Positions 1-64,000 of a stretch of DNA of 64,000 bases are shown here, piece after piece. The notes beneath the pieces were generated by a model, which was not told the DNA's origin, made no database searches, and saw nothing but the letters and a program-made list of their open reading frames with translations. The stretch comes from Rahnella variigena (lineage in GTDB: Bacteria; Pseudomonadota; Gammaproteobacteria; Enterobacterales; Enterobacteriaceae): positions 62,001-126,000 of the forward strand of contig NZ_NSDJ01000002.1 in assembly GCF_003610915.1 (NCBI RefSeq). Reading direction: 5' to 3'. Each line of letters begins with the position of its first letter. Within the stretch, counting starts at the first letter, position 1. Both the position numbers and the translations under genes were made by a program.

Positions 1-1
1 T

Positions 2-637
2 ATTGACCTGCTGCTTTCCTGCATCGCTGAAACCGGCGAATACCGCGCACTGAAGTTTGCTGTGCCAGTCGGTATTTCTAACCGCCACGTGCATTTGTGC
101 CGTGAAGATATGGATGTGTTGTTCGGATATGGCTCGACGCTGACGCGCCTGAAAGCGGTTAAACAACCCGGTCAGTTTGCTGCGGAAGAGACCGTTACCT
201 TGCGTACGCCCAAGGGTGATATTGCCAATGTGCGGGTGCTCGGGCCGCTGCGCAGCGTCACGCAGATTGAAATTTCAGTGGCCGACAGTTTTGCGCTGGG
301 CGTCAAAGCGCCGGTGAGAATGTCAGGTGATCTGGAAAATTCGCCAGGTATCGAGCTGGTCGGGCCGAAAGGACAAGTCAGCAAACCGCACGGGACCATT
401 GTGGCCTGGCGACACATTCATATCTCCCCGCAGGAAGCAGAACGCCACGGTTTGCGCGATGGCATGGAAATCGATTTGCAGGCACAGGGCCAGCGGGCGG
501 GCATTCTGAGCCATGTGCTGGTGCGGGTCAGTGCGGATGCAGTGCCGGAATTGCATATCGATGTGGAAGAAGCCAACGGCCTGGGGCTGCGCAACGGCGA
601 CCTGCTGTTTCGGACCGGCAAGGTGACGCACCCATGA
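2..637 (+). CDS. pduL: Phosphate propanoyltransferase PduL (5' end outside window)
   Basis: The reading frame is open from base 2 with no start codon, so the N-terminus (normally an encapsulation helix) lies upstream. PduL moves the acyl group from CoA to phosphate, regenerating CoA inside the microcompartment and making acyl phosphate for a kinase. Two metal-binding His motifs typical of the family are visible: SNRHVHL near the start and WRHIHISP about 115 residues on. The ~211 visible residues nearly match the usual full length. The stop overlaps the next ATG (ATGA), so the two genes are translationally coupled. The GTG at 62 is an internal Val codon, not the start. Confidence 0.93.
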   Translation: MDLLLSCIAETGEYRALKFAVPVGISNRHVHLCREDMDVLFGYGSTLTRLKAVKQPGQFAAEETVTLRTPKGDIANVRVLGPLRSVTQIEISVADSFALGVKAPVRMSGDLENSPGIELVGPKGQVSKPHGTIVAWRHIHISPQEAERHGLRDGMEIDLQAQGQRAGILSHVLVRVSADAVPELHIDVEEANGLGLRNGDLLFRTGKVTHP

Positions 638-1320
638 ATACGCCGGAGCTTCAGCGTTTGTCACGGCTGATTGATAAGTCGATTGCCGAGCTGCTGGTGC
701 GCAAACGTGCGGCACGCAATGCAGGACGCAAAACCGTGCGCGTGGTGATCACCGGCAGCGATCTGAATACCTTGCCACAGACTCTGAAAAGCCTGCGGGC
801 GCTTGAATCTGCCGGTTATGATCTCCGGGTGATGTTTTCACACAGCGCCGGACAATCCGGCCTGAAATCTGCGTTACTCTCTGAAATTCAATCGGTTAGC
901 GGTACCGATGAGTTTTCAACGCTGACCGACGACAGCCTGTATTTGCCGGCGCTTTCCACCAACAGCCTGAGCAAAATTGCGCTGGGGTTACGCGATAACC
1001 TCGCGACTACGCAGGTTTTTCACGCGCTCAGCTTAAATACGCCGGTGATTGTCACACTCAATTCCAAACTGCTGCATCTCAGTGACAGTGCGTTTACGCC
1101 GCCGCTGCAGGCCCGGCTGAATGATTATGTTGATTCGCTCAGGCAATACGGCATTGCGATAAAAGGCCTTGAAGACACTGCCTGCCAAAAGCGACTAATC
1201 ACACTGAATGATATCCGTCTTCATCACACCAGCGGCTTGCTGCGCATTGGCCGTAACACGCTGATTACCCCCGCTGCGCAAGATGAAATTCGCCGACAGA
1301 ACATCACCGTGATCCGGTGA
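634..1320 (+). CDS. Flavoprotein-like microcompartment protein with PduM-like tail
   Basis: A 228-residue protein. Residues ~3-25 form an amphipathic helix (LQRLSRLIDKSIAELL) of the kind that targets cargo to shells. Residues ~35-150 look like the flavoprotein (PF02441) Rossmann-like fold: VVITGSDL near the start of the domain, and ALSTNSLSKIALGLRDNL, which resembles the P-A-S-x-N-T-x-x-K motif of FMN-binding decarboxylase-like proteins. The last ~50 residues (LLRIGRNTLITPAAQDEIRRQNI) recall the C-terminus of PduM and related structural proteins. Function is unknown. Position between pduL and the vertex gene supports a role in the compartment, perhaps cofactor reactivation or core assembly (inference). 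Confidence 0.7.
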   Translation: MNTPELQRLSRLIDKSIAELLVRKRAARNAGRKTVRVVITGSDLNTLPQTLKSLRALESAGYDLRVMFSHSAGQSGLKSALLSEIQSVSGTDEFSTLTDDSLYLPALSTNSLSKIALGLRDNLATTQVFHALSLNTPVIVTLNSKLLHLSDSAFTPPLQARLNDYVDSLRQYGIAIKGLEDTACQKRLITLNDIRLHHTSGLLRIGRNTLITPAAQDEIRRQNITVIR

Positions 1321-1332
1321 ACCGGAGGAATT

Positions 1333-1599
1333 ATGTATCTGGCAAAAGTGACCGGCGCGCTGGTCTCGACCACCAAACACGTCTCGTTAAACGGGGCCAA
1401 ATTACTGATGGTTGCGCGGCTGGATGAGCATTACCAGCCCACCGGCAGCGCCCAGGTGGCGGTGGATTTCGTCGGGGCAGGCAATGGCGAAATCGTCATT
1501 ATCTCCACCGGCAGTTCGGCGCGCATGAGCAACAGCAAAGAGCATTCTGTGATTGATGCAGCCGTGGTTGGCATCGTCGATCCGCAAGATCTGTCTTAA
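1333..1599 (+). CDS. Microcompartment vertex protein, EutN/CcmL/PduN family
   Basis: An 88-residue protein of the BMC-P family, whose pentamers cap the vertices of the icosahedral shell. It starts MYLAKVTGALVSTTKH and carries the conserved AVDFVGAGNGEIVIISTGSSAR core and the VIDAAVVGIVD ending typical of the family. An excellent ribosome site (GGAGG) sits 6 bases before the ATG. It lies 12 bases after the flavoprotein gene and 9 bases before the next gene, inside one operon. Usual family length is 85-100 residues. Confidence 0.95.
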   Translation: MYLAKVTGALVSTTKHVSLNGAKLLMVARLDEHYQPTGSAQVAVDFVGAGNGEIVIISTGSSARMSNSKEHSVIDAAVVGIVDPQDLS

Positions 1600-1608
1600 G
1601 GAAACGCC

Positions 1609-2100
1609 ATGTCTGAACAACTCGATAGCTGGATCAGCGCGGCGATTACCGTCCAGGGAACGGGTTCGCAGCGCACGTTTAGCCTGGAAGACGGCGCCTT
1701 GCTGGCGCGGTTTGCCGCTGAAGAAGCGCTGAGTATTGGCGTGCCGATGGTGTTCAGCCTGGCGGATGCCAGCGGCCATCAGCGCTATTTCTTCAGCATG
1801 GAGAATGCATTGCTGATCAGCCACCAGCTTGCGCCGGAAAAAGCCCGCACCGCCGTGGCGCTCAAAATGCCCACTCACAAACTTGCTGCGCTGATCCAAC
1901 CTGGCGCAGCGCTTTACAGCCTGCAACATCAGAACGGCATTTGCTGCATTGGTGGCGGACTACCGTGCTGGTCGAAGGGGATTTTACTTGGCGGGATTGG
2001 CATCAGCGGCGGCACGGTTGAACAAGATCTGACTGTCGCGCGCAACACGCTCACACGCTTCAGCGTCGCCCGCTTCGTACTCACAACAGGAAATGATTAA
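1609..2100 (+). CDS. GlcG/PduO C-terminal-like (heme-binding fold) protein
   Basis: A 163-residue protein of the GlcG/HbpS/PduO-C superfamily (PF03928), judged from ALLARFAAEEALSIGVPMVFSLADASG at residues ~25-50, the KARTAVALKMPTHKLAAL segment and the GGLPCWSKGILLGGIGISGG ending. Stand-alone members often sit in microcompartment operons; some bind heme or corrinoid, but the role here is not known. An AAGGAAA ribosome site precedes the ATG. It is co-directional with the surrounding BMC genes, 9 bases after the vertex gene and 11 bases before acetate kinase. The adenosyltransferase half of PduO is absent, which fits a B12-independent pathway. Confidence 0.8.
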   Translation: MSEQLDSWISAAITVQGTGSQRTFSLEDGALLARFAAEEALSIGVPMVFSLADASGHQRYFFSMENALLISHQLAPEKARTAVALKMPTHKLAALIQPGAALYSLQHQNGICCIGGGLPCWSKGILLGGIGISGGTVEQDLTVARNTLTRFSVARFVLTTGND

Positions 2101-2111
2101 CAGGGGTCAAC

Positions 2112-3320
2112 ATGTCCTTCGGTTCACTGGTTTTAGTTATTAACTGCGGGTCATCCTCGCTGAAATTTTCGCTGATCCCGTCTGATTCAGGCGCGCCGGT
2201 GTTGTCGGGTCTGGCTGAAAGGCTGGGGCTGGATAACGCCAGCATGACGCTGAAAAACAGCCACGGACAGAAGACCACGGTGGCGCTGAGCGAAGCCAGC
2301 CACGTTTGCGCGCTGAAAGTGTTGTTCAGGGAACTGGCAGAACGCCAGTGGTTGCCTGCGGTAAAGGCTATTGGACATCGTGTCGCCCATGGCGGCAATG
2401 AATTCAAACAATCGGTTCGGCTCACGTCGGAGGTCATCGAAAAAATTCGTGCGCTGTCGGCGCTGGCGCCTCTGCATAACCCGGCGAATCTGACCGGCAT
2501 CGAAGCGGCCATCGCACTGCTGCCTCAGGTGCAACAGGTCGCGGTGTTTGATACCGCGTTTCATCAGACACTGCCTGCGGCGGCCTACACCTACGCCATT
2601 CCGCTGGAATATCAGCAACGCTATCAGGTCCGCCGTTACGGATTTCATGGCACCTCGCATCGTTATATTGCGGGCGAAGCGCTGACAATGCTGGATCTCG
2701 ACCCGGCCGATCATGGCATTCTGATTGCCCATCTTGGTAACGGTTCTTCGGTATGTGCTGTGCAAAACGGGCGCAGCGTGGATACCTCAATGGGCATGAC
2801 GCCGCTGGAAGGGCTGGTGATGGGGACACGCTGTGGCGATCTGGATTTTGGTGCTGCGGCGCATATTGCGACCTGTACCGGTCAGAGTATCGATGCGTTG
2901 TACAAAATGGTGAATAACCAGTCAGGATTACTGGGATTATCCGGGTTATCCAGTGATTGCCGCACCTTACTGGAAGCGCGCGGGCAGGGTGATGCCCGGG
3001 CAACGCTGGCAATAGATGTGATGGTTCACCGGCTGGCGCGCCATCTGGGGGCGCATCTGACCTCACTGAAACGACTCGATGCGCTGATTTTTACGGGTGG
3101 CATTGGCGAAAATTCAGCGCTGGTCCGCGAACTGACGCTTGCGCGCCTTGGTGTGCTGGGGCTGAAACTGGACGTGCAGAAAAATCAGCACACCTGCGGC
3201 GGTCGCACGGGCGTTATCTCATTGCCTGGTTCCCCGCGCGTAGTCGTGATCCCGACTAATGAAGAAAAAATGATAGCGCTGGATGCGGTAGCGATTTGCG
3301 TCGAGCAGACGGTGAATTAA
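2112..3320 (+). CDS. ackA: Acetate/propionate kinase
   Basis: A 402-residue kinase of the acetate/propionate kinase family. It converts acyl phosphate and ADP into acid and ATP. Motifs seen: N-terminal INCGSSSLKFSL, RRYGFHGTSHRYI around residue 180, HLGNGSSVCAV around 208, and FTGGIGENS near 325. Length matches AckA/PduW/TdcD. In this operon it completes the energy-yielding branch after PduP and PduL, and is probably cytosolic. Acetyl versus propionyl preference cannot be decided; PduW would be an equally fair name. It ends the first block of the operon, followed by a ~200-base gap. Confidence 0.93.
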   Translation: MSFGSLVLVINCGSSSLKFSLIPSDSGAPVLSGLAERLGLDNASMTLKNSHGQKTTVALSEASHVCALKVLFRELAERQWLPAVKAIGHRVAHGGNEFKQSVRLTSEVIEKIRALSALAPLHNPANLTGIEAAIALLPQVQQVAVFDTAFHQTLPAAAYTYAIPLEYQQRYQVRRYGFHGTSHRYIAGEALTMLDLDPADHGILIAHLGNGSSVCAVQNGRSVDTSMGMTPLEGLVMGTRCGDLDFGAAAHIATCTGQSIDALYKMVNNQSGLLGLSGLSSDCRTLLEARGQGDARATLAIDVMVHRLARHLGAHLTSLKRLDALIFTGGIGENSALVRELTLARLGVLGLKLDVQKNQHTCGGRTGVISLPGSPRVVVIPTNEEKMIALDAVAICVEQTVN

Positions 3321-3525
3321 TTAAAAAGAAAACAAAGAGATTTTATTGTCCGGTTGCCGGATGAAATAACAAGAAAGTCCGGCTGGCGGGCAAAACATTT
3401 TGTCGTGCAGTCCTTATTATCATTGTGCGTGAATAGTTTACCTGCAGGATATAAGTGCGCGGATTTTTGGCCGACGTTAATAACCCTGCATTAATTAATT
3501 TCCCAACTCAATATCAGAGGTCGTT
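3321..3525 (+). promoter_or_regulatory. Intergenic gap with two direct repeats ahead of shell genes
   Basis: This is the largest gap inside the plus-strand operon. Two similar direct repeats are visible: GTCCGGTTGCCGG at 3348-3360 and GTCCGGCTGGCGG at 3377-3389, 29 bases apart start to start. Direct repeats of about this spacing suit AraC-type regulators, and an AraC-type response regulator is encoded at 12893-13960. An internal promoter for shell and enzyme genes is therefore plausible, but no convincing -35/-10 pair can be named. An AGAGG ribosome site precedes the ATG at 3526. Confidence 0.35.
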
Positions 3526-3807
3526 ATGCAACAAGAAGCGTTAGGTATGGTTGAAACAAAAGGTCTGGTTTCTGCAATTGAAGCCGCAGATACCATGGTT
3601 AAATCCGCCAATGTCACTCTGGTTGGTTATGAAAAAATCGGCTCAGGGCTGGTTACTGTGATGGTGCGCGGCGATGTTGGTGCAGTGAAAGCGGCGACGG
3701 ATGCCGGTTCTGCTGCGGCGCTCAAAGTTGGCGAACTGGTATCTGTACATGTTATTCCTCGCCCGCATATTGAAGTTGAAAAAATTCTTCCAAAAGCCGT
3801 CGGCTAA
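3526..3807 (+). CDS. pduA: Hexameric shell protein, PduA/EutM type (BMC-H)
   Basis: A 93-residue single-BMC-domain protein. It starts [29 protein letters not shown], the canonical first strand and helix of PduA/CcmK/EutM, and continues with [31 protein letters not shown] and the [16 protein letters not shown] ending. Hexamers tile the facets of the shell and their central pores pass small metabolites; the pore loop contains KIGSG. It is followed after 49 bases by the PduB-type gene, the usual order of pduA and pduB. Confidence 0.96.
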
Positions 3808-3856
3808 TAAAGGTCGGTAAACAGTTGTCGGTTAATAACCCCAGAGGATACTGACC

Positions 3857-4642
3857 ATGAGAGATAATCTTGTTGAGCAGATTATATCTGAAGTAGTGAA
3901 TAAACAGACCAGCGACAATGCCAGGGATAAAAAAGCCGCCAGTATTGCTGGTTGCGGTTTAACGGAATTTGTCGGCACCGCGCTCGGACATACTATTGGT
4001 CTGGTTATTGCCAATGTCGATCATCAGTTACATGACGTCATGAATATCGACAAGAAATATCGCTCTATTGGTATTCTTGGGGCGCGAACCGGTGCGGGTC
4101 CGCATATATTTGCGGCAGATGAAGCAGTGAAAGCCACCAACAGCGAAATATTATCGGTGGAACTGGCGCGTGATACTGAAGGCGGCGGCGGGCACGGATG
4201 TTTAATTATTTTTGGTGCTACTGATGTGTCCGATGTCCGCCGTGCTATTGAAGTGGCGCTTTCAGAGATTGAACGCACGATGGGCGATGTTTACGGCTCT
4301 CCGGCCGGTCATCTTGAATTCCAGTACACAGCACGTGCCAGTTTTGCGCTGAATAAAGCTTTCGGTGCGCCGGTCGGTAAAGCTTTCGGCATGACTTGTG
4401 CGTCACCTGCGGCCATCGGCGTGGTCATTGCCGATGTGGCGGCCAAATCGGCAGTGATCGAGCCGGTGGGTTACGCCAGTCCGTCGAAAGGTACCAGTTT
4501 TAGCAACGAAGTCATTTTCACCTTTGCCGGTGATTCTGGTGCAGTGCGACAGGCCGTAATTGCAGCACGTGAAGTCGGGCTGCAACTGCTTGCCACGCTG
4601 GATCCGACGCCTATCAGCTCTACCACCAAGCCCTATATTTAA
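3857..4642 (+). CDS. pduB: Trimeric shell protein, PduB/EtuB type (BMC-T)
   Basis: A 261-residue tandem-BMC shell protein. The N-terminal extension (residues ~1-35) contains an amphipathic helix DNLVEQIISEVVNKQ, which in PduB is thought to link the shell to its cargo. The two BMC folds are marked by CGLTEFVGTALGHTIGLVIANVD and later ASPAAIGVVIADVAAKSA. GARTGAGPHIFAADEAVKATN is characteristic of PduB/EtuB. Length fits PduB (~270). It lies between the BMC-H gene and the aldehyde dehydrogenase. Trimers of this type form facet tiles with pores for larger substrates or cofactors. Confidence 0.94.
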   Translation: MRDNLVEQIISEVVNKQTSDNARDKKAASIAGCGLTEFVGTALGHTIGLVIANVDHQLHDVMNIDKKYRSIGILGARTGAGPHIFAADEAVKATNSEILSVELARDTEGGGGHGCLIIFGATDVSDVRRAIEVALSEIERTMGDVYGSPAGHLEFQYTARASFALNKAFGAPVGKAFGMTCASPAAIGVVIADVAAKSAVIEPVGYASPSKGTSFSNEVIFTFAGDSGAVRQAVIAAREVGLQLLATLDPTPISSTTKPYI

Positions 4643-4684
4643 GGGTTAACCTGGCGAAGCGACGTGAAGTAAGGAATTAACAGC

Positions 4685-6208
4685 ATGAATGATATTGAAA
4701 TTGCTCAGGCGGTCTCCAACGTGCTGAGCAGGTTTACCAAAACAACGTCAGATACTGCGCCTGAGGCAGTGTCTGAAATCGCTCAGGCAACGGGCGGTGA
4801 CACGCTCGACGCCATTGTTGCCAGAGCGCTGGCGCAGGCACCTTCTAAAGCTCCTGCAACGGCGGTGCAGTCACCGGCATGTGAGGCAGGTAACGGTGCG
4901 TTTGCTTCCATGGATGAAGCGATTGCCGCGGCAGTGCTGGCGCAGGTTCAGTATCGCCACTGTTCAATGCAGGATCGGGCGACGTTTGTTCAGGGCATCC
5001 GCGATGTATTCCTGCAGGACGCCGTTTTGCAGGGTATTTCCCGCATGGCGGTAGAAGAAACCGGCATGGGCAATTACGCCGACAAGCTGACCAAAAACCG
5101 CGTGGCGGCACAGAAAACCCCCGGGCTGGAAGATCTCGTTACCGGCGCGCTGAGTGGTGACAGCGGCCTGACCCTGACGGAGTTTTCTGCTTACGGGGTT
5201 ATCGGTTCGATCACGCCGACCACCAATCCGACAGAAACCATCATCAACAACAGTATCGGTATGCTGGCGGCAGGCAATTCCGTGGTATTCAGCCCGCATC
5301 CGCGCTCCCGCAACGTTTCTTTATACTGTGTTGAACTGATTAACCAGAAACTCGCCGCCCTGGGCGCGCCGGCCAATCTGGTGGTGACGGTAACACAGCC
5401 TTCCATAGACAACACCCGCTCGCTGATCAACGACCCGCGCATCAATATGCTGGTGGCGACCGGCGGTCCGGCGATTGTGAAAACGGTAATGTCATCCGGT
5501 AAAAAAGCGATTGGCGCCGGTGCAGGCAATCCGCCCGCAGTAGTGGATGAAACCGCCGATATTGAAAAGGCGGCCCGCGACATCATTCGCGGATGTAGCT
5601 TCGATAATAATTTGCCGTGCGTGGCTGAAAAAGAAGTGATTGTGGTCAATCAGGTAGCGGATTATCTGATCCATTGCATGAAAAAAAGCGGTGGCTATTT
5701 ACTGTGTGACAAACAACTTATCCGCCAGCTGGAATCTCTGGTGCTGAACGAAAAAGGCTCCGGTCCTGACACCGCTTTTGTTGGCAAAGATGCTCGCTAT
5801 ATTCTGCAACAACTGGGCGTCAGTGCGCCGGAAGACACTAAAGTGATTCTGATTGAAACCGAGAAAAATCATCCGTTTGTGTTGCATGAACTGATGATGC
5901 CGGTGCTGCCGGTGGTGCGGGTCGATAATGTGGATGAAGCCATTGAATTGGCGGTGCAGGTCGAACATGGCAACCGCCATACCGCCATCATGCATTCAAC
6001 CAACGTCGAAAAGCTGACCAAAATGGCCCGGCAGATCCAGACCACGATTTTCGTCAAAAACGGGCCTTCTTATGCCGGGTTGGGTGTCGGCGGCGAAGGG
6101 CATGCCACCTTTACCATTGCCGGACCTACCGGAGAAGGGCTGACGTCAGCGCGTTCATTTGCCAGAACCCGTCGCTGCGTGATGGTCGAGGCCCTTAACG
6201 TCAGATAA
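4685..6208 (+). CDS. pduP: CoA-acylating aldehyde dehydrogenase, PduP/EutE type
   Basis: A 507-residue enzyme that oxidises the pathway aldehyde to acyl-CoA with NAD+. Residues 1-19 (MNDIEIAQAVSNVLSRFTK) form a classic encapsulation helix, followed by a long Ala/Thr/Pro linker to about residue 70. The catalytic Cys is at about residue 312 in NNLPCVAEK, preceded by the GAGNPPAVVDETADI nucleotide-binding segment. The C-terminal half has the conserved VEHGNRHTAIMHS and GPTGEGLTSARSFARTRRC. The next shell gene begins 9 bases downstream. The likely substrate is propionaldehyde or 3-hydroxypropionaldehyde, inferred from the adjacent dehydratase. Confidence 0.95.
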   Translation: MNDIEIAQAVSNVLSRFTKTTSDTAPEAVSEIAQATGGDTLDAIVARALAQAPSKAPATAVQSPACEAGNGAFASMDEAIAAAVLAQVQYRHCSMQDRATFVQGIRDVFLQDAVLQGISRMAVEETGMGNYADKLTKNRVAAQKTPGLEDLVTGALSGDSGLTLTEFSAYGVIGSITPTTNPTETIINNSIGMLAAGNSVVFSPHPRSRNVSLYCVELINQKLAALGAPANLVVTVTQPSIDNTRSLINDPRINMLVATGGPAIVKTVMSSGKKAIGAGAGNPPAVVDETADIEKAARDIIRGCSFDNNLPCVAEKEVIVVNQVADYLIHCMKKSGGYLLCDKQLIRQLESLVLNEKGSGPDTAFVGKDARYILQQLGVSAPEDTKVILIETEKNHPFVLHELMMPVLPVVRVDNVDEAIELAVQVEHGNRHTAIMHSTNVEKLTKMARQIQTTIFVKNGPSYAGLGVGGEGHATFTIAGPTGEGLTSARSFARTRRCVMVEALNVR

Positions 6209-6217
6209 GGGGCGTCG

Positions 6218-6523
6218 ATGAAAAAACGCATTATTAATGCCCCGACCCCGGACATCGTGGCGATGATAAAACGCAGAATGCCCGGGGAATTTCGTTCAAG
6301 GCTTGATCTTATCCGTATCGATGCGATTGGCATGATTATGTTGCCGGTGCCGGACCTGTATTTTTACGCAGATGCTGCCAGTAAAAGCGCCAACGTTGTG
6401 GTCTCGGAAATATTTGGTAGTTGTCCACAACATATTACGACGCTTGCTATTTTTGGCGAAGTCGCCGCGGTAAATGAAGCCATGCGAATAATAGAAGACG
6501 ATAACAATAATAGCGCTTTCTGA
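6218..6523 (+). CDS. Circularly permuted BMC shell protein, PduU/EutS-like
   Basis: A 101-residue shell protein. The order of elements (an N-terminal strand region RIINAPTPDIVAMIKRR, then IDAIGMIMLPVPDLYFYADAASKSANV, then TTLAIFGEVAAVNEAMRIIE) fits the circularly permuted BMC domain of PduU/EutS rather than PduA. The family forms hexamers with a small beta-barrel over the pore. It sits directly after pduP and 62 bases before the dehydratase. The similarity is moderate, so the sub-family call is less certain than the BMC call. Confidence 0.82.
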   Translation: MKKRIINAPTPDIVAMIKRRMPGEFRSRLDLIRIDAIGMIMLPVPDLYFYADAASKSANVVVSEIFGSCPQHITTLAIFGEVAAVNEAMRIIEDDNNNSAF

Positions 6524-6585
6524 TTATCCGCTAATAAAAACTATTACTGCCGCAAGGTTAAATCACTCATTTCGGGAGTTACACT

Positions 6586-9132
6586 ATGTTAGAGAAAGGT
6601 TTTTCTAATCCGACCGAACGTGTTGTCAGACTCAAAAATATGATCCTGCATGCGAAACCTTATGTTGAATCGGAACGTGCAGTATTAGCGACGCAGGCGT
6701 ATAAAGAAAATGAACAACTGCCCGCTATTATGCGCCGGGCACGCGTAGTCGAAAAAATATTTAATGAGCTGCCGGTAACTATTCGTCCTGACGAACTGAT
6801 TGTTGGCGCGGTGACGATTAATCCTCGCTCCACTGAAATCTGTCCTGAATTCTCTTACGACTGGGTAGAAAAAGAGTTTAATACCATGGAACACCGGGTC
6901 GCCGACCCGTTTATTATCCCGAAAAAAACGGCTGATGATTTGCATGAGGCATTTAAATACTGGCCGGGAAAAACCACCAGTTCACTGGCGGCATCTTATA
7001 TGTCAGAAGGCACCAAAGAAAGTATGGCCAGCGGCGTATTTACCGTCGGCAACTATTTCTATGGTGGTGTCGGCCATGTCAGTGTGGATTACGGCAAAAT
7101 ACTGAAAATCGGCTTCCGAGGTATTATTAACCTCGTGACCCGTCAGCTGGAAGCTCTGGACCGTTCGGAACCGGGATATATTAAAAAAGAACAATTCTAC
7201 AATGCCGTGATTATCAGCTATCAGGCGGCAATCAATTTTGCGCATCGCTATGCGCTGGAAGCGACACGTCTTGCGCAGCTGGAAAGTAATCCAACGCGTA
7301 AGCGCGAACTGGAACAAATTGCCCAAAACTGTAAGCGGGTGCCGGAAAACGGTGCCAGCAATTTCTGGGAAGCCTGTCAGACCTTCTGGTTCCTGCAAAG
7401 CATGTTGCAGATAGAATCCAGCGGTCACTCCATTTCCCCGGGGCGTTTCGATCAGTACATGTACCCGTATCTCGCCGCTGATACTTCCATCTCGAAAGAA
7501 TTCGCGCAGGAGTTAGTGGATTGCTGCTGGATAAAGCTTAACGACATCAACAAAACCCGCGATGAAATTTCCGCACAGGCATTTGCCGGTTACGCCGTGT
7601 TCCAGAACTTGTGCGTCGGTGGTCAGACTGAAGATGGCCGCGATGCCACAAACCCCCTGACTTACATGTGCATGGAAGCCACTGCGCATGTGCGCCTGCC
7701 CCAGCCGTCTTTCTCCATTCGCGTCTGGCAGGGTACGCCGGACGAATTCCTCTACCGTGCATGTGAACTGGTGCGCATGGGGTTGGGCGTTCCGGCAATG
7801 TATAACGATGAAGTGATCATTCCGGCGCTGCAAAACCGTGGCGTTTCTCTGCACGATGCCCGTGACTATTGCATTATCGGTTGCGTCGAACCGCAGGCAC
7901 CTCACCGTACCGAAGGCTGGCATGATGCGGCATTCTTCAACGTGGCGAAGGTGCTGGAAATCACACTGAACAATGGCCGTGTGGGCAGTAAACAATTAGG
8001 ACCAGTGACCGGCGAAATGACCGGATATGCCAGCATTGATGACTTCTTCACTGCCTTCAAAAAACAGATGGCACACTTCGTTCATCAGCTGGTCGAGGCC
8101 TGTAACAGTGTCGATATCGCTCACGGCGAGCGCTGCCCGTTACCGTTCCTTTCCGCGCTGGTGGATGATTGCATAGGTCGTGGTAAATCATTACAGGATG
8201 GCGGAGCAATCTACAACTTTACCGGCCCGCAGGCCTTTGGTATCGCTGACACCGGGGATTCTGTTTACGCCATCCAGAAGCAAGTTTTTGAAGACCGCAA
8301 ACTGTCAATGACTGAGCTGAAAAGCGCGCTGGACGCTAATTTCGGTCATGCCATCGGCAGCGCTCCTCATGAAGCAGGCGGTAAGTCATCCCTCGGCGAG
8401 CAGGAAATTCATGAGATGGTGAAACGTATCATCAATCAGCATGGTTCTCTCGATCCGGCGGCGATTAAAAATGAAGTTTACCGTCAGCTTGCCAGCACTA
8501 CTTCTGCGGCTCCGGCTGGCAATAACCCGCGCTTTGAAGAGATTCGCCACATTCTGGAAAACTCACCGTGCTTTGGTAACGACATCGACGAAGTGGATTT
8601 GGTGGCGCGCAACTGTGCGCTGATTTACTGCCAGGAAGTCGAAAAATACACCAACCCGCGTGGTGGCCAGTTCCAGGCTGGGATCTATCCGGTTTCCGCT
8701 AACGTTTTGTTCGGCAAAGATGTGGCTGCACTGCCTGACGGACGCATGGCGAAAGAACCTTTGGCCGACGGCGTATCACCGCGTCAGGGCAAGGATACAC
8801 AGGGGCCAACGGCAGCGGCTAACTCAGTGGCTAAACTCGATCATTTCATTGCCTCCAATGGCACGTTGTACAACCAGAAATTCCTGCCGTCTGCTCTGGC
8901 CGGTGAACAGGGGCTACGTCATTTCAGCGGACTGGTGCGTAACTACTTTGATAAGAAAGGTATGCATGTCCAGTTCAACGTCATTGACCGTAACACTCTG
9001 ATAGAAGCGCAGAACAATCCACAACAACATCAGGATCTTGTTGTGCGGGTCGCCGGATACAGTGCGCAGTTTGTGGTGCTGGCGAAAGAGGTGCAGGACG
9101 ACATTATCAGCCGTACAGAACAGCAATTCTGA
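6586..9132 (+). CDS. dhaB1: B12-independent glycerol/1,2-propanediol dehydratase (glycyl radical enzyme) with internal insertion
   Basis: This 848-residue glycyl radical enzyme is the signature enzyme of the compartment. His164 (GGVGHVSVDY), Cys433 and Glu435 (GCVEP) and Asp447 (TEGWHDAAFF) are at the same positions I recall for the Clostridium butyricum glycerol dehydratase. The glycyl-radical site is Gly824 in RVAGYSAQ, 61 residues later than in that enzyme (Gly763, 787 residues in total). The extra length lies at about residues 587-647, just after ELKSALDANF: a Gly/Ala/Pro linker, helix EQEIHEMVKRIINQH, helix DPAAIKNEVYRQLAS, and a second linker. Those helices resemble encapsulation peptides. 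Glycerol versus propanediol cannot be decided from sequence. A GGGAG ribosome site precedes the ATG. Confidence 0.93.
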   Translation: MLEKGFSNPTERVVRLKNMILHAKPYVESERAVLATQAYKENEQLPAIMRRARVVEKIFNELPVTIRPDELIVGAVTINPRSTEICPEFSYDWVEKEFNTMEHRVADPFIIPKKTADDLHEAFKYWPGKTTSSLAASYMSEGTKESMASGVFTVGNYFYGGVGHVSVDYGKILKIGFRGIINLVTRQLEALDRSEPGYIKKEQFYNAVIISYQAAINFAHRYALEATRLAQLESNPTRKRELEQIAQNCKRVPENGASNFWEACQTFWFLQSMLQIESSGHSISPGRFDQYMYPYLAADTSISKEFAQELVDCCWIKLNDINKTRDEISAQAFAGYAVFQNLCVGGQTEDGRDATNPLTYMCMEATAHVRLPQPSFSIRVWQGTPDEFLYRACELVRMGLGVPAMYNDEVIIPALQNRGVSLHDARDYCIIGCVEPQAPHRTEGWHDAAFFNVAKVLEITLNNGRVGSKQLGPVTGEMTGYASIDDFFTAFKKQMAHFVHQLVEACNSVDIAHGERCPLPFLSALVDDCIGRGKSLQDGGAIYNFTGPQAFGIADTGDSVYAIQKQVFEDRKLSMTELKSALDANFGHAIGSAPHEAGGKSSLGEQEIHEMVKRIINQHGSLDPAAIKNEVYRQLASTTSAAPAGNNPRFEEIRHILENSPCFGNDIDEVDLVARNCALIYCQEVEKYTNPRGGQFQAGIYPVSANVLFGKDVAALPDGRMAKEPLADGVSPRQGKDTQGPTAAANSVAKLDHFIASNGTLYNQKFLPSALAGEQGLRHFSGLVRNYFDKKGMHVQFNVIDRNTLIEAQNNPQQHQDLVVRVAGYSAQFVVLAKEVQDDIISRTEQQF

Positions 9133-9144
9133 TCAGCTACCTTC

Positions 9145-9177
9145 ACGGGCTATGTAGCAATACATAGCCCGTTTTTT
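9145..9177 (+). terminator. Perfect hairpin terminator between dehydratase and activase
   Basis: A 12-bp perfect stem (ACGGGCTATGTA, loop GCAA, TACATAGCCCGT) is followed by a run of T. It begins 13 bases after the dehydratase stop, and the activase frame opens about 10 bases after the T run. It probably ends most transcripts after the abundant radical enzyme, leaving a small read-through fraction for the catalytic activase and facilitator (inference). GCAA is a stable GNRA tetraloop. Confidence 0.9.
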
Positions 9178-9210
9178 AAATAACCTGTGGCGCTGATGGC
9201 GGGTCAAGTT

Positions 9211-10128
9211 ATGAATAAAGTCGATTATGAGATGGAAGGGGTGCTGTTTAATATTCAGCGCTATTCTTTGCATGACGGGCCGGGGATCCGCACTATTCCT
9301 TTTTTTAAAGGTTGTCCGCTGTCATGCAAATGGTGCAGTAATCCGGAATCACAACGTCCTCAGCCGGAATTAATTTTTAAGAAGAGCGATTGTATTCGCT
9401 GTGGTAAATGCATTGAGGCATGCAAGCAGCAGGCATTATCGGTCAGTAATGCTTTCTTTATTGATCGCGAACGTTGTATTCAGTGCGGCAAATGTACGCA
9501 GGTTTGTCCGACACAGGCTCTGGAAATGAAAGGTAAACGCATGACGGTCGCTGACGTTATGCGGGAACTACAAAAGGAAGAAAATCTCTACCGTCGTTCT
9601 GGCGGCGGCATCACGCTTTCCGGCGGTGAACCGCTGGCGCAGCCTGATTTTGCCCGGGAACTGCTGAAAGCCTGTAAGGAAAAGGGCTGGCACACGGCCA
9701 TCGAAACGACCGGTTTTACCACGCCGGAGGTGATTGCCGATGTATTCCCTTACGTTGATCTGGCACTTACCGACATTAAAGCGATCAATCCGGCCGTTCA
9801 TCTGGCGAATACCGGGATTGAAAATAGTCAGATCCTGGAGAATTTACTGCGTATTTCATTCCTGACCAAAACCATTGTGCGTATTCCGGTGATCCCTGGC
9901 GTGAATGATAATTCCGAAGAAATACATAATATTGCGGAATTTGCGCGGCTGATGTCTAACGTCGATACCTTGCATTTATTGCCTTATCACTCTTTTGGTG
10001 AAAATAAGTATGGCCTGCTGGGGCGTATTTATCCGATGGGCGAAGCAGACAGTATTGCCGAATCAAAAATGGAATTATTAAAAAGAGAAGTTGAGTCGTC
10101 TGGTTTTCATTGCCATATCGGCGGCTGA
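9211..10128 (+). CDS. dhaB2: Glycyl-radical-enzyme activating enzyme (radical SAM)
   Basis: This activase abstracts hydrogen from the dehydratase glycine using SAM and a [4Fe-4S] cluster. The radical-SAM motif CPLSCKWC (CX3CX2C) follows the family signature QRYSLHDGPGIRT. Two ferredoxin-type clusters follow (CIRCGKCIEAC and CIQCGKCTQVC), as usual for activases of this subclass. GGGITLSGGEPL contains the SAM-binding GGE motif. The start is unsure: GTG 9187, ATG 9196 and ATG 9211 are in frame and none has a strong ribosome site; 9211 puts MEGVLFNIQRYS nearest the N-terminus as in relatives. It lies just after the dehydratase terminator, so expression is expected to be much lower than the dehydratase. 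Confidence 0.93.
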   Translation: MNKVDYEMEGVLFNIQRYSLHDGPGIRTIPFFKGCPLSCKWCSNPESQRPQPELIFKKSDCIRCGKCIEACKQQALSVSNAFFIDRERCIQCGKCTQVCPTQALEMKGKRMTVADVMRELQKEENLYRRSGGGITLSGGEPLAQPDFARELLKACKEKGWHTAIETTGFTTPEVIADVFPYVDLALTDIKAINPAVHLANTGIENSQILENLLRISFLTKTIVRIPVIPGVNDNSEEIHNIAEFARLMSNVDTLHLLPYHSFGENKYGLLGRIYPMGEADSIAESKMELLKREVESSGFHCHIGG

Positions 10129-10182
10129 GTTTCTGTTAAGGAAATCCAGCCTTATAAAACAATTATCGGGAAGGGTCGTTGT

Positions 10183-10992
10183 ATGAATGATTCAGTGAAG
10201 ACGCAATGTATTGCGGAATTTCTTGGTACCGGCTTATTTTTGTTTTTTGGCATCAGCTGTCTTGCGGCAGTAAAAGTTGCAGGAGCCAGTTTTGGTTTGT
10301 GGGAAATCTGCATTGTGTGGGGGCTGGGGATTTCGCTGGCTGTCTATCTCACCGCAGGCATTTCCGGCGCACACCTGAATCCCGCGATCACCATCGCTCT
10401 GTGGCTGTTTGCGTGTTTTCCCGCCCGTAAAGTGGTGCCATATATTATCGCCCAGGTAGCCGGGGCTTTCGGTGGCGCGCTGCTGGCATACATGTTCTAC
10501 CATAATCTGTTTATCAATTTTGAAACCGCCAGCCATATGGTACGCGGCAGTGTGGAAAGCCTTCAACTGGCCAGCATTTTCAGTACTTATCCTTCGGCGG
10601 CCATCAGCGTGTGGCAGGCCGCGTTTATCGAAATAGTCATAACCTCGATTCTGATGGGACTGATCATGGCGCTGACCGACGACGGCAACGGCGTGCCGCG
10701 TGGCCCGCTAGGTCCGTTGCTGATTGGCATTCTTGTCGCAGTTCTCGGCGCTTCCACCGGTCCGCTGACTGGTTTTGCCATGAATCCGGCGCGTGATTTT
10801 GGCCCGAAATTATTCACTTTCTTTGCCGGCTGGGGTGACATCGCCATGACCGGAGGTCGTGACATTCCTTATTTCCTGATCCCGATTATTGCGCCTGTTA
10901 TCGGTGCTTGCCTGGGTGCTGCGGTGTATCGCCTGTGTATAGGTAAAAACCTGCCGGGTAATGTGCCGGTGGCGGAAGTTGCAAAACCTTAG
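10183..10992 (+). CDS. pduF: Glycerol/propanediol diffusion facilitator (aquaglyceroporin)
   Basis: A 269-residue MIP-family channel of the GlpF/PduF type, located in the inner membrane. Both NPA half-helices are intact: GAHLNPAITIALW (first) and FAMNPARDFGPKLF (second), with Asp after the second as in glycerol channels. About six membrane segments are apparent. A GGAAGGG ribosome site precedes the ATG. It is the last plus-strand gene of the microcompartment operon and would let the diol substrate enter the cell. It ends just before a terminator and converges on the minus-strand shell gene. Confidence 0.92.
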   Translation: MNDSVKTQCIAEFLGTGLFLFFGISCLAAVKVAGASFGLWEICIVWGLGISLAVYLTAGISGAHLNPAITIALWLFACFPARKVVPYIIAQVAGAFGGALLAYMFYHNLFINFETASHMVRGSVESLQLASIFSTYPSAAISVWQAAFIEIVITSILMGLIMALTDDGNGVPRGPLGPLLIGILVAVLGASTGPLTGFAMNPARDFGPKLFTFFAGWGDIAMTGGRDIPYFLIPIIAPVIGACLGAAVYRLCIGKNLPGNVPVAEVAKP

Positions 10993-11027
10993 ATTTCATT
11001 TAGCCCATAAAAACATCCCATAAAAAA

Positions 11028-11055
11028 GGCGGTGCTGATGCATCGCCGTTTTTTT
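11028..11055 (+). terminator. Intrinsic terminator after pduF
   Basis: The hairpin GGCGGTG, loop ctgatg, CATCGCC (one G-T pair) is followed by TTTTTTT, placed 36 bases after the pduF stop. The A-run on its other side (AAAAAA before the stem) means it could also serve the converging minus-strand operon. Confidence 0.8.
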
Positions 11056-11084
11056 ATCTGCAAATTACGTTTATTTTTTTACGT

Positions 11085-11579
11085 TTATTTTCTACGGCCA
11101 GCGCCACGAGGCTTTTGGCTGTTGTTTACAGTGACCGTTGATTGTTCCTTCTTCGGTGCCTCTTCTGAAAAATCCATACAAGTGGATTGATCCGGCGTTT
11201 CTTCCACATTCAGTTCTTCCACATTACGCACCGGAATAGTGAGTGGGTTTTCAAACGGCACGGGTTCAGCTTCAGGCTCGGCAGCGGTTATGCCGAGGGT
11301 ATCTGCAGAATAAATCATGCATTCAATGTGTTGCGCTGTGCGGGCAATTACTTTGTGCGCATAAACGGTGCCAACTTTGCTGGCCGCCATCACACCCGCT
11401 GCGACCCCCGCGTTAATCGCGCCGATTTCGCCTTCGAGTTTGACGGTGACCATACCGCCACCTTGGGTCAGTTCATAGCCGATAAGCGTGACGTGCGCGG
11501 ATTTTATCGCGGCATCCGCGGCTTCTATTGCCGCGGCCAGACCGACGGTTTCAATTAATCCCAAACTTTGTCCGGGCAT
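11085..11579 (-). CDS. BMC-H shell protein with acidic C-terminal extension
   Basis: A 164-residue protein. Residues ~1-95 are a standard PduA/CcmK-type BMC domain (SLGLIETVGLAAAIEAADAAIKSAHVTLIGYE...). The remaining ~70 residues are a Pro/Glu-rich, probably disordered tail with one Cys (STCMDF) and a basic end (RGAGRRK). Shell proteins with tails include PduK, but no Fe-S Cys cluster is seen here. It is the last gene of the minus-strand operon after the SAM synthetase, opposite in direction to the main BMC operon. The tail may project to the inside or outside of the shell (inference). Confidence 0.88.
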   Translation of the reverse strand: MPGQSLGLIETVGLAAAIEAADAAIKSAHVTLIGYELTQGGGMVTVKLEGEIGAINAGVAAGVMAASKVGTVYAHKVIARTAQHIECMIYSADTLGITAAEPEAEPVPFENPLTIPVRNVEELNVEETPDQSTCMDFSEEAPKKEQSTVTVNNSQKPRGAGRRK

Positions 11580-11628
11580 AAGTCGCTCCTGTTAACAGAT
11601 TCAAGGTGAAGTGCGTCGCGCACTATAT

Positions 11629-12831
11629 TCAGGCGTTATCGCGCAGTCCCTGTGCTTTATCGGTTTTTTCCCAGGGGAAAATGTCGCGACCAAAATGGCC
11701 GTAGCAGGCGGTCTGACGGTAACGCGGGACAAGCAAATCCAGTGTCGCGATGATGCCGCTGACGCTGAGGTCAAAATGTCGGTTCACCCGCTGAACCAGC
11801 TGTTGCTCCGTCAGCGGGCTGCTGCCAAAAGTGTCGATGCGGATGGCGACCGGGCGGGGCAGGCCGATGGCCCAGGCGAACTGGACTTCGCAGCGTTCTG
11901 CCAGCCCCGCCGCGACAATATTTTTTGCCACATAGCGTGCAGCATAAGCGGCCGAGCGATCGACTTTCGACGGATCTTTACCCGAAAACGCACCGCCGCC
12001 ATGACGTGCTACGCCGCCGTAGGTATCTACGATGATTTTCCTGCCAGTCAGACCACAATCGGCTGCCGGACCGCCGGTGACAAATTGTCCGGCGGGGTTG
12101 ATCAAAATACGGGTTTGCGGCGTTAGCCAGCGGGCAGGTATAACCGGTTTGATGATCTCTTCCAGCACCGCTTCGCGAAGTTGTGTAAGAGAAATCTCCG
12201 GGCAATGCTGCGTTGAAATCACCAGCGTATCGGCGGATACCACCTGATGCTGGCGATAGCGCAACGTCACCTGACTTTTAGCGTCTGGGTGCAGAAAGGG
12301 CAGCCGCCCAGACTGGCGTGACGCCGCATGACGCGCCATCAGCCGGTGCGCATACACCAGCGTCGCCGGCATATATTCCGGCGTTTCATTGCAGGCATAT
12401 CCGAAAGTGATGCCCTGATCGCCCGCGCCCAGTGAGTCAGGGGTTGTGCCGCCGATGCCTTGTGCGATATCGGCAGACTGCTTACCCAGCATATTCAGTA
12501 CGGCGCAGGTTGCGCCATCGAAACCCAGGCTGGAATGGTTGTAGCCAATTTCTTTAATGGTGTGACGGATAACCGATTCGATATCAACATGGGCGGTTGA
12601 GCTGATTTCCCCGGCCACAATGGCTACGCCGGTTTTGACCAGGCATTCACATGCCACTCTGGCCTGTGGATCCTGTAAAAGAAAGGCGTCCAGAATGGCA
12701 TCAGCTATCTGGTCGGCCATTTTATCAGGGTGCCCGGCGGCAACCGATTCAGAGGTAAAAAGAGAGTCTTCCAAAGTCGCGCCACGTTGTTCAAAGGTTC
12801 CCCCATGGTAGGGGGCGGCGGCTGAAAGCAA
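11629..12831 (-). CDS. metK: S-adenosylmethionine synthetase (accessory copy in BMC locus)
   Basis: This 400-residue methionine adenosyltransferase makes SAM from Met and ATP. Catalytic motifs are intact: [21 protein letters not shown] and [16 protein letters not shown]. It differs clearly from the housekeeping enterobacterial MetK expected elsewhere. It is 49 bases before the tailed shell gene and 61 bases after the response regulator, so it is probably co-transcribed with the sensor system. SAM feeds the radical-SAM activase at 9211-10128. The start is odd: no in-frame ATG exists near the conserved N-terminus; candidates are TTG 12831 or TTG 12774 (which gives [10 protein letters not shown]). 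The only nearby ATG (12806) is out of frame. Confidence 0.92.
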
Positions 12832-12892
12832 CGTGAATTATCTTGCGGGCAGGGTGGACTTTTTTGCCCTTACGGCGAGCCCGCCCACAAAA

Positions 12893-13960
12893 TTAGCCCG
12901 CTTGTGAATTGACGGGTTCTGGTGCGACGATTTTACGGAAATCTGACGGTGACATGCCGGTTTCTTTTTTAAATATCCGGCAGAAGTAATTGGCGTCCTG
13001 ATATGACAGTTCCAGCGCGATGGTGTTGATTCTGAGATCGCTGAACTGCAAAAGTGATTTGGCTACGCTTAACTTGCGGGCAGCGATGTAATTTGAAAAA
13101 CCGTAGCCTGTCATTTTCTTGAAGGCCCGGCTCAGATAGCAGGAACTGACGAAGGAGCGTGCGGCAATATCGTCGAGCGTCAGATTATTAAGAATGTTTT
13201 TCTCAATGTGGAATCTGGCGCGATCGATAAAACTCATGGTGCCTGAAAAGTGCTTTAGTGCATGATCGAAAACGTCTTCACCAATGCTTAGCAGGCCGGT
13301 CATGATGCGGAAATAGGCTCCCGGCGTAATGCCTGACTGGCTGATTTCCTGGATCATTGCCGTCACTTTCTTCCCAGCGGGCAGTCCTTTATCTCCCAGT
13401 GAAGAAAGATGCTGATGCAGTAATTCGAGTATATCCGTTAGTAATTTGCGTTGACTGATGCCGGAAGGCGTACCCGCGCAGGCGTCATCGAGCGCATTCA
13501 ACAGAAACTGATGCCACCGATGATAATCGCATTGTTCGATCATCTCGCCGACAGATTGTTTGAGTGCCCGTGACGCCGCAATGTCCACGTCACTGACTTC
13601 GAGGGTTTTGCTGATGGCGTCAGTCAGTGTGCTTTTCTTCACCGGTTTCAGCAGATAATCATCCACTTTCAGGTTCAGCATGCTGCGTACAATATCAAAG
13701 TCGTCATTAGCGGTAGTGACAATGACTTTGGTGCTGGCACTTTTGGTGCGCAGATATTCAATCACCTGATTGCCGTTAGGCAGCGGAATATTGATATCGA
13801 CCAACATCATATCGATTTGATCGAGCTGGTCGATCAGCTGGATGGCTTTTTTGCCGGTATTGGCTTCATGCACCACGGAATTATCGACGTACTGAGACAC
13901 AATGCGTCGCAAAGATTCAGATTCAATCAGTTCATCTTCTACAATCACAATATTGTACAT
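12893..13960 (-). CDS. AraC-type response regulator (YesN family)
   Basis: A 355-residue DNA-binding response regulator. Residues 1-120 are a receiver domain with acidic pocket VEDE and phospho-acceptor Asp55 (MMLVDINIP) plus Lys in LLKPVKK. The C-terminal ~100 residues are an AraC/XylS double helix-turn-helix (LTLDDIAARSFVSSCYLSRAFKKMTGYGFSNYIAARK, then YFCRIFKKETGMSPSDFRK). The middle is an undefined helical linker. It begins 17 bases after the sensor kinase stop, forming a cognate pair, and most likely activates the microcompartment operon. Confidence 0.93.
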   Translation of the reverse strand: MYNIVIVEDELIESESLRRIVSQYVDNSVVHEANTGKKAIQLIDQLDQIDMMLVDINIPLPNGNQVIEYLRTKSASTKVIVTTANDDFDIVRSMLNLKVDDYLLKPVKKSTLTDAISKTLEVSDVDIAASRALKQSVGEMIEQCDYHRWHQFLLNALDDACAGTPSGISQRKLLTDILELLHQHLSSLGDKGLPAGKKVTAMIQEISQSGITPGAYFRIMTGLLSIGEDVFDHALKHFSGTMSFIDRARFHIEKNILNNLTLDDIAARSFVSSCYLSRAFKKMTGYGFSNYIAARKLSVAKSLLQFSDLRINTIALELSYQDANYFCRIFKKETGMSPSDFRKIVAPEPVNSQAG

Positions 13961-13977
13961 AGTCTTTTCTCCCTGTT

Positions 13978-15207
13978 TCAGGCTTGCAGCATGGGGAATT
14001 TAAGAGTGATGGTGGTTCCCATTCTTGGCTGATGCGCGCTGGAAATCACCAGACCATAGCTTTCGCCAAATAACAGCTGAAGGCGGTTTTTTATATTATT
14101 AATGCCGATACCGCCTTTCTGACGGTTTTCGTCACCGGATAAAATGTTGGCAATATCAGCACGTGACATACCGTCGCCATTGTCGGTTACCTCAAGAATG
14201 ACATCGTGCCCGTCGTCAGTCGCGCTGATGCGCAGCATACTGGGAGTGTCTCTCGGCTCGACAACGTAATTGAAAAAGTTCTCGACCAGGGGTTGCAAAA
14301 TCAGAAACGGGCAGACGACATCAAGATATTTTTCCGGAATATCACACTCATAATCGAAACGGTCATTCATACGGACTTTCTGAATTGACATGTAGCAGGT
14401 GACATAATTAATTTCATGACTTAGCGTAATCAGACCATGATTATTTTTGCGCAGCAAATAGCGCATCATGTCGGAAAAATCATGCACCATGGTTTCTGTG
14501 CGCTGTGCATCTTCCAGATATGCCAGACGGCCAATGGTATTTAATACGTTAAATAGAAAGTGCGGGTTAATCTGATAAGACAGAGCTTTGAATTCCGCTT
14601 CGTGCAATGAACGTTCTATTTCCACTCTTTTACGCAACTCATCGGTGAGTTCGAGATCTTTGCGGTGCAGTTCCCGCTGAATATTGTTGGTATGTGCCTG
14701 TTCTACCAGATATGACGAGACATGTAATAATGTGGAGGCGGTCGATTCGAAACGATCGTAAGGCATGCGTTTAGCATCATGATGTAAGTCGATCAGCCAT
14801 TCATTTTCTTTCCATATTTCGTTGTTATCGAGAATATACGGAATGGTGCGCTCTTTCTCTTCCTCGACTTTTACCTGGCCGGAAATAAACGCGCCAAGAT
14901 AATGATCGTTAATCATGATCGGCACAGCGAACTCAACAAAGCCGCAGTAACAGCGGTACACCACCGGTTTTCCGGACTCCATAGCGGCACGTCCACCGGC
15001 GTTATCACTTTCGTAGCAGTGGTTCGCCAGCGATTCATTAAGGCGTGACCGGGCGCAGAAATCTGAAAACCCGCTGGCCTGTGTCACCGGAACGCCATCC
15101 TGATCGACTACCACTAAGGCAATCATCATCGATTTACTAAAATTATCCTGGAGAGTCTGAAGTCTTTTTACATCAAGAAATTCATGCAATTTATATTTGT
15201 TATTCAT
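13978..15207 (-). CDS. PocR-domain sensor histidine kinase (LytS/YesM type)
   Basis: A 409-residue kinase starting at ATG 15207; the longer GTG start (15222) lacks a better ribosome site. Residues ~8-170 are a PocR ligand-binding domain with its Cys-rich signature ([27 protein letters not shown]), a family associated with 1,2-propanediol/glycerol sensing in pdu regulation. A coiled linker follows, then the His-kinase domain with [21 protein letters not shown] and an HATPase domain ([29 protein letters not shown]). No membrane segment is evident, so sensing is probably cytosolic. The pair with the AraC-type regulator implies diol-induced expression of the locus. Confidence 0.92.
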
Positions 15208-15499
15208 TATGATTACCTGCACTGGTAATTAAATACATTCACCGTATAAATATACAGGAAGGCATCTTTATGTATTTTGAAATCCGTCACAGCGGGGGAA
15301 ATTTAATTAGCCTGGAATATTAATTTATATGCACTAATGTTAATTATAAGTGTGAAAATCAGTCAGGTATTTATCGTTCACACGCAAAATGATCAGGGTG
15401 CTCTCCCGCATGGATGACCACAAAGGACAACGCAGGCGGAATAAATCAGATGATGCGAAATGAATTATCACATCATCTTGTTGCGAGAGTATTTACTAT
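15208..15499. other. AT-rich intergenic region upstream of the sensor kinase
   Basis: This stretch separates the kinase start from the scrR stop and should hold the promoter of the kinase-regulator-metK-shell operon. It is AT-rich near 15290-15350. No gene, convincing terminator or known operator could be named in it. Confidence 0.4.
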
Positions 15500-16555
15500 T
15501 TATTTGATCTGCGAGAAGTGCCGGGAACGCCAGTGCAATTTAGGGGTCAGGAAGCATTGGGTTTGTGCGATGGGTTGTTCATTCATCAGGTCACTGATCA
15601 TGCTGAAGCAGTGCATAGCCAGTTCCCCGCAATCCTGCGCGACCGTGTCAATTTTCACGGACAGGGAATCGTACAGATAGTGGTCGTCAAAACTGCACAG
15701 ATGAATATCGCTCTCGAGCAGCTGATGCTGGCTCATATAGCGCAGAACGCCTTCCATCAGGCCGCAGGAAGCCACGAAAAGCGCTTTGGGCGGACGTCCG
15801 AGTCGGGCGCATAATTGTGCAAACATTTCATAGCCAGAGCTTGGGTGGTAATTGCCGTACACAATCCAGTCCGGATCCAGGCTGACACCCGCCCGCTGCA
15901 GGCCAAGCTGATAACCCGCGAGGCGGTCACGGGTAGGGGAAATTCGCGGCTGTCCGCCAAGAAAATAAAATTCATCACGCTGGGTTTGCGCTATACGTGA
16001 GACCAGTTCTGCTGAGGATTCGATGGCTTCACAAACCACAATCGGCAACTGCGTGTCTTGCATATGACGGTCAAATAAGACGACTGGTAACTGCTGGCTG
16101 ATTTTGACGTATTCTGCATCGCTGAGCATGCTGGATGCGACAATCAGTCCGTCGACCTGACGCTGAATGAGATTATTGACCACCATGGTTTCCTGACTGG
16201 TATTTTCATCCGTGCATGCAATCAGCAGCTGCATGCCGTTCTCGCGACACAGCGTCTCAAGTTCGTTGGAGCAGGCAGCAAAACCATAGTTGGTCATTTC
16301 CGGGACGACTAACCCAAGTGTGAAACTGCGCGTGACATTGAGCGAACGGGCGTGAATGCTGGGCTGATAATGATGTTCAGCCGCCACGGCCAGCACCCGA
16401 TCCCGGGTGGGATCGGAGATTCGAAACTTCTTGCTGTGTCCGTTGAGTACCTGGCTGGCAGTCGATTTTGAGACGCCAGCCAGTTCGGCTATGCCACTGA
16501 TAGTGATGCGTTTGGTCTTTTTCACTGCGCCATATTCTGTTGTCCGGAAAGACAT
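15500..16555 (-). CDS. scrR: Sucrose operon repressor ScrR (LacI family)
   Basis: A 351-residue LacI/GalR repressor. Helix-turn-helix [23 protein letters not shown] is at residues ~16-38, followed by hinge and sugar-binding domain; [38 protein letters not shown] is very close to enterobacterial ScrR. Its start abuts the scrB stop (no gap), so it is the last gene of scrYABR. The first ATG (16555) lacks a good ribosome site, and GTG 16525 is an alternative that shortens it by ten residues. In the family the inducer is fructose or fructose-1-phosphate; it would repress scrK and scrYAB. Confidence 0.93.
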
Positions 16556-17965
16556 TTATTCTATCACGCATTCCGCCAACGACCAGTGGTGCAGCGTAAT
16601 CTGATGTGACCCCTGTAAGTTCAATTGTGCCGGTAAAACAGGGAAATAGCGTGAGGACATCACTGCTTCTCCGCCATTAATGAAAATCTCAAGGCTCGAC
16701 GCATCGCTTAACACCGTTAGTTTGTGCAGCGCGCCGCGCCAGATACGCTGTTCGGGCAAGCCAGTGCGCCGGTTTTTTCGCGTTAAATGCAGCCATTCTC
16801 CGTCGAAGCTGAGCGTCATGTCGCCACCTAAATCCGCGCTGAAAGCGTGTTCTGTGACGATTTCTGTTTCGGCTTTTGTGATGTTCAGAGGAGGGCAATC
16901 GTCGGCAATCCCCTGCCATGCCTGCTCATCACGACGGAGTTGTTGCAGCTCGCGCGCCGGTTTTTGCATGATTTTACCCGCCACCAGCGTCACTTCGCGC
17001 GGGCAGGTCATCGTATGCAGCCAGCCATTTTGTATTGTCGGCTGGAAAAACTCATCGCCGTCAGGGATACCCATCCATCCAATCAGCAGGCGTCGCCCGT
17101 CATCCGTTTGCGTGGTCTGTGGCGCATAAAATTCGAACCCCAGATCCAGCTCAGTGAATTCGCCGTGCTCAAGGGTCGCATTGTCGTAATCCAGTTGCCC
17201 GACAAAATAACCCGACTGGAACGTATTCAGATAACGGTCAGATTCCGCCGCTAAACCTTGCGGACAGCAAATCAGAATGTCGTTATCTGCCAGCCGGAAT
17301 AAATCCGGACATTCCCACATGTAGCCGAATTCGCCCAGCCCCTGTAAACCTGAACCGGCAATTTCGCCCAGAAGATCCCAGGCTGATAAATCGTCAGATC
17401 GCAGCAATAACACTTTGCCTTTGAGGCTGAGATCCTGAGCGCCCAGCACCATGTACCAGTGGTTTTCATGCCGCCAGACTTTCGGATCACGCACATGTCC
17501 GGTGTAGCCTTCCGGCAGATTAAATACCGGCCCGGTTTTATCAAATTCGCCGTCTGCATTTTCGCGCGCCAGACACTGAAATGCGGTACGGCTGCCATCG
17601 GGATACTTCACGTTACCGGTATAAATCAGCGTCAGCTTGCCGTTATCTGTCACGGCTGAGCCTGAATAACAGCCGTGGGATTCGTAGGCTTCTGAAGGTG
17701 CCAGCGCCAGTGGTTCATGCTGCCAGTGCAGTAAATCTGCCGAACTCCAGTGCCCCCAGAATTTAGCACCGTGCGCGCAGGCCAGCGGGTTCCATTGATA
17801 GAACAAATGGAAACGACCGTTATGCTGAATAAATCCGTTCGGGTCATTGAGCAGCCCGACCGGCGGCGCGAGATGCCAGCCGGGGCGATAAGGGTCTGCC
17901 GCCGCTTTAACCTGACCGGCTACCACGCTGCGCAGTGCTTTTTTCAGCAAACTGGTTTCCGTCAT
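16556..17965 (-). CDS. scrB: Sucrose-6-phosphate hydrolase (GH32)
   Basis: A 469-residue GH32 beta-fructosidase splitting sucrose-6-phosphate to glucose-6-phosphate and fructose in the cytoplasm. The nucleophile motif LLNDPNG is near residue 38, RDPKVW near 155 (transition-state Asp) and MWECPDLF near 210 (acid/base Glu). It overlaps scrA by four bases (ATGA), indicating coupling with the PTS transporter that makes its substrate. Length fits ScrB (~466). Confidence 0.95.
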   Translation of the reverse strand: MTETSLLKKALRSVVAGQVKAAADPYRPGWHLAPPVGLLNDPNGFIQHNGRFHLFYQWNPLACAHGAKFWGHWSSADLLHWQHEPLALAPSEAYESHGCYSGSAVTDNGKLTLIYTGNVKYPDGSRTAFQCLARENADGEFDKTGPVFNLPEGYTGHVRDPKVWRHENHWYMVLGAQDLSLKGKVLLLRSDDLSAWDLLGEIAGSGLQGLGEFGYMWECPDLFRLADNDILICCPQGLAAESDRYLNTFQSGYFVGQLDYDNATLEHGEFTELDLGFEFYAPQTTQTDDGRRLLIGWMGIPDGDEFFQPTIQNGWLHTMTCPREVTLVAGKIMQKPARELQQLRRDEQAWQGIADDCPPLNITKAETEIVTEHAFSADLGGDMTLSFDGEWLHLTRKNRRTGLPEQRIWRGALHKLTVLSDASSLEIFINGGEAVMSSRYFPVLPAQLNLQGSHQITLHHWSLAECVIE

Positions 17966-19335
17966 TTCTCACTCTCCGTGTTGTATTTCAGCAGCAATGA
18001 CAGCAGGAATGCGCTGCCGAAGGCAATCACCAGACCGATCAGGTAGCTGAGAATAGAGCTGGCCTGCACGATAGCCAGCCCCGGAATGCCGGTCAGACCG
18101 ACTGCCGTCATATTGACGTGCATCGCCACCACCCAGGCACCGCCGAGCGCACCGCCCGCCAGCGCCGCCAGAAAAGGCTTCATAAAGCGCAGGTTGATCC
18201 CGAAGATTGCTGCCTCCGTAATACCCAGCATGGCGGAAAACGCCGAAGGCACTGCGATGGCTTTAATTTTCGCATCACGCGTTTTGAAGTAAACCGCCAG
18301 ACAGGCACCGCCCTGCGCAACGTTAGCCATCGACCAGATCGGCAGCAGGAAATTCACGCCGATATTTGGATTACCCAGCAAACCGGCTTCGATCGCATGG
18401 AAGCTGTGGTGAATACCGGTGATGACGATGACCGAATACAGCCCGCCAAATATCAGCCCCGCGAACCAGCCTGCATGAGTAATCAATGTACTGAGAATAA
18501 AGGAGATGCCGTCACCCAGCGCACGACCCGCCGGGCCGATAATCAGGAAAGCGATAAAGCCGGAAATGATCACGGTCATGAAAGGCGTCAGGATCAGATC
18601 CAGCGCATCCGGAATGATTTTGCGCAGGCGTTTTTCGATGAAACTCATGAACCACACCGCCAGCAGTACCGGGAAAACTGTGCCCTGATAGCCGATCATC
18701 GCAATCTCAATACCAAAGAAATTCATGGTATGGAAACCGCTGGCGACGCCCCAGGCGTTAGTCAGCGCCGGATGGGTCAGAATGCCGCCCAGCGTAGCGC
18801 CGAGGAACGGGTTGCCGCCAAACTCCCGCGCGGCGGTAAAACCAATCAGAATTGGCAGAATGATAAACGCCGCTGAGCTGAACATATCGAGCATGATAAA
18901 AATCGCGCTCTCCGGGTTGGCCCAGCCGTAGGTTTTCACCATGCCGAGCAGCCCCATCAGCAGGCCGGATGCCACAATCGCCGGAATGATCGGCACGAAA
19001 ATATTCGACAGCACGCGGGCGATGCGCTGGAACGGATTCAGCTTTTGCGCCGCAATATCCGCGGCTTCAGATTTACTGGATTCGCTGATACCGGCCACTT
19101 TAATAAATTCGGCGTAGACCTTGTTCACCAGCCCCGTACCAAAAATGATCTGAATCTGTCCGGCATTGCTGAAACAGCCTTTAACGCCTTCGACCTGTTC
19201 GATAGCACTTTTGTTGATCAGGTTGTCGTCCGCCAGCACCAGGCGCAGACGGGTGGCACAGTGTGCCGCGCTGGCAATATTCTCCTTGCCACCCAACAGC
19301 GGAAGCAATTCAGTCGCGATTGCATTGATATTCAT
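17962..19335 (-). CDS. scrA: Sucrose-specific PTS enzyme IIBC
   Basis: A 457-residue membrane permease that imports and phosphorylates sucrose. The N-terminal IIB domain carries the phospho-Cys in HCATRLRLVL (residue 26). The IIC domain spans residues ~105-455 with about ten membrane segments, including the conserved TGIHHSFHAIEAGLL. No IIA domain is fused; as in other enterobacteria, IIA of the glucose system would be used. An AAGGG ribosome site precedes the ATG. It lies 73 bases after scrY with a hairpin between. Confidence 0.95.
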   Translation of the reverse strand: MNINAIATELLPLLGGKENIASAAHCATRLRLVLADDNLINKSAIEQVEGVKGCFSNAGQIQIIFGTGLVNKVYAEFIKVAGISESSKSEAADIAAQKLNPFQRIARVLSNIFVPIIPAIVASGLLMGLLGMVKTYGWANPESAIFIMLDMFSSAAFIILPILIGFTAAREFGGNPFLGATLGGILTHPALTNAWGVASGFHTMNFFGIEIAMIGYQGTVFPVLLAVWFMSFIEKRLRKIIPDALDLILTPFMTVIISGFIAFLIIGPAGRALGDGISFILSTLITHAGWFAGLIFGGLYSVIVITGIHHSFHAIEAGLLGNPNIGVNFLLPIWSMANVAQGGACLAVYFKTRDAKIKAIAVPSAFSAMLGITEAAIFGINLRFMKPFLAALAGGALGGAWVVAMHVNMTAVGLTGIPGLAIVQASSILSYLIGLVIAFGSAFLLSLLLKYNTESEK

Positions 19336-19363
19336 AGAATCCCTTAGTTTTTCATTATCATTT

Positions 19364-19384
19364 ACGCCCGGTCTGGCCGGGCGT
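19364..19384 (-). other. Intercistronic hairpin between scrY and scrA
   Basis: Perfect 8-bp stem ACGCCCGG / CCGGGCGT with a five-base loop, read on the minus strand between scrY stop and scrA start. It is not followed by a T run on that strand, so it is more likely a partial attenuator or mRNA-stabilising element that keeps porin expression above transporter expression (inference). Confidence 0.6.
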
Positions 19385-19408
19385 TTTATTTAAATCAGAC
19401 CCTGCCGT

Positions 19409-21234
<1,826 letters not shown>

Positions 21235-21240
21235 ATGAAG

Positions 21241-22179
21241 ATGAATAACCGGGTTTGGGTACTTGGCGATGCCGTGGTGGATTTGATCCCTGAGCAGGAT
21301 GGCCGCTTATTAAAATGTCCGGGCGGAGCACCGGCAAACGTTGCCGTCGGCATCTGTCGTCTCGGCGGCGACAGCGCTTTTATCGGACGCGTGGGTGATG
21401 ACCCGTTCGGGACGTTTCTGATGAAGACCCTGGATGATGAGGGCGTCAATACAGAGTGCATGACGCCTGATCCGCATCACCGCACTTCCACGGTGGTGGT
21501 GGAAAACGACGCTGACGGCGAGCGTTCCTTCACGTTTATGGTGCGTCCGGGCGCGGATTTATTCCTCCAGGCCACCGACATTCCGGCGTTTAGCGCAGGA
21601 CAGTTTTTACACTTGTGTTCGATTGCCTTATCCGCAGAACCTTCCCGGGCTTCAGCTTTTCTGGCAATGGCGCAGATGAAAGCGGCGGGCGGATATGTCT
21701 GTTTTGATCCCAATATCCGGCATGACTTGTGGCCTGATGATGAACAGCTGCGTGACAATCTTGACCGCGCCTTGTCGCTGGCGGATGTGATTAAAATATC
21801 GGAGGACGAGCTGGAATTTCTGACCGGAGAAGCGTTGTTGTCCGAGGGAATGCTGCGCCTGTGTGATCGTTATAACCCCGAAATGTTGCTGGTCACGCAG
21901 GGGAAACAAGGTGTGTCGGTCTACCGGAAGAAAAATGCCAGCCTGAAGCATTACCCGGCACCCGAAGTGCGGGCGGTGGATACTACCGGTGCAGGAGATG
22001 CCTTTGTCGCCGGGCTGCTGGCCGGACTGGCGCAACACTGGCCACTGACCTCGGACAGCGCATGGCAGCAAACCATTCATCAGGCGCTGGCGTGCGGGGC
22101 GCTTGCCACCACCGCGAGAGGCGCAATGACCGCTTTGCCCGACAGCGCGACCTTAAAGGCGTTTTCCTCTCAGATCTGA
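21241..22179 (+). CDS. scrK: Fructokinase
   Basis: A PfkB-family sugar kinase of 312 residues phosphorylating fructose released by ScrB and CscA. The N-terminus WVLGDAVVDLIPEQDGRLL and CPGGAPANVAVG are characteristic of ScrK/CscK; the C-terminal DTTGAGDAFVAGLLAGL holds the catalytic Asp and anion hole. ATG 21241 is preferred to 21235, since the AAGGGA site is then 6-7 bases away. It is divergent from scrYABR and 73 bases before cscR on the same strand. It is the only fructokinase found and so should serve both sucrose pathways. Confidence 0.93.
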   Translation: MNNRVWVLGDAVVDLIPEQDGRLLKCPGGAPANVAVGICRLGGDSAFIGRVGDDPFGTFLMKTLDDEGVNTECMTPDPHHRTSTVVVENDADGERSFTFMVRPGADLFLQATDIPAFSAGQFLHLCSIALSAEPSRASAFLAMAQMKAAGGYVCFDPNIRHDLWPDDEQLRDNLDRALSLADVIKISEDELEFLTGEALLSEGMLRLCDRYNPEMLLVTQGKQGVSVYRKKNASLKHYPAPEVRAVDTTGAGDAFVAGLLAGLAQHWPLTSDSAWQQTIHQALACGALATTARGAMTALPDSATLKAFSSQI

Positions 22180-22252
22180 TCTGAATAGATTTACTCCCAG
22201 ACCCTTTTTTTGTGTAGGATCAGGGGAGTCAATTTTGCCGGACCGGAGAGTT

Positions 22253-23248
22253 ATGGCTTCGCTGAAAGAAGTAGCACAACTGGCCGCGGTGTCGCTGATG
22301 ACAGTGTCCCGCGCCATTAACGAACCGCAACGGCTAAAGCCCGAGACACTGGCGCGTGTTCAGACGGCGATCAGCGCCCTGAATTATGTGCCTGATTTTT
22401 CCGCACGCAAAATGCGTGGCCGCAGTACCAAAGTCTCGACTCTGGGTGTGCTGGCGCTTGATACCGCCACCACGCCATTTTCCGTTGAACTCCTTCTCTC
22501 GATTGAACTGACGGCGCGTGAATTTGGCTGGAGCAGTTTTCTGGTCAATATCACGTCGCAGGAAGACAGTAAGCGGGCGGTAAGTCAGCTGCTTTCTCAG
22601 CGCCCGGACGGCATTATCTTTACGACCATGGGGCTGCGTGAAGTAGAAATCCCGGAACGTCTGCTGGATAAAAACCTGGTGCTGGCAAACTGCCTGAGCC
22701 GCGAACACGCGCTGCCGGGTTACATTCCTGATGACTTTGAAGGGCAGTATCAGGCGATGAAAGCCCTGATCAAGAAAGGTTACCAGCGTCCGCTATGCTT
22801 TTATTTACCCGATTCCATACCTGCCGGAATTTGCAGAAGGGCGGGCGCGGAAGCGGCATGGCAGGAAGCCGGATTGCCTGCACAACAACTGCGCCAGTTC
22901 CATATGGCGTCAGGTGATGAGCATTATCGCGATGTGGTGGCTTTACTTAATGAGTTTACCCCGCACGATAAGCCGGATTTTGACGTGCTGGTGTGCGGCA
23001 ACGATCGTATTGCGTTTCTGGCCTATCAGGTATTGCTGGCGAAAGGCATCGCCATCCCGCAGCAGGTGGCGGTTCTGGGTTATGACAACATGGTCGGTAT
23101 CGGTGACCTGTTCCAGCCGCCGCTGACCACGGTGCAGTTGCCGCACCGCGAGATAGGCCGTGAAGCGGTATTGCATCTGATCGAACAGCGGCCGAACAGC
23201 GGAGTGATACAGATTTCCTCCCCGCTGCTTGAACGTGCTTCTTTGTGA
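22253..23248 (+). CDS. cscR: Sucrose regulator CscR (LacI family)
   Basis: A 331-residue LacI-type repressor; helix-turn-helix SLKEVAQLAAVSLMTVSRAINEPQRLKPETLARV is at residues ~3-35. ATG 22253 follows a GGAG ribosome site at 8 bases, better than TTG 22235. The ligand domain has the VLVCGNDRIAFLAYQ and AVLGYDNM signatures. It converges on cscA with only two bases between stops. The paired GTTAACGTTAAC palindromes ahead of cscB are its likely targets. Confidence 0.9.
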   Translation: MASLKEVAQLAAVSLMTVSRAINEPQRLKPETLARVQTAISALNYVPDFSARKMRGRSTKVSTLGVLALDTATTPFSVELLLSIELTAREFGWSSFLVNITSQEDSKRAVSQLLSQRPDGIIFTTMGLREVEIPERLLDKNLVLANCLSREHALPGYIPDDFEGQYQAMKALIKKGYQRPLCFYLPDSIPAGICRRAGAEAAWQEAGLPAQQLRQFHMASGDEHYRDVVALLNEFTPHDKPDFDVLVCGNDRIAFLAYQVLLAKGIAIPQQVAVLGYDNMVGIGDLFQPPLTTVQLPHREIGREAVLHLIEQRPNSGVIQISSPLLERASL

Positions 23249-23250
23249 CG

Positions 23251-24690
23251 TTATTCGGTGCTCAGTGTCCAGCTATCTCCCTGACTTAACATGGCCTGTC
23301 CTTTTTCTGCAAAGAGAGAAAGGGCGCGCTTGTCCGGCTGCGGATAAATTCTGCTGCTGAGCGTTTTCTCCCCCTGATTAACAAAAACTTCCACCGATGA
23401 GCGGTCGATAAAGACACGCAACTCCAGAAGATTGCCTTCCGGCAGCGCGACATTGCGGCTGTCCTGAATTCCGTATGCGGAATAATCCCGGTTCAGAAAG
23501 AGTCTTTGTGTCTGTTTGTCCACGAACAGGCAAAGACCGTCGCCGAGCGTGATGCCAAAGCGTTCCGCGTCCGAATGACTGAGATCCCATTGCAAGATAA
23601 TTTCAGTTGCCTGAGCATTTTCAGAAAGTTGCTGCACGCTGCTTTTCAGCACGCAGGGCGTCAGCGGGCGATGTTCCCGGCGAAGTGTGCAGACTTCCTC
23701 TGCCGGCATCATGCGGACTTTTCCGTCACGTAACGTCAGCCCGCGGGGCAGGGTAAGGCAGCCCGCCCAGCCTTCTTCTTTGGACGGCATCACCGATTCC
23801 CACATATCCATCCAGGCGATAATGATCCGGCGTCCGTCAGCCGCAGTGAATGACTGCGGCGCATAGAAGTCGTGCCCGTGGTCGAGTTCCATAAAGCCTT
23901 GCGTAATCTCAAAGTTTTGACCCGGCTGCCAGTGCCCGCGCAGATAACCGCTCTGGAATAAGTTCTGATAATCATGGCCCTGCGTGCGGATCCCTTGCGG
24001 CGAGCACATCAGAATATGTTCATCGCCCAGCGGGAAGAAATCCGGGCATTCCCACATGTAACCGTCACCGGCGTCGGCTTTGGCGAGAACGCGATCAAAC
24101 GTCCAGTCGCGCAAGCTGGTGCCTTTATAAAGCAGCACCTGTCCACAATCGCTGGCGTCACGGGCACCGACGACCATCCACCAGTGACCGTCTTCCTGCC
24201 ACACTTTCGGATCGCGAAAGTGCATGATATTTTCCGGCGGCGTCAGCACCACACCCTGTTTGGTAAAATGAATACCGTCCTGACTGGTTGCCAGACATTG
24301 TACTTCGCGGATGGCGCTGTCATTGCCTTCACCATTGAGCCAGACGTGGCCGGTGTATATCAGGCTCAGCGTGCCATTGTCATCGACGGCACTGCCGGAG
24401 AAGCAACCGTCGCGGTCGAATTCTTCTCCCGGCGCCAGTGCCACCGGCTGATGCTGCCATCTCACCATATCCTTGCTGGTGGCGTGCCCCCAGTGCATTG
24501 GCCCCCAGTTTTCACTGAACGGGTGGTGCTGATAAAACGCGTGATATACCCCCTGATGATAAATCAGGCCATTCGGATCATTCATCCAGCCCGCCGGAGG
24601 GGCGAGGTGAAAGTTGGGATAAAAGGCGTTACCGCGCTGGTTTGTTGCCTGATTAAGCGCCAGTTGCGCGCGTTCAAGTTTTGTATTCAT
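23251..24690 (-). CDS. cscA: Sucrose hydrolase/invertase CscA (GH32)
   Basis: A 479-residue GH32 enzyme for unphosphorylated sucrose. Motifs: PPAGWMNDPNGLIYHQ (nucleophile Asp), HFRDPKVW and YMWECPDFF (acid/base Glu). No signal peptide, so it acts in the cytoplasm on sucrose imported by CscB. It overlaps cscB by four bases. It is distinct from the nearby ScrB (for example WMNDPNG versus LLNDPNG), so the two are not a recent duplication. Confidence 0.94.
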   Translation of the reverse strand: MNTKLERAQLALNQATNQRGNAFYPNFHLAPPAGWMNDPNGLIYHQGVYHAFYQHHPFSENWGPMHWGHATSKDMVRWQHQPVALAPGEEFDRDGCFSGSAVDDNGTLSLIYTGHVWLNGEGNDSAIREVQCLATSQDGIHFTKQGVVLTPPENIMHFRDPKVWQEDGHWWMVVGARDASDCGQVLLYKGTSLRDWTFDRVLAKADAGDGYMWECPDFFPLGDEHILMCSPQGIRTQGHDYQNLFQSGYLRGHWQPGQNFEITQGFMELDHGHDFYAPQSFTAADGRRIIIAWMDMWESVMPSKEEGWAGCLTLPRGLTLRDGKVRMMPAEEVCTLRREHRPLTPCVLKSSVQQLSENAQATEIILQWDLSHSDAERFGITLGDGLCLFVDKQTQRLFLNRDYSAYGIQDSRNVALPEGNLLELRVFIDRSSVEVFVNQGEKTLSSRIYPQPDKRALSLFAEKGQAMLSQGDSWTLSTE

Positions 24691-25952
24691 ATCATCTCAC
24701 TTTTATTCAGAAGCATGTTTTTGGATGCCGGGGAAGGTGGAGCCTGGCTTTTTTCGCCGGTCAGCAGGAAAACTGAAACGAGAGTGAGCACCAGAACCAG
24801 CGTCCCCATGATCATGTAAGTGTCAGCAAAGCCCAGCAGGTCGTAGCCGTGACCGGCCAGTGGCGACAACACACTGGCGCAGACTTGCGTAATGAACTGG
24901 AATCCAACCAGATATAGCGTTGCGGAAAGGCGCGGGTCAAAGCGGGTGGTAATGTATTTAAACATCGCAATCAGCAGGATGGGCAGCTCAACAGCGTGCA
25001 GCAATTTCATGCAGGAAATGGTGACCGCATCCGCTGCCAGGCCTGATCCAAACACGCGCAGTGCCATGATCGTCCCGCTGAGTAACAGTCCGTTTTTCGC
25101 CCCGATTTTGTTGACAACAAAAGGTGCCAGGAACATGCCGCCCGCTTCCAGAAACACCTGGAAAGAGTTAAGGAAACCGTACATCTCGTTGCCGTGGCGG
25201 ACATCAGAAAACAGTGACGCGAAATACACCGGGAATTGCTGGTCGTAGACGTTGTAGACGCTGACGCCGGTAACAAAAACAATCAGCGCCCAAAACCGCG
25301 GGAGGCGGAACAGGGTCATCGCATCGCTGAGCGTCAGGGTGCTGGATTTGCCGTATTCGAGCTGGCTCAGGGCATCCGTTTTCACTTCCCGAAGTTGCCA
25401 TAGCAGCAGCAGAAAAATGGCAGCCGAACAGGAAGCCATCCAGAAGTTGAGGTTGGGATTGATATTAAACAGCATCCCGGCAAAGAAGGTTGCGACGGCC
25501 CAGCCCAGTGAACCCCACATTCTGGCTTTACCGAACTCAAATCCAAGAATACGACTGACGCGCTCGGTGTAAGACTCCAGCGCACCGATCCCGGCAAAAA
25601 AAGTCGCACCGACATACAAACCGCCCGCCACAGCGCCTGACAAAATACTGATCTTCAGCAGCGGCGCAAAAACGAAAATAAAGAAAGGCCCGCTGATGAG
25701 TAACAGAAAACCCAGAAACCAGAGCAGGTTTTTACGCAACCCCAGTTTGTCCTGAATGAAACCGTACAGAGGCTGTGCACAAAGCGCGGTCAACGCGACG
25801 GCGGAAAAAAACAAGCCTGTTTCAGTGCCTTTCAGCCCGACCTTTTGGCTCAGCCACAGTGAGATAAGCGAAAAGGCGGAAGACCAGGTGTAGAAAAAGG
25901 AAAAAAGTAAACCACTCAGCAATGCGTAATGACTTCGTTGACTGTTTTTCAT
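24687..25952 (-). CDS. cscB: Sucrose:proton symporter CscB (LacY family MFS)
   Basis: A 421-residue, 12-helix transporter of the oligosaccharide:H+ symporter family. It begins with the LacY-like pattern HYALLSGLLFSFFYTWSSAFSLISLWLSQKVGLKG, and contains FGKARMWGSLGWA, a signature of LacY/CscB/RafB helix 5 regions. First gene of the cscBA operon. Two palindromic operators and a CRP-like site lie upstream. It offers a PTS-independent route for sucrose. Confidence 0.94.
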   Translation of the reverse strand: MKNSQRSHYALLSGLLFSFFYTWSSAFSLISLWLSQKVGLKGTETGLFFSAVALTALCAQPLYGFIQDKLGLRKNLLWFLGFLLLISGPFFIFVFAPLLKISILSGAVAGGLYVGATFFAGIGALESYTERVSRILGFEFGKARMWGSLGWAVATFFAGMLFNINPNLNFWMASCSAAIFLLLLWQLREVKTDALSQLEYGKSSTLTLSDAMTLFRLPRFWALIVFVTGVSVYNVYDQQFPVYFASLFSDVRHGNEMYGFLNSFQVFLEAGGMFLAPFVVNKIGAKNGLLLSGTIMALRVFGSGLAADAVTISCMKLLHAVELPILLIAMFKYITTRFDPRLSATLYLVGFQFITQVCASVLSPLAGHGYDLLGFADTYMIMGTLVLVLTLVSVFLLTGEKSQAPPSPASKNMLLNKSEMI

Positions 25953-25990
25953 GGCATGTCCGGGTTTGAATCGTCACAAGGAGTCATATT

Positions 25991-26002
25991 GTTAACGTTA
26001 AC
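25991..26002. promoter_or_regulatory. CscR operator 1 (palindrome GTTAACGTTAAC)
   Basis: A perfect 12-bp palindrome 38 bases upstream of the cscB start. It repeats exactly at 26055-26066, 64 bases away centre to centre, about six helical turns, which would allow repression by looping. LacI-family operators have this CG-centred form. Confidence 0.85.
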
Positions 26003-26051
26003 ATATGAGTTTTCAAAGATTCATAAAGCGCAAATTATGATGTTAATCACG

Positions 26052-26069
26052 AATGTTAACGTTAACATT
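26052..26069. promoter_or_regulatory. CscR operator 2 (18-bp palindrome)
   Basis: AATGTTAACGTTAACATT is an 18-bp perfect palindrome containing the same 12-bp core as operator 1. It lies about 100 bases upstream of cscB and next to a CRP-like site. Confidence 0.85.
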
Positions 26070-26076
26070 TATGGAG

Positions 26077-26092
26077 TGTGATCAAAGTATCA
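26077..26092 (-). promoter_or_regulatory. CRP-like site upstream of cscB
   Basis: TGTGATCAAAGTATCA matches the CRP pattern TGTGA-N6-TCACA with a good left half and a weaker right half. Position (about 125 bases upstream of cscB) suits cAMP-CRP activation of a sugar operon. Confidence 0.5.
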
Positions 26093-26209
26093 TTTTTCGG
26101 GAAGGGCATCTCTTTGTTGAGTGAAGCGAGCGGGTCAGCGAAAACAAAACGAGAAGGAGCATGGTAGGAAAAAGGGCGGGTTAAGCAGCTTCCGGGACTG
26201 AATAAAAAA

Positions 26210-26233
26210 GGAGGAGATATCGCTATCTCCTCC
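26210..26233 (-). terminator. Terminator of the membrane-protein gene
   Basis: Read on the minus strand: GGAGGAGATA, loop GCGA, TATCTCCTCC, then TTTTTT. The 10-bp stem is perfect and lies 35 bases past the stop at 26268. Confidence 0.9.
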
Positions 26234-26267
26234 CGTGTTTTACATCAGGACATTTATGAGGCTGTCA

Positions 26268-27290
26268 TTACAACGGGCGCTGATGGGTATAAACAGCACG
26301 GGGTTGAGTACGGCGTCCCAGCATGCCCATAAAGCCCGCCAGAATGGCTTCAATCACCAACATCACAAAGGTAAACCAGCTGGCTTTCGCCGTTGCAGCA
26401 GCTGCTTTTTCAGCGGCTTCGCGGGCTTTCTGCTCTGCCTGCTGTTTCAGTTCTTCATATTTAGCACGGGCCTGCTGATAGGTTTTTTCAGCCTGGCTGA
26501 CAATCTGATCGACTTCCTGATCGCTTTTTCCGGTACGGGCTTTAATGATATTTTTCAACGCGTCACGGTCAGCTGCCTGGAATGTATCTGCATTACGACT
26601 AATTAAACCTTTAATAAAATTAGTGAGATCCGTATCGGCGGTTTGCGGATGATTACTGGTGTCAGCCGCCTGATTTTGGGCATTGTTTACTTCACCCTCG
26701 GCTTTATTTTGCAGGTTCTCTGGTTGCAACTCCGGTTTCCCGGTCTGGCGCAGAGTGGTTTCAAGTTCATTCTGCAGACTGTCGAGATTAATATTATTTT
26801 CTCCCAGCTTGTCTTTTACCATTTGACCTACCGGTGGCGCAGCGGCAGATATTCCACTGCCTAACGTTTGTAACCCGGATCCCACAACACTGGCTGCACC
26901 GCTGACCGCATTATTGACGACCACAATCAGGAACCAGGTGCAGATTAAGGTGTTTACCCCAAACATCAATACGCCATGCAAAGCTCCCTCACGCTGAGCC
27001 AGTCGTCCGCTGGCATATGCCCCGGCCGCAATCGAAATCAACATGCTGATGCCTGTCCAGATGGCCGCTCCTTTCCCTAATCCATCGAGCGGGTTTTGCT
27101 CTTTCAGGGGATCAATGGTACTGGCTCCGATGGCTGTCCCTAATATTGCCAGTAACAAATAAACCACCATTGAAATAATGACGCCGGCAAAAATAGCACT
27201 CCACGAAATACGTTTAAGCGGCACTCCGTTCGCAGGCTCAATCAACGTTTCGTTATAAACTTCAGTGGCAGGCCTTTGATGATCAGTCAT
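26268..27290 (-). CDS. Unknown inner-membrane protein with cytoplasmic/periplasmic coiled-coil
   Basis: I do not recognise a characterised family. ATG 27290 is chosen because GGAG lies 8 bases upstream; the 27314 ATG has none. The 340-residue product has three hydrophobic segments in the N-terminal 150 residues (WSAIFAGVIISMVVYLLLAI; AIWTGISMLISIAAGAYASG; VLMFGVNTLICTWFLIVVVN), then a ~160-residue hydrophilic Gln/Asn-rich region with a long Glu/Lys/Ala coiled coil (YQQARAKYEELKQQAEQKAR), and a fourth segment near the end (FTFVMLVIEAILAGFMGML). Gly-rich helices and the coil suggest an oligomeric membrane protein. It stands alone with its own terminator. Confidence 0.75.
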   Translation of the reverse strand: MTDHQRPATEVYNETLIEPANGVPLKRISWSAIFAGVIISMVVYLLLAILGTAIGASTIDPLKEQNPLDGLGKGAAIWTGISMLISIAAGAYASGRLAQREGALHGVLMFGVNTLICTWFLIVVVNNAVSGAASVVGSGLQTLGSGISAAAPPVGQMVKDKLGENNINLDSLQNELETTLRQTGKPELQPENLQNKAEGEVNNAQNQAADTSNHPQTADTDLTNFIKGLISRNADTFQAADRDALKNIIKARTGKSDQEVDQIVSQAEKTYQQARAKYEELKQQAEQKAREAAEKAAAATAKASWFTFVMLVIEAILAGFMGMLGRRTQPRAVYTHQRPL

Positions 27291-27583
27291 TTGGACATCT
27301 CCATATATCGCCATATTTTTGATAGTAAGAAGGGAGCTTACCCCCTCATAATCACTGCTTATCCTGGCTAATGTCAGTGAATAATCACACGATTACATTA
27401 GCTGCCTTAATGTTAGTAAGAGAATGACGATTACACCAAAAAATAATTATTTCGCTAAATAATCAGGACGTTATTTACGACATGTCGCGCGCGTAAGTAA
27501 TATCCCTGAGCATTGAGGGGAGAGGATCTCAGGAATAAAAAATTTAACCCGCTGTGTAATTACGCAGATCCGTTACATGATCT

Positions 27584-28471
27584 TCATTTAGAACGGGGAG
27601 CATTTAAGGCTTTGTTCAGATCCTGGATCCGCTTCATCGTTTTCATGGTTCGCGATGCAGATGCGGAAGCGACGGATAAAATCAGCATCTCAAGACACAC
27701 CAGGACAGTGCCATGAAGTGGCATTCTGCCATTCTCACCACCCCGCGGCACATTGATAACGACGGTGGCTTCCCTGGTGAAAAAGGATTCCGCGGCATTT
27801 GTCAGTAATATTATCGGAATACCCAGACGTTTTGCTTCATGTACCGTCGTTTTCCCCTCACGGTGCGCGCTCTTCTGCGCCATCATGATCAGCACATCTC
27901 CACGCTGCAGGCCGATCAGTTGTTCTGCCAGCGCAATTCCCGAACGGTTAAGGCAGATAGCCGGGATCCCAATGCGTGTGAACAGTCTCGCACTGTACTC
28001 GGCCAGAATGCCGGACGCATTGATACCAAACAGCGCCACCTGACGGGCACCGGCCAGTAAGGCAATGGCTTCAGAAATAGCCTGTCGGTTTGCGGGCTCT
28101 GCCAGGGCATCACAAGCGCGCTTATGGCCGTCGAGAACAAAGTCCATTCCTGACGTCATATCACACGAGAGTTCGCTGACTGTGGTGATCATCTTTTCTT
28201 CAGAATTGACCGATGTCCCAAACCACGCCTCCAGCGTTTTTTTCATATCCCGCAACCCGGCAAAACCTAATGCCTGGACAGCACGTATTACAGTCGCATC
28301 GGAAACTTCTGTGGCGGCAGCAATCTCCATGGCCGTTGCGTCCAGCGCTGCTTCACGATTGTTCTGGATATAAGACGCAACGGTTTGCAACCCTGGCGGG
28401 AGCGTATGAGCCCGTGCGCGATATCGTTCTCCGAAAACATCGATCCTTTTTTTAATTCGCACATCAGCCAT
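27584..28471 (-). CDS. RpiR/MurR-family transcriptional regulator (HTH + SIS)
   Basis: A 295-residue regulator. Residues ~1-80 are an RpiR-type helix-turn-helix (AMEIAAATEVSDATVIRAVQALGFAGLRDMKKTL). Residues ~130-270 are a SIS sugar-phosphate isomerase-like domain (ARQVALFGINASGILAEYSARLFTRIG; GDVLIMMAQKSAHREGKTTVHEAKRLGIPIILLTN). Such regulators sense phosphosugars, but no sugar operon is adjacent: neighbours are an unknown membrane gene and a divergent iron receptor. Its target is not evident. Confidence 0.88.
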   Translation of the reverse strand: MADVRIKKRIDVFGERYRARAHTLPPGLQTVASYIQNNREAALDATAMEIAAATEVSDATVIRAVQALGFAGLRDMKKTLEAWFGTSVNSEEKMITTVSELSCDMTSGMDFVLDGHKRACDALAEPANRQAISEAIALLAGARQVALFGINASGILAEYSARLFTRIGIPAICLNRSGIALAEQLIGLQRGDVLIMMAQKSAHREGKTTVHEAKRLGIPIILLTNAAESFFTREATVVINVPRGGENGRMPLHGTVLVCLEMLILSVASASASRTMKTMKRIQDLNKALNAPRSK

Positions 28472-28924
28472 GGAGTTTTACTTATCCTCTTAATTTTTAA
28501 TCACTTAAAAATGACATCGGGTTAACGGGCACTTTTACCATCTTAGCAATGTAGTGTTTTTAGGGGGAAGAATATTTTTAATCCGGAGCAGTAAAGTCTT
28601 GGAATTTTCATTCTGGGGAAGGGGTTTTGTTATAATATTGAATTAAATCAATATCTTAATGTTGTCCCTGCTTTGCCGGTAAAGGCACGGCCTGACGCAT
28701 CTTCATGTAGCAGAAAAATGAAAAAGACAATTTACTACTACATCAGTGCGTGGTTGAATGATAATCAATTGCATTGACGGGGCTATTTGTTGCCCTATCA
28801 AAATAAAAATAAAAGACAGTGAACAGCCAGAAGATATAACCCATTTCTTTATGTGGATGTTGTTTTAACGCTATCTGGCAATTTTTTACGGAAAAGGCGT
28901 CATTTTCATACCAGGTCGAATTAA
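28472..28924 (+). promoter_or_regulatory. Long control region of the siderophore receptor: Fur and FNR-like sites
   Basis: This 450-base non-coding stretch divides the RpiR gene from the receptor. AATGATAATCAATTGCATT at 28757-28775 resembles a Fur box. TTGAATTAAATCAA at 28638-28651 matches the FNR pattern TTGAT-N4-ATCAA at nine of ten positions. A TATAAT-like element lies at 28631-28636. No open frame worth calling was seen. Iron repression plus anaerobic control is suggested. Confidence 0.55.
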
Positions 28925-31054
28925 ATGAATAATAAAGCGTTATTTAATTTTAAAAGAAAACACCATCCTGCATTAATTGCCGCTCTTTATGGCGTCGCGA
29001 TGATAACCCCAAATACCGGTTATTCAGCAGACGATGGCGATACCCTGACGATTAGCGGTCAGGAGCAAAATAATCAGGGGTACAGCGCAGGCTCAAGTTC
29101 TGTTGCCAGCAAAACGCCGACACCTCGTCTTGACGAAGCGCAGTCGGTCAGCGTGGTGAGCCGGCAACAGCTGGATGACTATCAGGCTGAGAGCCTTTCT
29201 GACGCGATGCGTTTTGTTGCGGGTGTGAGCGAGGGCAATACGCTGGCGGGCACGGAGGATGGCTTTGTCCGCCGTGGCTTCGGTTCCAACTCTGATGGTT
29301 CTGTTTATCGTGACGGGGTACGCAGCAGCCAGGGCCTCAATTTTGATGCTACCACGGAGCGAGTTGAAGTGCTGAAAGGCTCTGCTTCTTTACTGTATGG
29401 GATCCAAAACCCGGGTGGCGTGATTAATCTTGTGAGCAAAAAGCCACAATATGACTGGCATACGAAAGTCAGCGGGCGTTATGCCAGTGAGGGCGGCGGC
29501 GCAGGGACAGTGGATGTTACCGGCCCGCTGGGTAACGGGTTTGCATTTCGCATGATCGCTGAAAAACAAGATCAGGATTACTGGCGTAATTTTGGCAGTG
29601 ACAAGCACACGTTACTCTCTCCCTCTCTGCAATGGTATGGCGAAAAGGCCAGTTTCCTGATCAGCTATTCCGATTATCGCTACGACATTCCTTACGATCG
29701 CGGTACCGCTTTTATTAACGGTAAACCGATCGATATCGGCTACAAAGACCGGCTGGACGACAAGTCAAACCGGGCCTGGGGACATAATAAAACCCTGAAC
29801 GCCCATTATGACTGGCAGTTCAGCGACGACTGGAGTACCCGTCTCACGCTTGGCTGGAACCAGCGCCGCTACGACAATGACGAAGTCAGGGTAACCGCAG
29901 TGAACACAACAACCGGTGCGGTGACGCGCAGGGCGGATGCTAACCGCGGCTTTAATCACAAGACCAAATATGTTTCCTGGGATTTGCTGGGCTCTCAGGA
30001 CATTCTGGGCATGAATCACAATATCGTGCTGGGCACGGATTATGAGATGAACCAGACCTATCGTGCGCATCAATATCAGGGCAAGGCGAACAGCAGTTTT
30101 AACTATAATGATCCGCAATACGACATCCTCTCACCGGTCGTCGACAGCACAACAGAGAATACCGCGAACGGAAATAACCTGAACCGTATCCACAGCCGTT
30201 CAGTGTATGCAAAAGACAGTATTTCGCTGACTCCTAATTGGATTGCCGTCGTCGGCGGCCGTTATCAGCATTATGAACAGCGTGCTTCAAAGGGATTTGA
30301 TCCGGTTGTTCAGACCCTGGATTCCGAAGGCAATAAATTCCTGCCACAGGCAGGGCTGATTTATAAAGTCACGCCTGATGTGTCCCTGTACAGCAGCGTC
30401 AGCAAGTCCTTTACCCCGTCCACGGATGTTGATGATGACGGCAACGTCGGCAAGCCGGAGCAGGGCACGACCTGGGAAGTGGGCAGCAAATGGCAGATGA
30501 CTCCGCGCCTGTTTGCCAGTGTGGCGCTGTATCGTATTGATGAGCGGGATATGTCGCTCAGCATCAACGGAAACACCCGCGCCATTGATAAAGCACGCTC
30601 ACGCGGTGCTGAATTTGAGCTCAACGGTGAAATTCTGCCTGACTGGGATGTCAGCGCGAATTACAGCTATGACAAAGCGGAAATTGTCGATGATGGCGTG
30701 AATTCCGCCAATAATGGCAACCGCCTGCAAAACGCGCCACGCCATTCAGGGGCACTGTATCTGAGTCATAACCTGACCATTAACGGCCTGCCGGGGGATT
30801 TCCGCATCGGCGGGGGAGCACGTTATGTCGGCACGCGGGCGGGGGATCCGGAAAACAGTTTCACTCTGCCTGATTATGTCGTCGCTGACAGTTTCGTGGC
30901 CTGGAATAACCGGCTGTTCGGTGAGAAAACCCAGCTGAAACTGAACCTGAATAATCTGTTTAATAAACATTATTACACTTCCAGTGGCGGTAATCTTCGC
31001 GTGCGTGAAGGTGAAACCCGTAATTTAATGGTGCAGGCAAGTGTTGAATTCTAA
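28925..31054 (+). CDS. TonB-dependent siderophore receptor
   Basis: A 709-residue outer-membrane receptor. Residues ~1-36 are an export signal ending GYSA. The TonB box is DTLTISG just after it. The plug domain has LDEAQSVSVVSRQQLDDYQAESLSDAMRFVAGV, VRRGFGSNSDGSVYRDGVRS and LYGIQNPGGVINLVSKKP, all typical of ferrichrome/ferric-citrate-type receptors (FhuA/FhuE/FpvA group). The barrel ends with VQASVEF (terminal Phe). The exact siderophore cannot be told. A binding protein overlaps downstream, and a Fur-like box lies upstream. Confidence 0.9.
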   Translation: MNNKALFNFKRKHHPALIAALYGVAMITPNTGYSADDGDTLTISGQEQNNQGYSAGSSSVASKTPTPRLDEAQSVSVVSRQQLDDYQAESLSDAMRFVAGVSEGNTLAGTEDGFVRRGFGSNSDGSVYRDGVRSSQGLNFDATTERVEVLKGSASLLYGIQNPGGVINLVSKKPQYDWHTKVSGRYASEGGGAGTVDVTGPLGNGFAFRMIAEKQDQDYWRNFGSDKHTLLSPSLQWYGEKASFLISYSDYRYDIPYDRGTAFINGKPIDIGYKDRLDDKSNRAWGHNKTLNAHYDWQFSDDWSTRLTLGWNQRRYDNDEVRVTAVNTTTGAVTRRADANRGFNHKTKYVSWDLLGSQDILGMNHNIVLGTDYEMNQTYRAHQYQGKANSSFNYNDPQYDILSPVVDSTTENTANGNNLNRIHSRSVYAKDSISLTPNWIAVVGGRYQHYEQRASKGFDPVVQTLDSEGNKFLPQAGLIYKVTPDVSLYSSVSKSFTPSTDVDDDGNVGKPEQGTTWEVGSKWQMTPRLFASVALYRIDERDMSLSINGNTRAIDKARSRGAEFELNGEILPDWDVSANYSYDKAEIVDDGVNSANNGNRLQNAPRHSGALYLSHNLTINGLPGDFRIGGGARYVGTRAGDPENSFTLPDYVVADSFVAWNNRLFGEKTQLKLNLNNLFNKHYYTSSGGNLRVREGETRNLMVQASVEF

Positions 31055-31088
31055 TCTGAATATTGCTTTTGTTCCCGGCCAGAGGCGC

Positions 31089-32201
31089 ATGCTACATGCG
31101 CTGATTAGCCTGCTGCTTATGTTGTTTCTGGCGCTGATAAGTCTGAAAGCGCAGGCGCGGACCATTATCGATATCGACGGCAATCATGTTGAAATTCCGG
31201 ATAATCCGCAACGTATTGTGCTGGGAGAAAGTCGCATGCTCTATACGCTGGCGATGCTGGAACCCGGCGATCCGGTCAGACGCATCGTCGGCTGGCCCCT
31301 TGATTTGAAGAAATATGACAGTCAGATCTGGGCGATATTTGCGCAGAAGTTTCCCGATATGCTGGCTATTCCGTCGCTGGGGCTGGGCGGGACTAATGAC
31401 ATGAATCCTGAAAAGGTGCTGGCGCTCAAACCGGATCTGGTCATTTTGCCGAGTCTGGCGCGCTATGACGATGCAGATTTACGGCTAAAAGCCATGCTCG
31501 ACGCCGCGCATATTCCGGTTGTTAAAATAGATCTCCGTGTGCGTCTGCTTAAAAATACCACGCGCAGTGTGGCTATCCTGGGCGAAGTGCTTAATCAGAG
31601 CGCAAGAGCGCAGGCTTTCAATCGCTTCTACGATGCGCATATGCAGGTCATTCATGACCGCCTGGCTTCTTACCACGGGAAAAAGCCGACCGTGCTGCTT
31701 CAGCTACATCTTGGACGCCGGAATGAATGTTGCGTAACGGCGGTAAAGGGAAGTCTTGGTGAACTGCTGTCCTTTGCCGGGGGGGATAACATCGCCAGCA
31801 AAACGGTACAGGGCGTCTTTGGACGATTAAATGAGGAAGTGGTGATCATGGCGCAACCCGAAGTTTACATCGCTACCGGCGCGGGTGCTGCTGAAGATCA
31901 GAATGATTTGAAACTCGGTCCGGCGATCACCCCCGACATGGCGCAGCAGAGCCTGCGTGAATTAACGGCCAGACAGAATGGATTACGTGAACTGAAAGCC
32001 CTGCATAATGGCCGAACGGGGATAATTTGGCAGAATTTCTACTTAAGTCCATGGCACGTTGCCGCCACGGAGTTCATGGCGAAGACACTTTATCCGGAAC
32101 TGTTTACGGATATCGAACCGGAACACACGTTGAAGCAGATTTTCCATGATTATCTGCCGATACCTTACAGCGGGACATTCTTTGCGACCGGAGGTCAGTA
32201 A
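31089..32201 (+). CDS. Iron-siderophore ABC transporter substrate-binding protein
   Basis: ATG 31089 gives a 370-residue protein with an ideal signal peptide (MLHALISLLLMLFLALISLKAQA) and an AGAGG ribosome site; the longer GTG 31041 start would overlap the receptor end. Class III binding-protein features: RTIIDIDGNHVEIPDNPQRIVL at the mature N-terminus, MNPEKVLALKPDLVILPS, and VFGRLNEEVVIMAQPEVYIATG. It would deliver siderophore from the receptor to an inner-membrane permease. No permease or ATPase gene follows, so the transport step must rely on components elsewhere. Confidence 0.87.
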   Translation: MLHALISLLLMLFLALISLKAQARTIIDIDGNHVEIPDNPQRIVLGESRMLYTLAMLEPGDPVRRIVGWPLDLKKYDSQIWAIFAQKFPDMLAIPSLGLGGTNDMNPEKVLALKPDLVILPSLARYDDADLRLKAMLDAAHIPVVKIDLRVRLLKNTTRSVAILGEVLNQSARAQAFNRFYDAHMQVIHDRLASYHGKKPTVLLQLHLGRRNECCVTAVKGSLGELLSFAGGDNIASKTVQGVFGRLNEEVVIMAQPEVYIATGAGAAEDQNDLKLGPAITPDMAQQSLRELTARQNGLRELKALHNGRTGIIWQNFYLSPWHVAATEFMAKTLYPELFTDIEPEHTLKQIFHDYLPIPYSGTFFATGGQ

Positions 32202-32285
32202 ACACGTCAGACCCTGGCATTAGGTTTACTGAGCACCCCCCGGATAAAACATCACGCCATGATGATATTGTTGGCGTTTCCTTAT

Positions 32286-32312
32286 AAGGGCTGCTCCTGA
32301 GCGGCCCTTTTT
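32286..32312 (+). terminator. Terminator after the binding-protein gene
   Basis: GGGCTGCTC / GAGCGGCCC stem (one G-T pair, two-base loop) followed by TTTTT, about 90 bases past the stop at 32201. Confidence 0.75.
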
Positions 32313-32327
32313 CACATCGTTTCCTGC

Positions 32328-32714
32328 TTATTCCGCTTTGTGATAATTACCACGCTCGTCTGCGCTTTCAAAAACCATTGAAACGGAGTTCACACAGTGA
32401 CGCAGATTCTTCTCGGTTAAATATTCTCCCTCAAAGACATGCCCCAGATGCGCCTTGCAGTTGGCACAGACAATTTCGGTTCTGCGGCTATCGGCATCAG
32501 GCACGCGCTCAACCGCACCCGGAATTTCATCATCAAAAGCGGGCCAGCCGCAGTGAGATTCGAATTTATGTTCTGACGAATACAGCGGCGCAGAACATCT
32601 TTTGCAGACATAACGGCCCGGTGAAAAGTGCTCATTATATTCACCGGTATAAGGGCGCTCCGTCCCTTTATTTTCAATAACAAAACGTTCGAATTCGTTG
32701 AGTTCTTTATTCAT
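32328..32714 (-). CDS. msrB: Peptide methionine-(R)-sulfoxide reductase MsrB
   Basis: A 128-residue cytoplasmic repair enzyme reducing the R form of methionine sulfoxide. Zinc Cys pairs are C37/C40 (CKRC) and C83/C86 (CANC). Catalytic Cys107 lies in RHCVNS (family RYCVNS, so His replaces Tyr), and Cys55 in SHCGWPAF may be the resolving Cys. Standard enterobacterial length is ~137. It is monocistronic on the minus strand. It may be a second MsrB; its sequence differs in detail from the E. coli form as I recall it. Confidence 0.93.
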   Translation of the reverse strand: MNKELNEFERFVIENKGTERPYTGEYNEHFSPGRYVCKRCSAPLYSSEHKFESHCGWPAFDDEIPGAVERVPDADSRRTEIVCANCKAHLGHVFEGEYLTEKNLRHCVNSVSMVFESADERGNYHKAE

Positions 32715-32826
32715 TCTGATGACTCCTCAGATTACAGACATTGCAGGTGCTGGCTTTCAGTTTACACGATAAACCTGACCGCGTGGCGTACACGACCGGA
32801 CCTGAGCACCTGCTGCTAAGCGCCGG

Positions 32827-33870
32827 TCAGCGGGAGTTCATCGACTCAGTCATCAGCACGCTGACTTTTTCCATCACCGGCACGGCCAGTGTGTTGCCTT
32901 GTGCTTCTTGCTCTTTTACCCACTGAGCCTGAGCGTCCTGATAGCGGGTAACCTTTTTCCAGTGGGTCACTTCGCTGTGTTGCAGCTCGCGGACATTTGC
33001 GCCCTCTTTGCGCAGGGCATCGAGCTGTGGTTCATAATTGCTGTCCATCACTGAACCGGCAGTTTTGTAGGCGATGCCGGCAGCGCGGGTGATGGCGTCT
33101 TTATCCTGCTGCGCCAGCTCGTTCCAGACTTTCTGATTCATCACCAGCAGATAAACATGGCCCAGCCACAGCTCTTTCGAGACTAAAACATCAGGGGCCA
33201 TCTTTTGAATTCTAAGATCATAACCGCTGTCGACATTGACCATAATGCCGTCCAGCGTACCGGTTTTAAAGGCTTCCACAGTCTGCGGCCCCCACTGCAT
33301 GGTTACCGGCGTGGCACCGGCATTACGCAGAAAACCCTGATGCCAGAAACTGGCTGAACGCCAGGTTGTCCCTTTAATATCCTCGAGGTTTTTGAGCGGA
33401 TGTGTGCTGAAAAATGCCAGCGGATAACCCGTGGCAATCAGCACATTCACTACGCCTGCTTTTTTCAGTTCAGCAGGGAAGGCGGGGATTTCAGTAAAAA
33501 CGCGACGGAAGAAAGCAATTTGCTTATCGCCGGAAGGCCCGACCGGAAAGCTTTTGAAGATCTGATGCAGCGGCAGTTCTTTCGCGGCATATTCCGGCAC
33601 GACAATGCCGATATCTGCTGTCTTTCCCTCGCGCACGGTGCGTAATGCGTCGTAGCTGGTCGAAAGTTCGCCGCCCCAGTGCGCTTTAATCTTAAGGCGA
33701 CCCTGAGATTCTTTTTCGACAGCAGGGAAGAACACGTCGTGGATAAAACCTGTACGCATTCCGCCCAGCGGTTCGTGATCGGTATATCGCAAGGTGGTGG
33801 TGGCTGAAACAGCCGCCGGTAAAAGGAGCAGGGTGAGCGCAAACGCCAGAGGTTTTCTGATTAATTCCAT
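32827..33870 (-). CDS. TRAP transporter solute-binding protein (orphan DctP)
   Basis: A 347-residue periplasmic protein with signal peptide MELIRKPLAFALTLLLLPAAVSA. DctP features: MRTGFIHDVFFPAVEKESQGRLKIKAHWGGELS, WRSASFWHQGFLRNAGATPVTMQWGPQTVEAFKTGTLDGIMVN and the substrate-carboxylate-binding Arg in that region. TRAP systems need small and large membrane subunits (DctQ, DctM), and neither is adjacent. It therefore either works with a remote transporter or is a relic. Confidence 0.88.
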   Translation of the reverse strand: MELIRKPLAFALTLLLLPAAVSATTTLRYTDHEPLGGMRTGFIHDVFFPAVEKESQGRLKIKAHWGGELSTSYDALRTVREGKTADIGIVVPEYAAKELPLHQIFKSFPVGPSGDKQIAFFRRVFTEIPAFPAELKKAGVVNVLIATGYPLAFFSTHPLKNLEDIKGTTWRSASFWHQGFLRNAGATPVTMQWGPQTVEAFKTGTLDGIMVNVDSGYDLRIQKMAPDVLVSKELWLGHVYLLVMNQKVWNELAQQDKDAITRAAGIAYKTAGSVMDSNYEPQLDALRKEGANVRELQHSEVTHWKKVTRYQDAQAQWVKEQEAQGNTLAVPVMEKVSVLMTESMNSR

Positions 33871-33934
33871 GTAATCTCACATTTTGGTCAGGCAAAACCT
33901 GAGTTTATCTGCTGACCAAAAATGTGAATGTGCG

Positions 33935-34089
33935 TTAAAACAGGTTATGCAGAAAGATGTAGGTTCCGTTCGGGCCGAACAGGAATTCGGCCAGTGCGCC
34001 GATTTCATCTGGCGTACCCCCCGCGACCTGGCGGTGACCTGGCGAGCATATTTTGATAAAACGCGCCGCGTTCATCACGGTTAGCCGTA
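33935..34089 (-). pseudogene. C-terminal remnant of a short-chain dehydrogenase
   Basis: On the minus strand one frame reads ...RDERGAFYQNMLARSPPGRG followed by GTPDEIGALAEFLFGPNG-TYI and a TAA stop at 33935-33937. This is the typical tail of SDR oxidoreductases. The catalytic and cofactor parts are absent; the frame runs upstream into the end of the old-yellow-enzyme gene. It looks like the stump left by a deletion that joined two genes. The overlapping plus-strand ORF (33884-34084) is its shadow. Confidence 0.7.
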
Positions 34090-34090
34090 T

Positions 34091-35209
34091 TTAACGGATG
34101 TTAAACCAGCCAGTCGTTTCCTCAATTACACGCCACAGTTTTTGGGGTATAGCAAGTTTCTCTACGTCTGATGCAGCAATATTGAGAGCAATTTTTCCTT
34201 CAGCTTTGCCATCCACGAATTGAACCCAGTCTGGGTTCATAACCATACCCTGACCTACTGCCGTCAATGATACCCCTGCTTTTACAGCATCCTCGGCTTG
34301 CTCTGGTGTTCGCAACTGCCCGGCAACAATCAGAGGTATACGTCCAGCAAGGTGATCACGCACGATTTCGATGACTTTGGGGCCATTCGGTGCATCAACT
34401 GGTCTGGCTACAAGTGCATTACCGAGTGATACATGAAGATAATCGATACCCTCATCGACCAGGCGGTCAACCAGCTGAAGCGACTCATCAATGCGCAACC
34501 CATCTTCGTAATGCTCATCCGGGGAAATGCGGTATCCCATCAGGAAGGGATGGGTTGCATGATCAGCAATCGTTTTACGCACACTCTCAATGACGCTGAG
34601 CGGGAAACGCATACGGTTTTTAAGAGAGCCGCCCCATTGATCTTCTCTACGGTTGGAATGAGGTGAGAAAAAGTTTTGAAGTAAAAAACCATGGGCACCA
34701 TGTAGCTCAACACCATCAAATCCTGCTTCTATTGCACGGCGAGTTGCTTCCCCGAAAGCCTGAATAACAGTTTCGACTTCAGTGCATGTCAGTTCACGAG
34801 GGGTAACGGACGGTGCGAAAGGACCGGCGTCACCGGGAATAGCACTTGCAGCCACAATATCCGAAACCAGTTCAGGGCTGGTTTTTACACCTGCATGGAA
34901 TATTTGTAAAATTGCCGGTGCTCCACCGCTTTTTGCAGCCATAGCAAGGCGCTTTAAACCCGGAATAAATTTGTCGTCATACGCAGCAAACTCTCCCGTA
35001 AACCCAATGCCGTTTTCCTGAACATGTGTACAGCCAGTAATGACCAGCCCGATATCCTGAACGCGTCGACGATAATATGCTTCTTCCTCATCAGATACCG
35101 TGCCGTCATCATTACCCGCCCAGGTCGTCATCGGAGCCATCACAATACGGTTGCGCAGCGTCACACTTTTACCAAGTGGAAATTTTTCTAGTAGTGGAGT
35201 TTGTTTCAT
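34091..35209 (-). CDS. Old yellow enzyme family NADH:flavin oxidoreductase
   Basis: A 372-residue FMN-dependent TIM-barrel oxidoreductase. Seen: LRNRIVMAPMTTWAGNDDGTVSDEEEAYYRRRV at the N-terminus, FDGVELHGAHGFLLQNFFSPHSNRREDQWGGSLKNR (substrate-binding HGAH and the NxRxDxxGG signature) and LIVAGQLRTPEQAEDAV for phosphate binding. It would reduce activated alkenes or quinones. It is 12 bases downstream of the alpha/beta hydrolase gene, so the two are one operon. Confidence 0.92.
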   Translation of the reverse strand: MKQTPLLEKFPLGKSVTLRNRIVMAPMTTWAGNDDGTVSDEEEAYYRRRVQDIGLVITGCTHVQENGIGFTGEFAAYDDKFIPGLKRLAMAAKSGGAPAILQIFHAGVKTSPELVSDIVAASAIPGDAGPFAPSVTPRELTCTEVETVIQAFGEATRRAIEAGFDGVELHGAHGFLLQNFFSPHSNRREDQWGGSLKNRMRFPLSVIESVRKTIADHATHPFLMGYRISPDEHYEDGLRIDESLQLVDRLVDEGIDYLHVSLGNALVARPVDAPNGPKVIEIVRDHLAGRIPLIVAGQLRTPEQAEDAVKAGVSLTAVGQGMVMNPDWVQFVDGKAEGKIALNIAASDVEKLAIPQKLWRVIEETTGWFNIR

Positions 35210-35221
35210 GGATAGTCATAC

Positions 35222-36280
35222 CTATGCGAGATTTTTCTTGAAGAAAGGAGCCAGCTTACTCGCTGCAACCGTTGCACCCTGACCATCATAGAGGTCCATA
35301 TGGGTGGCACCCGGAATGATATGCAGCGTTTTTTGAACAGAGGCCGCAGTGTTGTGTAATTCCTGGCTGTGCCAGAGCGATCCTGCTTTACTACCGGCTA
35401 CAATCAGAAGTGGTTGTGTTAAATAGACATCCGCCCCTTCAAATCCGGTGAAAGACGCCAGCGTACTGATACTTGTCATCAGCATTTGATTGGTAGAAGT
35501 CGGATATTTTCCGCGTTCGGTCAGATAGTAGTCCGCAGCTTCCTGAAGATCTTTGGGGGCACTGGTATCACCCAATTTGGGCACATAGTTGACATAAACC
35601 GGTGCGCCGCCTGCTGCTTCGACTGTGCGCTGTTTAGCAACCGCATCCAGAGTTGGAATGAGTTCAGATTCTGATGTTGTTCCTTCCCAGCCTTTACGGG
35701 TCGCTGCTCCAACATCTACGGCACTGACCGTTGCCAGCGCTTTGATTCGGCGTTCCGTCATCGACGCTTTAACCGTGATACCACTGCCTGCACAAACGCC
35801 TAATGCGCCGATTCGATTATTATCGACATAAGGCAGAGTCGTCAGGTAATCGACTGCGCTATAGAAATCGACGACTCGCTTCATGGGGTCATCAACAAAA
35901 CGCGGTAATCCGCCACTAGCCCCCTGATGGGAGGCATCAAACGCCAGGGTGACAAATCCTTCTTTAGCCAGTTTGAGGGCATAAAGTCCAGCTGTCTGTT
36001 CCTTAACGCCACCACCAGGGTGGACAACGACAATAGCAGCGTATTGACGGTTTTCGCTGAAATCCGGGGGGACGTAGATATTTCCGGACATCATTATCTC
36101 ATTGTTCCGGAACAGAACGCTGGTGACTGTGATGCCATCTACGTGTGTAGTGGTGCCAGATGTATTAGGTGTAGGTGAGAGCATGGCTGAGGCATGACCC
36201 GCCATCAGTAATCCTGCTGAGGCCACTGAACTCGTCAGGATAAAATTACGGCGACTTAACCCACCTGTTTTTTTACTCAT
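35222..36280 (-). CDS. Tat-exported alpha/beta hydrolase (dienelactone-hydrolase-like)
   Basis: A 352-residue protein with a twin-arginine signal (GGLSRRNFILTSSVASAGLLMAGHASA). The hydrolase domain has oxyanion segment VVHPGGGVKEQTAG, nucleophile elbow GALGVCAGSG (Cys instead of the usual Ser), and His in PGATHMDLYDGQG. Cys nucleophiles occur in dienelactone hydrolases and some unknown relatives. First gene of the pair with the old yellow enzyme. The substrate is not known. Export to the periplasm contrasts with its cytoplasmic partner gene. Confidence 0.85.
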   Translation of the reverse strand: MSKKTGGLSRRNFILTSSVASAGLLMAGHASAMLSPTPNTSGTTTHVDGITVTSVLFRNNEIMMSGNIYVPPDFSENRQYAAIVVVHPGGGVKEQTAGLYALKLAKEGFVTLAFDASHQGASGGLPRFVDDPMKRVVDFYSAVDYLTTLPYVDNNRIGALGVCAGSGITVKASMTERRIKALATVSAVDVGAATRKGWEGTTSESELIPTLDAVAKQRTVEAAGGAPVYVNYVPKLGDTSAPKDLQEAADYYLTERGKYPTSTNQMLMTSISTLASFTGFEGADVYLTQPLLIVAGSKAGSLWHSQELHNTAASVQKTLHIIPGATHMDLYDGQGATVAASKLAPFFKKNLA

Positions 36281-36472
36281 TGCAAGACTCCTTCATATAC
36301 ATGATGGCGGCCCTGGCCGCTGAAAGAACATGGATTGTTTCAGCGGCCATCTTAATCTCTTTAGTATTGAGAAATTAGATGCTTAATTTCGCATGGGCTT
36401 AGAAGGAGGTTTTATTAATAGGGTTATAAGTCACTGAGTTCGACATGAAACAGGACAAACAGCGCTCAAAGG

Positions 36473-37363
36473 TTATGGGGCACGGAGTGCTTTGAGCACA
36501 AGTGCAAATGCCGGAGAATGTTGTAGACGGCTGGGGTAGTAAAGATGATAGGGGGGACGCGGTGGACACCAGTCTGTCAGCACCTGGACTAACATCCCGT
36601 TTTCAAGATAATTCTCCACGATATCTAGCGGCAGATAAGCAAGTCCCAGTCCATCAAGGGCGGCCTGCCTCATCATATTTATCGTGCTGAAAGTCGCTCG
36701 TCCATCAATACGGACCTTAATTTCCGTCTCATCCTTGCGAAACTCCCAGGTATAGAATCCGCCATGAGTGGGCAGGCGTAATCTGATACAGCTATGATCG
36801 TTTAAATCACGAGGCGTTCCCGGATAGGACTTCCCCATGAAATAAGAGGGCGCACCGACCACTGCAAAACGAAAGTCCCTGGCAAGTGGCAGGGAAACCA
36901 TATCCTTATCGACCTGTTCGCCCAACCGAACGCCAGCATCATAACGCTCAGCGACAATATCTTTGAGTCCGTACTCGCTGATAATTTCAATGTTGATATC
37001 GGGATACTCAAGCATCAGCGGGGCGAGTTTAGGCCAGAGAATTGTATCGGCTGCATGTTCAACGGCAGTAATACGCACAGTACCGGCTGGTTTTTCTCTC
37101 AACCCGCTGAGTGCGGCGATCTCACTTTCAATTTCGTCAAAATGTGGTCCTATACGGGAAAGTAGCCGCTCGCCAGCTTCTGTCACAGAAACGCTACGCG
37201 TGGTACGGGTAAGAAGGCGAAGGCCAAGATCTGCTTCAAGAGTCCTTACCGTGTAGCTCAGTGCCGACTGCGAGACACCTAACTGAGCGGCCGCTTTTGT
37301 GAAACTTTTTTCACGGGCAACTGCGATAAAAGCTTGATAATCGTTCACATTTTTACGGCGCAT
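36473..37363 (-). CDS. LysR-family transcriptional regulator
   Basis: A 296-residue regulator; helix-turn-helix DYQAFIAVAREKSFTKAAAQLGVSQSALSYTVRTLEADLGLRLLTRTTRSVSVTEAGERLL is at residues ~7-67, followed by a LysR substrate-binding domain (VRLGEQVDKDMVSLPLARDFRFAVVGAPSYF). It lies 192 bases upstream of, and on the same strand as, the hydrolase/old-yellow-enzyme pair, which are its likely targets. The 260-base stretch above it (37364-37624) has no gene. Confidence 0.9.
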   Translation of the reverse strand: MRRKNVNDYQAFIAVAREKSFTKAAAQLGVSQSALSYTVRTLEADLGLRLLTRTTRSVSVTEAGERLLSRIGPHFDEIESEIAALSGLREKPAGTVRITAVEHAADTILWPKLAPLMLEYPDINIEIISEYGLKDIVAERYDAGVRLGEQVDKDMVSLPLARDFRFAVVGAPSYFMGKSYPGTPRDLNDHSCIRLRLPTHGGFYTWEFRKDETEIKVRIDGRATFSTINMMRQAALDGLGLAYLPLDIVENYLENGMLVQVLTDWCPPRPPYHLYYPSRLQHSPAFALVLKALRAP

Positions 37364-37624
37364 TTATTGACCAGGTTTTTTGGATTAATATTTCTTACTT
37401 ATAAAATAATTCCTGGCGTGGAGGTTTGTCTATTGGTAACGAGCCAACGTTCCACATCCACGACAAGTATCCATTAGCACTCACTCATGCTCAATTGAAC
37501 CAAGGCTTACCAACTTCCGCTTTTGGCACACAGCATACAAGTATCTGGCGCTGAAGGTCTGCTGAGAGCGATCAGCGGACATTAACGATTCGTGGGCCAT
37601 CATGTTGACTAAATCTGGTTAGCA

Positions 37625-38197
37625 CTAATTCAATAATTTTGACATCAGCTCAAAAAACATTGGCAGGTCATGGCTGATCGAGAAGGACGCATTTATGGCT
37701 TTACGTGCGATTAAACCGTCAATAAAGGCAAAAAGTATAATCGTGATTTCCTCCAGGTTAATGTTCCGGCGAAACTCTCCCGCCGCAATACCTTCTGTGA
37801 TAATCCCTGCAATACTTTTCCGCATGATGATATCACTGGATATATACGTTTTTTGCAATTCAGGGTTCCGTGCAGATTCCGCAATGATTTCAACCCACAG
37901 TCGATGCGTGACTGGGTAACCTACATCGCTTATGCATGAAGTAACCTGCGTACAAAGGCGGTCGAAATAAGTACCGCCAGATGGAGTGTTATGGCCTATC
38001 AACGCTGAATTCTGCTCCTCAAGAACGATTGCCTTGATGAGGTCATCTTTGCTCTTGAAATACGTGTACATTGCTCCCTGGCTGATCCCAGCCCGGATGG
38101 AAATTTCACGCACGCTTGTCGCACTAAAGCCTTTTTCTGCAAAGCAGGCTGCAGCAGCGGTAATCAGCTTATGGTAGGTTTCAGTTTTCTTTAACAT
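37625..38197 (-). CDS. TetR-family transcriptional regulator
   Basis: A 190-residue repressor starting at ATG 38197 (the TTG 38227 adds ten non-homologous residues). Helix-turn-helix ACFAEKGFSATSVREISIRAGISQGAMYTYFKSKDDLIKAIV is at residues ~12-53; the C-terminal ligand domain is unassigned. It is 95 bases downstream of the arginase-family gene on the same strand. The 11-bp-arm palindrome at 39211-39236 upstream of that gene is a good candidate for its operator. Confidence 0.88.
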   Translation of the reverse strand: MLKKTETYHKLITAAAACFAEKGFSATSVREISIRAGISQGAMYTYFKSKDDLIKAIVLEEQNSALIGHNTPSGGTYFDRLCTQVTSCISDVGYPVTHRLWVEIIAESARNPELQKTYISSDIIMRKSIAGIITEGIAAGEFRRNINLEEITIILFAFIDGLIARKAINASFSISHDLPMFFELMSKLLN

Positions 38198-38292
38198 GTC
38201 GACTATTACGTTTAATCTGGTGCCCAACTTTAACGCTCTTTTATAATAGGAGCCAGGGTAGAACGCTGTAGCCTGGCTCCCTCAATCCGATG

Positions 38293-39156
38293 TTACTTTA
38301 TAAGCGGTAACGCACTGAGCATATTCTTGAGGTTCAGCATATCCCAGGGCAAATGTTCAGCGATCGTCAGGCCAACAGGTTGTGCTTTTGAGTTAGCCTG
38401 AGCTATCAGGTTGAGTACATTTTCAATAGTCAGTTTGCCTTCTGCCACGTCACCAAAGTCATGCTCTCCTCTGCCAGGCCTTGCGAAAAGAACAGAACGG
38501 AAAAGTGATGGATCGAGAACGTCCAGATCAATGTGTATCGCCAGATATTCAATATTTTCCTTTTTAATCCACTCAATAACGTCTTTCCCGTCGTCTTTGA
38601 TTTGTTCAGGACCGATAGTCGCAATGTTATGATGAGCAAGGTATTCCGCTTCATAAGTCAGTGGATCGTGGATACCGGCAATCATTATTTTTGAGGGATT
38701 GAGTCTGGTGGCCACATGAGCAAGCAAGTCTTTATCACCTGTTCCAATCAGTGCTCCCAGAACATGAGCATGGGCGTTTGGATATTGTTTTGCAGTCTGT
38801 ACGTCGGGATGGGAGTCAATCCAGAGCACACCGAGTCTATCACCGTATTTATTGAGCAGATGTGAAAAAGGTGCCAGTGATACCAGGCAATCGCCGCCAA
38901 ATACGACAATTGAATCGGGATCATGTTTCTCAATCAGAGCGGCTGCATCCTTGAGTTGCCTGATAATTTGAGGTTTAGCGTTAATGCCGTCCACCTCAAC
39001 CAATGGCTCCGTTGTGGGCTCATCGACCGGAACAGACTCAACAGGACCATCCGATTCGGGTGAAAGATACGAGAGAAGAAGCGAGCCAAGATGATAGGGG
39101 GGATTATTGCCACCTTGCCATTGAGGAAATAATAATCTGAGTGTTTTACTGGTCAT
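38293..39156 (-). CDS. Arginase/agmatinase-superfamily protein with altered metal motif
   Basis: ATG 39156 (AGG ribosome site) gives 287 residues; TTG 39180 is an alternative. Superfamily metal motifs: VVFGGDC (normally GGDH, so the first His ligand is replaced by Cys), IDSHPD (DAHxD form) and HIDLDVLDP (DxDxxDP). The Asp ligands and His of the second motif are intact. Arginase-like proteins with GGDC exist, but their substrates are not known to me, so ureohydrolase activity is uncertain. A likely TetR operator lies 55-80 bases upstream, and the TetR gene follows. Confidence 0.82.
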   Translation of the reverse strand: MTSKTLRLLFPQWQGGNNPPYHLGSLLLSYLSPESDGPVESVPVDEPTTEPLVEVDGINAKPQIIRQLKDAAALIEKHDPDSIVVFGGDCLVSLAPFSHLLNKYGDRLGVLWIDSHPDVQTAKQYPNAHAHVLGALIGTGDKDLLAHVATRLNPSKIMIAGIHDPLTYEAEYLAHHNIATIGPEQIKDDGKDVIEWIKKENIEYLAIHIDLDVLDPSLFRSVLFARPGRGEHDFGDVAEGKLTIENVLNLIAQANSKAQPVGLTIAEHLPWDMLNLKNMLSALPLIK

Positions 39157-39210
39157 AATTTGCCTGTCTTGTTTGAGCAATGGATTGATTTGTGTGAAAT
39201 TACCACTATA

Positions 39211-39236
39211 AAAATGAATGATCGTTCATTCATTTT
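39211..39236. promoter_or_regulatory. Perfect inverted repeat, probable TetR operator
   Basis: Arms AAAATGAATGA and TCATTCATTTT (11 bp each) flank the spacer TCGT. It lies 55 bases upstream of the arginase-family start. Such TGAAxxTTCA-like palindromes are typical TetR targets, and a TetR gene is the next gene in the transcript. Confidence 0.75.
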
Positions 39237-39319
39237 ACGTAATCATTGCTTTTCCGCAAGCAGCGCGGCACGTTCAGCTAATGCCGCAAAGTGAGAGCCT
39301 TTTTACCGAACACAAAAAT

Positions 39320-39634
39320 CATCAGGGGCAGGAGCTGTCGGGCAGCGTGCGCATTACCCTTCAACCTTTGTTTGAAAATCAGGAAATTTTGCGGCGTTTA
39401 CTTAAGCATTTGCGAGATTATCCGCACCTGAATATCGAATGGCTGCCGACCGGGTGTCCCGGAGTCTTTACGTGACCTGCAATTTAATTACCCGCTCAGC
39501 GCGCTGAATAACAGTAACTCCGGACGGGCCTGGCCCTGGCAATTTTCCGCCCCCATCAGCCTCTGCTACCCGCCCGCGTACGGCTGGTGTTTGACTGGCT
39601 GACGCAGATCCTCAAAGAGCTGTTCAGCGAATAG
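39320..39634 (+). pseudogene. Degenerate LysR-family remnant
   Basis: The piece ELSGSVRITLQPLFENQEILR then HLRDYPHLNIEW (from about 39330 to 39450) looks like the start of a LysR effector domain. After a frame change and loss of most of that domain, LRTGLALAIFRPHQPLLPAR then VRLVFDWLTQILKELFSE ends at the stop 39632-39634, the normal LysR tail. The DNA-binding domain is missing. This is a decayed gene of the plus strand. Confidence 0.7.
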
Positions 39635-39654
39635 CGGCGTTATTAAGGAAATAA

Positions 39655-39686
39655 AAAAGCGCCATGTTTGCACATGACGCTGTTGT
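39655..39686 (-). terminator. Terminator of the heme-type TonB receptor
   Basis: Read on the minus strand: AGCGTCATGT, loop gcaa, ACATGGCGCT (one mismatch), followed by TTTTTTAT, about 30 bases past the receptor stop. Confidence 0.8.
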
Positions 39687-39715
39687 GATTAAACGGCTGT
39701 GTTTACCGTCTGATG

Positions 39716-42136
39716 TTAGAAATCAACATTGACGCCCAGCTGGAAGCTGCGACCTGGCATCACGGCCAGTGCCTTGTTGTATTCATCCTGATTAGTGGTA
39801 TCAGTCAGAGTACGGCTGCTCAGGTAATCCCAGTATTTGCGGTCGGTGATGTTGTAAACACCACCGCTGAGTTTCACGTTCTTCGCGACTTTCCAGTACG
39901 CCGTTGCATCAACCATACCGTAGCCCGGTACGTTCATGTATTCGGTGGTGGAACCCGTGATTGGCGTACCGGCGTTGGTGTAGCTCTGACGGTTTGTCGC
40001 TTCGGCTTTTTTACCTTTGACGAAAGTCGCGGTCAGCGCAGTACCGTACACGCCGGATGGATCATCCCACGCCACGCCAGCGACAAATTTCATTGGCGGC
40101 ACGCTGTCGAGATCCACATACTTGTCGCCATCGTAGCTGGATTTCGATTCACCTTTGGCATAACCCAGTGCGAAGGTGGTGCTCAGACCGTCAACGCTGC
40201 TGAACCAGGTACCGTAGTTAATTTTGGTGCTCAGATCGCCACCATAGATAAACGCTTCATCGCGGTTTTCGGCCTGATAAATCGTATAAATATTGGAGGG
40301 CACATTGGTGAACATGCCCGGGTTGGCAGCACGGCTGTAGCGGGTGTTGGCAATAAAGTTTTTGTAGGTGTTGTAGAAAACGGAAGTCTTGAAGGTTACA
40401 CCTTCAGTCGCTTCACCTTTCATACCCCATTCGAAGTTATTGCTGGTCTCGGTTTTCAAATCCGTGTTGCCGATCAGCGCGTATTGCTGAGAACCGGCAT
40501 AAGAAGAACCGAGGTTCCAGGAACCGTAAAGCTGGCTGGCATCCGGGAATTGCGCACCACGACGATATTGCAGGTAAGTCATCAGCTTAGGCGTGATGTC
40601 ATAGGTGAACGCCAGGGACGGCAGAAATTGCGTATCGGAATTGGCTTTGCCATATAGGGTAGAAACCTGGCCTTCAGAGACGGTGCTGTTGGACAAGTCA
40701 GACAGATCTTTCGCTTTGGTGTTCTGATACGCCACACGCACAGCAGGCACGATGGAGAAGTCATGGCCATCAAGGTCAAACTTCATGGTGTCCTGCAGGA
40801 AGCCGCCGAGAATATAAGAACGGCTGTTCGCTTCCGGCTGCATGATAGTGGTGTAAACGCTTTGCTCCGGGCTTTCACGGAACGGACGTTCAGTGTTGGA
40901 CATACGACCGTTGATACCGGCGCTCAGCTCATGACGACCCAGCGTTTTCAGCCAGCTGGTTTCCCCGCCGAAAGTGTTGACGTCATAGTTGGAATAGACG
41001 TTCATCATCTGCTTACTGGCGTTCGGCATGTAGGTATTGTCGTGCGCCTGCGTGTACTGGTAATACACTTTCGAAACAATAGCATCGACGTAATCGTTGA
41101 ACGGTGTCCATTCGTCTTTCAGCGTCGCGCCCCAGCGGCGGGTGTTACTTTGCTGCTGTGCGGTGCCGAGAATGGCGCTGCCTGAGCTGTTCCACGCATC
41201 GTAATGGGTATGGTTTACTTTTTCGTAATAATCGAGCGTACCGGTGACTTTATGTTCGTCATTTGGCTGCCAGATAACGGATGTCATGACTGCGTCGGAG
41301 TGCCAGTTAGCCGGATACGCATCGTGCGTTCCGCTGTTATTGCTGGTTTCCTGGCCGTCGCGGCGGCTGATGGCGATCAGACCACGCAGGGTTTCATCAC
41401 CTGCGGCGGCGGTGATGCCGTTGTGCCAGGAGCGGTCGGAAGAATCATAATCAGACTGGTAACCGAAATAGGTTTCCTTGCCCGGACGCAGATAATCATC
41501 GGCAGATTTTGGCAGGAAGGAAACGGCACCGCCGATTGAGGTGTTGGCGCGATCAGCGGAGGTGGCGCCGGATTCGATATCTACCTGGCCGTAAATGTAA
41601 GGATCGATGTAATCACGGCCAATACCGGAGGTGCCCAGACCCGCGCGGCTTGCGTAGCTGCGGCCGGTGGCGCTTGGCTGTGGAATGCCGTCGACATCGA
41701 TGCCGACGCGGTTGCTTTCCAGACCACGGATGTTATAGCCGGTATAACCGTTACGGTCGAAGCCGCTTTTGCCGTTGCCGGAACCGCCGCTGGAGCCGGT
41801 TGCGGTGATCAGGGGCTCATAACGCATGATAGTGCCGAAATCATTGCCGCCTTTTTGCTGCATTTCTGCTGCGGTGATAGTGGTTTTCGAGCCCGGTTTT
41901 TTATCCGGTATCGTTTCGGTAACCGTCATCACTTCTTCATTGTTCTGCGCCAGATCCTGCGCAGTACGCACCACCGGTTTTTTCCTGATGGCTTCAGAAG
42001 CTGGCGTTTTATTGGCTGCCAGATCGGTGGTGTCTTTAACCGCTTGTGCTGCATTTACGTTAAAGGTGGTGGTGAGAATCGTCCCCATGAAAATGACGTT
42101 TTTCACCAAACCCTGCTGTGTAAAGGATTTGAACAT
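39716..42136 (-). CDS. TonB-dependent heme/hemoglobin-type receptor
   Basis: An 806-residue outer-membrane receptor. Signal peptide ends near NVNAAQA. A TonB-box-like MTVTET follows at ~70. Plug: NDFGTIMRYEPLITATG, GYNIRGLESNRVGIDVDGIPQP and VDIESGATSADRANTSIGGAVSFLPKSADDYL, which places it in the hemoglobin/heme/transferrin receptor group (HemR/HasR-like) rather than siderophore receptors. The barrel ends QLGVNVDF. It is monocistronic with Fur-like sites upstream. No hemophore or heme ABC genes are adjacent; chuWXY for heme breakdown is 8 kb away. Confidence 0.87.
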   Translation of the reverse strand: MFKSFTQQGLVKNVIFMGTILTTTFNVNAAQAVKDTTDLAANKTPASEAIRKKPVVRTAQDLAQNNEEVMTVTETIPDKKPGSKTTITAAEMQQKGGNDFGTIMRYEPLITATGSSGGSGNGKSGFDRNGYTGYNIRGLESNRVGIDVDGIPQPSATGRSYASRAGLGTSGIGRDYIDPYIYGQVDIESGATSADRANTSIGGAVSFLPKSADDYLRPGKETYFGYQSDYDSSDRSWHNGITAAAGDETLRGLIAISRRDGQETSNNSGTHDAYPANWHSDAVMTSVIWQPNDEHKVTGTLDYYEKVNHTHYDAWNSSGSAILGTAQQQSNTRRWGATLKDEWTPFNDYVDAIVSKVYYQYTQAHDNTYMPNASKQMMNVYSNYDVNTFGGETSWLKTLGRHELSAGINGRMSNTERPFRESPEQSVYTTIMQPEANSRSYILGGFLQDTMKFDLDGHDFSIVPAVRVAYQNTKAKDLSDLSNSTVSEGQVSTLYGKANSDTQFLPSLAFTYDITPKLMTYLQYRRGAQFPDASQLYGSWNLGSSYAGSQQYALIGNTDLKTETSNNFEWGMKGEATEGVTFKTSVFYNTYKNFIANTRYSRAANPGMFTNVPSNIYTIYQAENRDEAFIYGGDLSTKINYGTWFSSVDGLSTTFALGYAKGESKSSYDGDKYVDLDSVPPMKFVAGVAWDDPSGVYGTALTATFVKGKKAEATNRQSYTNAGTPITGSTTEYMNVPGYGMVDATAYWKVAKNVKLSGGVYNITDRKYWDYLSSRTLTDTTNQDEYNKALAVMPGRSFQLGVNVDF

Positions 42137-42298
42137 TTGTTTTTAGCCCTGCACTATTTTTTAAAAGTTCTGCTCGCATTTACTGCCTTTCGACAAATCA
42201 GACGCGCTGGTCATCTGCTTTCAATTCTTCCGTAAAAAGCCCTTGTCCTTATAAAATATGGGTTTATTTGACGTCCTTACCCACTTCGGCTTGGTGCG

Positions 42299-42329
42299 AA
42301 TGATAATGATACTGAGAATTGTTATCAAC
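42299..42329 (-). promoter_or_regulatory. Fur-box cluster upstream of the heme-type receptor
   Basis: AATGATAATGATACT and TGAGAATTGTTATCA overlap-tile at 42299-42329, matching the GATAAT-hexamer array of Fur sites, 165-195 bases upstream of the receptor start. The region 42137-42504 contains no gene. The same sites could also act on the rightward yqjH-like gene. Confidence 0.75.
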
Positions 42330-42463
42330 AAATTGATAAATAAAAATGGGCTTCTTAACGAAATCTTTGCAATGTGTGGCTCAGAATGAACTACCGCGAG
42401 ATCAAAAGTGCGGGGGATGATGCCTGTGTCCTTACGTTTTTCAGGGTTGCGGAAAATATTCCT

Positions 42464-42475
42464 AAGATATATCTT
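42464..42475. promoter_or_regulatory. Palindrome AAGATATATCTT ahead of yqjH-like gene
   Basis: A perfect 12-bp palindrome 33 bases before the yqjH-like ATG. Position and AT-rich form suit a PadR-family operator, and a PadR-type regulator (YqjI-like) is encoded directly downstream. Confidence 0.55.
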
Positions 42476-42507
42476 TCGTTCAACCTTACTTAAAAAGAGA
42501 AAACGTG

Positions 42508-43320
42508 ATGACTCAACATCGCAACGAAACCCCTGCCGTAAACTTGCCTGTCCGCGTCAAAAACGACCTGGTTTTCCGTCATATCACCGTCAAAAGCAGC
42601 GAAAACGTGGCTGGCTGTTTTCAGCGTATCGTGTTGAACGGCGACGATCTGAAAGGTTTTAACTCGCGTGGTTTTGATGACCACATCAAACTGTTTTTCC
42701 CGGCAAATCCCGGTGATGTGATCACGCCGCCGACCGCGACCGACGAAGGCATTGTCTGGGGCGAAGGGCCGCGTCCGCTTAACCGCGAATACACGCCGCT
42801 GCATTTCGATGCACAAGCCAACGAACTGACGCTGGATTTCTATCTTCACGATGGCGGTGTCGCCAGTGAATGGGCGGCTGGCGCGAAGCCGGGCGATAAA
42901 CTGATCATCGGCGGACCGCGCGGTTCACTGATTATCCCGACCACTTACGCATGGCAGTTGTATGTCTGCGATGAAACCGGTCTTCCGGCGGTGAAGCGCC
43001 GTTTGCGCGAGCTGAAACAGCCCGCGTCTGCCGCGAAAGTGACCGTGCTGGTCAAAGTGAAAGATGTCAGTTGCGTTAGCTACTTAGACGATGAAAAAGA
43101 GTTCGACATCGAATGGGTTGTCAGTGAAGAACAAAACGGTTATCAGGAAGATGACGCGGCAGTTAAAAAACTGAAAAGCATTTCTTTGCCGGAAAGTGAT
43201 TACTACATCTGGGCGACCGGCGAGGGGAAATTTGTTAAAGGGCTGAATGATTACTTCGTCGAAAATCGCGGACTGGACGCCAATCTGGTGCGTTGTGTCG
43301 CTTACTGGCACAACAAGTAA
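42508..43320 (+). CDS. yqjH: Siderophore-interacting protein / ferric-chelate reductase (YqjH/ViuB family)
   Basis: A 270-residue FAD- and NADPH-binding protein that reduces iron in siderophores in the cytoplasm. Seen: KGFNSRGFDDHIKLFFPA (FAD binding), REYTPLHFD (the RxYT motif), GGVASEWAAGAKPGDKLIIGGPRGS, and the C-terminal YYIWATGEGKFVKGLNDYF. ATG 42508 is preferred to GTG 42505. The next gene, a PadR regulator, begins just after its stop. Both a Fur cluster and a possible PadR operator lie upstream. Confidence 0.9.
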   Translation: MTQHRNETPAVNLPVRVKNDLVFRHITVKSSENVAGCFQRIVLNGDDLKGFNSRGFDDHIKLFFPANPGDVITPPTATDEGIVWGEGPRPLNREYTPLHFDAQANELTLDFYLHDGGVASEWAAGAKPGDKLIIGGPRGSLIIPTTYAWQLYVCDETGLPAVKRRLRELKQPASAAKVTVLVKVKDVSCVSYLDDEKEFDIEWVVSEEQNGYQEDDAAVKKLKSISLPESDYYIWATGEGKFVKGLNDYFVENRGLDANLVRCVAYWHNK

Positions 43321-43322
43321 CG

Positions 43323-43805
43323 ATGATGAATCATAAACACCGTCGCGAAAGGATGTTTGAAACGGGTGATATCCGTCTGCTGATGCTGCATTTTTTACAG
43401 CAACGTTCCGCTCACGGTTATGAACTGATCAAAGCCATCGAAGAACTCTCCAAAGGCGAATACACGCCGAGCGCCAGTATCATTTATCCGAACCTGACCT
43501 TCCTGGAAGAACAGGGTCTGGTAACGGCAAAACAGGAAGAGGGCGGCAAGAAACAATATTCGATTACGCCGGAAGGCACGCAGTCGCTGGCAGAGCAGGG
43601 TGATTTGCTCGGTTCAGTGACGGAAAAACTGCATTCACTGGCGATTTTATCGAATAACCGCAGTATTCCGGAAATGCAGCGGGCGATTAACAATATGCGC
43701 ATGGCGCTCAATTTGCGGCTGGCGAAAGGTCCGATCGGGCAGGAAACGCTGTATAAAATCACCGATGCGTTAGACCGCGCGACCAAAGAAATTGAGCGCA
43801 GCTAA
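43323..43805 (+). CDS. yqjI: PadR-family regulator, YqjI-like without the metal-rich N-terminus
   Basis: A 160-residue regulator starting at ATG 43323 or 43326 (a longer GTG start would read from inside yqjH). The PadR winged helix is ERMFETGDIRLLMLHFLQQRSAHGYELIKAIEELSKGEYTPSASIIYPNLTFLEEQGLV. C-terminal dimerisation helices include MQRAINNMRMALNLRL. E. coli YqjI has a long His/Cys-rich nickel-binding N-terminus, while here only MNHKHRRE remains. It sits downstream of yqjH in the same direction, whereas in E. coli the two are divergent. Confidence 0.88.
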   Translation: MMNHKHRRERMFETGDIRLLMLHFLQQRSAHGYELIKAIEELSKGEYTPSASIIYPNLTFLEEQGLVTAKQEEGGKKQYSITPEGTQSLAEQGDLLGSVTEKLHSLAILSNNRSIPEMQRAINNMRMALNLRLAKGPIGQETLYKITDALDRATKEIERS

Positions 43806-43822
43806 ACGGATTATCAAAAACT

Positions 43823-43848
43823 ATAAAGCCTCCGACCGGAGGCTTTAT
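43823..43848. terminator. Bidirectional hairpin between the padR-type gene and map
   Basis: A perfect 11-bp stem (ATAAAGCCTCC, loop gacc, GGAGGCTTTAT) between convergent genes. The T tracts are short (TTTAT on either strand), so termination may be moderate. Confidence 0.75.
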
Positions 43849-43872
43849 ACGTTCAGGAAATATCACGGAAAA

Positions 43873-44673
43873 TCAGTTCTCTTCAGGCCATGGGGTCAAT
43901 ATTTCATAGCCATCTTTTGTCACCGCAATCATATGTTCCCATTGTGCGGACAACGAATGATCTTTAGTCACCACCGTCCAGCCGTCGGGCAGCACTTTAT
44001 TCTGCTTTTTACCGGCGTTCAGCATCGGTTCGATGGTGAATAACATGCCTTCCTGCAACACCAGTCCGCGGCCTTTTTCACCGTAATGCAGCACCTGCGG
44101 ATCTTCGTGATAACCCATGCCGATGCCGTGACCGCAGTATTCTTCTACGATGGAAAACCCTTCGCGCTTCGCTACCGAGGCAATGGCATGACCCACATCA
44201 CCGAGGGTTGCGCCGGGACGCACCACTTCGATACCGGCCATCATTGCTTCAAAGGTGGTATCCACCAGACGGCGAGCCATAATGCTCGGCTCACCGGCGT
44301 AATACATGCGGCTGGTGTCGCCGTACCAGCCATCTTTGATCAGCGCCACGTCGATGTTCACGATATCGCCTTTCTTCAGCGCTTTATCGGAAGGAATACC
44401 GTGGCAAATCACATGGTTGACGGAGGTGCAGGTGGTTTTCTGATAGCCGTGATAACCGATATTTGCCGGGATCGCCTGTAATTCGTTGACGATAAAATCG
44501 TGGCAGATGCGGTCCAGTTCATTGGTCGTGACACCCGGTACCACATAAGGCGTGATCATATGCAGCACCCGCGCTGCCAGTTTACCGGCGATACGCGCTT
44601 TATCGATGCCTTCCGGCGTTTTGACCATGCGGTTATTATTGACGAAATATCGGCTGTCTAAACCATTATTCAT
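43873..44673 (-). CDS. map: Methionine aminopeptidase type I (accessory copy)
   Basis: ATG 44673 has a strong AGGAAGG site and gives 266 residues. Metal ligands of type I Map are visible: VNIDVALIKDGWYGDTSRMY (two Asp), GHGIGMGYHEDPQVLHYG (His), MLFTIEPMLN (Glu) and WEHMIAVT (Glu). It removes initiator Met. The essential Map normally lies beside rpsB, so this is probably a second copy. Its start overlaps the end of the ParD-like gene by eight bases, so the two are translationally coupled. The last ten residues (YEILTPWPEEN) contain no extra domain. Confidence 0.92.
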   Translation of the reverse strand: MNNGLDSRYFVNNNRMVKTPEGIDKARIAGKLAARVLHMITPYVVPGVTTNELDRICHDFIVNELQAIPANIGYHGYQKTTCTSVNHVICHGIPSDKALKKGDIVNIDVALIKDGWYGDTSRMYYAGEPSIMARRLVDTTFEAMMAGIEVVRPGATLGDVGHAIASVAKREGFSIVEEYCGHGIGMGYHEDPQVLHYGEKGRGLVLQEGMLFTIEPMLNAGKKQNKVLPDGWTVVTKDHSLSAQWEHMIAVTKDGYEILTPWPEEN

Positions 44674-44920
44674 TGCTTGCCTTCCTGTGTGTGCCGCTGA
44701 CATTTAACAGCGTGCGGATACTTCCGGTGTTTTCTTCAGATTCCAAGCTGCAACGCACCAGCAATTGCGAAATCTCGCTGTGCGTCATGTCCGGATGAGT
44801 TTCCATCAGCATACCGATTTTCATCCAGTGCTCGGCCTGCGCGTTGATGGAACGCGTATACGCCAGACTGGCGATGCGCAGATTCTCATGCATCAGTTCG
44901 GAGATTTTAATGATACCCAT
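44666..44920 (-). CDS. ParD-like family protein
   Basis: An 84-residue protein: MGIIKISELMHENLRIASLAYTRSINAQAEHWMKIGMLMETHPDMTHSEISQLL. This matches the ParD-like family (PF11903), small ribbon-helix-helix-like proteins named for similarity to ParD antitoxins. AGGA lies 7 bases ahead of the ATG. No ParE toxin is adjacent; the coupled downstream gene is a methionine aminopeptidase. An inverted repeat in the promoter suggests autoregulation. Confidence 0.82.
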   Translation of the reverse strand: MGIIKISELMHENLRIASLAYTRSINAQAEHWMKIGMLMETHPDMTHSEISQLLVRCSLESEENTGSIRTLLNVSGTHRKASNE

Positions 44921-44933
44921 CGGGCGTCCTCAT

Positions 44934-44965
44934 TAGTATACGAATCATATATGTTTTATATACTA
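44934..44965. promoter_or_regulatory. Inverted repeat TAGTATA...TATACTA at the ParD-like promoter
   Basis: Seven-base perfect arms at 44934-44940 and 44959-44965, 14 bases upstream of the ParD-like start, in AT-rich DNA with a TATAAT-like stretch. It is a candidate operator for the ribbon-helix-helix-like product. Confidence 0.5.
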
Positions 44966-44996
44966 CGCAGGTCGCTGTCAATTTTCCAATAAAAAA

Positions 44997-45019
44997 GCCT
45001 CCGCTGAACAGACGGAGGC
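44997..45019 (-). terminator. Terminator of the MXKDX protein operon
   Basis: Minus strand: GCCTCCG, nine-base loop, CGGAGGC, then TTTTTTATT. It lies 32 bases past the stop at 45051. Confidence 0.85.
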
Positions 45020-45050
45020 GTTTTCGCTGCATAGCCGGGTTTAGCGGCGT

Positions 45051-45332
45051 TTACTGGGCAGAGGTGTTTTTTTTCATGGCATCTTTCGACATGTTGTCTT
45101 TGGACATTGAGTCTTTAGACATGCTGTCTTTCTTCATATGATCTTTCGACATGCAGTCTTTGCCCATGCTGTCTTTAGCCATGGAATCTTTACTCATGCT
45201 GTCTTTTTTCATGCAGTCTTTCGACATATGGCCCATGGTATCTTTCTTCGCCATCGCGTCAGCAGCATAAGTGGTGCTCACAGCGCCCATCATCAGACAA
45301 GCAGACATCATCATTACGGTTAACTTTTTCAT
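45051..45332 (-). CDS. Methionine-rich MXKDX-repeat periplasmic protein (MrpX-like)
   Basis: ATG 45332 has an AAGGA site 7 bases upstream; the longer frame to 45449 is not needed. The 93-residue product has a signal peptide (MKKLTVMMMSACLMMGAVSTTYA) and a mature part built of about eleven five-residue repeats of form M-x-K-D-x (MSKDC, MKKDS, MSKDS, MAKDS, MGKDC...), with 13 Met in ~70 residues. It is encoded after a YedY-type molybdoenzyme and a cytochrome b, as for MrpX, a methionine-rich scavenger of hypochlorite described in Azospira suillum. A sacrificial methionine pool recycled by the neighbouring reductase is the inferred role. Confidence 0.85.
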   Translation of the reverse strand: MKKLTVMMMSACLMMGAVSTTYAADAMAKKDTMGHMSKDCMKKDSMSKDSMAKDSMGKDCMSKDHMKKDSMSKDSMSKDNMSKDAMKKNTSAQ

Positions 45333-45402
45333 GATAAATCCTTCTTTTAGGTTTTGAGATACAAAGGTTGTTGTGGACAGTGTTGATCCTTGAGGATCGT
45401 GT

Positions 45403-46206
45403 TCAGCTTCCGCCGAACCAGTTGTAGCCCTGATCTTCCCAGTAGCCACCAGTGAACTTGTTTGTTATTTCAATGACTTCAATATGCTTTGGATTCTTAT
45501 AGCCGAGTTTGGTCGGCATTCTGAGCTTCATCGGGAAGCCGTATTTTCGCGGTAAAATCTGGCCGTCATAAGTCAGCGCCAGCAGGGTTTGCGGATGCAG
45601 TGCCGTCGCCATATCAATGCTGGTGTAATACTGATCTGCGCATTTAAAACTGACGTATTCCGCCGTGAGATCGGCCCCGATCAGACGCAGAAAATCACCG
45701 AACGGCACGCCGCCCCATTTGCCAATCGCGCTCCAGCCTTCGACACAAATGTGACGAGTCACCTGGCTGACCTGCGCCATTTTGTACAGCGTTGGCAATG
45801 ACCATTCGCGTTTATCCAGCGCCAGACCGGCGATTTTCAGGCGATAAGCGTTACCGTCTACTTCCGGTGCGTCGTCTTCGGCGTAAAAAGCGTTAAACGG
45901 AAACGGACGTGTGATCATCGATTCGGCGTACACCGGCGCCAGGCGCGTCGAGCCAAACAGCCAGCCTTGCACGCGGTCGTTGAATCCAGAAATCTTACCG
46001 AGCGCGTTTTCGACGCTGGCGTTATCGCTGATATCGCAACCGGTGAGCATCGCGACGCCGCCGAGCGTCAGCCCGCGTTGCAGGAACAGGCGGCGGGAGG
46101 GCGCATCCAGTTCGCGGATAATCTGTTTTTTCGCTTCCTGTAAAATCGCTTCGCTGTCGGAAGGGCTGAAAATCTGGCTGATACTTTTTTTGAGGATGTT
46201 TTTCAT
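45403..46206 (-). CDS. YedY-type molybdopterin oxidoreductase, Tat lipoprotein
   Basis: A 267-residue sulfite-oxidase-fold enzyme. Twin Arg38-Arg39 (SRRLFLQRGLTLGGVAMLTGC) starts a Tat signal, and LTGC forms a lipobox with Cys57, so it is probably membrane-anchored in the periplasm. The molybdenum ligand is Cys154 in RHICVEGWSAIGKWGG, followed by VPFGDFLRLIG. KYGFPMKLRMPTKLGYKNPKHI fits the YedY/MsrP group. It follows the cytochrome gene by 10 bases. By analogy with MsrP/YedY1 it may reduce methionine sulfoxide in periplasmic proteins using electrons from the cytochrome. Confidence 0.88.
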   Translation of the reverse strand: MKNILKKSISQIFSPSDSEAILQEAKKQIIRELDAPSRRLFLQRGLTLGGVAMLTGCDISDNASVENALGKISGFNDRVQGWLFGSTRLAPVYAESMITRPFPFNAFYAEDDAPEVDGNAYRLKIAGLALDKREWSLPTLYKMAQVSQVTRHICVEGWSAIGKWGGVPFGDFLRLIGADLTAEYVSFKCADQYYTSIDMATALHPQTLLALTYDGQILPRKYGFPMKLRMPTKLGYKNPKHIEVIEITNKFTGGYWEDQGYNWFGGS

Positions 46207-46216
46207 CAGGTCTTCC

Positions 46217-46873
46217 TTAACGTCCGCGGATCATGGCAATCAGGGTTTTCGGCACCAGCGCCACCATCACGATATGCAGCACCACAAATCCCACCAGTGA
46301 AGCCATCGCCAGAAAATGCACATAACGCGCCGTATCAAAGCCGCCCATCAGTTCGCGCAGCAGCGGAAATTGCACGGATTTCCACACCACCAGCCCGGAA
46401 AGCACCAGCACAATGCCGTCAAACATCACGAACACATACGCCGCACGCTGAACCATATTGTAGTGACGCAAATCGTCGTGTTTCAGCTTGCCGCGCACGG
46501 CAGCCAGTAAATCGTTGAAGATGCCGCGCGGCGTCAGAGGCCAGAATTTTCGTTTCATGCGGCCGGTAAAAATGTTCATCATCAGATAAAACAGGCCGTT
46601 AAATCCAAACAGCCACATACCGGCGAAATGCCACTGAATGCCGCCACCGAGCCAGCCACCAAGTGTGACCGTTGGCGGGAAATCAAAATTAAACAGCGGT
46701 GAGGCGTTATAAATCTGCCAGCCGCTGGTGACCATAATCAGCACCGCCAGCGCGTTCAGCCAGTGCGTCAGACGAAGCCATAACGGATGCACGATGGCGG
46801 GTTTTTGTTTTGACGGATGCACGATGGCGGGTTTTTGTTTTGCCTGTCCGGGTAAATCCGTGTGTATTGTCAT
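46217..46873 (-). CDS. Cytochrome b561-type membrane electron donor (YedZ1-like)
   Basis: A 218-residue membrane protein with four core helices and heme-type His: LRLTHWLNALAVLIMVTSGW, IQWHFAGMWLFGFNGLFYLM, YVFVMFDGIVLVLSGLVVW, and YVHFLAMASLVGFVVLHIVMV. It fits the b561 / Ni-Fe-hydrogenase cytochrome b family, unlike the MsrQ partner of E. coli MsrP. It probably passes quinol electrons to the molybdoenzyme. The N-terminus holds a duplicated motif (KQKPAIVHP twice). The divergent gap 46874-47026 to the response regulator holds the promoters of both units. Confidence 0.87.
   Translation of the reverse strand: MTIHTDLPGQAKQKPAIVHPSKQKPAIVHPLWLRLTHWLNALAVLIMVTSGWQIYNASPLFNFDFPPTVTLGGWLGGGIQWHFAGMWLFGFNGLFYLMMNIFTGRMKRKFWPLTPRGIFNDLLAAVRGKLKHDDLRHYNMVQRAAYVFVMFDGIVLVLSGLVVWKSVQFPLLRELMGGFDTARYVHFLAMASLVGFVVLHIVMVALVPKTLIAMIRGR
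46784..46842 (-). repeat. 30-bp in-frame tandem duplication in the cytochrome gene
   Basis: A 29-base stretch starting CGGATGCACGATGGCGG at 46784 recurs at 46814, a 30-base period, duplicating ten codons (KQKPAIVHPS). The copies are identical, so the duplication is recent or maintained. Confidence 0.9.
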
Positions 46874-47026
46874 GATGAAGTCCGGCTGTCCGTCCTGTGA
46901 TGAAGCGAGTATTGAGCGGATTTGTTCCCCGATACCTCACGCAAAGTTAAATAAAATGTGATAACTCGCGGGCGGTTGCTTGTGTAGACTCAAACCATTG
47001 GGGAACACCACGTTTTGGGATGACAT

Positions 47027-47749
47027 ATGGATAAGACGAAGAAGATCCTGATCGTTGAAGATGACGGGGATATCGCAGAACTGCTCAGCCTGCATCTGCG
47101 TGATGAAGGTTATGAAATTACGCACGCCGCAGACGGTAATCTGGGCGTGGCGCATCTGGAGAAAGGCGGCTGGGACGCGCTGATCCTCGACCTGATGCTG
47201 CCGGGTGTAGACGGTCTGGAAATCTGCCGCCGTGCGCGCAACATGACGCGTTATACGCCGATCATTATTATCAGCGCACGTTCCAGCGAAGTGCATCGGG
47301 TGCTCGGGCTGGAACTGGGCGCGGATGATTATCTGGCAAAACCTTTCTCCATGCTGGAACTGGTGGCGCGGGTCAAGGCGCTGTTCCGGCGGCAGGAAGC
47401 GATGAGTCGCAATATGAAAATGGATGCCGGTACCCTGAGTTTTTCCGGGCTGGTCATCGACCCGATTGCTCGCGAAGTGATGCTCAGTCAGCAGCCCGTT
47501 GAACTGACGCCGCGAGAGTTTGATTTGCTGTATTTCTTTGCCAAAAATCCCGGCAAAGTGTTCTCGCGCCTCAGCCTGCTCAATCAGGTCTGGGGCTACG
47601 AACACGAAGGGTATGAACATACGGTGAACACCCATATCAACCGTCTGCGCATCAAGATAGAAGCTAATCCGGCCGAGCCGGAACGTATTCTGACCGTGTG
47701 GGGAAAAGGCTACAAATTCGTGTCTTCCGCTGAAGACGCGCAAGGGTAA
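47027..47749 (+). CDS. OmpR-family response regulator
   Basis: A 240-residue regulator with receiver domain (ILIVEDDGDIAELL, phospho-acceptor Asp55 in LILDLMLPG, Lys in YLAKPFS) and a winged-helix DNA-binding domain (LTPREFDLLYFFAKNPGKVFSRLSLLNQVWGY...HTVNTHINRLRIKIE...ILTVWGKGYKF). The kinase starts 3 bases after its stop. It is divergent from the cytochrome/molybdoenzyme/Met-rich protein operon, the likely target. Confidence 0.93.
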   Translation: MDKTKKILIVEDDGDIAELLSLHLRDEGYEITHAADGNLGVAHLEKGGWDALILDLMLPGVDGLEICRRARNMTRYTPIIIISARSSEVHRVLGLELGADDYLAKPFSMLELVARVKALFRRQEAMSRNMKMDAGTLSFSGLVIDPIAREVMLSQQPVELTPREFDLLYFFAKNPGKVFSRLSLLNQVWGYEHEGYEHTVNTHINRLRIKIEANPAEPERILTVWGKGYKFVSSAEDAQG

Positions 47750-47752
47750 ATC

Positions 47753-49219
47753 ATGAAAAATCTCACGCTGGCGCAAAGACTGACTCTGGTATTTACGGTG
47801 TTACTGATCGCCTGCTGCGCGCTTTCCGGCTATATGCAGGTGCGCTCCAGCAACCAGTACAGCCAGTCGGTGATCCAGCGGCTGTCGGCCAACCTGGCGA
47901 CGCAGATAGCGGCGAATAATCCGCTGCTCAGCGAGGGTGACTGGGATCCGAAAGTGGTCCATACCTTGTTCGATCAGCTGATGGCGGTGAATCCCAGCGT
48001 TGAGGTTTATCTGCTGGATAAAGACGGCAATATTGTCGGCAATGCTGCTCCTGCTGGCAGGCTGCAACAGAAACGCATCGATCTGGCACCGGTGAACGCG
48101 CTGATTCATGGTGCGAAAATGCCGGTGTATGGCGATAATCCGCGCGACCCGCATACTCCGCAGGTCTTCAGTGTCGCGCCGTTGCGGGTCAACGGAGAAA
48201 CTCAGGGTTACGTGTACATCGTTCTGCTCGGGGATGCTTACACCGCGCTGACCAGTGACGCGCAATATCAGTCGGCGATATCTCTGGCGCTGCGCTCGAT
48301 GGGGCTGGTGGCGCTGTTTGGTTTGCTGGCCGGTGCGCTGGCGTTCCGCTGGGTGACGCGTCCGGTGCGAAAACTCACGGCGCAAATTGCCGAACTTGAT
48401 ACCGGCGGCATGGACGCCATTCAGGCGCTGGCGAAAACGGAGACACCGGCCGGTGCCGCCCGCGATGAAGTCACGCAACTGCAACAGGCATTTGTCGCGC
48501 TGGCAAAACGTATCGATCAGCAATGGCAAAGCCTGATGGTGCAGGATCAGCAACGGCGTGAATTTATCGCCAATATTTCCCACGATCTGCGTACGCCGCT
48601 GACGTCGTTGCACGGTTATCTGGAAACGCTGTCGGTGAAATCAGACCATCTGAGCAATGAAGATCGCCAGCGTTATCTGAATATCGCTCTGACGCAGAGT
48701 AAAAAAGTCGGCCGTCTGGCGCAGGAATTATTCGAACTGGCGCGGCTGGAATACGGCGTGGTGAAACCGCAGAAAGAACCGTTCTCGCTGAGTGAATTAG
48801 TGCAGGATGTTTTCCAGAAATTCGAGCTGGCAACCGAAACCCGCGGGCAAAAATTACTGGCCGATATCACGCCGGGGATCCCGCTGGTGAATGCTGATTT
48901 AGGCATGATTGAACGGGTGCTGACCAACTTGCTGGATAACGCCATCCGCTTCACGCCGGAAGGGGGCACGATAGAAATTAAACTGTGGCCGCACGAAGGG
49001 CAGGTGATGGTACAACTGAAGGATAGCGGACCGGGCATTGCGCCGGAACTGAAAGACAGCCTGTTTGTACGTCCGTCGATACTCAGTACCAACAAACACC
49101 GCGCAGGCGGGCTGGGGCTGATGATTGTCCGCCGCATTCTGCAACTGCACGGCAGCGATATCCAGCTGATTGAACAGCCGAAACACGGCGCTTGTTTTCA
49201 ATTTTCAGTGCCGGTCTGA
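47753..49219 (+). CDS. Membrane sensor histidine kinase
   Basis: A 488-residue kinase. The first membrane segment is LTLVFTVLLIACCALSGYM, followed by a periplasmic domain of ~140 residues (30-170), a second segment ALRSMGLVALFGLLAGALAF, a HAMP domain (TRPVRKLTAQIAELDTGG), phospho-His277 in FIANISHDLRTPLTSLHGY and an ATPase domain (NLLDNAIRFTPEGG, LKDSGPGI, GGLGLMIVRRI). The stimulus is unknown; by context it may be oxidative or chlorine stress in the periplasm. Confidence 0.92.
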   Translation: MKNLTLAQRLTLVFTVLLIACCALSGYMQVRSSNQYSQSVIQRLSANLATQIAANNPLLSEGDWDPKVVHTLFDQLMAVNPSVEVYLLDKDGNIVGNAAPAGRLQQKRIDLAPVNALIHGAKMPVYGDNPRDPHTPQVFSVAPLRVNGETQGYVYIVLLGDAYTALTSDAQYQSAISLALRSMGLVALFGLLAGALAFRWVTRPVRKLTAQIAELDTGGMDAIQALAKTETPAGAARDEVTQLQQAFVALAKRIDQQWQSLMVQDQQRREFIANISHDLRTPLTSLHGYLETLSVKSDHLSNEDRQRYLNIALTQSKKVGRLAQELFELARLEYGVVKPQKEPFSLSELVQDVFQKFELATETRGQKLLADITPGIPLVNADLGMIERVLTNLLDNAIRFTPEGGTIEIKLWPHEGQVMVQLKDSGPGIAPELKDSLFVRPSILSTNKHRAGGLGLMIVRRILQLHGSDIQLIEQPKHGACFQFSVPV

Positions 49220-49234
49220 ATCCTGATTATGTTT

Positions 49235-49264
49235 TTGTAACAGCATGAAAGAGTGAACTATAAT
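49235..49264 (+). promoter_or_regulatory. Promoter of the guanidine riboswitch-sugE unit
   Basis: TTGTAA at 49235-49240 and a perfect TATAAT at 49259-49264, spacer 18. It lies within a long inverted repeat (arms around CAGCATGAAAGAGTG and CACTCTTCATGCTG, 49242-49282), so the promoter is embedded in a potential hairpin. Predicted start near 49271 places both riboswitch hairpins in the leader. Confidence 0.65.
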
Positions 49265-49283
49265 CTTTCACTCTTCATGCTGA

Positions 49284-49328
49284 CTGGACGACCAGAGACT
49301 CAGCCATACTAAGCAGGGACGACCTTGC
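49284..49328 (+). ncRNA. Guanidine-II (mini-ykkC) riboswitch
   Basis: Two small hairpins with ACGA tetraloops, the hallmark of the class: CTGG-ACGA-CCAG at 49284-49295 and GCAGGG-ACGA-CCTTGC at 49313-49328, separated by a 17-base linker. The AGGA ribosome site (49337-49340) and sugE ATG (49347) follow. Guanidinium binding at the paired loops is known in the class to free the ribosome site of exporter genes. Confidence 0.92.
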
Positions 49329-49346
49329 GCGTTTTCAGGAACTATC

Positions 49347-49667
49347 ATGGCCTGGTTCTATCTGTTTCTTGCCGGTATTTTCGAAGTGGTCTGGTCGACC
49401 GCAATGAAAGAATCCCACGGTTTTACCCGCCTTATTCCCAGTATTCTCACGGTTTTCTTCATGATCCTCAGCGTCATTTTGCTGGCGATTTCGATGAAAA
49501 CGCTGCCGCTCGGCACGTCTTACACCGTCTGGGTCGGCATCGGCGCTATCGGTGCCTTCATTCTCGGCGTGGTGATGTTCGGCGAAAGCCTCAACCCGCT
49601 GCGGGTGATCGCCGTGCTGCTGATTTTCTCCGGCGTGGTTCTGCTAAAAGTGGCGACGAAAGATTAA
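49347..49667 (+). CDS. sugE: Guanidinium exporter Gdx/SugE (SMR family)
   Basis: A 106-residue four-helix small multidrug resistance protein. Glu13 in FLAGIFEVVWSTAMKES is the essential proton/substrate site, and the Gdx signature continues as KTLPLGTSYTVWVGIGAIGAFILGVVMFGESLNPLRV. Length is standard. The guanidine-II riboswitch in its leader confirms the guanidinium export role over general drug efflux. Confidence 0.96.
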   Translation: MAWFYLFLAGIFEVVWSTAMKESHGFTRLIPSILTVFFMILSVILLAISMKTLPLGTSYTVWVGIGAIGAFILGVVMFGESLNPLRVIAVLLIFSGVVLLKVATKD

Positions 49668-49688
49668 AGGCGGAAACGCTGATATGAC

Positions 49689-49718
49689 AAAGCCGCTCTG
49701 TACAAGGAGCGGCTTTTT
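49689..49718 (+). terminator. Terminator after sugE
   Basis: AAAGCCGCTC, eight-base loop, GAGCGGCTTT followed by further T, 22 bases past the sugE stop. Confidence 0.9.
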
Positions 49719-49769
49719 GTTATCTGATAACTTCAGCAAATCATTTGTACAGCACTGCGGGCATCTTCC

Positions 49770-50393
49770 TCAGAACCTTTCCCCTTCCAGCGTCGAATCA
49801 CACAACGCGAAAATCTTACCCCAGCCTTCGCCGGAGGCCAGCAGTTGCTGAATGTGCAGCGCGACATCGCTGCGGCGCACGCGGCCATGGGCTTCGGTTT
49901 GAATCAGATGGGCTTTGCCTGTCGCTTCGCCATTCATCAGGCCGCCGGGCCGTAAGATGCACCCGTCCAGCGCGCTGGTTTGCAGCCAGCTTTCCGCCAG
50001 TGATTTTTCGCGTACGGCCTGACCGAAGGCCTGTTTTGCGCGGGCAGACAGCGTCGGCCAGCTGTCGCCGCAGCCAATTGAGGTGACCAGTAACATTTGG
50101 CGGATACCGGTTTGCTCCGCAGTATCAATGATCAACCGGTTGGCGGTGTAATCGGCGAGTTTACCGCCCAGCGTTGACACGATTTGTGCCCCGCTGCCTG
50201 CCATTTGGCAGGCCTGTAAAACGTCGGCGGGATTAAGCGCATCGCCCTCAATGACGGTCACACCACGTGCGCGCAAGGTTTGCGCCTGTTCGGCGTTGCG
50301 GATAAGCGCGACCACCGGACGTTCCTGCGCCGTGAGCGCCACCAGTTCAGCGCCGACGCCGCTGCCTGCGCCAAAAATCAGCAAAGTGTTCAA
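49770..50393 (-). CDS. chuY: NAD(P)-binding protein ChuY (heme utilisation)
   Basis: A 207-residue Rossmann protein (LIFGAGSGVGAELVALTAQ at the N-terminus; GGKLADYTANRLIIDTAEQTGIRQMLLVTSIGCGDS). Length equals E. coli ChuY, described as acting on the tetrapyrrole product of ChuW. It starts with TTG 50393, three bases after the chuX stop, with GGGAG eight bases upstream. Last gene of chuWXY. Confidence 0.85.
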   Translation of the reverse strand: MNTLLIFGAGSGVGAELVALTAQERPVVALIRNAEQAQTLRARGVTVIEGDALNPADVLQACQMAGSGAQIVSTLGGKLADYTANRLIIDTAEQTGIRQMLLVTSIGCGDSWPTLSARAKQAFGQAVREKSLAESWLQTSALDGCILRPGGLMNGEATGKAHLIQTEAHGRVRRSDVALHIQQLLASGEGWGKIFALCDSTLEGERF

Positions 50394-50395
50394 GA

Positions 50396-50902
50396 TTATT
50401 TCTCCCTCTCAGCCAGAGTGGCGGGAAGGGCACGAAATGCATTCAGCTGATCGGTCAGTAATTCACGATGGCTGTCGCGCCCCACGAAAACCTTGAGCAT
50501 GGCATAACCGGAAGCGTTTAAAAACCAGACACTTGCTGTGCTCATTCCCATAAACGGACGTTCAACCAGTGCAATGTGCTGACAGTGCGTCGCGCGGATA
50601 TGCCCGCTCATGCCCCGTTTACCGCGCAGGTTAAAGTAACCGTGACGATGCGTGCCGGAGGGCAATTCGCCATGGAATTCGAGGATCAGATCGTCATTAT
50701 TGACCAGCGTCGTCACTTCACCCCATCCGGTGATGTTGTCCCATACGGCATCGAAATGGGTTCCGGCAAACAGATAACTTCCCGGCAGGTTCTGAATCAC
50801 TTCCAGCGGCGTGATGTGGTATTCGCGGGCGATATCTTCGACGGTGCCTTCTGGCTGCGTGGCGAGAAAGTCGATCAGGGACTGAAGTTTATCCGTTGGC
50901 AT
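50396..50902 (-). CDS. chuX: Heme utilisation protein ChuX/HutX
   Basis: A 168-residue heme-binding carrier. PEGTVEDIAREYHITPLEVIQNLPGS and FHGELPSGTHRHGYFNLRGKRGMSGHIRATHCQHIALVERPFMGM are typical of the HutX/ChuX fold. Its start overlaps the chuW end by 14 bases, indicating coupled translation. It passes heme to the degrading enzymes. Confidence 0.92.
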   Translation of the reverse strand: MPTDKLQSLIDFLATQPEGTVEDIAREYHITPLEVIQNLPGSYLFAGTHFDAVWDNITGWGEVTTLVNNDDLILEFHGELPSGTHRHGYFNLRGKRGMSGHIRATHCQHIALVERPFMGMSTASVWFLNASGYAMLKVFVGRDSHRELLTDQLNAFRALPATLAEREK

Positions 50903-52214
50903 GAGTGGTATTCCGTAAAGTCAGTTGTGGGATCAATGTCTGTAAGGCCTGCAACATATTGCTGGCCCAGAATCGTCCGGAGGGAGTGAGACTGAAGCGC
51001 GGGCCTTCGTTGTGCATCAGGCCGCATTGTTGCCATTGCTGCAACAGGGGTTCGAGCGGGAAAGGGTTTTCGATGATACGGCTAAGATCATAACGGCCTG
51101 CTTCGATGCCGCCCTGTAAATCCAGCCGCCAGCGGTGCTCACCGGTCGTCGCTGCGGTCATCATCATGATCGGTTTTTGTCCGGCGTCCATTTGCTGGTA
51201 ATACATCTCCAGGCTGCGCGCCGTCATATAGGATTGCCCACCGAGATTGCCGCCTGCGCCGCTGCCAAAAGCCAGACAGTCGGCTCCTTTTTTGATCAGC
51301 AAATTGTACAGATTGCGTTCGCGAGTGGTGCGCGCCCAGTGACTGTTGCTTATCTGATGCCAGCCGTTGCGCGCCAGAAAAGCTTCACCCTCGAGGTAAA
51401 AATCACGACGCTGAGTGACATCCGGCAGCGACACGCGTTTATTTTCCACCGCTTTGCCCAGCGGTGTGGAAGGCAGCAGATTCAGGGCGTAAAGATCGAC
51501 GCCATCAAGCGGTAAATCACGGACGATTTGCAAATCTTCCCGCCAGCTTTTAGTTGTCTGTTCCGGTAATCCGAACATCAGGTCGCAGACCACCGCAGCG
51601 CGATCACGCTCCCCGAGTTTACGCAAAAACTGTATCGCTTCTTCACGGCTGGCGCGGCGTCCCATGCGCTGGCGGACACGGGTATCAAACGTCTGGATAC
51701 CAATCGAAAAACGGTTTGCGCCCGCCTCCAGACAGGCGTCGATGCGCTCGTCATCGAAATTAAGGATCCGTCCCTCGACGGTGATTTCGCAATCCGGTGC
51801 CAGCGGCAAACAGCGACGCAGCGTGGTGATGATCCGGTGCAGCTGTTTTGCGCTGAGTGCCGTCGGTGTGCCGCCACCAAAATAGACAGCGTGGACAGGC
51901 GCGGACTGATGCAGCGGCGAAGCGGCTTCCTGTTCGATCTCCCGGATCAGATAATCACAGTATTGTTCTGTGGCCTCTGCTTCCAGTTTGTTCTGGTAGA
52001 ACCCGCAAAACTTACAGTGCGTCGCACAAAAGGGGATATGCAGATAGACCAGACGCTTATTGGCCGGAAGCGGACGCTGGCACAGCGCCTGCCACTGAGC
52101 GGGGATCTCCTGCGGCGGAACCGGCTGCTGTGGCCGCCAGGGCATCACTGCCCAGCGGTCAGGGAACGGCAGTCCGTCTGCGGCAGCGTAAAAACGCGTG
52201 AGGTCTAAGCTCAT
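50889..52214 (-). CDS. chuW: Heme-degrading radical SAM protein ChuW/HutW (anaerobilin synthase)
   Basis: A 441-residue HemN-like radical SAM enzyme that opens the heme ring without oxygen, releasing iron and a linear tetrapyrrole. The cluster motif is CATHCKFCGF (CX3CX2C), and HAVYFGGGTPTALSAKQL and RFSIGIQTFD follow as in HemN-like proteins. First gene of chuWXY with a perfect-looking Fur box 48-66 bases upstream of its ATG. Confidence 0.93.
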   Translation of the reverse strand: MSLDLTRFYAAADGLPFPDRWAVMPWRPQQPVPPQEIPAQWQALCQRPLPANKRLVYLHIPFCATHCKFCGFYQNKLEAEATEQYCDYLIREIEQEAASPLHQSAPVHAVYFGGGTPTALSAKQLHRIITTLRRCLPLAPDCEITVEGRILNFDDERIDACLEAGANRFSIGIQTFDTRVRQRMGRRASREEAIQFLRKLGERDRAAVVCDLMFGLPEQTTKSWREDLQIVRDLPLDGVDLYALNLLPSTPLGKAVENKRVSLPDVTQRRDFYLEGEAFLARNGWHQISNSHWARTTRERNLYNLLIKKGADCLAFGSGAGGNLGGQSYMTARSLEMYYQQMDAGQKPIMMMTAATTGEHRWRLDLQGGIEAGRYDLSRIIENPFPLEPLLQQWQQCGLMHNEGPRFSLTPSGRFWASNMLQALQTLIPQLTLRNTTHANG

Positions 52215-52261
52215 TGAGTTTGTCTTCTCCTAAAAACAATCATTCATTCGCCGGCATTAAA

Positions 52262-52280
52262 CGATAATGATTATCATTCG
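52262..52280 (-). promoter_or_regulatory. Fur box upstream of chuW
   Basis: CGATAATGATTATCATTCG is a near-consensus 19-bp Fur site, placed upstream of chuWXY. Iron-replete repression is expected. Confidence 0.9.
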
Positions 52281-52351
52281 ATCAAACCCAAAACGCATTT
52301 GTGATGATCTGTATCAAGTTTGGAAAAGTGAGGGAGGGTCCGAGGGATCAG

Positions 52352-52371
52352 TTCAGCGCTTCGCCTTATCC
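52352..52371. repeat. Left copy of 20-bp direct repeat (SDR 3' end fragment)
   Basis: TTCAGCGCTTCGCCTTATCC recurs exactly at 54590-54609, where it is the last codons and stop of the SDR gene. Similarity continues rightwards (TGATGGTGATATTTGTA against TGACGGCGATATCCGTA after a 10-base gap), so this is a decayed copy of the SDR 3' end. The remainder of 52215-52692 is AT-rich and has no gene. Confidence 0.8.
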
Positions 52372-52692
52372 TGATGGTGATATTTGTACAATACTGGACC
52401 AGGTCCAAATGAAAATTTTTCTTAACTGAACCTTTCCCGATGCGTAATGAATTTTAAAAATAGGGCTGCAGACATTAAACTTTAAGGTATTTCTTATTTC
52501 TGATAACAAAAATATCGTATTTAGGCCAGGGTTACGTAGCCAATAGCAGAAATTGAGAGGAGTATATAAATATTAAGGTTATTATTGTTTCAAAATATTT
52601 ATATGAGGGATTCATCAGGTATGTGAAAGTGATCTATGTGTCAGTTTTGTTTCATGATAAAATCAGGAGCACAAATTTTTAAATGATATAGG

Positions 52693-54474
52693 GTGTCTGC
52701 CAGCATGAATTCAGGTCTCAGATCTAATGGGAAGGGAAAGCAAAAAATAAGCATACTTATTGACTTTATTGCTTTTTTGGTAATACTTTTTGTTTTAAAT
52801 AAAACACTTATTGTTCCCCTTGTTGGCACCAGTAACTATTCAAGCTCATATGAACTTATACGTTATATTTGGCTTTCATCTCCATTAATTCTAATATTTA
52901 TAATCCTTCGAGTTCTGGGTGCGTCTTCATTATTTGCATTATTCCTGACAGTTGGGGTAATCTTAGTTTTAAACTATATAAACGGCACTAAAATAGCACT
53001 CACAGGTGAGCCTCTGTCTTTCAACGATATCTCATCAGGAGTGAATCTCAGCGTAAGTGCAAAATACGTGTCTTTCGCATCAATATTGAGAATTATAGCT
53101 GTATTGGTGCTGGGTGCTGTTGTGTTTATGTTGGGGCGTAAGTTAATCACAACAAAAATACATTATCGTATACTGGTGCTTCTCTTAATAATCACAGCTC
53201 CTTTTGTTTTGTCTCCCTATTTTGGTGAAGTATTCGGCAACAATAGTGCTATTACTGAAAAGTTTAATATTTTATTTAAAAAATACGACGTTGCATATTA
53301 TGCATGGGACTGGCCAAAGAATGAAGCTGCTCATGGATTACCGATGCACCTGGTGCAAACAAGCGTTAGAAAAACAGTACCTCATGCTACCAGGTTACAA
53401 CGTGAGTTGTTTCTCAAAAATAATGATGTTGACCCTTTAGTAACTCAGCAACCCCAAACAGTTATATACATATTATGTGAATCCTGTTGGTATGATAATA
53501 ACCATTTTAAAGAATATTTCCAGCCCTTGGTTAACTCAGGTTACAAGACCTTTAGAGCGACATCACCAGTATATGGAGGAGGAACGGCGAATGCAGAATT
53601 TGAAATGCTCACAGGATTGCCAAGTAATTCCGGGGTTCTTTCTGGTATAATTTACCAAGAGTATGCTGATTTAATAAAAGACAACGCCTCTTCCTTGCCT
53701 AACGCCTTGAATCATGAAGGATATCTGACAATTGCTGCTCATGACTATATCGGTAAATTTTGGCGCAGAGACGTCATGTATAAAAAGTTTGGCTTCGACA
53801 AATTTATCACTCTGGATGATATGGGGCAGTTGCCAAAAGCTTATAGCGATCAGAGAAAAACAGGAACATGGCCACCTGATGATTTCCTCCTATATCGCTC
53901 AGTTTTAAATGAAGTCATTAATAACCCAGGCAAGAAGATGTTTTTCCATCTTATTACTATGTCCTCTCATGGGCCTTATCCTCATGACAATGACTTAGGA
54001 GAAGGTATATATAAAAGCAGAGTGCAAGAAAACGTCAATCGGTTAGTGGAATTCACTGATAAGCTTTCACAATTAGAACCGAACGCAATTATCTTAGTTT
54101 ATGGGGACCACAAGCCTGCATTGAACCGCTATTTTTACGAGAATAAGGTGTTCCCTTCGAATCTATTTGTCAGAACAGGCAAGGAAGAGAATGATTTCTT
54201 ATTCGGAAAAAATGTCACCCCAGTAGATTATGGTGACGTACCCGCTTTCATCAAAGGAGGTGATGATAAAATTGTTCAAAAATTTATCTCAGATGCCAAC
54301 GGAAAGCCCTTTTTCTGTGTGTCATCAATTTTTGACAGGTATTTTATCAATTCCGGTATGTTCTCGTTTAACTATAATGTTCAGCATGGTTGCCTTTCTC
54401 CTCAACCTTATGACTATCATACTATGATAAACGTGACCCCGCCTTGGGTATATTCATTGTCTTTATTTGAATAA
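52693..54474 (+). CDS. LTA synthase-like membrane phosphoglycerol/phosphoethanolamine transferase
   Basis: A 593-residue protein, from GTG 52693 or ATG 52705. Residues ~20-185 hold about five membrane segments; the rest is a periplasmic sulfatase/alkaline-phosphatase-fold domain. Metal-site motifs: ILCESCWYD (Glu ligand), catalytic Thr in PVYGGGTANAEFEMLTGLPS, DYIGKFWRRDVMYKKFGF, FHLITMSSHGPY and VYGDHKPAL (Asp-His ligands). Relatives decorate lipids, glucans or lipopolysaccharide with phospho-headgroups. Base composition is clearly richer in AT than its neighbours and codon use differs, indicating acquisition from outside. Flanked by a repeated SDR 3' end. Confidence 0.85.
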   Translation: MSASMNSGLRSNGKGKQKISILIDFIAFLVILFVLNKTLIVPLVGTSNYSSSYELIRYIWLSSPLILIFIILRVLGASSLFALFLTVGVILVLNYINGTKIALTGEPLSFNDISSGVNLSVSAKYVSFASILRIIAVLVLGAVVFMLGRKLITTKIHYRILVLLLIITAPFVLSPYFGEVFGNNSAITEKFNILFKKYDVAYYAWDWPKNEAAHGLPMHLVQTSVRKTVPHATRLQRELFLKNNDVDPLVTQQPQTVIYILCESCWYDNNHFKEYFQPLVNSGYKTFRATSPVYGGGTANAEFEMLTGLPSNSGVLSGIIYQEYADLIKDNASSLPNALNHEGYLTIAAHDYIGKFWRRDVMYKKFGFDKFITLDDMGQLPKAYSDQRKTGTWPPDDFLLYRSVLNEVINNPGKKMFFHLITMSSHGPYPHDNDLGEGIYKSRVQENVNRLVEFTDKLSQLEPNAIILVYGDHKPALNRYFYENKVFPSNLFVRTGKEENDFLFGKNVTPVDYGDVPAFIKGGDDKIVQKFISDANGKPFFCVSSIFDRYFINSGMFSFNYNVQHGCLSPQPYDYHTMINVTPPWVYSLSLFE

Positions 54475-54500
54475 TTTAAGGCACGGAAAAATTTATTTGT

Positions 54501-54522
54501 GACCGCCGGAGCTTTGGCGGTC
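54501..54522 (+). terminator. Hairpin after the LTA-synthase-like gene
   Basis: GACCGCC / GGCGGTC perfect 7-bp stem, eight-base loop, 27 bases past the stop, followed only by TTA, so a weak terminator. Confidence 0.55.
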
Positions 54523-54589
54523 TTACAGCCCACACACAAATAGCAGCACCCAAGCGCTGACGTAGTTTCTGCAATCCTATTTATCCTGA

Positions 54590-54609
54590 TTCAGCGCTTC
54601 GCCTTATCC
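54590..54609. repeat. Right copy of 20-bp direct repeat (in SDR stop region)
   Basis: Same 20 bases as 52352-52371; here they encode the terminal DKAKR and stop of the SDR gene on the minus strand. The two copies bracket the AT-rich gene. Confidence 0.8.
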
Positions 54610-55295
54610 CGCCTCGGTCTGACGGCGATATCCGTAATTTGCGTATCGTCACTGGCGGCGATCACCAGACGCACCGCCGCAGCCACTGATTTCGGCGTGC
54701 TGTATTCACGCGGGTCGATGGCTTCAAAGTTGCCCTGACTTTCGCGAGTTTTGCGGTTCATCGGCGTATCTGTCGGGCCGGGCGCGACGGTGGAAACACG
54801 CACCCCGTATTCGCTTTCCTCCTGCCGCAGCGCGTGGGCGAGGGCGCTGAGGGCAAATTTTGACGCACAATACACCGTGTTTCCGCCATCAGCTTTGGTG
54901 CCGGATCCTGAACCGATAAACACCACCTGACCTTCCTGCTTTCTCAATGCAGGCAATGCCAGCCGGGTCAACTCAGCGGGCGCAAACACATTGATGGCAA
55001 ACTGCTGCTGCCAGTCCTCTGGCGTTGCATTTTCAAGACGCAATGGTTTGGAAATGGCCGCCGAATGCACCAGCACATCAATTGCCGGTAATTCACTCAC
55101 AAACTGCGCAACGGCGGCGAAGTCCAGCAGATTAATCTCTACCGCCTCGACATTTTCAATCAGGCGCAGCGCAGCCAGACTTTCTTTATTACGCCCAAGC
55201 GCATAGACCTGATGATCGCGCGCCAGATTATGAACAACCGCCAGCCCGATACCGCTGGTTCCGCCGGTGATAACTGCAACAGGGAATGAACTCAT
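54591..55295 (-). CDS. Short-chain dehydrogenase/reductase (SDR)
   Basis: A 234-residue classical SDR: cofactor motif ITGGTSGIGLAVV (TGxxxGxG), LVHSAAIS (NAG-like motif), catalytic Ser in FIGSGSGT and Tyr-x-x-x-Lys in VYCASKFALSALAHALRQEE, then VSTVAPGPTDTPMN. The substrate is unknown. Monocistronic; its promoter region (55296-55396) is cut off on the far side by an insertion sequence. Confidence 0.9.
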   Translation of the reverse strand: MSSFPVAVITGGTSGIGLAVVHNLARDHQVYALGRNKESLAALRLIENVEAVEINLLDFAAVAQFVSELPAIDVLVHSAAISKPLRLENATPEDWQQQFAINVFAPAELTRLALPALRKQEGQVVFIGSGSGTKADGGNTVYCASKFALSALAHALRQEESEYGVRVSTVAPGPTDTPMNRKTRESQGNFEAIDPREYSTPKSVAAAVRLVIAASDDTQITDIAVRPRRDKAKR

Positions 55296-55428
55296 GATGT
55301 TTTCCTCAGGTTTTTCATCAAGTTATCAGCTCAGCGCCGGGCGGACGATTGCGTTTATTGGATTAGCTTTTGTGCAAAAATGAAAAGCCCCGTAATTGGA
55401 CTGACCCCATAAAGTTGGACAGTTCATG

Positions 55429-56214
55429 TTAAGCGGCTTTCAGGGCCTGGGTTCGGTATTCTACCGGACTCAGGCCTTTTAATTTCAGGCTTATTCTTTC
55501 GTTGTTGTAGTAATGGATATACCCCTCTATCGCCTCCCTCAGTTCCCTGAGACTCCCGAACTGGCTCAGGTAAAAACACTCCGATTTCAGCGTACCGAAG
55601 AAGTTCTCCATTACAGCATTATCCAGGCAGTTTCCTTTACGCGACATACTTTGCGTTATGCCCTCTGCCTTTAATTTTGCCTGATAGGCTGCCATTCGAT
55701 ACTGCCAACCCTGATCCGAGTGCAACAACGGGGCATCTTCTGGACTGAGCTTTGCGAACGCATCACGCAGCATGGTATTCACCATTTCCATCACCGGTCT
55801 TTCCGACAGGCTGTATGAGATGATTTCCCGGTTAAAAAGATCGAGAACCGGTGACAGGTACAACTTTTTACCCTGTATCGAGAACTCTGTAACATCCGTA
55901 ACCCACTTTTCGTTGGCTTTTGATGCACTGAAGTCCCGACTCAGGAGGTTGGAGGCTGCCTTGCCCGCTTCCCCTTTCCAGGCGCGATATTTCTTCACCC
56001 TGATAAGCGACCGGAGCGACACCTCTGCCATCAGCCGCTGTACTGTTTTATGGTTCACCAGCAGCCCCTGCTTTCTCAGTGAGAGCGTGATCCTGCGGTA
56101 ACCATAACGCCCTTTATGATGGTGGTATATCTCTCTGATTTTGTCTTTCAGTCCGGCATGCCTGTCCACTCGCTTCAGCGCGTTCATATTGTGATACCAC
56201 GTACTGCGGGACAT
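55429..56214 (-). CDS. IS3-family transposase OrfB (catalytic part)
   Basis: DDE integrase domain with KWVTDVTEF (Asp), LHSDQGWQY (Asp) and NAVMENFFGTLK (Glu), plus the HTH_21-type N-terminal GRYGYRRI. The 261 residues are read from an internal ATG; the functional protein is most likely an OrfAB fusion made by -1 frameshifting, since OrfB lies in the -1 frame of OrfA. A CAAAAAG candidate slippage site is at 56277-56283. Confidence 0.93.
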   Translation of the reverse strand: MSRSTWYHNMNALKRVDRHAGLKDKIREIYHHHKGRYGYRRITLSLRKQGLLVNHKTVQRLMAEVSLRSLIRVKKYRAWKGEAGKAASNLLSRDFSASKANEKWVTDVTEFSIQGKKLYLSPVLDLFNREIISYSLSERPVMEMVNTMLRDAFAKLSPEDAPLLHSDQGWQYRMAAYQAKLKAEGITQSMSRKGNCLDNAVMENFFGTLKSECFYLSQFGSLRELREAIEGYIHYYNNERISLKLKGLSPVEYRTQALKAA

Positions 56215-56267
56215 CCCCGCTGCACGCAGAAGGTCACTAAGCGCATAATTACGCCTTAGCTCACTGA

Positions 56268-56792
56268 TTATTGCGGCTTTTTGCCGTTTTTCTCGCTTTG
56301 AACTAAGGCCTTTAGCTTTTTTAGGTAGGCATTCTCTGCACGCAGGTAACGGAGCTCAGCCCGCAGCTCTTCGGGAGATAACTTTTCCAGCGCCTCATCG
56401 GTAAGTGGGGATGCTTTTTTGGGTTTTGTCATGCCTTTTCTCCGGCCGGGTTTTATGCTCAGAAGTCCATTCTCACCAGCGTCTTTGTAGACATTAACCC
56501 AGTGCCGGACGACGGTCTCGTTTGAGATATTAAACCGTGCGGCAGCTTCGCGCATTGAAAGTTCTTCACCGAGAACAGTCCGGACAACAGCAATCCGGAA
56601 TGCCGGAGAATGGCGGTCATTTTTCCAGGTAATGCCATCAATACCGTGTAATTGCCAGGCTCTGACCCAGCGACGAACGGATGTTCTTTCGACACCAAAA
56701 CGTTCTGCGGTCCGTTGTGTCCCGTCATTTCCGTAGAGGTAATGGCTGACCACAGCCATTCTGGTTTCGAGGGTATATTTTGGCTTCGCCAT
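56268..56792 (-). CDS. IS3-family transposase OrfA (DNA-binding part)
   Basis: ATG 56792 with an AAGGTG site gives 174 residues. Two helix-turn-helix units (TQRTAERFGVERTSVRRWVRAW and SMREAAARFNISNETVVRHWVNVY) and a C-terminal leucine-zipper-like coil (LEKLSPEELRAELRYLRAENAYLKKLKAL), as in IS150 InsJ. The frame overlaps the upstream part of OrfB. Confidence 0.92.
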   Translation of the reverse strand: MAKPKYTLETRMAVVSHYLYGNDGTQRTAERFGVERTSVRRWVRAWQLHGIDGITWKNDRHSPAFRIAVVRTVLGEELSMREAAARFNISNETVVRHWVNVYKDAGENGLLSIKPGRRKGMTKPKKASPLTDEALEKLSPEELRAELRYLRAENAYLKKLKALVQSEKNGKKPQ

Positions 56793-56843
56793 AAAAAACT
56801 GCACCTTACTCAGTTGGGTGTCCAACTTTTGGGGTGCAGTCCA

Positions 56844-56857
56844 AATACGGGGCTTTG
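56844..56857 (-). terminator. Half of the glucan synthase terminator, interrupted by the IS
   Basis: Without the IS and one AAT copy the site would read GAAAAGCCCCGT-AAT-ACGGGGCTTTGA, a 10-bp perfect stem with a three-base loop, 14 bases past the glucan synthase stop. The arms now lie at 55383-55393 and 56847-56856. Confidence 0.75.
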
Positions 56858-56870
56858 AGTGGCAGCGGTA

Positions 56871-59800
56871 TTATTCTCCCAGTTCAACCTCCACCCGATG
56901 TTCAATTCCGTCATCATTGAGCGGGATCTTGTCATCAGGAAGCGGCGTGCCGTCCAGCGTGACGCGGTATTCTCCGGTACTGCGGCGGACGGTGATCAGA
57001 TAACGGCTGCTGCCCTGCTGATAAGTGACGGTGATTTCAGGCCAGTCCTGCGGAAGTTTGCTGTGGATCGAAATGGCATCGCCGTGGCGGGTGATGCCGA
57101 GCAGCGATTCGGTGATCAGGCGATACGTCCAGCCTGCGGAACCGGTGTACCAGCTCCAGCCACCGCGCCCGCTGTGCGGATCCACCGAGTAAATGTCGGC
57201 GGAAATCACGTATGGTTCGGCTTTGTAACGACTGACGGCCTCCGGCGTCAGGCTGTGATTAATCGGGTTGATCATCGACATCAGTTGCCACGCGCGTTCG
57301 GTGTTGCCTTGTCTGGCGAAAGCCATCACCGCCCAGATCGCACCGTGAGTGTATTGCCCGCCGTTTTCACGTACACCCGGCAGATAGCCACGGATATAAC
57401 CCGGATTCGGCCCGTTGCCGTCGAAAGGTGGCGTCAGCAGTTTGATGAGTCCCGCGTCACTGTCCACCAGATATTTGTCCACCGACTGCATGGCGCTGGC
57501 AGTACGTTCCGGCGTGCCTGCGCCGGAAAGCACTGACCAGCTCTGAGCGATGGCGTCAATCTGGCATTCCGCATTGACGTGCGAACCGAGATTTTCACCG
57601 CTGTCGAAATATCCGCGCAGATACCATTCCCCGTCCCAGGCATGATCGTTGAGATTTTGTTTCAGCTGCGCCGACTGTTCACGGCACAATGTGGCAGTGT
57701 TGGCGTCCTGACGGATGTCCGCCAGTTCGCCGTAACGTTGCAGCACGTCATACAGGAAGAAGCCCAGCCAGACGCTTTCCCCGCGCCCGCCCAGACCGAC
57801 CAGATTCATGCCGTCGTTCCAGTCGCCCGCGCCCATCAGCGGCAGACCGTGTTCACCCATTTTCAGGCCATGTTTCAGCGCGCGTATGCCGTGCTGCCAC
57901 AAGCTTTCGCGGGTTCCGCTGACCACCGGTTGTTCGTAAAACGACTCTTCGCCCGGGGCTAGTAAACGTGCCTCAAGATACGGCACCTGTTCTTCTGCAA
58001 TCGCGTGATCGCCGGTCACCGCGATGTAATGGCTGATGGCCAGCGGCAGCCACAAATAGTCATCGGAACAGCGGGTGCGGACGCCGTTGCCGGTTGGCGG
58101 GTGCCACCAGTGCTGGACGTCGCCTTCAACAAATTGCCGTGATGCACACAACAGGATCTGCTCACGCATCCGTTCCGGTGCCGCGTGAGTCAGCGCCAGC
58201 GTATCCTGCAACTGGTCGCGGAAACCAAACGCGCCGCCGGACTGGTAATAGCCGCTGCGGGCAAGGATCCGGCTGGCGAGGGTCTGATAAATCAGCCAGC
58301 CGTTAGTCAGCAAATCGACTGATTTATCCGGCGTGGTGATCTGAATTTTATCCAGCATCTGATGCCAGTGGTGATGAATTCTGTCCAGCTCAGCCTGCGC
58401 GGCGCCTTCCTGGAAGAACTGATGGATTAAGGCTTCGGCCTCACCGGCGTTTTGCCCCAGACCGAGGGCGAAAATAAAGGTGCGCTGATCGCCGTCGATG
58501 AGCGTGGTGGCGGACTGAACCGCACCGCACGGATCGAGCATTGCGCCGGTTTTATCCGACAGCCGCTGATTTTTCATTGCAGCGGGCGCTGCCGTTGACC
58601 CTGTGCGCCCGAGGAACTCACGACGATCGCCGCTCACCGAGCAGTGCGCGCCGGTTACGGCGAAGAAGGCGGTGCGCGGGGAGCCGTTACTGGTGTAATG
58701 GTTGGTCGCCAGCACGCCGCAACCCTGAGCCACGTGTGCCGCAGAGGTAACGATGTGCATAGCCGATTTGGCGCGTAAATCCGCCATCACCCATTCAGCA
58801 TAACCGGTCACTGAGAGCCTGCGTGGCCGCCCGGAAAGGTTGGTCAGCGTCAGCATAATCAGTTTCACCGGCGCATGTTCCGCCACTAATACCGTCATTT
58901 CGCTGCTGATCCCGTGTCCGGTGTGTTCAAAAACGCTGTAGCCAAAACCGTGGCGTGTCACATAGCCGCCGTTACCACGTACTGGTAACGGTGCCGGTGA
59001 CCAGACGCTGCCGGTTTCCTCATCGCGCAGATAGAACGCTTCACCGGAGCTGTCGCTGACCGGGTCGTTTTCCCATGGCGTCAGGCGGTATTCGTGGGCA
59101 TTTTCAAACCACGTATAGGCCTGTCCGCTTTCTGAAATCACCGTCCCGAAACCGGCATTCGCCAGCACGTTTGACCACGGCGCAGGCGTATTCTGACCTT
59201 CGTTGAGCACAATCTGATATTCACGTCCGTCCGGCGAGAATCCGCCCAGCCCGTTGAAACAGGTCAGGTCACGTGGTGCTGCGGCAACCGGCGTATTGTC
59301 GGTGACGGTGCGTACCGGCAACAGAGCAGGCAGTGAGACGTGTGGCAATTGCATACGCAGGTTGAGCTGATCGGCCAGCGAGCCGCGGCGGTCGTCGATC
59401 ACCACCCGCGCCACACTCATCAGCAATGTGCGGTCTTCCTGCGTCAGTTGTTCGCCATTGCGAACAAAAATTCCGCCCGGAATATCGGTCTGACTGGAGC
59501 CCGCGCCGGAAGCGACCAGGCTGAGGATCTGATTTTGCAACGCCTGCTGATAGCCGCCGGAGTCATTGCATAACAACACCAGATCCACCTTCAGCCCTTT
59601 GAGACGCCAGTAGTTGTGCGCGCGGATAAGTTGCGTCACTAGCCCGATATTTTCATCGCTGGTCAGGGTGAGCAGCACGATCGGCAGATCGCCGGAAAGC
59701 GATTGCCCCCACAGACCGGATTGTCCGCGGCGGTTGGCGGCCACGGTCTGCGCATCGCCGCGCAGTTCCTGACTGGCGAAAACCAGCGCACCGGCCAGAC

Positions 59801-62800
59801 GGTTATACAATCCCGCGTCGTCTTCGGTGGCATTCAGCTGGCGCAGCACCACCTGACTGTGCGACCAGGCGATTTCGAATACCCGATCAGCAATATGATG
59901 GTCACGGTATTTTTCCAGCAACATCAGACTTTGCAGTCGTGTTTCGGAAATGCCGTACACCATATCGATAATCACCGGCACGCCGGGTTTCAGGGTAATG
60001 CGCTGGCGGATGGACATCACCGGATCCAGCACCGCACCGGCGCTGTTAGTGAGCGGTCCGCCCTGACGCAAGGCCTGCGGGCTGGCCGCGGTATTGCCGC
60101 GTCCGATAAAGGCCGACCGGTCGGTTTCGAACGACGTTTCCCGTTCGAAAGAGCCGTGGATTGCCATCATATGGAACATCCACGGGCACTGTTCTTCCGG
60201 TTCACGCGGACGGCGGTGGCACAAAATCCCTTCCTGTGCGGGCACCAGTTCGGTCTGCACAAACAGATTGCTGAACGCTGGATGTGCGGTGTCATTGGCG
60301 GCTGGCGCCAGTACCACTTCGGCATAGGTGGTGATTTCCAGCTCACGCGGACGGCGGCCATGATGCGTAACCGTCATGCGGCGGATTTCGACGTCATCTT
60401 CCGGCGAAACCACGATGTGGGTTTGCATGGTCAGCGAACCCTGTGTGCGTTTGAATTCCGCACCGAAATCGTTCAGCACCGCGTGATAGGTGCCTTTCTG
60501 TTTACCGAGCGGTTGCCAGGTATTGCTGTAGACCGCGCCGGACTCCGGATCGCTGAGATAGCAGAAAATCCCGCGGTTATCGCGCGTTGCATCTTCCCGC
60601 CAGCGGGTCAGCGTCAGGTCTTTCCAGCGGCTGACGCTGCCACCGGCCTGCGTGACCATCAGATGGTAATTGGTGTTAGACAGCAGCTGAATTTCCGGCG
60701 AGGCACTGCTGGTGTCGGTGAATTCACGCAACTCAATGTTCACTTTTTGCAGCGTATTGTCATGGGATTCAAAGTGACGACGCGGACTGTAAAGCTCGAC
60801 GGCATCCGGCACCCGTTCCTGCAACAACAGGCGTGCCGACTGGAACGCGGCATTGGCGGCGAAGCGTGCGGTCATCGGCGCGCCCAGCAGCACATTGCCC
60901 AGCGCCAGGAAACCCATTCCCTGATGGTGAGCCATGTAAGAGCGCACCACGATGTAAATCTGGCCGCGGATCAGACGCGACGGGCTGTAATCCAGCGCGT
61001 CGTAAAAGCCATATTCGCCACGCGCACCGCAATGTTCCAGTACGTTGAGATTGAGACAGGCTTCCTGCGGGCGGATCATCAGCGCCATCATGGTGGCATA
61101 AGGCGCGACCACCATGTCTTCACCAAGACCGCGCTTCAGGCCCAGACCGGGCACACCGAAGGCGTGATACTGATAATTCTGATTGAGGTCAAATGCCGCA
61201 TAAGCGGATTCAGAAATCCCCCACGGCACGCTGTTTTCCTTACCCCAGGCGATTTGCCGGTCAACGGCGGTCTGACACATCTGCACCAGCAGGGTATCCG
61301 GATAGGCCGGCATCACCAGTTGCGGCATCAGGTATTCAAACATCGATCCGCTCCACGACATCAGCGACGGCTGTTTGTCGATCACGGTGAACAGGCGTCC
61401 GAGCGCAAACCAGCTTTTTTGCGGCAACTGGTTGGTGGCGATGGTGACGTAGTTGGTCAGACGAATTTCAGAAGGCAGCAGATCGTATTTCCCGCTGTCC
61501 AGTTTATGCGAGTCGCAGTTATATCCGACGGTCAGCAGATGGGTATTCTTGTCGTACAGGAAGCGGAAATCCATGCGTGCATGGTCATTAAGGCGCTGTT
61601 CAAGTTCGCCGATAATGTCCAGACGCTGCCGTGCCAGACCGATCGCGCGGGAAAGCGCCGGTGCCGTACGGGCATCCTGTTGCGCCAGCCATTGCAGCGA
61701 AGGGAGCTGTGCGTTTTGCGCCTCCGGCGACAATTCTGCGTAAAAATCTGACCACGCCTGCAGACCGGCATCAAGTTGCTGCGCCAGTCGTTGCAGCCAG
61801 CCTTCTGCGGTGGCGGAAATCAGCGCACGCATCTCGCGCAGGCTCAAAATACTCTGCTCAGCTTTTTCATCCGCAGCCTGTTTCAGACTTTCGCGAAGCT
61901 TAGCCACCAGCGGGGCATCTGCCGGGGTTTCCGCCATATTCAGCGTGTCTTCCAGCCCTTTTAGCCATGCCGGAAGATTGACGGCTGGTTGTTTTCGCCA
62001 CAGGCGTAAGCCGGTGCTCAGCGTCAGTAAATGCCCGGCCAGATTGCCGCTGTCTACACTGGAAATGTAGCGCGGATTGAGCGGCTGGAGCGTGCGTGTG
62101 TCGTACCAGTTATATAAATGTCCGCGATAATGCTCGAGTTTATCCAGCGTATCGAGCGTCAGCATCGTGCGTTCCAGCACTTCACCCTGGGTGAGATAAC
62201 CAAAATCCCACGCGGTAATATTGGCCAGCAGCGACAACCCGATGTTGGTCGGCGAGGTGCGGTGCGCGATCACCGGCTGGGGGATTTCCTGGAAGTTATC
62301 CGGCGGCAGCCAGTTTTCTGTTTCATTCACGAAAACTTCAAAGAAGGACCAGGTCTGACGGGCAGCCTGACGCAGGTAAATCTGTTGTTGTGCGTCCAGA
62401 TCCGGCACCTGGCGGCGGGCGGGCTGACTGAGCCAGCATAAAATACGCGGCGCGATAAACCACAGCAGGCCGAGCGGGACGGCAAAGCCCAGCAGCGGCG
62501 GACTTGCCTGCGCAGCGAGCAAAATGACCGCCACGCCTGCCAGCGGATTAGCCCACATGCGGCGGTAGAAATATCCCGGCGAATGCGCACGGGATTTCGC
62601 GCTGATATTGACGCTCGCCCACTCATGTAACTTGCGATGGCTGACACTGAGTCGCCACAGTGTCAGCAAAATCGCCTGCACCGAGTAGACGGCTTCGTGC
62701 GGCAACGTCATCAGATTAAGCAACACGCGGGAAATCCGGCTGACGGTGGCCGATGCCACACTTTTCAGATGCGGAACCAGCGCCCGTCGCGGCCCTTTAT

Positions 62801-64000
62801 TCAGCAGGTCTAACACCAGCGCCACCAGCGCCGGGAACAGCAGCATCACGGTAATAAAACCGAGCCAGTAAAGTTTGTCCGGCACCACCAGCAGCGTGGT
62901 GAAGATCAGAACCAGCAGGGCTGGCGCGACCAGACTGCGGCGCAGGTTATCGAACAGTTTCCAGCGGGAAAGCGTGGTCAGCGGATTACGGCAGCGCGTC
63001 CCATCTTCCTGCGTGACATAAAACCCCAGCCAGTTAAGCAACTGCCAGTCGCCACGGATCCAGCGGGTTTTACGCGCTACGTCTGCCAGATAATGATCGG
63101 GATATTGCTCGTAAAGCACCACATCGCTGAGCATACCCGAGCGCGCGTAACAGCCTTCCAGCAGGTCGTGGCTGAGCACCAGATTTTCCGGGCAGGTATT
63201 GTCCGTGGCGCGGATGAACATATCGACGTCGTAAATACCTTTACCGACAAAAGAGCCTTCCCCGAATAAATCCTGATAGATGTCGGAAGACATCGACGAA
63301 TAAGGATCGTTGCCCGGCACGCTGCTGCATAAAGCGGCGTAGCGTCCCTGACCGTTTTCCGGGATTTCCTCCGCCAGCCGTGGCTGGAGAATGGCGTAAC
63401 CGGACACCACCCGATGACGTTTTTCGTCATACACCGGATGATTGAGCGGATGCGCCATTGCCGCGATCAGCTGATGAGCGGTGGCCCGCGGCAGCACGGT
63501 ATCGCTGTCGAGAGTGATAACGTATTTCACCTGACGCAGATGCGCCTGCGTGCTGCCTTCGGTCAGCGAGAACGGCTCGCCTTCATCGCGCAGCCAGCGG
63601 TTAAGCGCATTCAGTTTGCCGCGCTTACGCTCATACCCCATCCATACGCCTTGTTTCTCATTGAGTTCGCTGTCGCGGTGCAACAGCGTAAACAGTGCGC
63701 CCTGCGCAGAGGGATAACGGCGGTTCAGCACCTGAATTTGCTGCACGGCAAAGGCCAGCAGGGCATCGTTATCCGCATTCTGCGGATTTACGCTGTCATG
63801 AAAATCACTGAGCAGCGCGAAATTCAGGTTAGGTAACACGTTGCCGAGATAACAAACTTCAAGGCTGCTGATCAGCGCCTCGATATTTTTGCGGCTGCCG
63901 AGCAGACACGGGATCACCACCAGTGTGCTGGCGGACGCGGGAATGCCACCGGCATATTCGAGGCGCGGCAGCGGTTGCGGCGTCCGGCTGCGGGTGGTGA
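56871..64000 (-). CDS. ndvB: Cyclic beta-1,2-glucan synthase NdvB-like (5' part outside window)
   Basis: The frame is open to the window edge (codons before GTG 63920 read ...LPRLEYAGGIPASASTL), so about 2375 residues are visible and the N-terminus lies beyond. Parts in order: rest of the GT84 glycosyltransferase domain (VKYVITLDSDTVLPRATAHQLI, TRWIRGDWQLLNWLGF), membrane segments (ALLVLIFTTLLVV; VAVILLAAQASPPLLGFAV), a glycoamylase-like domain (NIGLSLLANITAWDFGYLTQGE; SYMAHHQGMGFLALGN), and a C-terminal GH94 phosphorylase domain (GAGDWNDGMNLVGLGG, MINPINHSLTPE). Such enzymes build and trim periplasmic cyclic glucans. It ends 14 bases before its IS-split terminator. Confidence 0.93.
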   Translation of the reverse strand, partial: TTRSRTPQPLPRLEYAGGIPASASTLVVIPCLLGSRKNIEALISSLEVCYLGNVLPNLNFALLSDFHDSVNPQNADNDALLAFAVQQIQVLNRRYPSAQGALFTLLHRDSELNEKQGVWMGYERKRGKLNALNRWLRDEGEPFSLTEGSTQAHLRQVKYVITLDSDTVLPRATAHQLIAAMAHPLNHPVYDEKRHRVVSGYAILQPRLAEEIPENGQGRYAALCSSVPGNDPYSSMSSDIYQDLFGEGSFVGKGIYDVDMFIRATDNTCPENLVLSHDLLEGCYARSGMLSDVVLYEQYPDHYLADVARKTRWIRGDWQLLNWLGFYVTQEDGTRCRNPLTTLSRWKLFDNLRRSLVAPALLVLIFTTLLVVPDKLYWLGFITVMLLFPALVALVLDLLNKGPRRALVPHLKSVASATVSRISRVLLNLMTLPHEAVYSVQAILLTLWRLSVSHRKLHEWASVNISAKSRAHSPGYFYRRMWANPLAGVAVILLAAQASPPLLGFAVPLGLLWFIAPRILCWLSQPARRQVPDLDAQQQIYLRQAARQTWSFFEVFVNETENWLPPDNFQEIPQPVIAHRTSPTNIGLSLLANITAWDFGYLTQGEVLERTMLTLDTLDKLEHYRGHLYNWYDTRTLQPLNPRYISSVDSGNLAGHLLTLSTGLRLWRKQPAVNLPAWLKGLEDTLNMAETPADAPLVAKLRESLKQAADEKAEQSILSLREMRALISATAEGWLQRLAQQLDAGLQAWSDFYAELSPEAQNAQLPSLQWLAQQDARTAPALSRAIGLARQRLDIIGELEQRLNDHARMDFRFLYDKNTHLLTVGYNCDSHKLDSGKYDLLPSEIRLTNYVTIATNQLPQKSWFALGRLFTVIDKQPSLMSWSGSMFEYLMPQLVMPAYPDTLLVQMCQTAVDRQIAWGKENSVPWGISESAYAAFDLNQNYQYHAFGVPGLGLKRGLGEDMVVAPYATMMALMIRPQEACLNLNVLEHCGARGEYGFYDALDYSPSRLIRGQIYIVVRSYMAHHQGMGFLALGNVLLGAPMTARFAANAAFQSARLLLQERVPDAVELYSPRRHFESHDNTLQKVNIELREFTDTSSASPEIQLLSNTNYHLMVTQAGGSVSRWKDLTLTRWREDATRDNRGIFCYLSDPESGAVYSNTWQPLGKQKGTYHAVLNDFGAEFKRTQGSLTMQTHIVVSPEDDVEIRRMTVTHHGRRPRELEITTYAEVVLAPAANDTAHPAFSNLFVQTELVPAQEGILCHRRPREPEEQCPWMFHMMAIHGSFERETSFETDRSAFIGRGNTAASPQALRQGGPLTNSAGAVLDPVMSIRQRITLKPGVPVIIDMVYGISETRLQSLMLLEKYRDHHIADRVFEIAWSHSQVVLRQLNATEDDAGLYNRLAGALVFASQELRGDAQTVAANRRGQSGLWGQSLSGDLPIVLLTLTSDENIGLVTQLIRAHNYWRLKGLKVDLVLLCNDSGGYQQALQNQILSLVASGAGSSQTDIPGGIFVRNGEQLTQEDRTLLMSVARVVIDDRRGSLADQLNLRMQLPHVSLPALLPVRTVTDNTPVAAAPRDLTCFNGLGGFSPDGREYQIVLNEGQNTPAPWSNVLANAGFGTVISESGQAYTWFENAHEYRLTPWENDPVSDSSGEAFYLRDEETGSVWSPAPLPVRGNGGYVTRHGFGYSVFEHTGHGISSEMTVLVAEHAPVKLIMLTLTNLSGRPRRLSVTGYAEWVMADLRAKSAMHIVTSAAHVAQGCGVLATNHYTSNGSPRTAFFAVTGAHCSVSGDRREFLGRTGSTAAPAAMKNQRLSDKTGAMLDPCGAVQSATTLIDGDQRTFIFALGLGQNAGEAEALIHQFFQEGAAQAELDRIHHHWHQMLDKIQITTPDKSVDLLTNGWLIYQTLASRILARSGYYQSGGAFGFRDQLQDTLALTHAAPERMREQILLCASRQFVEGDVQHWWHPPTGNGVRTRCSDDYLWLPLAISHYIAVTGDHAIAEEQVPYLEARLLAPGEESFYEQPVVSGTRESLWQHGIRALKHGLKMGEHGLPLMGAGDWNDGMNLVGLGGRGESVWLGFFLYDVLQRYGELADIRQDANTATLCREQSAQLKQNLNDHAWDGEWYLRGYFDSGENLGSHVNAECQIDAIAQSWSVLSGAGTPERTASAMQSVDKYLVDSDAGLIKLLTPPFDGNGPNPGYIRGYLPGVRENGGQYTHGAIWAVMAFARQGNTERAWQLMSMINPINHSLTPEAVSRYKAEPYVISADIYSVDPHSGRGGWSWYTGSAGWTYRLITESLLGITRHGDAISIHSKLPQDWPEITVTYQQGSSRYLITVRRSTGEYRVTLDGTPLPDDKIPLNDDGIEHRVEVELGE

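Follow-up and report, generated by a model that had tools for sequence, protein, structure and literature searches.

The locus described here comprises five genes on a large plasmid (megaplasmid) of Rahnella variigena and lies within a window of 64,000 nucleotides (positions 62,001 to 126,000 of contig NZ_NSDJ01000002.1), the term window referring throughout to this whole stretch of analyzed DNA. An earlier note, made from the letters of the window, had placed all five genes between positions 45051 and 49219, and each was found where it had been put. The genes and their associated features are as follows:

44997..45019, minus strand: intrinsic terminator-like site (8-bp stem, then T6), directly 3' of the MxKDx gene
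45051..45332, minus strand: MxKDx-repeat Met-rich protein, secreted, 93 amino acids (MrpX/BcrX/c3568-like, a putative "sink"; TIGR02953)
45403..46206, minus strand: Tat-exported lipoprotein molybdoenzyme, YedY1/c3567-like, 267 amino acids (PF00174)
46217..46873, minus strand: b561-type cytochrome, YedZ1/c3566-like, putative electron donor (PF01292)
46937..46961, no strand assigned: OrhR-type operator of the TCAC(A/G)-N15-(C/T)GTGA class, a 25-mer in the divergent promoter region
47027..47749, plus strand: OmpR-type response regulator, OrhR orthologue (Response_reg and Trans_reg_C)
47753..49219, plus strand: sensor histidine kinase, OrhK orthologue (HAMP, HisKA, and HATPase_c)

The terminator-like site has the longest stem of the five such sites in 44900-47100 (shuffles: mean, 2.7; standard deviation, 1.6), and beyond it ParD-like and map genes adjoin the operon. 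An Rfam scan of 44000-50000 gave zero matches, and a promoter scan predicted two promoters against a shuffle mean of 2.1, which is no excess. Within the genus, the molybdenum protein was found in 14/14 Rahnella genomes (its own included) at 95 to 100% identity, with both the MxKDx open reading frame (ORF) and the operator present at all 14 loci.

The 93-residue protein scores 79.6 bits against the penta_MxKDx model TIGR02953 (cutoff, 41), placing it in that family. It had been described as a secreted M-x-K-D-x protein with 13 Met; the description of the protein stands, while the count applies only to the 70 residues past the signal peptide, the full sequence containing 19. In this mature part, Met-Met spacing is exactly 5 in 10 of 12 instances, and there are 2 Cys and 2 His residues and no F, W, Y, I, L, or V. 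At the DNA level, Tandem Repeats Finder (TRF) reports a 15-bp repeat of 9.7 copies with 68% matches. Comparison of 80 MxKDx ORFs gave a median Met fraction of 0.195; Cys is missing from the mature part of 53/80 and His from 30/80, so that Cys can be ruled out as a requirement of the repeat protein. Public records mostly label such Met-rich "sink" proteins as MXKDX repeat or hypothetical proteins.

The molybdenum protein matches PF00174 (97.1 bits; cutoff, 24) and has the MsrP/sulfite-oxidase fold. A structure model of low confidence (pLDDT, 61.5), which supports the fold family only, gave as its best structural matches 1xdy and 1xdq, which we take to be E. coli YedY/MsrP. The earlier assignment of a Tat lipoprotein molybdoenzyme with Cys154 agrees with this match and with an alignment of 28 sequences (window included) in which the twin arginines R38R39, the lipobox Cys57, and Cys154 are all invariant. 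Since Cys57 and the twin arginines are family-wide, the lipobox anchor is not the distinguishing trait that the earlier note had proposed. The partner is a b561-type cytochrome, as had been claimed (PF01292, 86.3 bits; cutoff, 30.1), rather than the Ferric_reduct protein of an MsrPQ pair, and on the MsrP equivalog model the molybdenum protein reaches 67.1 bits, against a cutoff of 207. Because this score is far below the cutoff, methionine sulfoxide reductase activity is assigned to the protein by context. An MsrP-like gene with an MsrQ-like neighbor, named by resemblance, is present elsewhere in the Rahnella genome. A chromosomal paralogue (DUF5666-like protein, cytochrome, and molybdenum protein) was rejected as a second copy of the same module because it lacks both an MxKDx protein and the operator and comes with a separate regulator (37% identical).

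The domains found in the two plus-strand genes bear out the divergent OmpR-type regulator/kinase pair seen earlier. The kinase has His277, invariant in the alignment, and the regulator has Asp55, read by eye from the translation; in uropathogenic E. coli (UPEC), the phospho-acceptors of OrhK/OrhR are named as His278 and Asp55 in the published passages (PMC8550376). In the kinase sensor, Met77 is the single invariant sulfur residue, kept in 66/66 kinases. F73, N80, P81, V83, E84, and Y86 are just as invariant, and Met77 may be structural rather than sensing. A structure model of moderate confidence (pLDDT, 72.2) shows the sensor as a helix (66-79) followed by five strands, and a PDB search with this model matched mostly the catalytic half.

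The operator at 46937-46961 reads TCACA-N15-CGTGA and differs at 1 of 10 bases from the OrhR repeat reported for UPEC, TCACA-N15-TGTGA (PMC8550376). With each pattern tried, it is the sole zero-mismatch site in the 5.5-Mb genome. A loose scan gave 5 further matches, each with 3 mismatches, the same number as the reversed control, and one extra 1-mismatch match falls within a coding ORF; many operator targets in Rahnella can accordingly be ruled out.

To place the locus among its relatives, we kept 80 loci (961 kb in total), 34 with an adjacent two-component system (TCS) and 46 without. The operator class occurs near the cytochrome start in 33/34 TCS loci and 24/46 non-TCS loci, and 57 of the 65 matches in the 961 kb fall at this position; the strict-form site is absent from TCS locus L069. 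The earlier note had proposed an enterobacterial version of the MrpX/YedY1/YedZ1 system with a two-component sensor. The MrpX/YedY1/YedZ1-like set under a TCS was upheld, but such a TCS is not confined to enterobacteria, because 14/34 TCS loci belong to genera that we place in the order Burkholderiales. All 22 Pseudomonas loci have the operator and no adjacent TCS. A further 22 loci have neither; an ECF sigma gene lies upstream in 8 of these, Pfam-confirmed in 3, and NrsF adjoins a fourth.

OrhR orthologues in other genomes were then considered together with the genes beside them. In Pseudomonas (17/17 genomes examined, of the 22 loci), the single OrhR orthologue adjoins MsrB and MsrA with the operator in between; one such example was identified by Pfam/NCBIfam, its MsrB carrying a TAT signal. 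In Citrobacter, the orthologue adjoins MsrPQ, the MsrP scoring 499.6 bits (cutoff, 207). Across 21 OrhR-bearing genomes, 24/27 operator matches lie at MsrAB, MsrPQ, or YedYZ1-type operons, compared with 4 matches for a reversed-pattern control. Among 29 family genomes that carry OrhR, 3 have a lone Met-rich secreted protein encoded divergently behind an operator, and no reductase gene was recognized beside it. Ten of the 29 have no recognized target beside the regulator, as do 4/20 regulator-bearing phylum genomes, two genomes being in both counts; among these, G393 has no target beside its TCS, and its only operator match precedes MsrB-DsbD at another site, in trans. In G465 and G524, an operator is present with no recognized target. 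G017 carries its MsrA-DsbD-MsrB genes behind the kinase, and its operator is placed at the regulator rather than at MsrB. In the family survey, 18/37 matches lie away from OrhR genes and were counted as background, being close in number to the 17 of the reversed-pattern control.

The same regulator and operator class is thus accompanied by four effector sets: cytochrome, molybdenum reductase, and MxKDx protein; MsrB/MsrA with export signals; MsrPQ; and a lone Met-rich secreted protein. This sharing supports a methionine-oxidation role for the Met-rich "sinks" and would place them in methionine-oxidation defence independently of their amino acid composition. On balance, the genomes favor a broader reading in which OrhK/OrhR governs an envelope methionine-oxidation regulon of proteobacteria. 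A single conserved 25-bp operator would stand, in cis or in trans, before any of four interchangeable sets: an MxKDx sink with a YedYZ1-type reductase, exported MsrB/MsrA (alone or accompanied by DsbD-thioredoxin), MsrPQ, or a Met-rich sink by itself. Sensing would be through Met77, the only invariant methionine of the sensor domain.

For the Rahnella locus itself, an OrhK/OrhR-controlled envelope methionine-oxidation defence module is probable. The genes, their order, the operator, the conservation, and the co-regulated relatives elsewhere were observed directly, and from these we infer the following steps. A periplasmic oxidant would activate the kinase, the candidate oxidized residue being Met77, by analogy with the periplasmic Met residues of E. 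coli HprS, which are described as oxidant-sensing in review passages. The phosphorylated regulator would bind the operator at 46937-46961, as its UPEC relative suggests, and turn on the divergent operon of cytochrome b, molybdenum reductase, and MxKDx protein. The MxKDx protein would serve as an unstructured methionine store that is oxidized instead of other envelope proteins. Electrons from the cytochrome would pass to the membrane-anchored molybdoenzyme, which would reduce the methionine sulfoxides of the sink and make it reusable.

Met-rich periplasmic proteins are often Cu(I) binders, and a copper or silver defence, with Met, Cys, and His of the repeat protein as Cu(I)/Ag(I) ligands and a CusRS/CopRS-type metal sensor in control, would suit the 2 Cys and 2 His of the mature protein. 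The heavy-metal kinase model gives the kinase 160.9 bits, and cztR_silR_copR gives the regulator 162; periplasmic methionine sulfoxide repair is reported to be linked with copper stress in E. coli (PMC9302797). Both scores are nevertheless under their cutoffs (292.55 and 279.2), Cys and His are missing from relatives at the frequencies given above, inspection of the ORFs of 42000-53000 by eye revealed neither a metal pump nor a copper oxidase gene, and the 24 assigned operator matches lie at reductase operons, which makes this explanation very unlikely. Similarly improbable is a reductase and cytochrome serving another S- or N-oxide or sulfite, with the MxKDx protein as a general Spy/CpxP-like envelope stress protein. 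The likenesses behind it, of the molybdenum protein to sulfite dehydrogenases (SorA, 46.5 bits; 2ca3, 52.1 bits), of the MxKDx protein to Spy (16.4 bits; cutoff, 174), and of the lone Met-rich relative L293 to Asr (29.2 bits; cutoff, 50) and CpxP (24.9 bits; cutoff, 238), are all weak and below their cutoffs. Moreover, the co-regulated relatives include peptide-methionine sulfoxide reductases, and a mature protein without F, W, Y, I, L, or V is ill-suited to be a folding chaperone.

The identity of the signal is a separate matter. That it is peroxide or another oxidant, and not hypochlorite, is quite possible, if short of an even chance, and is compatible with the methionine-oxidation module in every other respect. 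According to passages of the UPEC report, both tert-butyl hydroperoxide and the macrophage interior induced the TCS, and OrhK/OrhR with c3566/c3567 protected against tert-butyl hydroperoxide (PMC8550376). On the other hand, the ECF-controlled Brucella relatives are described as HOCl-induced (PMC8315932), Azospira MrpX is cited as an HOCl scavenger (PMC8550376, PMC8315932), and a review passage states that HprSR, first described with H2O2, is more efficiently activated by HOCl.

Among known systems, Azospira suillum MrpX-YedY1-YedZ1 comprises the same three kinds of genes as the Rahnella operon (Met-rich secreted peptide, molybdenum protein, and membrane cytochrome), as judged by gene kind and description. 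It is controlled by the ECF sigma/anti-sigma pair SigF/NrsF (Melnyk 2015, via citing papers), whereas Rahnella has a TCS instead, and by eye no sigma/anti-sigma gene is among the ORFs beside the Rahnella operon. Brucella melitensis BcrS/AbcS-bcrXQP, as described in part in PMC8315932, likewise pairs an MXKDX repeat protein with an MsrPQ-like pair; its Met-rich gene is at the opposite operon end from that of Rahnella, and regulation is by ECF rather than TCS. E. coli K-12 HprSR-MsrPQ, as described in review passages, is a TCS with Met-based sensing over a periplasmic molybdenum-type methionine sulfoxide reductase. Against the HprR model, the regulator of the window reaches 150 bits (cutoff, 353), and the partner is Ferric_reduct in MsrPQ and PF01292 in Rahnella.

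The closest counterpart is that of UPEC CFT073, for which OrhK/OrhR with c3566-c3568 was published in 2021 as a five-gene TCS arrangement (c3564-c3568), c3568 already being called an MrpX homologue by its authors (PMC8550376). The passages available do not attribute a resistance phenotype to the Met-rich peptide, and the oxidant used was tert-butyl hydroperoxide (PMC8550376). Both loci have the same five genes, the same divergent order (kinase-regulator/cytochrome b-molybdenum protein-Met-rich protein), and the same operator class. The chromosomal copy of E. coli ATCC 25922 carries TCACA-N15-TGTGA; identities to the window are 66% for the regulator, 62% for the molybdenum protein, 49% for the Met-rich protein, and 50% for part of the kinase. 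For an E. coli plasmid copy (L045), they are 68, 66, 55, 52, and 54% for the regulator, molybdenum protein, Met-rich protein, kinase, and cytochrome, respectively, and no chromosomal counterpart of this copy was found at megablast range. Unlike the UPEC operon, which is reported to be co-transcribed with hlyCABD (PMC8550376), the Rahnella operon is directly followed by the terminator-like site and lies on a megaplasmid.

As such, a TCS-controlled five-gene module is not new, an enterobacterial case having been published (PMC8550376). New here, and known from genomes alone, are the four effector sets that appear to share one regulator and operator class. OrhK/OrhR, known as a UPEC virulence regulator, thereby gains a wider context in Rahnella, Serratia, Pseudomonas, and Variovorax, and if the regulon reading is true, the hemolysin link of UPEC would represent a local offshoot of a more ancient repair regulon. 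The predicted trans-regulated Pseudomonas targets are directly testable, and the lone-sink loci offer a chance to study the effect of a sink separately from repair.

Family scans confirmed each of the five genes of the locus described in the earlier note, and all 14 genus genomes carry it, which establishes the locus as real. On the minus strand, the operon runs in the order cytochrome, Mo protein, MxKDx protein, with the regulator and kinase genes divergent. The Mo protein is 95 to 100% identical in the 14 genus genomes (source genome counted), and an MxKDx open reading frame (ORF; 83 to 100 amino acids) and a TCAC-N17-GTGA site are present at 14/14 loci. The source genome (5.5 Mb) is in two contigs, and the window comes from the smaller one (742,735 bases; C2:62001-126000). 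Since the locus recurs on 12 Rahnella plasmids of 0.5 to 0.7 Mb, at 85.7 to 89.6% DNA identity, we infer that this contig is a megaplasmid. Annotation on these plasmids, with varying names, reads pentapeptide MXKDX repeat protein, molybdopterin-dependent oxidoreductase, cytochrome b/b6, response regulator, and histidine kinase. Three features of the window copy are as follows.

46937-46961, predicted operator TCACATTTTATTTAACTTTGCGTGA (orientation, towards the cytochrome gene), separated by 63 bp from the start of the cytochrome gene and by 65 bp from that of the regulator gene
45019-44997, minus strand, terminator-like site 3' of the operon, after the MxKDx gene
about 46783-46844, in-frame 30-bp tandem duplication (KQKPAIVHPS) near the cytochrome N-terminus; absent from the nine other comparable Rahnella loci

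The resulting 10-residue duplication is found in the window only, among the 10 Rahnella loci comparable by start motif; the motif was unmatched in 4 of the 14 genus loci, which were left out of the comparison.

Several neighboring genes were also noted. After the operon comes a plasmid-borne gene for a type I methionine aminopeptidase, immediately preceded by a ParD-like gene (43873-44920); R. aceris pRAHAQ01 shows this order too. Adjoining the kinase gene is a SugE-like small multidrug resistance protein (49347-49667; 121.5 bits versus a cutoff of 126); two other genes separate this pair in R. aceris. Upstream, an iron-uptake group (39716-43320) of TonB-type receptor (assigned by eye) and siderophore-interacting protein genes looks unrelated to the methionine locus. 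The source chromosome (G000:C1, about 3.810-3.815 Mb; L035:6207-10582) encodes a second Mo protein and cytochrome, this Mo protein being 57% identical to that of the window (54% end to end). The chromosomal module has its own divergent two-component system (TCS), and a DUF5666-like protein (22.1 bits; cutoff, 27) replaces the MxKDx protein. At one Serratia locus (L062), the MxKDx module has the DUF and TCS genes of a module of this kind as immediate neighbors.

Scanning named genomes with a Mo-protein alignment gave at least 567 confirmed relatives, of which the best 80 were examined. Among these 80, the cytochrome is present in 78 (contig ends truncate the remaining two), and an MxKDx ORF, defined by at least four M-x-K/R-D, lies just downstream on the same strand in 70. 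Four of the remaining 10 have one upstream (same strand in L119, L122, and L126; opposite in L123), L060 is cut by a contig end, and five have none by this rule. A divergent OrhR-like regulator (>300 bits) was found in 34 of these best 80 loci and a kinase in 33. By genus name, the 34 comprise what we take to be 14 Burkholderiales and 19 Enterobacterales, plus one labeled Chryseobacterium, taken for a mislabeled enterobacterium. Two plasmid copies, in Klebsiella variicola (L046; 6.4 kb) and Yersinia ruckeri (L047), lack both an adjacent TCS and an operator near the cytochrome; the latter is flanked by IS6 transposase genes, which suggests that it is mobile. The annotation of E. coli ATCC 25922 marks the cytochrome gene (L245:1124-1722) at the chromosomal OrhRK locus as frameshifted.

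Within the same best 80 of at least 567, an ECF sigma gene lies upstream in 8 of the 22 loci that have no adjacent TCS and no operator either; Pfam confirmed three of the eight, and NrsF (239 bits) adjoins a fourth. No locus among these 80 has both an adjacent OrhR and an ECF gene. The effector operon therefore occurs under either regulator type.

For uropathogenic E. coli (UPEC), the published account describes a potential OrhR site, the inverted repeat TCACA-N15-TGTGA, which immediately precedes the c3566 -35 box, and binding of OrhR in EMSA to the c3566 promoter fragment containing it (PMC8550376). This form is present in the chromosomal copy of E. coli ATCC 25922. Among the best 80 of at least 567 loci, TCAC-N17-GTGA occurs no more than 350 bp from the cytochrome start in 33/34 TCS loci (L069 is the exception) and in 24 of 46 non-TCS loci, two of which could not be assessed as the cytochrome is missing. 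The 24 include every one of the 22 loci from Pseudomonas; Citrobacter and Pandoraea supply one each. Across 961 kb of the 80 loci there are 65 matches, 57 of them near the cytochrome start; these 57 sites (33 distinct) give the profile AGTTATCACatTTaATTTAAcTTTnCGTGAGG. Specificity was gauged with TCACRNNTNNTTNAASNYNNSGTGA, at most one mismatch, in 21 of the OrhR-bearing genomes treated here: 27 matches were retrieved versus 4 for a reversed-pattern control, 24 of them at cytochrome-Mo-MxKDx or Msr-type operons or a regulator beside one, and 3 elsewhere. Four of the 21 genomes (G014, G369, G077, and G459) gave no match; G459 has a looser TCAC-N17-GTGA site beside the regulator. The 149 family genomes gave 37 matches, of which 19 adjoin an OrhR gene and 18 lie elsewhere, against 17 for the control; OrhR is present in each of the 12 genomes in which a site matches without mismatch.

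The regulator was also searched in 22 genomes, of which 17 belong to Pseudomonas loci (22 in all) and the others to Citrobacter, Edwardsiella, Rahnella (two), and Serratia; every genome gave exactly one match at E <= 1e-60, 71 to 100% identical. In 17/17 Pseudomonas genomes, MsrB and MsrA adjoin the OrhR orthologue, and the regulator and MsrB have an operator between them; eight of the 17 also have a recognized DsbD-like gene in the group. Pfam and NCBIfam identified the trio in one example (L206): MsrB (173.9 bits versus 113; TAT signal over its NCBIfam cutoff), MsrA (168.8 versus 108; signal peptide read by eye), and a DsbD-like protein (DsbD_TM/Redoxin/Thioredoxin_10, with DsbD_TM just under its own cutoff). 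In Citrobacter, the OrhR/OrhK pair adjoins MsrPQ with an operator, and a second operator is found at the MxKDx operon of that genome. No target was recognized beside the Edwardsiella orthologue.

A phylum survey found the regulator (E <= 1e-85) in 20 of 398 genomes; 19 neighborhoods were fetched in addition to the window. Of these 20, 7 hold cytochrome-Mo-MxKDx, 9 hold MsrB/DsbD with or without recognized MsrA, and 4 have no recognized target beside the regulator. In one of these four (G393), the sole operator match of the genome precedes MsrB-DsbD elsewhere; in G446, MsrA lies directly behind the MxKDx gene. The family survey found the regulator in 29/149 genomes, six shared with the phylum set: 15 neighborhoods hold cytochrome-Mo-MxKDx, one (G017) MsrA-DsbD-MsrB behind the kinase, and 10 no recognized target. 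Two OrhR-bearing loci (L276 and L289) have a good operator and no recognized target, followed, by eye, by fimbrial-type genes in L276 and others in L289. In the remaining three genomes (G469, G505, and G563), a lone Met-rich secreted protein lies behind an operator, with no reductase recognized alongside; only the G469 site passes the one-mismatch pattern.

L279:4438-4704, lone Met-rich secreted protein
L282:4276-4566, lone Met-rich secreted protein
L293:4445-4723, lone Met-rich secreted protein

These proteins have 10 to 22% Met, no Cys after the signal peptide, and a looser repeat, scoring 22 to 37 bits on TIGR02953 (cutoff, 41). The lowest-scoring of the three, L293, reaches a slightly higher score (29.2; cutoff, 50) with the model of the acid-shock protein Asr.

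In the fetched loci, 80 MxKDx ORFs were compared, the start being uncertain for some. Their median length is 92 amino acids (longest, 226), and the median number of Met after residue 24 is 13. There is no Cys in 53/80 and no His in 30/80, and the median aromatic count is 0; Met is what these proteins keep. Across residues 1 to 200 of 66 kinase sequences (near-identical ones included), Met77 is invariant and no other Met or Cys is; Met77 is likewise conserved without exception in alignments of 30 and 28. A review holds two periplasmic-loop Met residues responsible for sensing in HprS (PMC10151825). Met77 is thus a candidate sensing residue, yet at most that, as it lies within LFxxLMxxNPSVEVYLLD, amid other invariant residues.

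The literature searched, which included few subscription papers or preprints and is therefore weak evidence of absence, gave no link of OrhK/OrhR to MsrAB or MsrPQ and no description of the operator outside E. coli. Nowhere in its main text does the UPEC paper (PMC8550376) use the words Pseudomonas, Klebsiella, or Enterobacter. The regulon picture is the part that a specialist may find new. The earlier reading of the locus was right in outline and fails as a novelty, since the OrhK/OrhR type, to which the window module belongs, was already in print in 2021. The window module differs from the UPEC system in its host, in being on a plasmid, and in having a terminator-like site after the operon.
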